NCBI RefSeq assembly: GCF_000003605.2
Contig: NW_003135351.1
Span: 388,755-431,760 of the forward strand
DNA length: 43,006 bases
Direction of reading: 5' to 3'
Source: Saccoglossus kowalevskii
Taxonomy: Eukaryota > Hemichordata > Enteropneusta > Harrimaniidae
The notes beneath the pieces are model-generated. The model was not told the origin of the DNA. It searched no databases and worked only from the letters and a program-made list of their open reading frames with translations. Made by a program: the position numbers and the translations under genes. Shown here piece after piece: positions 1-43,006 of the stretch; the stretch's first letter is position 1, and the number at the start of each line of letters is the position of its first letter.

Positions 1-600
1 ATTGCAGATTATGCAGTCCCAGAGAATCAAAAAGGGATTAAGAGATATTTGGGGATGGCTGGATTTTATCGAAAGTTTTGTCCCAATTTTTCGGCGGTTT
101 CCGCTCCGTTGACTGAGTTGCTCAAGAAGAATGTTAAGTTTGTCTGGACTTCTGACTGTCAGGCAGCATTCGATAAAATTAAGCTACTTCTTATGAGCTC
201 TCCGGTGTTGGTGGCCCCAAATTTTGACAAATCTTTCTGCTTGATGGTTGATGCCAGTGACTTTGCCATTGGTGCCGTTTTGATGCAGGAGGTTAATGAA
301 ATTAGACACCCAGTATGTTATTTTTCCAGGAAGCTTGATAAACATCAGCGTAGTTATTCTACTATTAAAAAGGAAGCTTTAGCCTTGTTGATGGCCTTAC
401 AACATTTTGATGTGTATTTGTGTTCGCCACAGAATATTGTGAATGTTTACTCTGATCATAATCCGTTGGTGTTTTTTAGTAAGATGAAAAACAAGAACCA
501 GAGGTTGTTGAGGTGGAGTATTGTCATCCAACGTTATAATGTTAAAATCATACATATCAAAGGCACGGAGAACGTTATAGCCGATGCGTTATCAAGATAA
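1..600 (+). mobile_element. Ty3/gypsy-type pol fragment (RT thumb + RNase H)
   Basis: Frame 1 is open from the window edge to the TAA at 598-600, 199 codons. The start is cut off by the window. The first ~35 residues are the end of a reverse transcriptase (YLGMAGFYRKF, then PLTELLKK). A Ty3/gypsy-type RNase H follows: VDASD (D84), YFSRKL, KKEA (E125), YSDHNPL (D152) and ADALSR (D195), so all four acidic catalytic positions are visible. The frame stops directly after ADALSR. In Ty3/gypsy elements pol normally continues into integrase, and I see no integrase or LTR in the next 2 kb. It is therefore the 3'-truncated remnant of a retrotransposon, although the visible part carries no internal stop or frameshift and may be fairly young. 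Confidence 0.93.
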
Positions 601-653
601 GAGATAATAATTGGGTGATAATTTTGTTAAAGGACCCAGACCCTGTTTGTATT

Positions 654-671
654 AAAAAAAAAAAAAAAAAA
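654..671. repeat. poly(A) tract, 18 nt
   Basis: Eighteen consecutive A lie 54 bp after the stop of the pol fragment. It could be a simple homopolymer or the trace of a poly(A)-mediated insertion or repair junction; the sequence does not decide. Confidence 0.85.
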
Positions 672-1265
672 TTACCTAATTTGCATAATAATTAGTCTGT
701 TTTTTGCTTTTTACATTGATATCTGAAGTACTAATGATCACATTTCCAAATGTTCTAAGACAATACACAAGCCTGATTGATTTTGGATTAAAATTTATGC
801 TTATTAATGACCTGATTTGCAGTTAGTCATTACCGGTATATGCTTTTACATTGATATCTCAAGTTCTAATCACATTTCAAAAAATTTGGTACATACATGC
901 TCTGTGACATTGCACAGACCTTCTTAGTTTTACATTGAAATCTGCACATATTAATTACCTAATTTGCATAATAATTAGTCAGTTTTCAGCTTCTCCATCA
1001 ATATCTAAAGTATTAATCAACTTATTTCAATGAATCGTAGTACACAACACAATGTGACAACCTGAATAGTTTTGGATTTGAATGCATTCATAATAATTAG
1101 CTAATTTCCACTGATATTTTAAGAAAATATTATCTAATGAAACTTGGTACATATGTGCCCCGGGAACAATGACTGCTTTTGGGGTTGAAATCCATGCATA
1201 ATAATTACCTAATTTACATAATATATATCTATCCACTTATATCTTAGAAACCTAATTTGCATAAT
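671..1265. repeat. diverged tandem repeat with CTAATTTGCATAATAATTAG motif
   Basis: The phrase CTAATTTGCATAATAATTAG, or a decayed form of it, recurs near 675, 811, 958, 1085 and 1190-1255, followed each time by variants of TTACATTGATATCT and of ACTTGGTACATA. Spacing runs from about 108 to 147 bp. I see no coding signal on either strand. The motif contains an octamer-like ATTTGCAT and a homeodomain-like TAATTA core, which may be chance in such AT-rich DNA. Confidence 0.6.
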
Positions 1266-2015
1266 ATTTATAATAATCACATTTTTTTTCAACTAAATAC
1301 AACTGGATCAAATCCATTCACTTCTTCACAAATGCCAATTATATAATTAGTGTTAAATAGTCTAGGGCTGAGGTTACATCCCTGTTTCACATGCACAGTA
1401 GGAAGGAAAATACGGTGTGACTACCCGTTTCAATTTAATACTATACTTAGTATTGCTGTAAATAGTCTTATGTGTGCAGACAGTGTCTAGTCCAGGAATA
1501 TGCTCAGATTCAACAGAAAGTATAATGTACCAAACATGTGAAAGTTTTTCCAGACTTTGAATGGCATGACAAATAATTCAGTGTCAAAACCTGAATCCAT
1601 TACTGCATAGTTACCATGTTTATGTCAAGGTAATACCTGATTGTATACGCTGTAACTTATGGCATTGGAGTGACAGATGTATAATACCGGTAACGGGAAT
1701 AATAATTTATTAACATTTTTAAAAAAATGAATGCCAAAAAATGAAAAAATGTACCAAGTCATTATTAATGCTATAACCTCTGTTATAACCCCTGTTAGAA
1801 TTAGGGGAAATACCAAAAATAAAGTAATATAGACCAAAAGCATAATTAGTAATTGAGAGTGAATAATTGGCTGGTCCAGTATCAACAGATATATGTATTA
1901 AAGATCCTTCAAAAATCAAAATATATAATCAGAAATTAAACAGGATATGCTATTCATGCATTTTTTGTATCCAAACTGAATTTCATTTGTCCAGCTTCAT
2001 GTACAGAGATATAGT
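1266..2015. other. gene-free stretch
   Basis: Only short AT-rich open frames lie here. I see no recognisable protein motif, RNA gene or clear repeat. Confidence 0.5.
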
Positions 2016-2745
2016 AGTACGGTCAAAAAACAAAAGTTTATGCAGTCAACCATCTTTGAGCCAATTGTGGAACTAATTGTCATGGACATGTATCCTGTAT
2101 TTGAAACATTTTGAAAAAACAAGATGGCTGCCAGTTTGTCATTTTTTTTTAATCCAACATAGAATGAATCATCATGGACATGTATTTCAACGAGTATAAT
2201 GTTTGTATCCAAAATAAACAAAAAACCAACAAATCCTGTCCAAGATGCTACATTTTCCAAAAAACAAGAAGGATGCCAGTCGACCATCTTTGATCAGATT
2301 ATGGAACAAACTGACATGGATATGTATTCCAATATGCATGATGTATGTGCCAAATATGAATGAAATATGGTCCCCAAGTCTTCAAGATATAGTAGTATGG
2401 TCAAAAAGCAAAATGGTCGCCAGTCAGCCATCTTTCATCTGAATAAAAACAAATTGTCAAGGACATGTAATCTAACATACACAATGTATGTAACAAATTT
2501 GAATGAAACTGACAAATCAATGTCCATGATACAACATTTCCAAAAAAACAAGATGGCTGCCAGTTGGCCATCTTTGATCTGATTGCCAAACGAATCATCA
2601 TAGACGTGTATCCTAACATGCATAATGTATGTACAAAATTTGAACAAAAACTGACAAAGCATGCATAAGATACCATTTTTTCAAAAAAACAAAATGGCTG
2701 CCAGTCAGCCATATTGAATGAAATCAGTAAATCACTGCATGTGCA
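2016..2745. repeat. ~143-bp diverged tandem repeat with ATGGCTGCC/GCCATCTT hairpins
   Basis: The block AAGATGGCTGCCAG or a variant starts at 2121, 2266, 2410, 2550 and 2691, spaced 145, 144, 140 and 141 bp; a more decayed unit lies near 2028. Most blocks are followed by GCCATCTTTGATC or a decayed form of it, then by a GGACATGTATCC-like phrase and a CATGTATGTA-like phrase. AAGATGGC and GCCATCTT are reverse complements, so a unit can form a hairpin (8-bp stem 2550-2557/2567-2574, 9-nt loop). Overlapping open frames here are by-products of the repeat. Confidence 0.75.
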
Positions 2746-2799
2746 CATGTCCCATATAAAGAACTAGGCACATACAAAAAATGATTTAGTCCACAGGGT

Positions 2800-2898
2800 T
2801 CTGAAGTATGATTCCTGACAGACGAACAGAGACCAAATTATAAGTCCCTGTTTTGAATTTCGTTCGAATGGGGACTAATAAAAATAAATAAATAAATT
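2800..2898 (+). mobile_element. possible 3' end of a retroposon-like repeat, (TAAA)n tail
   Basis: AGTCCC near 2852 and GGGACT near 2871 can pair as a hairpin. They are followed by ACTAATAAAAATAAATAAAT, which looks like the simple-sequence tail of a LINE- or SINE-type retroposon on the plus strand. The tandem units at 2016-2745 may be its body. The 5' end and target-site duplication are not identified. Confidence 0.35.
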
Positions 2899-5800
2899 AT
2901 ATAGGTCGTGCAAAAAATAATAGTAAATATAAATTGGACATTTTCATTCGTATTTAGCACATGCATCACACATCAAGGAGTACATGTTTGTATAAATGTC
3001 CTTGTGCTAAGTCGAACTTTCCACTAGGCTTAAAAAGTATTTGTAAATTTCAAATATCTGTTTCTTCTTTTTTGTAATTAAAGCTGTATTTATTTATTTA
3101 ATAATCTACCATTTTTATGGAATATTATTGCTTTTGTTTTTGATGTGTTCACCTCCATGTTCCACTAGTCATAGTATAAGGCAATTTTTTTTTAAGGAGA
3201 GCGAAAACAAAATAAAATTAATTCTTTTTTTCCATTAGATTTGTGTGATTCTCTAAGAATTGTGGGTGAGATCATTGATCGGAGAGAAGAAATTAAATTA
3301 AATTTTATTCCATGTATAACCTTGTTTCTCATCTGCGCGAGTCTTTGGTACTTTGATCGATACTCCCACGAAAATGCAACTTGGATTTGTTAAGCGGCGG
3401 GCGAAAAAAAAACGAAGATAAAAATAATTTTTTTTAACAATTTTTTGCACTTACAAGTCAGCGGGCGCGAGAAATTACGCTGAAATAAAATTTTATTTTT
3501 ATTTCATTTTCGGCTCCTGTTCATTCGCCGGGTTCGCGAAACAAGGGATAATAAAAGTCTGGCCTAAATCATCTGCATGTAACAAATTATTAATTGATTG
3601 TTTTTGGTTTTTTTATTATTGATATATTTCTATTATTGGTTTAAAAATAAACATATTATCTGTAGAAGTGTATCCTGGCCTGAAACCTGCTTGACATTGT
3701 GTTAGAATATTATTGTCTCCAACATAATTGTGAAGTCAACTATTGATGATTGACATGGAAAGTTTACCTAGGCAACTCGTAGGGGAAAACCCTGTGCAAT
3801 TACTTAGGACATCATTGTCACCTGACTTGAAAATTGGTTTTAATTCGTTCGCCGACTATCTGGGGTTTGTTTTAAAATAAAAATAGTTTTTAACTTTATT
3901 AATGGTTTAATTAGTTTTGTGATTAATGATTTTTTCTTTTTCAATTTTGTTATCGTTTTTATCGATGTACTTTTTTCACTTACCTTCACATTACTCTCTA
4001 TTTGCCATGTCCCTGATTTCTGTATCCAATTTAAATTAGTGTTTTATCCACTCATCCACACTTGTACTGTTGCTTAAGAGTATATCAGTGTTTGTAGGTA
4101 ATGATGAACTGCCTGATATGTATATATATTTATGGATCATTGTTCTAAATTTCAAATGTGCTATTCTTCTTGAGTATAGATTGCAATGATTACAAGTGAT
4201 CACTATTTCATATATTCCAAGATGTCCCAAAAATATAATTTCACTAATCCCTAATCTCTATTTCATTTGTGGCAGGCAGCTTCACTAGCAAATATCAAAT
4301 TTCTTCAAGATACTTAGTACTAAGTAATTAGTTTGTGGAGTTACTTTAAAATGTCAAGATGCACTTCCAAATCTGGCATAAATGTTCTGCATGAAACAAA
4401 ATATGACAACCTTGATGTGAATGTCATACATTTCTAGATCTGCATACTGATTGTAGGATGGCTTTCCAGGAATGTCCAGATTGCAGCATTAACTTGGGTA
4501 AAATGCGACTCAAAATTGTAAATGTCATTTTCTTCACAAGACTTGTATGGTTTAGTCTTTGTTTGTGGGTGTATGGAGTTGTATCTCGAACTCCACTGGG
4601 CTGATTTTCTTCAAACAGGCATCCCTGAGAAACATGAGGGACAAAAATGTCCATCAGTTGGGCGAAATATGTCATCAAAATACAAAAATTGATGTGACTA
4701 GGTATACTATTATGTTTTGTTTTTGTACCTACTTTAATAAAAAAATCAGTGAAATAAAATGGCCAAACAAAAGTTATCTTGTAACAGCAATAGTGCCCCA
4801 TAAAAATTAGTGTGAATTGATATAAAGTGCATAGGAAGACCTATCAGAATTACAGCTACAATGTACAGCATACTATAAAACAATATGGCGGCCAGTCAGG
4901 GGATTATAAATCTAATCAGGAAACATAATTAAATGCCTCAAGTTCCATGATGATTATTGTATAGGCCAAGTTTTAATTCAATTAAATAATGACCTGATGT
5001 GTGATGTACAGGGTATGTGTGAAGTTTAAACTTGATTTGGGGTAGACCTGTACGAGATATGGCTTCATGGAACTGCATTGGTTTGAGCAAAATGAGCGCC
5101 ATTTTGGATTTTATAGTGACAAAAATGCACATGCATTTGTCTGATGAGATGAATGTGTAAAATTTAGAGGTCAATTTGAAAAATAAAATGAAGTGTATCA
5201 GGGTTATTTTCAATGTATGTACCTAGTTTGAACAAAATCTGAGATCCGGTTCTGGAATGAATATGTGTAATTTTGATGCATATTAATCATAAATTGGCTG
5301 CCATTTTGCCATCTGGAATCGGGTCATGAAGCAAATGAATGTGTCCAATAAGATGCATGTATGAAGTTTGAGCCATTAGTCCACATTTCTGTTCAAAACT
5401 AATAACATATCCTACAGTATTAGTACTTGTGTACATACTGGTACTTTCAACTGAATTGCCCAAAATATTAGTAAGAAATCAGCATAGAAATTAATGGGAA
5501 AAAAGGCCACAAATCTGCCATTTTTGTTTGATTCTGGAAAAATAACATCTACCTGTAACCAATTATGCATGGAAAATGGTTCTGAAAATGTTTACAGATT
5601 GCGATTTTTAGGATTTTAGACAAAATAGCTGTCAATTTGACAAATTTAATCGAATCACCAAATAACACGTCCAACAGTATAACCTGGGAGTATAGTACTT
5701 GTGTAAAAACTTTCAACTGAATCAATCACATATAAGTGAGGAATCTGTAAACAAATGAATAAAAACAAAATGGCCATCAATGGGTATATGATGAACACCA

Positions 5801-6144
5801 CTTTTGCATTTGATTTGCATTTTTTTTTTCTAAAAACCTGAAATCGCAGTTTATAAACAAGTCCAGAACTATTTCTTGGAGATGAACAAGATTATTTCAC
5901 TCCAACTTTGCATCATAATCATGCATATTAAGTTGCAGGTGCACATCATACTTTTAAAAATGGCTGACTGGTGTCCATTATGTTTTTATTCATGTCCATC
6001 TTGATATATTGCCTGATTTAGTTGAAAGTTTGCATACAAGTACTATACTCTTAGGTAACACTTTAGGCTGCGTTATTTTGTGATTCAATCAAATTTGCCA
6101 ACAAATCCTGAAAGTGTCCAAAACAGAGATGAACAAAGTGGTTT
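2899..6144. other. gene-free AT-rich flank with decayed repeats
   Basis: No coding exon is recognised. Scattered relatives of the ATGGCNGCC repeat occur at about 4884 (ATGGCGGCCAGT), 5092-5105 and 5295-5315 (GGCTGCCATTTTGCCATCT), 5770 and 5961. A GC-richer patch at 3330-3540 (GCGGCGGGCGAA, TTCGCCGGGTTCGCG) stands out in base composition but has no coding potential I can see. Confidence 0.5.
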
Positions 6145-6560
6145 TATTAGCTCCACTGTCATCTTAGATAAGGCAGAGTTGTTCATTTAGGTGATTGTTC
6201 ATTGTCGTCTGTCTGTTTGTGCAACTCTTACTTTTTCAACTTCTTCTTGAAAACTACTAGCCTGATTGCTTTGAAATGTTATGTGTAGTCAGAGTTGTTT
6301 ATATTAAGACGATATTTTGAATTTTTTATTGTTAGTAAATACTTTTGTCAATTTTTTGTTAAAAAAAAATTATTTTCAACTTCTTCTTTCAACTGCAGCC
6401 TAATTGCTTTGATATGTATTATATGTAGGTACGTCTGGTAGACCTCCATCAGATTTGTTCATATCAAGGCAATATCTTTAATTCTTCATTTTTAATGAAT
6501 ATATGTCATTTTTGTTAAAATATGGTGTTAAACGATAGGTATGGACTTCCATCAGATTTC
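6145..6560 (+). repeat. decayed repeat, two units 140 bp apart
   Basis: TTTTCAACTTCTTCTT starts at 6233 and again at 6373, 140 bp apart. Each is followed by CTGATTGCTTTGAAATGT or CTAATTGCTTTGATATGT, then TTCATATCAAGGCAATAT-like sequence. It begins with ATTAGCTCCACTGTCATCTT and GTCGTCTGTCTGT, typical of a repeat class I recall as widespread in marine invertebrates. No reading frame is preserved. Confidence 0.5.
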
Positions 6561-9310
6561 TTTATTTTTTGTGACATTAATTTTTTATTTTCACAATTAT
6601 CACTTGTTTGATTCATTCCTTTAACGTGATTTTCATGTCTTTAATATTCTGCTGTCTTGTGACACTTCTATTGCAGTCATTTGTCTATATCTTTCTTTAG
6701 TCTATTTTATTTTATTATATTTTATGAAGTTACATTACCAGAAATGCTCATTTTTTAGTGTTATACAAATAAAATGTTTAACAGAAAATTGTCTTTTAAC
6801 AATACAACATTATTTCCATGTAAATTGATATATACAGAAATGTTATTCACAATTATATGCCGACAGTCAGTATGATGGTAAGTCAGGAAATCAAAATTGG
6901 ATGCCTCAAGAATAATGCTCATTGTAAGGACAAAGTTTGAATTAAATCAATGAGTAACTGAAATCCAAATTAAAAATATGCCCCAAGTCAGTGAAATGAC
7001 GAAATATCTACTAGTTTCAGTTCATATTTTTTTATGTATTTATTTTCCATGCAAGTTTTTTTCCCTCCAAGCAATAGCAAAAAATCCTGGGTTTTTTTCC
7101 CTCCTTTGTTAATTTAAGACATTCATCAGTTTATTTGATAATTTATAAAACTATGTTCTTATTCATAAATTATTAATATTTACTATTTGTTTCTTTTAAA
7201 GGGTCATATACTAAACTAGTTCTAGGGAACTATTTCCTCCATCCTCACTGTAAGCTATTTATAACTCATTTGTTTATTATCTGTACGTTTTATATTGGAA
7301 AAAAAAAACTTCAATCCAGAATATATGACCTTGTGTGTGATGTTTAAACTCAATTGGTCCAGACAAGTATGCAATGTCTGAACTGCATTCATTTAAACAA
7401 AATGGCCATCAGTCAGCCATCTTAACTTTGATAGTTACAAAAATGCATGCAAGAGGTGATGTACATGTATGTGCAAGTTTGAAAATTGATCTATCCAGGC
7501 ATGTCTGAGATAAGAATCCGAAACTACATTCTTTAAAACAAAATTGTTCACCCTATCCGGAAATGAACAAATCTGACCTAAGGAAACTGCATATCAAAGC
7601 TGGTAGTTTTCAAAATGTTGAAAATGCAATGGTTGACTAGACTTCGCCTATATGAATCGCTCCACTCTGTTATCTTAGGATGACAGTGGGGCCAAAAAAA
7701 ATGGTGCACGATATGCAGTTAGAATAGTAATGGTAGACTAATTTTGACACAACTATTGTAATGCCATATGCACAAAAATGTGGGCACATCAAAAAATTGC
7801 AAGTAGCAGTCCATCTTATAAAGCCAACTCCAAATACATATATGCGTGCAATGAATGCTGGGAAATGTACCAACTGCATTCTGACCGATTTGTTAATCCA
7901 GTGAATCTGATGTGAATTGCAAGCCGATAGAATTCAACTTCTGCTATGCAGTACAGTGCACAAGTAAATTTTGAAATGACATATTACAATAACACAGTTT
8001 CCATTCCAGAATTCTTTAATGCAGTTAACACCTGCCGGAGTGCTCAACATCAAACACTCAATAAAATCAAAAATTTACTTAATAAAAGTCAATGATGTTA
8101 CATAGAAAATATATTAACTCCCTCTGGGAAAATACTGAATATACACTAATTTTCAATGATCCACTAGCAAACAAAAATCCACTTTTTTTTAAATATTTCA
8201 ATCTATATTGACATTAAAAACCCATAACTTGTATTTAGAACATGGTGCATTCACTATACGACTTTGGATATTGTTTTTTAATATTAATTAAATTTAAAGT
8301 ATTTGCACTTTTAGAAAAAAAATGTTGTCCTTGAATGGATGGATGAAATTTGTACATTTCAGCTGAAGAGAAAAATAAACTGAAACAGACAATCCACAAG
8401 AATTGGCCATTCAAAAGGCAATACTATGAAAAACTGATTCAACATTTTTGAGAGAAAAAAAAAACATTAATATATATATATATATATATTAACTGTATAC
8501 ATGGCAATGTATATTTCAATAATACTTTTTAAAACAATTATATTTTTTAAATGTTTGCTTTTTTTTAAATAAAATTGTGAAATTTTTTTTGGTAAATTTT
8601 GTTGGTTATGGAATGAAATCTTAAGTATGCATTTCAGATTTCACATAACTCTGCTACTTACTTAGAGTTATAAAATAGATAGTATTGTCCTTGGTGTTCA
8701 AAACTAAACATGAAATTACGATGAACCATTAAATATTCATAATTTAAGGGCAAATTCGCTGAGATTTCTCATCTTATAGAGCTGTGGTCATCATGAAATG
8801 GGTCCCACACAACGTATACAATACATTCTTTGTTCACATAAAATTTGAACACTCCCTGCACAATGACCACCACACTTTAAGGATCTCCTGACTAGAAATT
8901 GGCAAACTTATCATAATATAAGCACTTGAAAGTACTTTGTGTGACTTGTAAGATCCAATCATTTACACTTCAATACAAACATTGTGTAGCTACTCAAAGA
9001 AGTCTGCAGAACCAACTATCATAAGCAGTCAAGTTTTGCGTTTGAATTTTGACCAATTACTTGTACAATACCAAAAAAACAACTGCAATTTTTTGCAAGA
9101 CACGTCAAAGGACACAGATATAAATAGATTACACAGTAATAGATTATTTAGTGCATACTTTTATGAAGTACAGAAAGTGACAATTAAAACAGTATTGCTG
9201 TTGATAAAGCACAGACACGATTTAAACTTGACAATCTACGAGGTAGTCATGTTATTTGACCAGTACTGGTCAATTTCAGCCAAAACTTCAGCAAGTTCCC
9301 ATTCACCATA
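6561..9310. other. gene-free AT-rich flank
   Basis: No gene or RNA is recognised. A further relative of the ATGGCNGCC repeat lies near 7400-7422 (AAAATGGCCATCAGTCAGCC). Open frames here are short, AT-biased and without family motifs. Confidence 0.5.
8471..8489. repeat. (TA)n microsatellite
   Basis: An uninterrupted TA dinucleotide run of about 19 bp. Confidence 0.9.
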
Positions 9311-9312
9311 TA

Positions 9313-9520
9313 CTGTAGAATACCTTATTTCCGCTTGGAATTTATTTTCGCTATTTTCGCTGAAGGAATGATTCCGTGAAAATAAAATCCAGCGAATATA
9401 CTTTTTTTCCTATATTTCACATTCAACTCATTAAAAATCAGTGAAAATTAATTCCATAAAGAAAGCCCAAAAAGCCTTTTCAGCAAAAATTAATTCCAGC
9501 TAAAATAAAGTATTCCACAG
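9313..9520 (+). mobile_element. MITE copy 1 (TA-flanked, TIR CTGTARAATAC)
   Basis: The ends CTGTAGAATACC and GTATTCCACAG are inverted repeats, flanked on both sides by TA (9311-9312 and 9521-9522), the target duplication of Tc1/mariner-like elements. The inversion extends inward over about 40 bp: CGCTTGGAATT on the left against AATTCCAGCT on the right, and TTTTCGCTG against CAGCAAAAAT. Internal sequence ATCCAGCGAATATACT is shared with the two other copies. At 208 bp with no reading frame it must be mobilised in trans. Confidence 0.85.
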
Positions 9521-9578
9521 TATATTTATATCACTCTAAACTAGTCGTTTTTGTTTAAACTCAATAAATAGTAAAACG

Positions 9579-9601
9579 TTTTTTTTTTTTTTTTTTTTTT
9601 T
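9579..9601. repeat. poly(T) tract, 23 nt
   Basis: Twenty-three consecutive T, read as poly(A) on the minus strand. Confidence 0.9.
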
Positions 9602-10126
9602 AAATCGACAGTCAGTAGTGTTATCAATGATTCTCAAATCAAACCAACCTTGGTGGTTGCTTTGTGGCACAACCATGAAGCAACCACCTAGGTTGTTTAA
9701 AAAACCATTGCTAATAGACTGCGCCAAGCAATGCCTCAGTAAACTGAAGGAACCAAAGTGACATCTCAGTTTTTTTCATTTTCTGGCAAATAAGAGTTTG
9801 GAGCTTTTTTATGTAGAACCAACCTGAGACTGTACCCAAATGATTGGCAAATCAAAAGTTTAAGTCACATGACCCTGGGTGATTCTACTGTTGCTTGGTA
9901 CAAAATGACAACACTTCTGAAAGTTTACTTTGACAAGAAGCTTTCACTCTAAAACATCATCCTTGTGCGACGGCAAAATTTTGAGTATATATAATACACC
10001 AAAATCTGCTATTCAACCTTTCCTAACACACACACATGCAGCATTTGTTTTAAAAGAAGAGTATGGTGCCATGATCAGATACAAATATGGTAGGCAATGC
10101 AAGTACTAGAGCAAATACACTGGGTT

Positions 10127-10132
10127 TTTATT
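10127..10132 (-). promoter_or_regulatory. candidate poly(A) signal AATAAA for nkd
   Basis: TTTATT on the plus strand reads AATAAA on the minus strand, about 550 nt after the nkd stop codon. It is the first canonical hexamer I found downstream. ATTAAA variants lie closer, at 10649-10654 and 10616-10621. The true cleavage site cannot be decided from sequence. Confidence 0.3.
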
Positions 10133-10539
10133 TCTCTGTTCACAAAATTAAAAGCAAGAAGTTTCATTAAAGTACTGAAATTGAAATCTTTTGAATCAAG
10201 ACCTATAGCAACATCTATTTGGTGTAAACTTATAGAAAAACAAATGCTTACAATATTAAATAAAGAGATGTTATTTATGCAATCCACCATTTTGTGCTAT
10301 AAAGCAGTAGTATGCTTGCTGGTGATAATGTTAAACTGAAATTACAAGACCAAAAAATCACCTTTTCAACAATAGATGGCGATCTATCGGTTAGAATCTA
10401 AATATCAAGACTAGCCAAAAAAGCACCAACATAAAATTACTAATGTTTTGAAAGTTATACATGTATTAAAGAGTGCCCTCTAGAGGTGAGAACAGTTGTG
10501 TTAGAAAAACAGTTTACCAATTTAAAACAATTGTCAACT

Positions 10540-10553
10540 GGGGGGGGGGGGGG
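10540..10553. repeat. G14 homopolymer (C14 in the nkd transcript sense)
   Basis: Fourteen consecutive G about 130 bp downstream of the nkd stop. On the minus strand this is a poly(C) tract in the probable 3'UTR. Its length in the assembly may be inexact. Confidence 0.85.
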
Positions 10554-10680
10554 TTAAAACGGCACCATAAAATATCAGATAATAAAATTATATATTAAAG
10601 AATTATTTCTGTATTTTTAATATTTCTAGAATATTTGTTTTCAAATAATTTAATAATGTTCTTTGTCATTTCACCATATG

Positions 10681-11392
10681 CTATGTCTCGTGGTAATGAT
10701 GATAGTGATAATGATGATGGTGCTGATGATGGTGATGATGTTCGTGTCTCTGGATTATTGTAGGTGTCATTTCTGGTGTAACATTCTCAGTTCCTTTGAC
10801 AAACTCCTGTTCTAAGATTGAAATCTGTTGCTTCAGTTGTTCCCTGTGGCGCGTTCGCTTGTGTTTCCCAGTACTAGGACTTAAACGTTCATTGATTGGG
10901 TAGTTAGTTGTTCTTGATTGCGCAGCCAGCTCATTACACACCTGTGCACTAAGTTCACCACAAGCTTTTGGCGATTTCACTTTATGTAAACTGTATATGT
11001 TTTGTACTCTTTGCGTTTCCAGGAGTCTCTGATACAACTCGCTCGTTTTGAAATCCTGAGTCCGTGCTTGTGCAAGATTTTCACAAATGCGCATATTAGC
11101 AGGGTCGTACGACCGCGACCTGTGGTGTCCCCGGTTGCGATAATGACCATGACCCCGTGAGCAATGTTGCGATTTTGACCTGAGCGGGGCAATGTTACCA
11201 TGGTTGCGTGATTGCGGTACAATAGGTGATTCCTGCAGCTTGCTGGTGTAGTTTTCCACTCCAGCTAAGTCCAAATAATGATTCCGTCGATCTCGGCTCT
11301 CTCTGTCCATAATATGGTCCCTGTTGTTTGCATACTTTTGTCGTCTTTCTGATTCCATAGCTGTCGTTCCCCTCTGATCGCTATGGTGCCTC
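10681..11392 (-). CDS. nkd: nkd last coding exon 8 (residues 290-526), His-rich C-terminus
   Basis: Acceptor TTACTTCATAG; the first G completes Arg290, followed by RHHSDQRGTTA. The ATG at 11358 is therefore internal (Met302), not a start. It contains RRNHYLDLAGVENYT (325-339), nearly identical to vertebrate NKD1 RRNHYLDLAGIENYT; SRSYDPA; SPKACGE, corresponding to SPKAQGK; a basic KHKRTRHRE patch; and the terminal QRHEHHHHHQHHHHYHYHHY stretch before HET and TAG (10683-10681). The His-rich tail is a hallmark of the family and may bind zinc. Confidence 0.97.
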
Positions 11393-14300
11393 CTATGAAG
11401 TAAAGTTAATCACAATGAGTCAATCTTGGAGACAATTTGCATATTACCAGAGACAATAATACAGTTTTGTAGTTTTAGATATTATGTAAAACACTTGATA
11501 TAATAAATAAACTACCGACATTTGAACATTTCTAAACACCAAAAGACTTTCTAGAAAAAAAAGGACTGCAATTCTATATTAATGAGCAAAGGACACGTAC
11601 CATATTTGCTATATAAGAAGAGCATGTGTTTCTATATTCAAAATATTTTAATGATCCAGTATACAACAAACACAAATTTTGGTTTATAGATGCATGTACT
11701 TCTATTGGAGTTGCGCTTTTAATAGAGAAAATATGGTACGTAGCGAATGTAAAAGTTGCCATGACAACTGACCTGAGACGACTATTTCTATAAGGATGTC
11801 TATCTGCATTTCTGTGTAATAATTCTGTTAAATCAGTTCTCTGACCCATGTCTGATCTTGAACGCCTTTTCTGTATCGGTGATTCTTCTTCCTCATGGTG
11901 CCGATGCCTCTGTTTTCGACCCCTGTGGACACCGGTCTCCATTTTTCCAATTAACCTCTCTGCTGGTGTTCTCACTATTTTACCATTTATTGGCTTCTGG
12001 TGCACAGCTTTAGTGTTTTCTTTATTTTCCACTGTTTTCTCCATCAGCACCTGACCGGTTTTGCTCTCTGGCACTACTGACAATCTAAGTTTCATTGTTT
12101 TGCTGCCTGAGGGTGGTAGTTTAACTGTCGATCCAACCATTTCGTAGATCGAATGCATCAAACTAGCAAGGTCCTGGTTCAATAGAGAACAAATATATAT
12201 TGTTAATGATGACAACAATGATGACAGACATACTATGACAACTACTGTACCTGCCTTTATAATCATGACTTCATTAACATAAAGTGAAAGCGTTATTTCC
12301 ATTCCATTCTGGCTCCTGATTAAAAATTTCAAATCATGTTTACCTCTCGAGTGATTTTTCCATGCCCATCAAAGTCATATAGTGTGAAACACCATTCTTG
12401 TTTATCCAAATCATCAACGGAGACATCACAGGAGACCTCCTGCAAGGAACGAAAACAACAATATTGGTTTAAGGGCTCTCAAAAAGCAACGCCGATAGCT
12501 ATTATTGTAAGCCTTGTTAGAACAGCGCCCTCTTGAGTTTGCATTAACACACACTGCAAGAATGTTTATCTTCAGGTAACTAGTTAATTGTATCATTCCT
12601 CCTAATAACATAATCCCAATTTGTTTTATTAGTCAAGATTATTTCGGAGACACCCTTGTAATTTGGAAGACATTTATAACAGATGATCCAAAGTTTATGG
12701 CTCAATAGACGTGAAACGAAATCCTCTGTACGTAAGATAAATAAGTAAAAACCAGTGAAGCAAAGATATTATTTCCATCGCCTGTGGTCAATTTCAGTGA
12801 TTAGAGATGTATCTGACCACAACTAATATGTCTCATCTAAGAAATTTATGACAATTTCATCAAAAACTTGAGCAAAACTTTGTAGAAAAACTGAAACTTT
12901 ACCTAAAAAATAATTTCAACTACATCTTTGTTTTTACATCTTAGTCTGCACTGTTTACCAGTTTATTTTTTTTATTATTATTATTTTAGAGTTTGGGAAA
13001 GGAAAAAATAACATACTTTTTTTACAACTAGATTTTGGCAGCTGATCTTCGGAATGTTATAGCAAAACGACGCCACTCAGTTAAATTCTTTTTCCCCAAA
13101 GGAAACAAGGGTCCTCAAAAGACTTCAGTACTTTAGAAAATTAGAGGACCTTTGTGTAAACACTTCACGTCTTGTTAAAACAGGACTAACTTGTTTCCTT
13201 TTATACGATAAGTGTTTCCACTTTCAGCTAAATCTGAAATCCCTCAGTGAACAGTTTTTTAAGTCAAGCAAAGAAAAAGAAAAAAATTGTCTGTTTTATC
13301 TCGAGTCTCATTTGGTTTCTATCGGTTTGAGCTGTGTTATTTACAACATGATTGGTGGTCTTGTGTGTTGGCAAAACTCGGGATTTCAGTTTTAGTCTCT
13401 TTCCGGTACGTGTTTAGACAATGGATAATTTTCAATAGATTGATGTAAACCATTTTAATGCACAAGATTATTATAATCTGTGTTATCGTTTGCAGGAATT
13501 TACATGTGTCAATCTGAATTTGTACCCAACTGAGACCACTATACATTCTTCATATTTGTGAAAAGGTTCTATCAAATAAATAAAAAAATAATACATAAAA
13601 AAAAAAAGAGGGGTAAGCAAACTTGTTTCCATGAAAACAATAACTTTGTTATTTCCCCCATAGTGTGAAGCCCTGGTTTCGGTGGCTATTTTGATTTTAA
13701 ATTTAAGGTTGTTGTTATTCTGATAAAAATGCCAAATTTGATTTTCAACAAGTGCACACTAGGAACTGCAATGCTCGAACTGCAATGTTTGTAATGTGCA
13801 TACCATGGTTATTCTAATTTAGACGTATTTTCTCAATTAGTCAAATTTATGTATTTCATAGTCGCTGAAGCCTATTCAAGAATATGAACATTTATTGTGA
13901 CTAGTGTAAACTGTGAAATCTGAAATACTTCTTCAATGCTCATTTTATCTTCAAAAAATTAATAATTTCCTGATTCAAAAACCAAAATCAATGCCAAAGG
14001 ATGCCTATATCCGGAAATTTACTGATACTTTTGGCTGCACCACCCAGCATTCTGATTGGTTAATAACGGGCTTAACCTATCGGTCGAAAGATGCAGTTTC
14101 AGGCCAACTGGTGCATGAAACAAACTTAGTAGATATTGTTTCCTTTTGGTGTTTCGTGCGGCCGAAAACATTTGTTTACTTGAATTTCATAACAAAGCAA
14201 GGAATTGATTTTTTTTGTAAGTTAATATAATGAAAGATGACTAATGTTGTGAACAGAATATTTACATAAACACACAAATACGGTAGTAAACACAACTGAG

Positions 14301-17300
14301 TGCTTTTACTATTCGATAAACACTCACACTGATTCCTGACTTGGAGTTACCAATAGGCGGTTTTGTATCACTATCAAAACTCTGGTCAAATGTCAACACC
14401 GTCACATTCGCTTTTCCTGACATGGTTTCTGGCGGCAGTGCAACTGAATTCAGAAAAAGAAAAAATAATTAATTTCAACTAAACAAAAACAACGTAGATT
14501 AAATTATTGTCAGAGAAGTGGATTGCATTCCTTCATGCAACTTGATATAAACATATAAACTGAAAAATACAAGGGATTTTCAATTCACTGTTTTGAATAA
14601 CAATCTCAAACCCAATCTATGTGGGTTGTTTTTGCGTAAACAACAATACTCAAATGCAATTTGTTACAAAGGCATTTTTATTCTTCCACTTGAGAGAATT
14701 TGTATGCAGTTCTTTGTGAAACAGATTTTGAAAGGCTGCAGAAATGCACGTACACATTGTAATGCGACCAGTTACAAAACAGCTTGGCCGATATTTTACC
14801 TGAAAACTAAAGTCAATGTCTTAGTCAATGAATTTATTTGATTCTTTGAACACTTTTTTTTTTAAATCATGTCAACAACTTAATTTTGGACCAAATAAAG
14901 ATACAATTATTCATTTGCTACAAATTTTGATTAAAATGTGCTAGTTTATTCTGTGAGTGGTGACATATAAACAGTTAAGAAATAAAAAACATAATAAGAA
15001 TATTGATATTTTGAAAACTGAATCTTTTTATTAAAGAAGTGAGTAGTTTTTTTTCTCGGTCAAATTAATATAAAAGCAATATATATGGTTTAGAACGCTG
15101 GGAAACTGCTACCATAGCAACTGAAACATTTCATTTTGATTTCAATGAAATGTAATTATAAATACAGTAAACTATTCATTATGATTAATTGATCGTGAGG
15201 TCAAAATTTTACATTGGTCGATATGATTCATCTTTGGAGCTGCAGTGATACCCAAATTAAGCTTCGATTTTTGTCACATTTCACAACACATAAACAAACT
15301 GACCACAATCTGTATAGCTAGATGATAATTACATCCATTTTGTCCATAATTAAAATTATAGAATTAAAGAAATTTACGTAAATAAGGAATTCCGAACTGT
15401 TTATCAAAAGGAGGAAACGAGAAATGCATGAAACTATTATGTATATGATATACATTCACCAGTGACATATTTTTTAAACCCATCTGCGGCTTACAACATT
15501 ACCAAGGAAAACGCCCCCTGAGAAAAAAACAATTTAAGCCAAACAAAGTCAATCGATACTTGCCTTCAAATCGACACTGATCTTCTGCAAACCCAACCGG
15601 CTTGCAATCTTCGTATCGTTCTTCCTGCCCACCAGCCTGTTGATAAACAAAAAACAGAAAATGAGATTATTTGTATCTTAAAATTTGGGGAAAAAAATTA
15701 TCTGACTGCTTCTTCTTCTTCTTCTTCTGTTATTTTTCAATAAAATTATACAGTTTGTTTTAGAAAATACAAATAAAGCAACCAAGTGATACATTCTTCA
15801 TAATATTGGAAAGCGCCACCTACAGTTGTAAATAGAAAATTGATGTAGGTACATTCAAAAGGGGGAAAACAATTTCATCAAAAAATTATCTTGAAATTGA
15901 TGAATAAATTCAACACTCTGAAAATCAAGAGCTCCATTTTGTGTTTAACATAGACATGAATAAGGTAATTGCTGACTGGATCTGTTTCAAGGATGGTTCC
16001 TCTTGAAAATTTTGTCTTCTGACCTACTCCCTATTGTGCCTGTTAGATTAGATACAAACGGCCCAGTTGTGTGAGAGAAAGAACAATGTGTTGTTTCTCA
16101 TAAAAACTGTTCAACTTGTAGTTGCATCAGTCCTTGCAAGTCAATAAAAACGGTGACTGAACTAGCACAATTGAGTCCAAGTGTTCCAAGGCATCTAATT
16201 AACATATCTGTGACAAACCCGACCTTTCTCATAAAAACTTTCCAAAGTTTTAATTGTTTCATACCATACTCTGCTGCGTTTAGCAAATATGTGAACACCT
16301 ACAAGGTTCCCACGGCCGCATATAATTTACAAAAAAAAAAAAATTACACTCCCTCAAACTACCATGATGAAACAGAAATATAGATATATAAAAAAAAAAA
16401 AATGTCATGTTTACAAAATAACTGTAACAATGCTTTTGATTTGAAATGAAAATTTCTTGTGACAAAGGTTATATATATTCAATAGCATTCATCTGTACTG
16501 GGTAAGAATAGAACTGAATACTGTAGTTCATGTAGAATGCATGGCTCCTCATGGAATCAGGGTGAACTAATTGCAAATGATTTATACTGAAGCAGTGGTG
16601 GTACATGTAGCAGTAGAAAAGACCAAGGATTGTGAAACAGTATTATGATAAGGCAGTTAAACTCATTAAATCTTGCTGTATCCCCTTAGCTTTTGTTTCT
16701 TTAATATGGTACTGTTTGTTAACGCACAAAGAATAGGTGAATTGTTTAGCCGGGTTTTAGCAAAGGGGTCCTATTGATAAAAGTGAATTTTGCTTTAATG
16801 ACAACAATACTGTTCGTACATGCCGATTCCCATTTCTTGGAGGAGAGAGAGAGTTCTTATTCAACCGCACAAAAGAAACAACAAAAAATTCACTGGAGCG
16901 CAGGATTCATTTTGCTTTCCCCACTCAGGCGGATTTTAGTTTTAAAACAGCCACCCGCTGCAGGGCAGTTTTTACTGAGAAAGATCCACAAAGCCGATGT
17001 CATCGCGACAGGCTGGTGTCGGCCTATTACACCAGGTAGAGAACTAAAGCAAATAAGCAGTTGCTACGCAGTGTCCAGAACCAGCACTTCATTCAACTGT
17101 ATACACACTATTGATCAAAACAACTAATTAAGACGCAGATAGTATTGTTAGCGGCTATCAATGTCAAGGCAAAAGAAACCACCTTCATTGAAATAGACAA
17201 CATTATACAGTACTTGCTTAAAGGCTAGAACTCATAAACAAATAGTTGACGTTTTATTCTATAGATGGACCACAGTTAGTAGTCAGACAGTGTTTTAGAT

Positions 17301-20300
17301 GGCTAGTGGCAAATCGAATCCACATCATACATGTATAGCGGCTCAACAGTCAAACTGAACACATATGCATGCAGTGCCGATTATTTTTCATCAGTTGTCC
17401 CAGGCATGCAACCTCAATGAACACACTTAAAATCCAAGGACATTCAATGACCAGTAAACCGTTTGGTAAACAGCTTTATGGGTTTTTTGTTTTTCTTTGC
17501 TCTGTTGAGATCCGTCTGCATGGGAACTGCTTACACCAGTACCAATGTATTAGTGTAAGATTGGGGTCATTTTCAATGCAGCTCTCAGTAGTTGCATTAT
17601 CTAACATTAACCAGAAAAAGAAACTTTTTTAATAAATGTTGATCACAGGGGTTCCATACTTGATCACTTTCATATGGACTAGTATTGTAATTTAACATCG
17701 AAAATGAGTACAAGTCAACAAACAACTCTTTTTTCTTCTTTCATAGCTACATGAATGGGCCCATTAATAAGGTTTTTGGCCCCAGTGGCCATAATGCATA
17801 TTAACCCTGAGTCCACACACAGTTGTATCGTAACTGCTACTACTGACCGATCATAAAGACATAAACCTCTGACTCAGTAGAGCTGAGCTATACAGCTGTT
17901 TACCTTAGTAGAAACCACTTCATGTTGACCCCTATATTAAAAGATCACATCCTTCAACCATAGTTAGTAAACAGGAAGCCACTATTCTGTCATTTTTGGT
18001 CTGAGTCATCCTATTCCCAAAGCCATTAACACCATGGCAGTAGGTAGTTTACACAAATTAATAAGAATACTTAAAATTAAAGTTCATTATGGTGTTCATT
18101 AAATAGTTCTACCCAGCGACACGACACATTCAATAACATTGGCAATGTGAGCTCTGTAAAAAATAATATCACAATAAACATTTTTTTTTTATTTAAAGAA
18201 TCTATATTTGTTATTTAATTGTTTTTTTCAAAAAAAAATTAAATATTCAATCTTTCCACAGACATAAGTCCATATAATATTTTACAGGTTATCCCCTAAT
18301 GGAGACTATAAAATGACATCAAAGAACACATTATTACAGACATTCTTCTTCTTGAAGGCACGAAAGGGTGATTTTTTTTTTAAATGAAGAAAAAAATCAT
18401 AGTTTCGTAAGAATTCTGTACGAATGTTACTGTCAAAAATCAGTGTGTTTATTGGCAATTGAAATCACCCATCATAAAGCGTATGCGAGTGAAAACTGAC
18501 CTATATTTTGTTTTATAGCTGTATATACGAGAACGAATGTACAATCATGGGTGTGTACATATCCTGTAAGAAAAGGATATTATATTTTTTCATAAATAAA
18601 TAAGTTGAAATAATGTGTACAATTTTTATTCACAATTTGAGGAAAACATTCGTCTATTACACAATTTCCTCTCTATATTTCTGTCCCTTTTTCCTGTGTT
18701 TATATAGACCTACAAAATGTTTTGCTTTTTTTCAGTTTAACTAAACAAGACATAGATGTGAAAGGAGATTTGTTGACGACATTCACTGCTCAGGTTTACC
18801 CACTGAAGGTAAATTTGCACAGGACAACAATGGCGCTTTCAGAAAGGAAGAAAGACTAAATTCACGGCTGTGTGACTCCAGAATCTGGGTCTGTGAATGC
18901 AACCATGATGCAAAGCAGCTGGTTTGTTCTCCCAGTAGGGGATTAAGAAGCCATAAAAAAGCAACAAGGCAAATACTTATGAATTTGTATGGCTACCTGT
19001 AAAAAGGAAGTCATTTTTTTCTAAAATATATAATTTTTATATTTTATAAACAATGATTATTTTATTTTCATTTTCATTCGGCCTAAAATACGTTCTCCAA
19101 CTGATCTCATTTCATTTATTTATTTATTCATTTATTTAAAACTACCCTTATGGCCAAAAAAATGGGAAAGAAATGGGAAAAAAATGGGAACTGTATTCTA
19201 TATCTTGACATACCATATCCATTCATTTAACAAAATCCTTTTAAACTTCCATTTAAGCAAATACTTAATCCAATTGAAATATATATCTTCTGTCAATACA
19301 GTACAAATGCATTAACTGTGATAAATTCAGTTACATCAAAGCAGGCCATATCTGGAGTTTTTACTTGGTTCATTAAAAATTGACATTGACATGTTTAGAA
19401 TCATGAACACCCATTATGGTGGCAATTGATTTACTGAGACCAAAAGGTCAATAACAAGATCAACATTTTATGAGGACAATGATAACAACATTTCTTCTCG
19501 AATTTTAATTTCTTTTCTCACAGCAATGTCACCACATTGACGATATCAAATAAAAATTGTTTTAGAGGGGCGTGGACATATCAGATGACCTTTGACCTAG
19601 AGGTTTGTGACCCAAATCATGATCAAAGGTCACCTTCCTAAGACAGGCCAGCAACTCGGTCATGACCTATTTATAAGCATAAATACCGTAGTTCAATTGA
19701 TAATTTCCTAAAAAGAAAAGCGCTGTTTACAGAGAGGAACGTTTCTAACTTGATTTGACACGTTTTTCACAGGGTCATGTCTCCACCGCCGTCTAGGATC
19801 ATATCCTCACCATCCTCACAGGGTCATGTTGCTATCCTCAAAAGGTTATGTCTCTACTCTCACAACCCACCAAAAATATTTTTACGTGCGTGTGTGTGTG
19901 TGTGTGTGTGGAGGTGATCACCTGCGCATAAGGCGGATATGTCGTCATAGTGTGTCGTTATTTATAAACAAGTGTCCACCCAAGAGCCTATGCGTTGTTA
20001 GTGTACGTTGCTATCGTCGCTGAGGACTCGATTCACGTGCAGGTGACAACCCCTCAATTTTTATAAAGACAATAAAACAACAAAAGTTAAACCAGGTGAC
20101 ATTTTTCTAGAAACCCCACCCAATTGGAGGAGATTTTACACACATAAATCACAGAGTTTGACACAAGCTCTCAAAACTGCTTAGTTGCCATGGCAACATT
20201 TACAAGCCCTTTTATGGCAACTATGCTTTTAAATAATTACCTTTTATGCATTCCATGTGTCATCTTGGATTGTTTTCGCTATCACGAGCAATGTTCTCAC

Positions 20301-23300
20301 GTCTTTTTTAAACTTGACAATGAAACTAAATGAACATTTTATTTTAGATGAATTTAGTCTTTTTTTTAAATTAATTTTCATTTTATTTTTCATTTTTATT
20401 AAAATCGTATGTAATGTAGTAATATTATTGGACAGTTCTAAAAAACAAAAAGCTTTAAACGTACACATGTGCATAAACAAAATTGAAGTGGTCAAATACT
20501 CTGGTTTGAATGTCAAAAGAATGAATGTGAATAAGGTGAATATTAAAATACAAAAACTCGTGAAGTTTTATATTCATCCTGCAATATCCTACACTATATG
20601 AATATTTAAATTTCAAGGTCAACACTCTGATTTTTATCTTACCAGCAACTTGAATAAAGGGGCCAATATTTAACTCAAATAGATTCAATTCCAGTGTATG
20701 CTTACCCTATTTAGTGCCCCTCAAAAGCTGGTACACAAAAATTAACCTTACAGGTACACCCCCAAAAGCATATAAATGACGGTCAATTAAAAAAAAAACG
20801 AGGTTGGAGCATTTTTAAAGAGAGTCAATAAAGAACGGTAGAAATGTACAGCATTGTGAAGGCATGCAGAAGCCGCTCTATCAGGATTGTGGAATGAGAC
20901 AAGATATTGACCAGTTACCTTTTTCACTGTCTTCTCCATTGATATGTGCGAGTCAATGATTGCTTTTTGTTGCATGCGTCGACGAGAATTCAGGTATTTG
21001 TCATAATGTGAAGCATATACAGTGACTCAATCAGAGAAAGGACAGGAAGTGATGCGCAAATTTGGTCAAAGGTCAATGTTGACAAGAAATCTACATATAT
21101 ACTAATTACTATCACCCCACTGCACACAACTTTTATGCATTTTATGGGTGGTTGAATGTGAATTGTTTATACGGTATATATAAAAAATAATGTTTTTTAG
21201 TTTATTATTAAAAGAATTGTATTAGGAAACACCTGAAGTATCAGGCAGTAATAGCATATCACACCACACATTTCAATATTAAAGCTTCCACAGAAGCAGA
21301 TTTATCTGCAGAAAATAAGCAGTTGTAAAGGTGAGACGATGTTCACTATATTCTGGGAACATCAAAAATATTTTTTTTTCTGAGAACATTTTTTACTAAT
21401 TCACGTAATGACCATCAGCTAAAACTGAATTTGGTTTATGCCAACTGATGACATCATGTCAAGCTGACCTTTTACTGACCCATCGTAACAAATCACATTA
21501 ATTAACCAGCCATCTATGCTTACATTTATGCTTCTAATAAGGATATATACATCATTTAAGATGAGAACAGAGATGAAATCCCGGAGAACAGAGATGAAAT
21601 CCCAGAGAACAGAGATGAAATAACAATAGAACATTTAGTAGCATGTGAAAAATGGGGGGTGGTTTCCCAAGATATCCAAGTACGTTATTAAAGTGTTGCC
21701 AAGACAACACTTCATACTCGCTTGAACATTCATACATGTATTCAGTATGGACTAAACCAATATATTCATATATGTATTCAGTGTGAACTAAACCATTATA
21801 TTCATACATGTATCCGGTTTGGACTAAACCATTATATTCATACATGTAATCACTATGGACTAAACCATTATATTCATACATGTATTCAGTATGGGTTAAA
21901 CCATTATATTCATACATGTATTCAGTATGGGTTAAACCATTATATTTATACATGTATTCAGTATGGGCTAAAACATATTCATACATGTATTCAGTATGGG
22001 CTAAAACATATTCATACATGTATTCAGTATGTGCTAAACCATTATACCCATACATGTATTCAGTATGGGCTAAACTATTATACCCATACATGTATTCAGT
22101 ATGGGCTAAACCATTATATTCATACATGTATTCACTATGGACTAAACCATTATATTCATACATGTATTCAGTATGGGCTAAAACATTATATTCATACATG
22201 TATTCAGTATGGGCTAAAACATTATATTCATACATGTATCCAGTATGGGCTAAACCATTATATTTATACATGTATCCAGTATGGACTAAACCATTATATT
22301 TATACATGTATTCAGTATGGGTTAAACCATTATATTCATACATGTATTCAGTATGGGCTAAACCATTATATTTATACATGTATCCAGTGTGGGTTAAACC
22401 ATTATATTCATACATGTATTCAGTATGGGTTAAACCATTATATTCATACATGTATTCAGTATGGGCTAAACCATTATACCCATACATGTATTCAGTATGG
22501 ACTAAAACATTATAATCATACATGTATTCAGTATGGGCTAAACCATTATATTTTACATGTATCCAGTATGGGCTAAACCATTATATTTATACATGTATCC
22601 AGTATGGAATAAACCATTATATTTATACATGTATTCAGTATGGGCTAAACCATTNNNNNNNNNNNNNNNNNNNNNNNNNNNNNNNNNNNNNNNNNNNNNN
22701 NNNNCAGTATGGGCTAAACCATTATATTTATACATGTATCCAGTATGGACTAAACCATTATATTTATACATGTATTCAGTATGGGTTAAACCATTATATT
22801 CATACATGTATTCAGTATGGGCTAAACCATTATATTTATACATGTATCCAGTGTGGGTTAAACCATTATATTCATACATGTATTCAGTATGGGTTAAACC
22901 ATTATATTCATACATGTATTCAGTATGGGCTAAACCATTATACCCATACATGTATTCAGTATGGACTAAAACATTATAATCATACATGTATTCAGTATGG
23001 GCTAAACCATTATATTTTACATGTATCCAGTATGGGCTAAACCATTATATTTATACATGTATCCAGTATGGAATAAACCATTATATTTATACATGTATTC
23101 AGTATGGGCTAAACCATTATATTTATACATGTATTCAGTATGGGCTAAACCATTACATTCATACATGTATTCAGTATGGGCTGAACCATTACATTCATAC
23201 ATGTATTCAGTATGGGCTAAACCATTATACCCATACATGTATTCAGTATGGGCTAAACCATTATATTTATACATGTATTCAGTATGGGCTAAACCATTAT

Positions 23301-26300
23301 ATTTATACATGTATTCAGTATGGGCTAAACCATTATATTTATACATGTATTCAGTATGGGCTAAACCATTATATTTATACATGTATTCAGTATGGGCTAA
23401 ACCATTATATTTATACATATATCAATTGTTTTACTAGTTCTTAGAGTAAACTAGTGATTTCAGTAAACAGACAAACTTAATAGATTATTTTTATTACGTT
23501 ATGAAAGAAACATGATTTGAACTTAAATATCACACTAACATTTTTTTGCATTAATTTTTTTGTTTTTCCTGAACTCCACTAACGAGTCTCAAGACAATCG
23601 CAATTTCCCTGACAATTGAAATTTCCTCGGGCTATTTCTAATTAGGGATGAAAATAAAGGATGCTAGTTATTCCATGAAGACACTGGAAATTGCTCATTC
23701 TATCGGCTCTCCATGAGTCTCTGTCAGAGGGACCGTGTGGAATTGATTAGGCATCCAAATGGTATTTGTAGTGGTGTTCGTGGTGCCAGTAGAATTATAT
23801 GCAGACTTGGTACACGCCAAACTAATCTTGCCGAGTCTCCTGATAATCATGTACTGACAGAGCTAGGATAGAGTATCCTCTTCTATTACTTAGAGATGTA
23901 TCAATGATACATACACCAGAAACCAAAGAAACCTGGCAGCTGTTTTATAATTTTTCAAAACATGGCAGTCCATGTACATGTAGCATTAACAAATCTGGAA
24001 TTGCAATATAATTTTTGCTACAAAAATAAAATGCACATTAACAAATAATTTTAAAGATTTCATTCTCTAGGAAGGGTGGGTCAGCTGTTTGAAGAGCCCT
24101 TCATTGATTTTACAAATATGAGGAGGTAAATATGTACACTATTTAGACTTCTTTAAAAACAAACATTTGAATCAGTTATTCATATATTAGATACTTCAGT
24201 ACTTTCAATACTGGCAAACATTATTATGTGTACTGTTTTGTAAAAAGCACCAAAAAGCCATTACATTTTGATACAAAATCCTCGGAAATTTGCACTGCTA
24301 CAGAGATAACATAAATTTGTACGTGCCTCAGAGTAAAGAAGAAGCAAATCAATGCATACATATGAATCAATCACTTCTTTACAGATACAGAATCACCCTG
24401 ACAATCAACATTTTCATTAATCTACATAAATTGAACTGTTTTTTCCATAATATGGTAGTCTTAATACTGCTAATGTATGACCAGTCAGTTTAATAGGAAA
24501 GTAAATCTCACAAATTATAGGCAACCCAAATTATTGTTCAACTTAGATGCAGTGAATTCATCATAATCAATAATCACAATTCTGATTGCCACTGTTTGCA
24601 ACGAAGGGATTTTTAATCTAATTTTTGATCATGAATATCTGACCATGACTGTATTCACTATGCATCTTATGTTCACTGTGTGACAATCATAGGGGATAGT
24701 AGAATACGTATATAATTTAGGCTGTTCTTCTTAAATTGAAGGAGAAAAATCATCAACTCACAAAATGTTTTTCATAAAATAAAAATTGTATTTGTAAGCA
24801 ATTGTGATCATGCTCAGTCTGAGAAGTTCATGGTGTAACTCAAACTTGATTCTTGTCAGGTCATTCCAAAGTATCAACAAGAAATGCTTTCCAGAAACTA
24901 CTCAATTAAAAAGGAACGTTCACGCTGTGATGTGAAATTAATGCTCTACTATGTACAGGTCACCTGATGTAGCCTCAAATACCACAGAATGGTTTAGCTG
25001 GTGTGCTATGTTGTTTATGCATTTATCTATTTCATATACACAAAATGTAATTTTGATGATTTATCACTAATATCACCAAAAAATAATTCTTAGAGATATA
25101 GTGTGAGAAAAAGGTCTCTCTTTCATTAATTTTTCAGAAGTTTTTTCAAAATACACAATGTCTTTTTAGACACATAAAGCTATTTATTGTGCAAAATATA
25201 GGATTATTTCCAAACTACATCAATCTTTGACCTGTTTTTTGAAGTCATTATTGTCATGTATAGGGGCAACAAACTTGATTGTCTATCGGTGTATAATAGA
25301 AAATTAAAAAAAAAAAATATTTTCTATAGTCGAATAATTAAAAAAAAAATCGTGGCAACATTTGGGTTCAGGTTTTGTTCTTATAATAATAATAACACTA
25401 ATTTTATTTATAAGACTAATTTCCTACAGGGTGTTATTTTTGGTTTTAAATTGGATTGCAGGACAATTATCCAGCTGGAACAGAGGAGTACATATCCCAC
25501 CATCAATCAATCAATCAATCAACCCACATCAAGCAAATGTCCCATAATGAAGACAATTGTTGGCCATAGATTGGAAGAATTAAATTCCCAATAAAAAAGA
25601 ATACATATCAATAAAAAAAATGGTTCATTCTTCTAGCTTATTGATATCACATTATTCGCTCATAAATTTAGAAACACCCACCAACACCAACACCCAAGAC
25701 ATGAAAAAACACCCCTCACACAAGAACTTGATTCCCATCAATGCTGCACTATTAGAATAGTGGGATCTGAAGCATTTCCATTTCATTGAAAAAAATCATA
25801 ATCAAAGAATGATATTTGTAAAGACAATCGACACAAACATATGATCACTTTATAGTGGGGCTTAGTTTGAATGACCTTTAAACTTTGACTTGCTCAAACC
25901 AACCTTTTTATTTGAATTCAACAGTTGAACATTATAAGCTTAGATTTATCCTCACCAATGATATTTTTACCAATAGTTTCACATACTACCGAGTTCTTCT
26001 TATTAATAGCATGTTTCCCATCAGTGTAACTATACTTGCCAAAACAGTGATATAAAGCATTTAATTCCCATGATTAGATGATGACATTTTTGAGAAAAAT
26101 ATTTATAGAAGTTGACTTCATGTCTAGGAACCCAGTGATATTTTCACTGCTACAAATGATTTTACACTGCCTTTCAAAATTTGTCTCGCAACATTAAAAC
26201 GGTTTATCAGAACCATAATTAGGTTGAGATTATAATATACAGCAGTGCAAAATGAACCACTGGTATTGAGGTTGGTATTTCAATGCTTGTATCCGAGTAA

Positions 26301-29300
26301 TAATAGTTTACCCTACGCAGAAATAATTGGCAACAATATAGTAAATGAATAAACAATTCAATCTCAGATGTTGCTGATGTCAAATTGTAAGCCAATCTTA
26401 TTTGAACTTATTTTTATTACCAAGATGAGTTTACTGCCATAGATGCAACGCAGGTGTAATTCAAGAACATTTAACAGTGTAATGTCTACCCTGATGAAGT
26501 GGAAACAGTCAACAAGATTGTGTTTACAAAACAGGTATTTACAACTACACTGGAGGAAACAAACACAAAAGGTGATTAAACCATTGTAGATAAAGGTGGG
26601 GGTAGCATTACTTGAGGAAGAGTTGGACATAAAGCTTGTTTTGGCTCTGCATACATCTCGGAGAGTTCAAACAGTGCCTGATAATCATACTTATGAAGGC
26701 AGCAAAATCTGCGCCTTTTAAAAGCATTGCCCTTTTTTTCTAACAGATAACACTGTGGTGACTTAACAGCATGCCAAGCCTCAGTATGATAAAGCTTTTA
26801 ACTTTACTAAATTTCCAATTCAGCCATTCCCCAGGAGTATATTTAACGCATTCTCCGTTAGATTGGGGGGGGGAGTACTTCACAGCTCAAACTAGCCAAG
26901 CAGCAACCTCAGAAAATTCACTCAGGCTCAATAATGGACAATAATACTGCACTCAAATACAGTTCACAAAATCTGAGCACAATCATTTTTAGTGCCCCTC
27001 CCAAACTATAATAACAAAGAGAATCATGGGTAATTTGGCTTCAATCAGTTCAATCCCTACAATTGTGCTATTTTGTGTTTGATATCATAAATGTCCACAG
27101 TACACACAAAACAGAAAAGAGTAGAAAAATACAAAATCATTATTTTAACTTTTAAATTTCTGATTTACTACATGTATTTCAGAAGACTGAACGGACCACC
27201 CACTGAGTACCAGACACATATTATTTCACCTAGATCACCTGCATACGGATTTGGTTCCTCAGCTAGTATATCCTACAGCCACAATCTTTATGCTATTATA
27301 ACCATCTGTTAAAAATATCTTACCAATAACTGAGACACAACAAAATAATGAACAGTGTCCTATCAGATAAAAGTTTAGAAACACAGAAATTTGATCTTAA
27401 TACAATGAATAAAATTAAATGGGATTCAAAAGTGATTTCAAACGATCCATACGTCACAAATCATGTGATTGTTTTTAATTCCAGTGGCATTAAACTTTTA
27501 TGTATAACTTCCGGAATTTTTGAGACGCATTAATGGAATGTTGGGATAAATTCTTTTTTTCATTCAGAATCATAGTTTCCACGTAATTTAGTTCAATGTA
27601 AACTAAGCTGAGTGTTGTAATAGCTAGCTCAGACCTGGTTCACTGATGCTGAATAACCGCACCCATTTGTTGCGCTCACTTCACCTAAATAGGGAGGGGA
27701 AAATAATACTTTTTATCTTTACAATTAAGCTACTAACTCACCAAGAACTCATGCTTTATGAACTCATACCGGCACAGCTTTAATAAACAATGGTCAAATT
27801 CTTTTCCATTCATAAATGCTCTTAGCGTTTAAACATCCCATTTTCAGGGCGCGTGTGACGTAGTTACATGTAACATACACACATGTGGTGTTGACATTTC
27901 ACAATGTTGTTCATTTCACACGTAATCCAATAGGACTCAACATCTTAACTTAAAAGATCCTATTAATGCAATGATATCCAGAGATGTTTTCAAAACAGCC
28001 TTCTCACCCAATATGGTCTCCATATCTTCTAGTTCATCTCAACAAATAATGAAATATCATATTTAATCACCTTAACCTTAGAAATATGTATGGTATCAAA
28101 AAAAGCTTAAATGAGAGAATTTCTCAGATATATTTGAAAATATTGTTGTTCAAAAGAAAAGTTTTGTGTAAATAACACATTTGCCTTGCATATGTAGAAG
28201 TTACTATGTGTAGTATGGGACCCACATTGAATGTGAGTAATGGCAGTGATACCTGCAAGGCCTTCATAAGCATTACTACACAAAGTTACAATGTCCACAT
28301 TTAATATACTCATGTGATATCCAGCAGTCAAGTTTTATATAAATACAGTAGTGAATGAATACATCCAAGAGGTTATTTATGAAGAGGGAGGGAAGGGTGA
28401 ACATCTGGTGCATTTATATTATCTCATATACAATTTATAAACACTAATTGTGACAAAGTATCAATAAATGCATCAGACCGACAATTTTTTTTTTTTTGTT
28501 TTTATATCAGTTAGGACAATAAAAAAATTAATGAGAGATAAAGGAAATACAATAATGGATGTGTGATATCAGATTTATTAAAGTTTCAAACCATTCAGCC
28601 AGCCTGTATATGTAAATTACAACGAGATACAAATTTAATAAAATCGCTCAGAAATCGTCAAGTGTTTTAAGTTAAGGTTAGGGATTAGATGAAACTATTT
28701 TGATGGTCAGTCCAGTATGTTTCAAGTTTGCTCTCATAAGAGTCAGACTACTTTAAACAACTTTGACAGTGCATCATTAGTATGAAATTTTGACTGTTTT
28801 GTATAAAGTGTATTTTCACTGGTTTTTGATGAGTTGAATGTAAAATATAGGAAAAACAGTATACCGTGAAATACTTTATTTTCGCTTGGAATTAATTTTC
28901 GCTGAAGGAAAGTTACAGTGTAAATAAAATCCAGCGAATATACCTTTTTTTTCTATATTTTACATTCAACTAGTCAAAAATCAGTGAAAATAAATTCAAT
29001 ACAAAACACCCAAAATATCCTTTTAGTGAAAATTAATTCCAGCTAAAATAAAGTATTTAAAAGTATCCCTCCAGTGAAAATAGCAAAAGTAAATTTCAGG
29101 TGAACATAAAGTAATTTACAGTATGTGGTAACAAGTACAAGTAACTCCAGCCAAAATAATCAGAATAAACATTACCAATAAGCAGCAGGTTTATTTTGAA
29201 TCCACATTAACAGGGGGTCTGAATCCTGAAGATGTTCAGCCTTTATGCTAGGCCAATGTTAAGAATGTTGCACTTGTAAACAAGTCATCATTTTATACTG

Positions 29301-32300
29301 AACTGTCAAAACCTGCTTTTCAAGTTCCACTCGCTTTCTCATAACCCCTAAGGCAGATAGATAGCAGAGCGCTGATTTTCATTCATAACTACCACAATAC
29401 AGTGTGGAATGCAAGGCAAAGACAACAAATGACCAAGTCGTCGGGACAAGAGACCAAGATACAACAACATATTGTTGTTCTCAACTTCAAAGGCTAAGCG
29501 TTAACTCTTTCATGATTTTCTTTTCAGCGCTACATTAAACCTAACTCAACGACTCTTGATGAATCAAATGACATGAATAACAAGTGATAATAGTCGTACG
29601 TTGTCACGATGTGTAACTTAATGCAAAAGTATAGTTAAAACTAAGGTCAGTAAGGGTATAAGACAAATTTAGAGAGAGCTTGTCATTTTGGGACAAAATC
29701 GGTATTATTTGTAATAAAGTTACACACGATACACTCTTCCACACTTTCTTAAAGAAACTTAATATATACATATATTTTAACATATTTTATGTGGTAGTAG
29801 AACTCACGTGAATTAAAAAAATACAGGAACATATTAAATAATAACTCACTAAGATTATCTGTATAGTTCAAGCATTCACAATTAAGAGAATTAGCAACAG
29901 ATATAAATCAAATGCACACTACTCGATAATGGCATCCCAGAATGCAGCAGTGCAATCTCTGGAAATTGATAGTTTCTTGTTTTGAGAACTCAAGAAGAAT
30001 TTGGAATCCATGAATTTAATTCAGTTAGAAACCTAATTAATACAAGGCATATGTTTTACAGAAGGTTACCTGCTATTTGCAAACAAGAAAATCGAACAGA
30101 CTTGTTATGACCCCAAACTACATCATAATAACTCCATATGGCCTAGAAATAAGCCACCGACAATTAGCAGTAATAATACTTCTAAAAAAATAAACTAATG
30201 ATCCTCTTACCCGGAGTAAAATATTTTGGATCTGAAATAAAAAGACATATACACAGATGTCTATAACCATACAGGTCATATTCCAAAAGAATTTGCTTTT
30301 CAAAGTTAATATTGGAATTTGAAATACACATTCATTTACAGATGCAGTTTGTATTTGTCTGTTTTATTTAATTATTGGGCAATTACAACTGGTTTGCACA
30401 ATCAATAATATGAACATATTTTTAATGTCAAAAATTAAATTTTGAATGCAAGTGAAATGATTTGAAAAGTGAAATAATGTCCCTTTCCATATTGTTGCAG
30501 AAAGTACCATCACTAAAAAAGGTGAATGCACTATCCATTGGAAAAAAAATCGGTCTATGTAGTATATTTTGAATGTGACAATGGTTAATTTATTCTCTTC
30601 TGGTTATCAACTGATAATTCAAAAAACGAAATCCATTTAATTAAAAACAACAAAGACATGTTATGGTCACAGCTGAATTTGCAACAATCAATACCACTGA
30701 TACATATGTGCAAGTACAACGAGTGCTATCAAAATAGAGAGAATAAAAGGCGCAATGTGTCATCGAAACCATTCAAAATGGCCGACAAAGATGATTTTGA
30801 ATTTTAGTTTTAACTGCATATACAATCACATTTTGATATTTTTATCAGAGCGACATTGACGTCAACTTCAGAATAACTGTAGTGATTTCGACAATATTTC
30901 AAATTATTCTGACACTAGCATCCATTGGTTTATATCTCAGGGAGTTTCAAAATCGAATTAGAATTTTTATTTTCTTTCCTGCACAGCAGTCGACAACATT
31001 ACAATGTTCTTTTCAAATCACCTGACCCATATTAAAAGAGCCTGTGCAATGCAACTACGGAAAAGATATAAAATTTTATCACCAGTCTGCAAGTCTGCAG
31101 CGGCTTTATTACCTTTTTCTTCATTTCATCCATTCTTCTGGGTTCGTATAAAATGTAATTTCAATCAAAATTCAGAATTCATTTGGTGGTCTTCCTTTTT
31201 GGTATTTTTTTCAACGGCGACAACGTAGACAGGATTTATGAATTTTCTTTTCAATCAATCACAATATTGTTATATACTGTTGTATAAATTTGATGAAAAA
31301 AAATAGTATTTTCATTCAGGAACAGGGACTTTAATTTTACGATTTCAACAGTATTTGAGTATTTCTTATTAGTGGGCAGCAAATTTGCAATTATAAATAA
31401 TTCTGCAACAGTAAAACCATCTTACTTTTCACCAGTGTATGGTAGCAATGAAATGACTCACTGGTCTGAGTTACTTAATGTATATAAGCATCCACAATTC
31501 ATTTGAATGAAATATTCAAGATATTTTCAGTGGCACAATTAAACACTTCCTACTGAGCAAACCAGGAGGAAAAGAAGTTTCTATTGATAACTGTCTAACT
31601 GTCTAGTTCCTTTTAAGAATCCAAACAAAGAGCTTACACATGTAAGTAAGTAAACTTCTTCTACTTTCAATTGGTTTTAATTGACAGATCGTTCTTGTGA
31701 TAGAAAGTCAGATTACTCAAATAATTAGGAACAGTGGAGAAGGAATGCAAGTAGTACTTCATAAAAATTATATTCTATCTATTAAAATTTTGTATCAATA
31801 AAATGTTGGGCATAAAAACTCCACTTACTAAAATGCCTCAGGCCTTCAACTCAAAACAATTAAAAGAGAGGAAAATCGGATCAACCAAATAAGCCACAAA
31901 GAATTGCCTTAGTGTCAACGATGTCAGCATATCTACAAAAGACGACAGTGCTGACTCCTTAACAAATGTAGGCATTTAAATAAATACATACACATATCTT
32001 ACACTTCAAAGAGATTAGAAAACAGGATGAGCCTTTGATGCTGACCGCAAGGGTCATTGACACTGGACCTTCTAACAGAACTGGGACCCATCCCACTATA
32101 TCAGCAGGTCACTGCCTGCACAGTGTAGATATTGCTATGGATGACTGGTCAAAACAACAGTAGACTGTACTCTGTTAAGAAATCACTTATCAACTATGAT
32201 TCTCCTCACAAACATCCTGTCTTGTCTCTTTTACATCCATCTTTCTCTCCTCCAAACCAACTTTATACATTTTTAAGTCAATTTTCAAATCAGTTTTAAT

Positions 32301-35300
32301 AACATTTACCAGTATTTTTGAGACATCGATTCGAGTCTGAATAATACAACATTAGGGGTTGAACAACATAAAGTTGATGAATTCTGAGAATTTACAAAAA
32401 ATATTTTTTTTAAATTGCACAGGGAAAATGACAGAAAAAAAAACATTTATACCAGAAAGCTACATCATTCTAATACAGCAATCCTATAAGTTGCCATCTT
32501 CCAGTGAATTAAGTGCACTTGTGTAGCGTCAAAATGATGAATGTGAGTGAAAGCAATGTCATTCAAAGCGACAACAATGTTTGGTTGTTTAGTCGTTCAT
32601 CATCTAGTTTAAAGTAAATCTCTCAAAGACATCAATTTCATTGATAGATAACAAGAAAACAATAAGATTTTGATGGACAATTTGAACAGCTTTTGTGCCA
32701 TCGGTTTACGTCATCAAAGCGCTCTGCCACTAGAGGGCACAACTTATGAGAAAGGTCCATTTCTGAAAGTTTTTATATTCTGCTTAGGGAGTGGGTGGGA
32801 AAACACAACTCAAATAGGATTTAAACTGATATGCACTATTATTAAAATTTTTAAAACGAAAGAAAAAAAAGCTATGATATTTTTAACTTACTTCGAGTAA
32901 TGTGTGAATTACTAAAAACCATTTAATTTTTACTTCTAGGGTTTTTTTGATTATTTAAAGTGTCACTGCCGTCTTGCAGTTCATATTCGGCAAAATGGGG
33001 TGTGACTCCTTTGAATACCATTGATTTACAGAGACCTACAAAATTAAAGCACTTTACAGCATAGCTACATAAATAAAAAAATAAAATCTACAACCACAAA
33101 CATCCCCCCAACATCCCCCCCCCCCACACACACACACACACCTGCATTCTCACTCTTTTAATCAGAGTGAACAAGATCACTGACATTTTCGAATTTTGGA
33201 TAAAAACATAGAAAACCTGACATGAAAATGTTCAATACTGCATGAAGCATTGACAACTATGGTATTAAAAAGTCATGAATTCTTTGTACTAGAACAATAG
33301 CAAATGGAAGCGCCACTTATATTCATTCATTTTATCATCCATTACTGCACGGTGAACATAAAAAAAAATACAGGCATTAAATGACTAACCCAGTATTTAC
33401 AACAAAACAACGTACTTGTTAGTACAATCAGAACTATCAAATCAATAATCTCTCACAAGGGGACTTTACAGCCAGAGTAAACAAGATGTCTGTATATATA
33501 CTCTACAATTCAATCATCTTAAACCATCCTGTTTTTCTTAATTATTATTTCAGTTGTTTATTCTATTTTCACAAAAAACCTTATTAACTACACATTGTCA
33601 TCAATGAATTGTTACTATTTAATGAAATGGAAATATAGTATTGAAGAATTAACAACACAGAACCATTTAATGAACCAAAGGGGATCCCATATTATAGCAA
33701 ACTACAAGAAAAAAACATACATAACATCCATGGTTTATTATACTAAATTCAGTCATGCTTTCATCAAAGCTTTAACAAATGAACTTTTTTGGCATAATAT
33801 AGTCATGGTATTGTTAGTGTAACCAATCAAATTTCTCTTAAACACATGCAGCATGCATGGTAAGACTAAACTAATTAAGCTATATGGTGAGTTTTTGAAT
33901 TTTTTGTTTTTAATTCACAGTTAATATGACTTGGTCAGTTCATAGAAACACAGCTGAAAGCTTTCTAGATGCTCACTTAGGCCAGAAATGATCAATAGAA
34001 ATAACTCAAATACCAGAGTTAGTACCAGTTCTCCCACCCACCAAGAGCTATTTTTTTTTCTTTTTTGAACAAATATGAGCAGTGCCATTGGTTAAAGTTG
34101 TGCATACTTTTTTGGCTAATAAAAAATACTCATTGAACATTAAAAAAAGACTATTCAGGACTGAAGGCTATGTCATCAATATATTTATACTGTTTTATGG
34201 GAATGACATCTACAAGCCCTAAACTGGTTTATTCCAGCAAACTCAGCATACACTGTGCTAACACCCTTTGCCTTCATAATGAAGTTGGACATTTCTTTCT
34301 ACTAGCAGTCCTTTGATACTAGCATAGTGATCTCGTCATGGGGATTGTATTAAGATATCCATGCCTGTCTTTAAGACATTTGCTTTTGTCCGTTCTGGTT
34401 CTGTAGTTACTATGGTTACCTACATCTATTACAGGTCCGTGCATGAATTCACGTTGCCTCGCTACACTCTTTCCTCAATAGGCAACCAGAACTAAATTTA
34501 TTCCCCCTTTTGTTTTCATACTCAATTGTTCAACTTCCGGTTGTGCAGGCATCTCCGAGTGTTTTAACATGTCCATCTCGGATCTACGGATGGTTCTCTT
34601 TTTTTAATATGTATATCGATATATATGGGGGTAACATACATATCGCAGAGAAGGGAAGCTTAAAATTCGGCGCAAATGAAGGTTACCATTTAATTACAGA
34701 CGATACAAAACTGGAAATGAAACCCAGCACAATGTATTAATTATGAACCAAATGACTTGACAACAACAATTTGATTTTCAACAAAACCAATCAAGACCAT
34801 GAAAGAGAAAAGACCGCACGTCAACTGACATGTATATTTAAAATTATTCGAGCAACTTCTCGCTGGCTCATGTTTATCGCAGCCACGACAGTAAATAGTA
34901 AATCGTAAAACAGGCTAGAAATTAAACGAGCATGAGGCTGCCTACGACCTTGCCTTGCTGCGTAATTTCAAATACAGCCGCAATGTAATGTTACCGTAAG
35001 CACTCACGATATAGCACGGAAAATGATGTCCTCTTTCTGTAAACGCCGCATGAATTCTGCGCTAATGAGAGAACGACATGGCTTTCCTGAAGTTCAAGGC
35101 GGATGGCAATGAAATACGATTCCTTTGATCAGTGGATACAAATACACAGCAAACTGGAGAGCGTGTTTTCTGCAAAACATTGCCAGCTCAAGATCGGCCA
35201 CACACACACGCACGTCGATTTTACCCCATACATCATGCAAGGCCCAGCGAACAACAAACAACACAAGGGATATCCTCGTCCCGATTTCTCGCCATGTGTG

Positions 35301-35991
35301 GCCAGCCCGACACGTACCTAACGGCAAACTGTCTTCGCGGAACAATCAACGCAGATTCAGACCAAAGACCGCCGAAACAAATAGTAGCAGAACACGAAAT
35401 GAATATGCTGTTCAACGCACACTTACCGGATTCAATCGGCACTCTTTGTAAGTGGCCAAATTCCAACCTGTGGTCGATTTCTGACGATTGTACTCCTCTA
35501 TGTTCCGATATTTGGTATTGAAGTTGCTATTGAGAACGTAGGTTCCACCTAGATTAGATACAAACATTCATTGTATTTAATTGTAAAATAAAATTTAAAA
35601 AAAATTGTATCTGATGCGACGAGACCTTCTTAGGTCCATACTGAGGCTAACTGTAGCTCCGATCCTGAACGGGCGATTGCGCCGAACTACGACTGAAATG
35701 TGCTCACCTTCGGGACTCTCACGTTTCTTGAACGGCACAGCTGCTTGAGTTACGACCAATAATATAAAAATGACAAGTAAGGAAAGAAAAGAAAAATTAA
35801 TACCAATTAGAAATTAAAGCTCGAGAAAACACGCAAGCTCCATAACAAAAGCCAAAATATGACATTGTACGCAGTGTGTAAACTGTGTACGTTCGGAGTC
35901 AGTAGCACACACACTCCCTCACGACACGCTATTCAAGTTGACCGAGAACGACGTATGAAAACGTACCGTGTTTACTCTGAAGTTTGCCCAT
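10681..35991 (-). CDS. nkd: Naked cuticle homologue, Wnt feedback inhibitor (8 coding exons)
   Basis: Coding exons: 35991-35967, 35743-35708, 35548-35427, 15636-15564, 14443-14328, 12439-12344, 12173-11773, 11392-10681; total 1581 nt, 526 residues. Nkd proteins bind the Dishevelled PDZ region through the EF-hand area and restrain Wnt signalling. Seen here: MGKLQSK at the N-terminus (Gly2 and Ser6 fit N-myristoylation, known for vertebrate Nkd2); KKRESPEG (14-21); VALPPE (86-91); EF-hand with loop 146-157; a conserved tail LASLMHSIYE after the loop; RRNHYLDLAGVENYT (325-339); SPKA; and a His-rich end with 14 His in the last 22 residues. Length is slightly above vertebrate NKD1 (about 470). All junctions keep phase, and six of seven introns are GT-AG. 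No frameshift or stop is present, so the gene looks functional. I am sure of the family; extra non-coding 5' exons or alternative exons remain possible. Confidence 0.95.
11393..11772 (-). other. nkd intron 7 (380 bp)
   Basis: GTCAGT donor and ATAG acceptor. Nothing notable is seen inside. Confidence 0.93.
11773..12173 (-). CDS. nkd: nkd coding exon 7 (residues 157-289)
   Basis: Acceptor TTGAACCAG, donor GTCAGT at 11772. It begins DLASLMHSIYEMV, the second helix of the EF-hand, matching vertebrate NKD (DITSLLHTIYEVV). Next comes SGSKTMKLRLSVVPES, matching SSKMLRVKLTVAPD. The remainder is basic and low-complexity (HRGRKQRHRHHEEEE, KRRSRSD), probably disordered. The exon leaves two bases (AG) of codon 290. 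An open frame runs past both splice sites but has no conservation there. Confidence 0.96.
12174..12343 (-). other. nkd intron 6 (170 bp), splits the EF-hand loop
   Basis: GTAAAC donor and CCAG acceptor, phase 0. It falls exactly between loop positions 11 and 12 of the EF-hand. Confidence 0.94.
12344..12439 (-). CDS. nkd: nkd coding exon 6, first part of the EF-hand (residues 125-156)
   Basis: Exactly 32 codons, phase 0 at both ends; acceptor CCTTGCAG, donor GTAAAC. It encodes CDVSVDDLDKQEWCFTLYDF and on to KITRE, closely matching vertebrate NKD (CDVS, QEW-FTLYDFD, GKVTRE). Loop positions 1-11 of the EF-hand are here (D146, D148, H150, G151, I153); position 12 is the first codon of the next exon. 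The EF-hand area is the Dishevelled-binding part of the protein. Confidence 0.97.
12440..14327 (-). other. nkd intron 5 (1888 bp)
   Basis: GTGAGT donor and GCAG acceptor. The open frame at 13913-14230 has no family motif and overlaps no exon. No other feature is seen. Confidence 0.93.
14328..14443 (-). CDS. nkd: nkd coding exon 5 (residues 86-124)
   Basis: Acceptor CTGAATTCAG, donor GTGAGT at 14327-14322. It opens with ALPPE, completing VALPPE, which is identical to vertebrate NKD1 at the same place. The rest (FDQSFDSDTKPPIGNSKSGI) is acidic to neutral linker leading to the EF-hand region. It ends on a codon boundary. Confidence 0.92.
14444..15563 (-). other. nkd intron 4 (1120 bp), GC-AG type
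   Basis: The donor reads AG|GCAAGT, the full consensus for GC-AG introns of the major spliceosome; the acceptor is TGAATTCAG. Using GC is the only way to keep the conserved VALPPE in frame. Confidence 0.85.
15564..15636 (-). CDS. nkd: nkd coding exon 4 (residues 62-85), ends at a GC donor
   Basis: Acceptor TTTATCAACAG after a T-rich tract. It encodes AGGQEERYEDCKPVGFAEDQ then CRFE. The last base G joins TT of exon 5 to give Val86 of the conserved VALPPE. This phase is possible only if the intron begins at GCAAGT (15563-15558), a GC-AG intron. The nearest GT, 4 nt further on, shifts the frame to a stop (TGA) inside exon 5. Confidence 0.88.
15709..15728. repeat. (CTT)n microsatellite
   Basis: About seven CTT/TTC units, 70 bp inside intron 3 from the exon 4 acceptor. 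On the minus strand it reads as GAA repeats. Confidence 0.85.
19334..19342 (-). promoter_or_regulatory. candidate TCF/LEF site (GCTTTGATG)
   Basis: CATCAAAGC on the plus strand is a perfect match to SCTTTGATS on the minus strand. It lies 279 bp from the next site (19621). Confidence 0.4.
19445..19830. promoter_or_regulatory. candidate intronic enhancer: nuclear-receptor half-sites plus TCF site
   Basis: Half-sites GGTCA/TGACC occur at 19445-19455 (AAAGGTCA), 19586-19598 (TGACCTTTGACCT, a perfect DR1), about 19608 (GTGACCC), 19624-19631 (AAAGGTCA), 19658-19668 (GGTCATGACCT, a palindrome) and in GGGTCATGT at 19772 and 19821. By base composition about 0.4 half-sites would be expected in this length. 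A perfect TCF site (GATCAAAGG, 19621-19629) overlaps one of them. ACCGCCG lies at 19785-19791. DR1 elements bind HNF4, RXR, COUP-TF and related receptors. Function is inference. Confidence 0.45.
19621..19629 (-). promoter_or_regulatory. candidate TCF/LEF site (CCTTTGATC)
   Basis: GATCAAAGG is a perfect SCTTTGATS match on the minus strand. It shares AAAGG with an AAAGGTCA nuclear-receptor half-site, so binding would be mutually exclusive. Confidence 0.45.
19886..19910. repeat. (GT)n microsatellite
   Basis: GTGC followed by about ten GT units. Confidence 0.9.
21063..21075 (+). promoter_or_regulatory. candidate DR1 nuclear-receptor site
   Basis: TGGTCAAAGGTCA differs from the DR1 consensus AGGTCAAAGGTCA only at the first base. 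Confidence 0.35.
21563..21625. repeat. 21-bp tandem repeat, 3 units
   Basis: GAGAACAGAGATGAAATCCC recurs three times at 21-bp spacing, the last unit diverged at its end. It lies 100 bp before the 36-bp array. Confidence 0.85.
22241..22654. repeat. 414-bp block repeated identically after the gap
   Basis: Every base from CAGTATGGGCTAAACC at 22241 to ACCATT at 22654 recurs at 22705-23118, offset 464 bp, including rare variants (CCAGTGTGGG, ATTATAATCATAC, ATTATATTTTACATG, CAGTATGGAATAAACC). Confidence 0.93.
22655..22704. other. assembly gap, 50 N
   Basis: Fifty N, a conventional placeholder length. The flanks are the two identical 414-bp blocks. Confidence 0.99.
22705..23118. repeat. second copy of the 414-bp block
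   Basis: Identical to 22241-22654; it probably represents the same genomic DNA assembled twice. Confidence 0.93.
25501..25521. repeat. (ATCA)n short tandem repeat
   Basis: About five ATCA units inside intron 3. Confidence 0.8.
26864..26873. repeat. G homopolymer
   Basis: Run of about nine to ten G inside intron 3. Confidence 0.8.
28864..29121 (+). mobile_element. MITE copy 2 (258 bp, extended right end)
   Basis: The left end is CCGTGAAATACTTTATTTTCG and the right end GTAATTTACAG, flanked by TA at 28862-28863 and 29122-29123. It shares CGCTTGGAATTAATTTTCGC, ATCCAGCGAATATAC and TTCCAGCTAAAATAAAGTAT with the other copies. After the usual right terminus (AAAGTATTTAAAAGTA, about 29065) a second terminus-like segment follows (CAGTGAAAATAGCAAAAGTA to TTTACAG), making it about 50 bp longer. 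Same orientation as copies 1 and 3. Confidence 0.85.
30857..30864. promoter_or_regulatory. perfect CRE palindrome TGACGTCA
   Basis: TGACGTCA in intron 3, the consensus for CREB/ATF factors. One such palindrome is expected by chance in a window this size. Confidence 0.3.
32032..32068. promoter_or_regulatory. candidate TCF/LEF site (CCTTTGATG) beside nuclear-receptor half-sites
   Basis: CCTTTGATG at 32032-32040 is a perfect SCTTTGATS match. Directly after it come TGACCGC (32042) and GGGTCATTGACA (32051-32062). Confidence 0.4.
32712..32720 (-). promoter_or_regulatory. candidate TCF/LEF site (GCTTTGATG)
   Basis: CATCAAAGC on the plus strand, a perfect SCTTTGATS match on the minus strand. Confidence 0.35.
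33115..33141. repeat. poly(C) followed by (CA)n
   Basis: Eleven C, then about eight CA units. Confidence 0.9.
33762..33770 (-). promoter_or_regulatory. candidate TCF/LEF site (GCTTTGATG)
   Basis: CATCAAAGC on the plus strand, a perfect SCTTTGATS match on the minus strand. Confidence 0.35.
35122..35130 (+). promoter_or_regulatory. candidate TCF/LEF site (CCTTTGATC) near exon 3
   Basis: A perfect SCTTTGATS match, about 300 bp inside intron 3 from exon 3, in a GC-richer, CpG-containing stretch (34900-35570). ACCGCCG, similar to the TCF helper motif GCCGCCR of Drosophila, lies at 35368-35374. Confidence 0.45.
35427..35548 (-). CDS. nkd: nkd coding exon 3 (residues 22-61)
   Basis: Acceptor TCTAATCTAG, donor GTAAGT at 35426-35421 (strong). 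It encodes GTYVLNSNFNTKYRNIEEYN and continues to ECRLNP. The RNIEEY phrase lies where vertebrate NKD1 has KGIEEW; otherwise this part is poorly conserved in the family. The exon ends on a codon boundary, as exon 4 requires. Support comes from splice sites, phase and position more than from similarity. Confidence 0.8.
35549..35707 (-). other. nkd intron 2 (159 bp)
   Basis: GTGAGC donor, CTAG acceptor. Nothing notable inside. Confidence 0.9.
35708..35743 (-). CDS. nkd: nkd coding exon 2, 36-nt microexon (residues 9-21)
   Basis: Encodes AVPFKKRESPE between two split codons, matching the AAVCKRRESPEG block of vertebrate NKD1. The acceptor is CAAG after a pyrimidine-rich stretch (TTTTTCTTTTCTTTCC about 40 nt upstream); the donor is GTGAGC at 35707. 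Splitting codon 9 before and codon 21 (Gly) after keeps phase with both neighbours. It would be skipped by most gene finders. Confidence 0.9.
35744..35966 (-). other. nkd intron 1 (223 bp)
   Basis: GTACGT donor, CAAG acceptor with an upstream pyrimidine tract. Nothing notable inside. Confidence 0.88.
35967..35991 (-). CDS. nkd: nkd coding exon 1 (residues 1-8 plus one base)
   Basis: The ATG at 35991-35989 opens MGKLQSKH, which matches the start of vertebrate NKD1 (MGKLHSK). Context is GAGCATGG, with A at -3 and G at +4, a strong initiation context. An in-frame TGA at 36036-36034, 45 nt upstream, with no other ATG between, fixes this start. The exon ends CACG with donor GTACGT at 35966. The leftover G joins CA of exon 2 to make Ala9. 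The exon is too short to be seen as an open frame. Confidence 0.9.
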
Positions 35992-36320
35992 GCTCAGTTC
36001 TCCTGGCTCGCCAGCACAAGCCAAAGGCTGCGCTCACACCATCTAAAATCCAGAAATGACGAAAACAGCAAGTATATTCCTCAACGGGGTAGAAAATCCA
36101 CAGCGACGCGATGCTAGCTGCGTGTTCTTCGGCCCGCGCCAATGACTGTGTAACAAGAAGCGGTATTCTTCACAGGGTTTTGGCGTTTATGTCGGCTCTC
36201 TTTGGGATACTAGAGCCAGTGACTGGTGGGCGGGGCCAACACCTCGCCTGTCACCAACTGATTGATGGCGTACTACAATAAAAGCACCCGCGCTCTAAAC
36301 ACACCTCCTATTGGCTTTCC
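35992..36320 (-). promoter_or_regulatory. probable nkd 5'UTR and core promoter
   Basis: This stretch is GC- and CpG-richer than most of the window. Reading toward the gene on the minus strand there is a CCAAT box (ATTGG on plus, 36310-36314) and a GC box (GGGCGGGGCC, 36228-36237), then the presumed 5'UTR. I see no convincing TATA box at a usual distance. The transcription start is unknown, and non-coding upstream exons cannot be excluded. Confidence 0.45.
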
Positions 36321-39138
36321 CCGAACTTAATTATAGTGCTTTTGTTATAAATCTGTTCATTGGTCTACAGTTATGGGGTTGACATTTTTGGGGGGTACTA
36401 TTCATGATCAGAGCCGGATAGATGCAACTTCAACATCGTACAAGGGAGCCGACAATACGTTGTTGCTTTTACCTTTCGATACAACGGAGTATTCGCACGC
36501 CACCGTGAATGTCATAAAAGGAATAACATACTTTTCGATTGTAAAATAACAGGAACAAATTCTATAAAATTATCATGCGGAATGCAACCGGTTAAAATAC
36601 AACGGCCGTTCACATCTATAATAAGCCGTTATTATTTTTTATCATTTTTCCTGTATTTGCGCAGAACCATTTTCAATCTTGGGAACACACATCACGCTCC
36701 CCGACTCCGTCGCTGGCGTTAGTGAATTTACTGTCGCAATTACCGGGTTGTTTTAACGAAACAACGAGATAGCCGGTGCTAATATTATGTTTGAAATAAA
36801 CGAAGTAATATTAGCTCGTTGCGTTGAATCACCGGTAGTCAGTTCACGAGTGGTGAGGCGGCATGTCGGCATCCTTTTTCAGTAGAAAAGGACTGTAGGG
36901 CAGCTATGATGTAAAGCTTTTATTACGTATACCGAACACTTTATCACACCCACCATATTTTGTATTTATACTCTCAACTAGTCGCACAGTCTACAATATT
37001 ATTATGACGGAAATTTTATTTATTTATTTATTTTTACATTTAACAAATACATAATATTAATCTCGCGTTTTGCCGTTCCAGTTTGGTTTTCGTACATAAA
37101 AACACGGCCTACAAGTTATTTCATTCATTTTACGAGCCTTTTACGCTCACTTGTTAAACCGACTTCAAACATTGCCGTACCATATGGGCGTTAATTGCTC
37201 GTTTTCGCAATGGTATGGTTCTCGGTACTGGGCTCCAGAGGGCGTCTTACAGAGTGAAACGCGACCGCACAGACAACTGAATAGAATACTAGTATACGAA
37301 AATAGCTACAATCAGCATTTCACATCGACTAATGGAAAACTATATTGTTTCTTTCAACTGCCAGTGGCTTATTAGCCTATTTTACTAGTGCTTTACGCGC
37401 AACAAGAATATGCTCAAGTTTCAACGTAAAGGTTCGAGATGAAAATTAATTTCCTTTGCTGACCCTTAGCAATGACCCCGGGGAGGCGGCATGTTGCGGA
37501 AACTTTAAATCTAAGTGAGAACCGCGCGGATCGAATAAAGTGGAGAAGAAGAAAAATAGTTAAAGTCAATTGAATTCCAGAGTTCAGTTCAAAGGGCGGT
37601 TTTCACGAAGAACGACGGTGAGTATTGATTCGGGAACGGATCATGGATGAAGGCGTTGTGAGCATCCAGTGCTGCGGGAGAAAAGTGATTATTTTCGGCC
37701 AGAGAGACCTAGCAGCGCAACCATTGTCGCTTCTTTCGATACAAACTACGTCTTTAATTATAGAAAACGTTGAGCTGAAGTCGCTGCAATTCCTTGGCGG
37801 GGTCGATCTTCTCGTTGTTGTTCGTGTACCAAGGGACTTGAAACGCCAGAGTAATTGATCCTCAACTTGAAAGAGAAGCGATATACATTTATAGTGAACG
37901 ATGTTTGTTTCATTAAACAAGCCCCGGTATTATCCGTTTCTACTCCACTGTCCCTGACCGTCGTAAAGATGATGTGATATAATATATTTGATATGGGATT
38001 ATGGTATCTGAATACCTCTACCAGCGGTTTATTATTTCCAGAAAGACAGTAAATATTCTTCTCCTACTTACACTTGGTTTCATACCACTACTGCAGCCTG
38101 TGTCAGTCGGCATGTGGACTCGAATATTACGAACGCAGCAAGAAGGAACACGCGCCGACTGACTATCTTCCAAGTGTCTAGTCTGTTAGAGAGTATGTCC
38201 ATCACAAACATATCGCTATAAATGTTTTCTGTTATGATCTCGTAAAACCGAGACTGACAACCAGTTTACTGTTTACAAGCGAAATAAGTACTTTGGTTGC
38301 GCGACCTTGCTCAATTTGTTTTTACTGCTTTCTGAGAATACTTGGTTGTTTCCAGCTTCCAATCACGTTCTCGATACCATGAAATCATGGGACACGATTG
38401 TTTACATTATTGCTGTGGCAACACCCCTCTTATGAGCCCGCCATGTTACTCATATGCGTACTGCCACAAACATGTTGACTCTCCTAATCTGTAATACGAA
38501 CTAGTACTGCAAAACACTTATTTTCACTGACATTTAATGTAACTAATTTTAAGTTCACCAATTTGCCAGAGAAACAATGAGTTTATTGTTATTTTACATG
38601 TCAATGTGGATTTAATTTAGCGGATTTTACTTATTAGTGAAAATAACGAAATTAAACCGCGTGAATAATTAATGCATTTATAGTAGACGGTGCAAATTTA
38701 TCCTGTTGTGTGTTCGGTCTTCTTTTGTACTTGCTTTACTTTACGCTAGCAGCCACTTAAATTTACAAGTTACACATACCTGTGTAGCCTTCTATGGATC
38801 GTTTATTCGGATTGTGCTGTGGTCTGTGATATTATTTTAGCCTCAGAACACACTTTTTTTAGTGGTCTGAGGTGTTAGCAGTATGCACCACGTTGTAACA
38901 TATATATGCGAAGCCAAAATCCTCAGCTTCTGGTCGTGTTTTGAGCCCGGATGCACTGAAATGATGAATGCCACTCTATACATAATTTCAGTTATTAATT
39001 AACAGCTTACTAATTGACAATACATGTACTTGTTTTTACTGAAAGACAACTATAGGGAATCGGGAAAAAAACGTCAATTAATCTGCGTTGCCGCATGCCT
39101 ACATTTTATGAGACAAGAGTCCTGATCGTGAAAACGTA
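36321..39138. other. upstream DNA, no gene recognised
   Basis: Open frames at 37151-37375 (plus) and on both strands at 37600-37920 show no family motif and overlap each other. GC-richer patches lie around 36690-36900 and 37480-37700. A (TTTA)n run is at 37018-37035. Possibly regulatory DNA of nkd. Confidence 0.5.
36762..36821. repeat. bulged inverted repeat
   Basis: CAACGAG (36762-36768) and GCTAATATTA (36778-36787) pair with the continuous right arm TAATATTAGCTCGTTG (36806-36821). The left arm is split by about 9 bases and the central spacer is 18 bp. Confidence 0.6.
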
Positions 39139-39140
39139 TA

Positions 39141-39342
39141 CTGTAAAATACTTTATTTTCGCTTGGAATTAATTTTCGCTGAAGGAATGATTCAGTGAAA
39201 ATGAAATCCAGCGAATATACTATTTTTCCTATATTTCACATTCAACTCGTGAAAAATCAGTGAAAATAAATTCCATACAAAACACCCAAAAAAAAGTCTT
39301 TTCAGCGCAAATTAATTCCAGCTAAAATAAAGTATTTTACAG
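39141..39342 (+). mobile_element. MITE copy 3 (202 bp, best preserved ends)
   Basis: Ends CTGTAAAATACTTTATTTTCG and AAATAAAGTATTTTACAG form the cleanest inverted repeat of the three copies, flanked by TA at 39139-39140 and 39343-39344. Internal ATCCAGCGAATATACT and TTTTCAGCGCAAATTAATTCC match copy 1. No reading frame. Confidence 0.88.
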
Positions 39343-41341
39343 TATTCATAGATCCGCAATTAGCAATGTAGCTTGTTCACGGAGCATGAATTATGGCTGT
39401 GCTAATAACTCAGACCACTAAAAGAATGTCTGAGGCTATAATAAGTTACGCAATAACGGTGGTTGTCAACAGAGACAGTTTTAGTCATTGTTCCCTTTTA
39501 TTTGTTACCGCAAAGAATTCCTCAGTATTGTACACCCTCGACAGTAAACACTATTTAGTCGATTTACGCTGACGCCACCCTCGAGTGAAGTCGGCGTCTT
39601 TTGAATCGTTGTGCCGTGCCGTGTTTACAACCTCTTTTACAATCGGCACATTCTGTTGTCCCACTATGACAATCGTGAGAAGCCTTTCGCCCCGTTGTCG
39701 ATATAAACGTTACAACACCTCCCGTTGTGGCATTTCTTTCGACTTACGATAACGCAGCATCGAGGCAAAGAAGTGTTACTGAAGTGACCTTCAGCGTCGC
39801 GACCTGCGACCCCTTTTTTACGACCCGAATACCTTTGGTACACATTTCCTCCGACCACATCCGGCGCCACAGCCACGTTTTTAATAGCCGTGCAAAAACA
39901 CAGACAGCGTTCTGGATACGTGTTATTTAATTCCCATTTTGGAAACCCAATATCCTTGAATTTGTTTCAGTACGTGTTTGATATCTTTTGCGGGATCGTT
40001 TTATATTATGCATATTTATTGTGGAATATTTTCCTGATTATAGGCGCAATATTCAGTTAATATCTAATCAGTAATTCGCCCGTAACGTTAATAACTATTT
40101 CTAACTAAATAACATTTTAGCATACATGATAGATATGAATGTTAAACTCAGATGACATTTATCTTTCGTGGATGCAAATAGTTTTTTTTTTTCAGCGAGA
40201 CAGTGTGTCAGTGAGAAATGTTCTATTTTCGTGAAGTTATAAATAACAAAAGTAGTTTTTATTTCATTTCCGTATTACACGCTAAAATCACAGGTGTTAC
40301 TGTCACCTCGAATTGTTTCGTACACCTGCTAGAACAAACAACTTGAATATCATCAGTTAATTGGATGGCACTATAGCTGTGCTGCAAACAAAGTTGCCCT
40401 AAAATCTGATATTGATCTACTGGTTTCTTGAAGCAACATTGTGTAATAAAGTTATTATTGTTTGCAACGACACTGTATTGCTGGTTAGATGTACAAAACA
40501 AATTCCACGTCGTCCGATACTTACGAACGAAAATAATTGCAAATAATTTGACGAAAGAAAAAAATATAACGCAACTTCTTCAACAGATCCTGGGAGAGAT
40601 GAAACCATAAAAATGTACACCGTTATTGCGGACGTTGTCTTTCGCAATATTTTTGAGCGCTGTCACGTGGCAATTTTCGATGCACTGTTCGTCGTGTTGA
40701 AAATCGTGTATAGACGAGAGCTTCAAAGAAGATACTCAGTTAATTTAGGCTGAAGTTTACACGCACACATCACAAACAATAGACTAAAAACGTTTTTCTA
40801 GCCCACCTTTAATATTGTACAAGTAAAGAAAGCATAGCGTCATTGGAAGAATGCACCCCTCGTGGGCGCCACACACGCAAGGAGGCGTGTCTCCCACAAT
40901 ACTAGTTTCCCATCAAGCATAGCCCGGCTCAGACTATGACTGTTGTGGTCATTTAACGACGGGTCAAGGCTGCCACACACGTCAAGATTGTTGTAACATC
41001 GTTAGTATATTCGAGGTGTATGTTCAACGTCCCGATAGCGTCTTCGATAATGCTATGACGTGGATCAACTATTGACCAATCAAGAACAAATGACTTCCAA
41101 CATTCGTATTACGTATATAAACATTTTCTTCTATGTTATCGATAAAAGGAAATTGCTCGAAACGACTATTTTGAATGGTTCCTAAGGATAGCGATTACCA
41201 AATATCATCTACATTTCGTATGACGTTAACACGTGTCGTCACGGTGTTACCGTCGTTGTTTTGTTACGCGCGTAATTTATGGCAACGTTTGACCGAATGC
41301 TGGTTGGCACGCACGAAAAGTGGACACAGAAATAACACGTA

Positions 41342-41349
41342 TGACGTCA
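41342..41349. promoter_or_regulatory. perfect CRE palindrome TGACGTCA
   Basis: TGACGTCA within a neighbourhood rich in TGACG/CGTCA half-sites (40841, 40978, 41056, 41221, 41238, 41704, 41793). Confidence 0.35.
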
Positions 41350-42194
41350 GCACATTTGAGATAAATGACACTATTAGTTCGTTGATGTCTGCAAGGTCCG
41401 AATACAACATCATTTGACACAGAGAAAAGCATAGATACCTTGCGCTACACACTGCTAAATCTGGCCTCACATTTTTATACAAACTAGCTAAAAAGCAAAA
41501 TAAAATAATCAACAAATTATTAGTTACACAAAAACAATAAATGCAGTTATAGTTCAGCAATGTTTCCTGGGTATGGGATGGCCGCCGTGTAATCAAAATT
41601 ATTGACATATTTCTATAGATGATAAATCTGACTATTTTGCCTATAATAATAAGTCAAGTATTATCACTAAGATAAGAAACCATAGATTGTTCCAAAGTCC
41701 TTGACGTAGATCACTGTATTACTTGTTATTGTTCATGTGCCAAAGTTCTCCTTGAAGCTATACACCAATCGTACGTCTGTATACCCTGCTACGTCATTGG
41801 ATAATATTCCACGTCTCGTGGGACATAGTAAGTTAATGATTGTCGCAGGCATCAAGTCTCAGCACATCTCATTATTTTCAATAATTCAGATACCCGAATA
41901 ACTATGGTACAGACAGGGCTAACTCATAGAGTTACAGCGTTCGCGAGCTGCCCCGAATCTTCACGTACTTACTAAATAAAATAAATGATCATCTTAAAAA
42001 AAACATTGAAAACAAGTCAACTGATGTCACCTTTCACAGAATAATCCCTTATAATTTTGTCAATAATTTAAAGATTTACAGGTCCTAAGAAATGCAAAAC
42101 AATTTACACAATAGAGCAGCTTTTCAGGCCCGATCGAGCGTTGTACCGTTTTATAAAGTTCTTTTTTTTTTTGAGGTCATTATTATGTTAGAGC

Positions 42195-42206
42195 GGTCAT
42201 TGACCT
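42195..42206. promoter_or_regulatory. candidate IR1 nuclear-receptor site
   Basis: GGTCATTGACCT fits an inverted repeat of AGGTCA with 1-bp spacing, as bound by EcR/RXR-type receptors, lacking only the outer purine on the left. GAGGTCATT lies about 20 bp before it. Confidence 0.35.
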
Positions 42207-42827
42207 TTCAGTTGAATGTCAATATTTGCACAGCTGAATTATTTCTCCGGCACGTGCTTATAAAGACGCTGTCTACCTTGAACAGGGTGATAAATATGCA
42301 AATGAGGTTTGGTGGAAACATGTTAATATGGAACCCTGTAATCTGGGTTTCGGGTCCTTAATAATAATTAGGTCCACTACGTGTCAAGATAAGTTCCATT
42401 AATGTATATGTGCTTGTGTTTACCCCCAAAACGCGACTTGCCAACTTGCCCTTTCTTGCAAACACATCCAAAAACGTTACCTAAACTAACAATAAACTGC
42501 AGTTCATATGTGTTTTATGCATTTATGAAAAGTATTGGTGTGCAATTACGTACGCTACTTATGTATACTGTAATCACCAACGGCAATCAAGCCTTTGACA
42601 GAGAAGGCAGAACACAGACCAGTAATGGTTAGCAGGTATTCCGCATATTTATTTGTTGTAGTGATCGTACGCAAGGAATCGAGTGTAATGTCAGAATCAT
42701 TGCACTTGTACCAGTGGCCATTATTAGCCTTGAAATAAACAAATTTATATCTGACACATCCCTGTTCAGAATAGTTGACACCTCGACGTGCAACTATTTT
42801 CATGTGTGTTTTTATTGAACATAAAAG

Positions 42828-42847
42828 TAGTATTAATATTAATACTA
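42828..42847. repeat. perfect 20-bp AT palindrome
   Basis: TAGTATTAATATTAATACTA equals its own reverse complement. Role unknown. Confidence 0.8.
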
Positions 42848-43006
42848 TTACAAATTAAAGGACCACTTTGTTAAACATTAGTTTACGATTGTTTGTTGGC
42901 ATACAACGAGTTTGTTTGAAATGTCTGTTACAACTTCAACAGTTCAAATCCTTCACGCTGTACTTTGACTATTGCTTGTTTTTTTCTTTCTTCTTTCGTT
43001 TGACTG

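Follow-up and report, generated by a model that had tools for sequence, protein, structure and literature searches.

Does the long third intron of a predicted naked cuticle (nkd) homologue carry an enhancer that responds to Wnt? In the published excerpts considered here, fly nkd follows Wnt (PMC4154663), human NKD1 and NKD2 are CTNNB1 targets as judged by a peak no more than 20 kb from the TSS together with a knock-down response (PMC3961325), Naked cuticle of the cnidarian Clytia is under-expressed after Wnt3 morpholino treatment (PMC4169000), and zebrafish Nkd acts as a feedback antagonist (PMC3756965). The initial annotation of the window, by which we mean the whole 43,006-base stretch of DNA analysed, placed six perfect TCF/LEF sites in intron 3 and proposed that this intron holds the feedback enhancer of the gene.

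The gene is read from the minus strand. Eight coding exons (exon 1, 35967..35991, with the ATG at 35991; exon 2, 35708..35740; exon 3, 35427..35548; exon 4, 15564..15636; exon 5, 14328..14443, with a VALPPE motif; exon 6, 12344..12439, which encodes the first part of an EF-hand-like motif; exon 7, 11773..12173; and exon 8, 10681..11392, with the His-rich tail and the stop) join into a single open frame of 1578 bases, that is, 525 amino acids and a stop. All seven acceptors are AG, and the donors are GT in six introns and GC after exon 4. The end of exon 4, AAG followed by gcaagt (15562..15569), defines a GC-AG intron that is demanded by the reading frame. Intron 3 (15637..35426, minus strand) is a GT-AG intron of 19,790 bases; the bounds first given for it were right to the base, and the frame joined across them is open. 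Because the frames of exon 4 and of the EF-hand exon at first seemed not to agree, a missed coding exon within intron 3 was suspected. This candidate was rejected: exon 5 and the GC donor on exon 4 restore one open frame, and therefore no exon within intron 3 is required. An untranslated or alternative exon within the intron is possible. Exon 5 ranked first among 27 candidates for its gap and was chosen partly for VALPPE, which we take to be a vertebrate Nkd motif.

The predicted protein begins with MGKLQSK, contains the EF-hand-like stretch LYDFDGHGKITREDL and ends in the His-rich HEHHHHHQHHHHYHYHHYHET; it also contains RRNHYLDLAGVENYTS, which presumably resembles a stretch of vertebrate Nkd. 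Members of the Nkd family also have a 30-residue amphipathic motif and bind Dishevelled. EF-hand Pfam matches to the joined protein (E 0.0014-0.003) fell under the curated cut-offs, Pfam searches with two of the exon frames gave sub-cut-off matches alone, and PDB returned seven weak matches (E 0.004-0.28), the top two of which cover the His-rich tail. A peptide pattern from exon 8 gave 12 matches in viral_contigs and 131 in genome_contigs, both collections of non-animal sequences, and none was confirmed as a relative. The name is thus based on protein layout and on likeness to vertebrate sequence, and not on a database hit. According to the excerpted source, NKD1 has an N-terminal glycine for myristoylation, an EF-hand-like EFX motif and a C-terminal His-rich motif (PMC2776356). 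The predicted protein has all three features in this layout, and the identity given in the initial annotation fits the eight-exon frame; judged by its predicted product, the gene is an nkd homologue.

Several features of the window are recorded here in their own right. GC content runs from 31 to 42% in 2-kb steps. The 414 bases before a 50-N gap at 22655-22704 (22241..22654) are identical to the 414 bases after it (22705..23118), and a 36-bp tandem array (21728-23422) surrounds both duplicates and the gap; the duplicates look like an unmerged overlap, that is, a false assembly duplication. A MITE-like dispersed repeat occurs in three places (9353..9532, 28774..29075 and 39137..39354) with inverted partial copies, and an inverted repeat at 5637..6101 has 88-base arms that are 81% complementary and lie 289 bases apart. 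Positions 1..600 hold a fragment of a retrotransposon polymerase with RT RNase H domains (E 8e-34 and 6e-33).

When both strands of the window were scanned with SCTTTGATS, all six annotated sites were recovered and no others. Every one lies in intron 3; there are none in 1..15636 or in 35427..43006, which bears out the earlier statement that the remaining ~23 kb (23.2 kb) is empty. Three sites read GCTTTGATG, two CCTTTGATC and one CCTTTGATG, with four on the minus strand and two on the plus strand. These TCF/LEF candidate sites fall into a distal pair, GCTTTGATG at 19334..19342 (minus) and CCTTTGATC at 19621..19629 (minus), and a promoter-proximal group of four: CCTTTGATG at 32032..32040 (plus), 3959 bases downstream of the ATG; GCTTTGATG at 32712..32720 (minus); GCTTTGATG at 33762..33770 (minus); and CCTTTGATC at 35122..35130 (plus), 869 bases downstream of the ATG.

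The excess of strict sites is real and statistically uncommon. Markov models of order 1-3 predict 0.47-0.71 sites in intron 3, in agreement with the original estimate of about 0.5, and none of 150 sequences per order reached six. Euler dinucleotide shuffles of the intron gave means of 0.74 (shuffled whole) and 0.73 (in 500-base blocks), with none of 600 reaching six in either case, so the excess over dinucleotide-shuffled controls, which had been set beforehand as one of two refuting tests, was upheld. Shuffling the whole window gave a mean of 1.60 SCTTTGATS, and none of 100 shuffles reached six.

There is one explanation of this excess that we regard as a real, if rather unlikely, possibility: chance combined with post hoc choice, in which one consensus motif happens to stand high in a long intron and the six sites have no common function. 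In its favour, shuffling the whole window in 500-base blocks produced six sites in 4 of 1000 and 5 of 1500 runs. Also, the Poisson P of 2.1e-5 for SCTTTGATS, multiplied over the 8192 motifs of the form S-7mer-S, leads one to expect ~0.17 words this extreme. Against it, TCF is the motif that was anticipated beforehand for nkd, and among those 8192 motifs SCTTTGATS ranks third in intron 3, preceded only by words built on the simple repeats ACACACA and CCCCCCC. Among the 210 letter permutations of CTTTGAT with S flanks, CTTTGAT is the only one with six occurrences in the intron, and the runners-up have 5 and 4.

The flanking letters also speak against chance, since the excess in intron 3 is limited to the class with S on both sides: SCTTTGATS is found 6 times with 0.54 expected, whereas SCTTTGATW (1 vs 0.96), WCTTTGATS (1 vs 0.98) and WCTTTGATW (1 vs 1.73) are not raised. 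Elsewhere in the window the counts are 0 vs 0.62 for SCTTTGATS, 3 vs 1.12 for SCTTTGATW and 4 vs 1.14 for WCTTTGATS. Because the classes with one W are somewhat raised outside the intron, the contrast between flanks may partly be chance in the flanking letter. A test of 41 consensus patterns in intron 3 gave five at P<0.05: relaxed DR1 (1.9e-5), the TCF 9-mer (2.2e-5), HNF4/DR1 (0.001), CTCF (0.003) and SCTTTGWWS (0.011), the DR1 and CTCF patterns having entered the set after they were noticed adjoining the sites. Most of the other motifs tested were at chance level in intron 3, including those for SOX (CCTTTGTTS, 0 vs 0.35; SATTGTTS, 5 vs 3.9).

Looser forms of the motif favour chance. SCTTTGWW shows no excess, either in intron 3 (10 vs 8.0-8.2) or in the window (18 vs 17.6), and SCTTTGWWS is found 7 times in the intron with 2.9 expected, a count reached by 9 of 600 and 17 of 600 shuffles. 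The HMG consensus given in the excerpted fly study is the 11-base SCTTTGWWSWW (PMC4154663); it occurs 4 times in the window against 2.68 expected, and 26 of 100 shuffles reach 4. Three of the four matches belong to the six strict sites, those at 19334 and 33762 among them. The same excerpts describe functional GCCGCCR Helper sites near the HMG sites of the fly nkd modules (PMC4154663), and the initial annotation had invoked elements of this Drosophila type. GCCGCCR is absent from intron 3, with 2 and 1 copies in its flanks; likeness to the fly therefore fails on the Helper feature, which is another point for chance. The best helper-like words lying no more than 20 bases from the six sites have two or three mismatches, the same as at random positions.

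A further point against chance is that the strict sites cluster toward the 5' end of the gene. The promoter-proximal cluster (32032..35130, taken without regard to strand) holds seven SCTTTGAW, including the four strict sites; measured downstream from the start codon, these four stand at distances of 869 to 3959 bases. A group of four strict sites as tight as this one (3.1 kb) arose in 1 of 1000 local shuffles of the window (3200-base span) and 0 of 1500 (3300-base span), and seven SCTTTGAW within 3300 bases likewise arose in 0 of 1500. Seven SCTTTGWW in 3.3 kb were matched by 51 of 1500 shuffles and the cluster of eight CTTTGAW by 97 of 1500. When the observed hits were instead placed uniformly, equal clustering arose in 109 of 5000 placements for the strict sites and in 21 of 5000 for SCTTTGAW. 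The motif and the limits of the cluster were chosen after the sequence had been viewed; with limits so chosen, 32032..35130 has the clustering of HMG sites that is a feature of TCF modules. The spacing of the four strict sites, 680 to 1360 bases, is far looser than in paired HMG-Helper modules. According to the excerpted text, reporters use perfect HMG sites in dense multimers, which natural modules lack; the sites in intron 3 are sparse, and therefore this remark neither helps nor hurts the case much.

The site at 35122 also lies in a CpG-richer stretch. Over 30-43 kb, the part for which the ratio was computed, observed/expected CpG ranged from 0.00 to 0.87 in the nine 500-base steps from 30 to 34.5 kb, with six of them no higher than 0.31. 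Each of the 17 steps from 34.5 to 43 kb, which take in the 5' end of nkd and the DNA upstream, had a ratio of 0.78-1.65. The region 34501..43000 resembles a 5' domain of nkd and is perhaps an unmethylated promoter domain.

Of the two clusters that had been proposed, the one at 32.0-35.1 kb is thus unusual by the shuffles given above, and the one at 19.3-19.6 kb is weak. Of 1000 shuffled windows, 21 contained a pair of strict sites within 400 bases of each other, and 19621 overlaps DR1-like sequence, GATCAAAGGTCA at 19621..19632; for both reasons the distal pair is a poor second cluster. The DR1 consensus of nuclear receptors consists of GGTCA half-sites in direct repeat with one base between them. 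Perfect DR1 sequences, GGTCAAAGGTCA, are found at 19586..19597, 23 bases before the 19621 site, and at 21064..21075, 1.5 kb from the first copy and also in intron 3. These two are the only exact copies in the window, where 0.01 are expected, and none of 100 shuffles had two. By sequence, both are candidate DR1 elements, and the distal pair may respond to a nuclear receptor in place of TCF. That 19334 and 19621 form an intronic TCF/beta-catenin enhancer is a tentative proposal, which we consider unlikely though hardly negligible.

Other factors might likewise account for some sites more generally, 19621 belonging to an HNF4/NR2F-type DR1 element and the region of 32712 being of CTCF type, with TCF irrelevant at both. 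The DR1 matches just described support this reading, as does the CTCF-like word CCACTAGAGGGCA (32727..32739; Poisson P 0.003), the sole copy in the window, six bases from the 32712 site. The motifs were tested only after being seen beside the sites, and they touch at most two of the six; the other four are therefore unexplained by them. We consider this reading quite improbable. Still less credible is an origin of the count in insertions of old repeats bearing CTTTGAT words and not in selection, for although GGTCA-rich stretches such as 19580-19670 look repeat-like and other dispersed repeats are present in the window, the flanks all differ between sites, and no sequence from around any of the six recurs within the window over more than 17 bases. 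The 300 bases on each side of the sites are single-copy in the window save for that one 17-base match (at 35122), Rfam at gathering thresholds gave no matches in the whole window, and a pattern from the 19621 neighbourhood found none in viral_contigs.

We return to the TCF reading for the stretch of intron 3 nearest the promoter. What is observed here is the gene and its strict sites, which are in excess and clustered, and these observations make 32.0-35.2 kb a plausible Wnt-responsive TCF/beta-catenin enhancer of a known type, a reading that we favour modestly. TCF binding, a Wnt response and feedback would be expected from established Wnt biology. With Wnt off, TCF would occupy the perfect HMG sites and repress the gene; with Wnt on, beta-catenin would join TCF and nkd transcription would rise. 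The Nkd protein would in turn damp signalling at Dishevelled.

The Drosophila element nkdIntE lies in an intron. Like nkdIntE and nkdUPE2 as described in the excerpts, the candidate here would be Wnt-responsive regulatory DNA of the orthologous gene with HMG-type sites, but the fly elements have GCCGCCR by their HMG sites, whereas intron 3 has none and its strict sites in the cluster are 0.7-1.4 kb apart (PMC4154663). Vertebrate AXIN2, again as excerpted, has TCF/LEF regions in its promoter and first intron, with CTNNB1 bound by ChIP-seq (PMC3961325). The present candidate resembles it as a Wnt feedback inhibitor with several, here predicted, TCF/LEF regions; AXIN2 is a different gene, and the CTNNB1 binding is a property of AXIN2, the sites here being read from sequence. 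Human NKD1 and NKD2 belong to the same gene family as our gene, and the CTNNB1 peaks and knock-down response reported in the excerpts are features of the human genes. Among the matches listed in a search of open-licence PMC titles and abstract openings, none described intronic TCF sites of nkd outside the fly, which does not prove that no such description exists.

A second form of the TCF reading is that spread-out, isolated perfect HMG sites near the 5' end of nkd drive it without Helper sites, in a layout like that of AXIN2. We place this on the improbable side. The promoter-proximal cluster is a testable candidate and not a discovery. If the AXIN2-like layout were true, Wnt feedback through nkd would use a site grammar unlike that of the fly while its target gene is unchanged. 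A mapped candidate enhancer in another animal would allow one to ask whether a feedback loop keeps its DNA grammar or rebuilds it.
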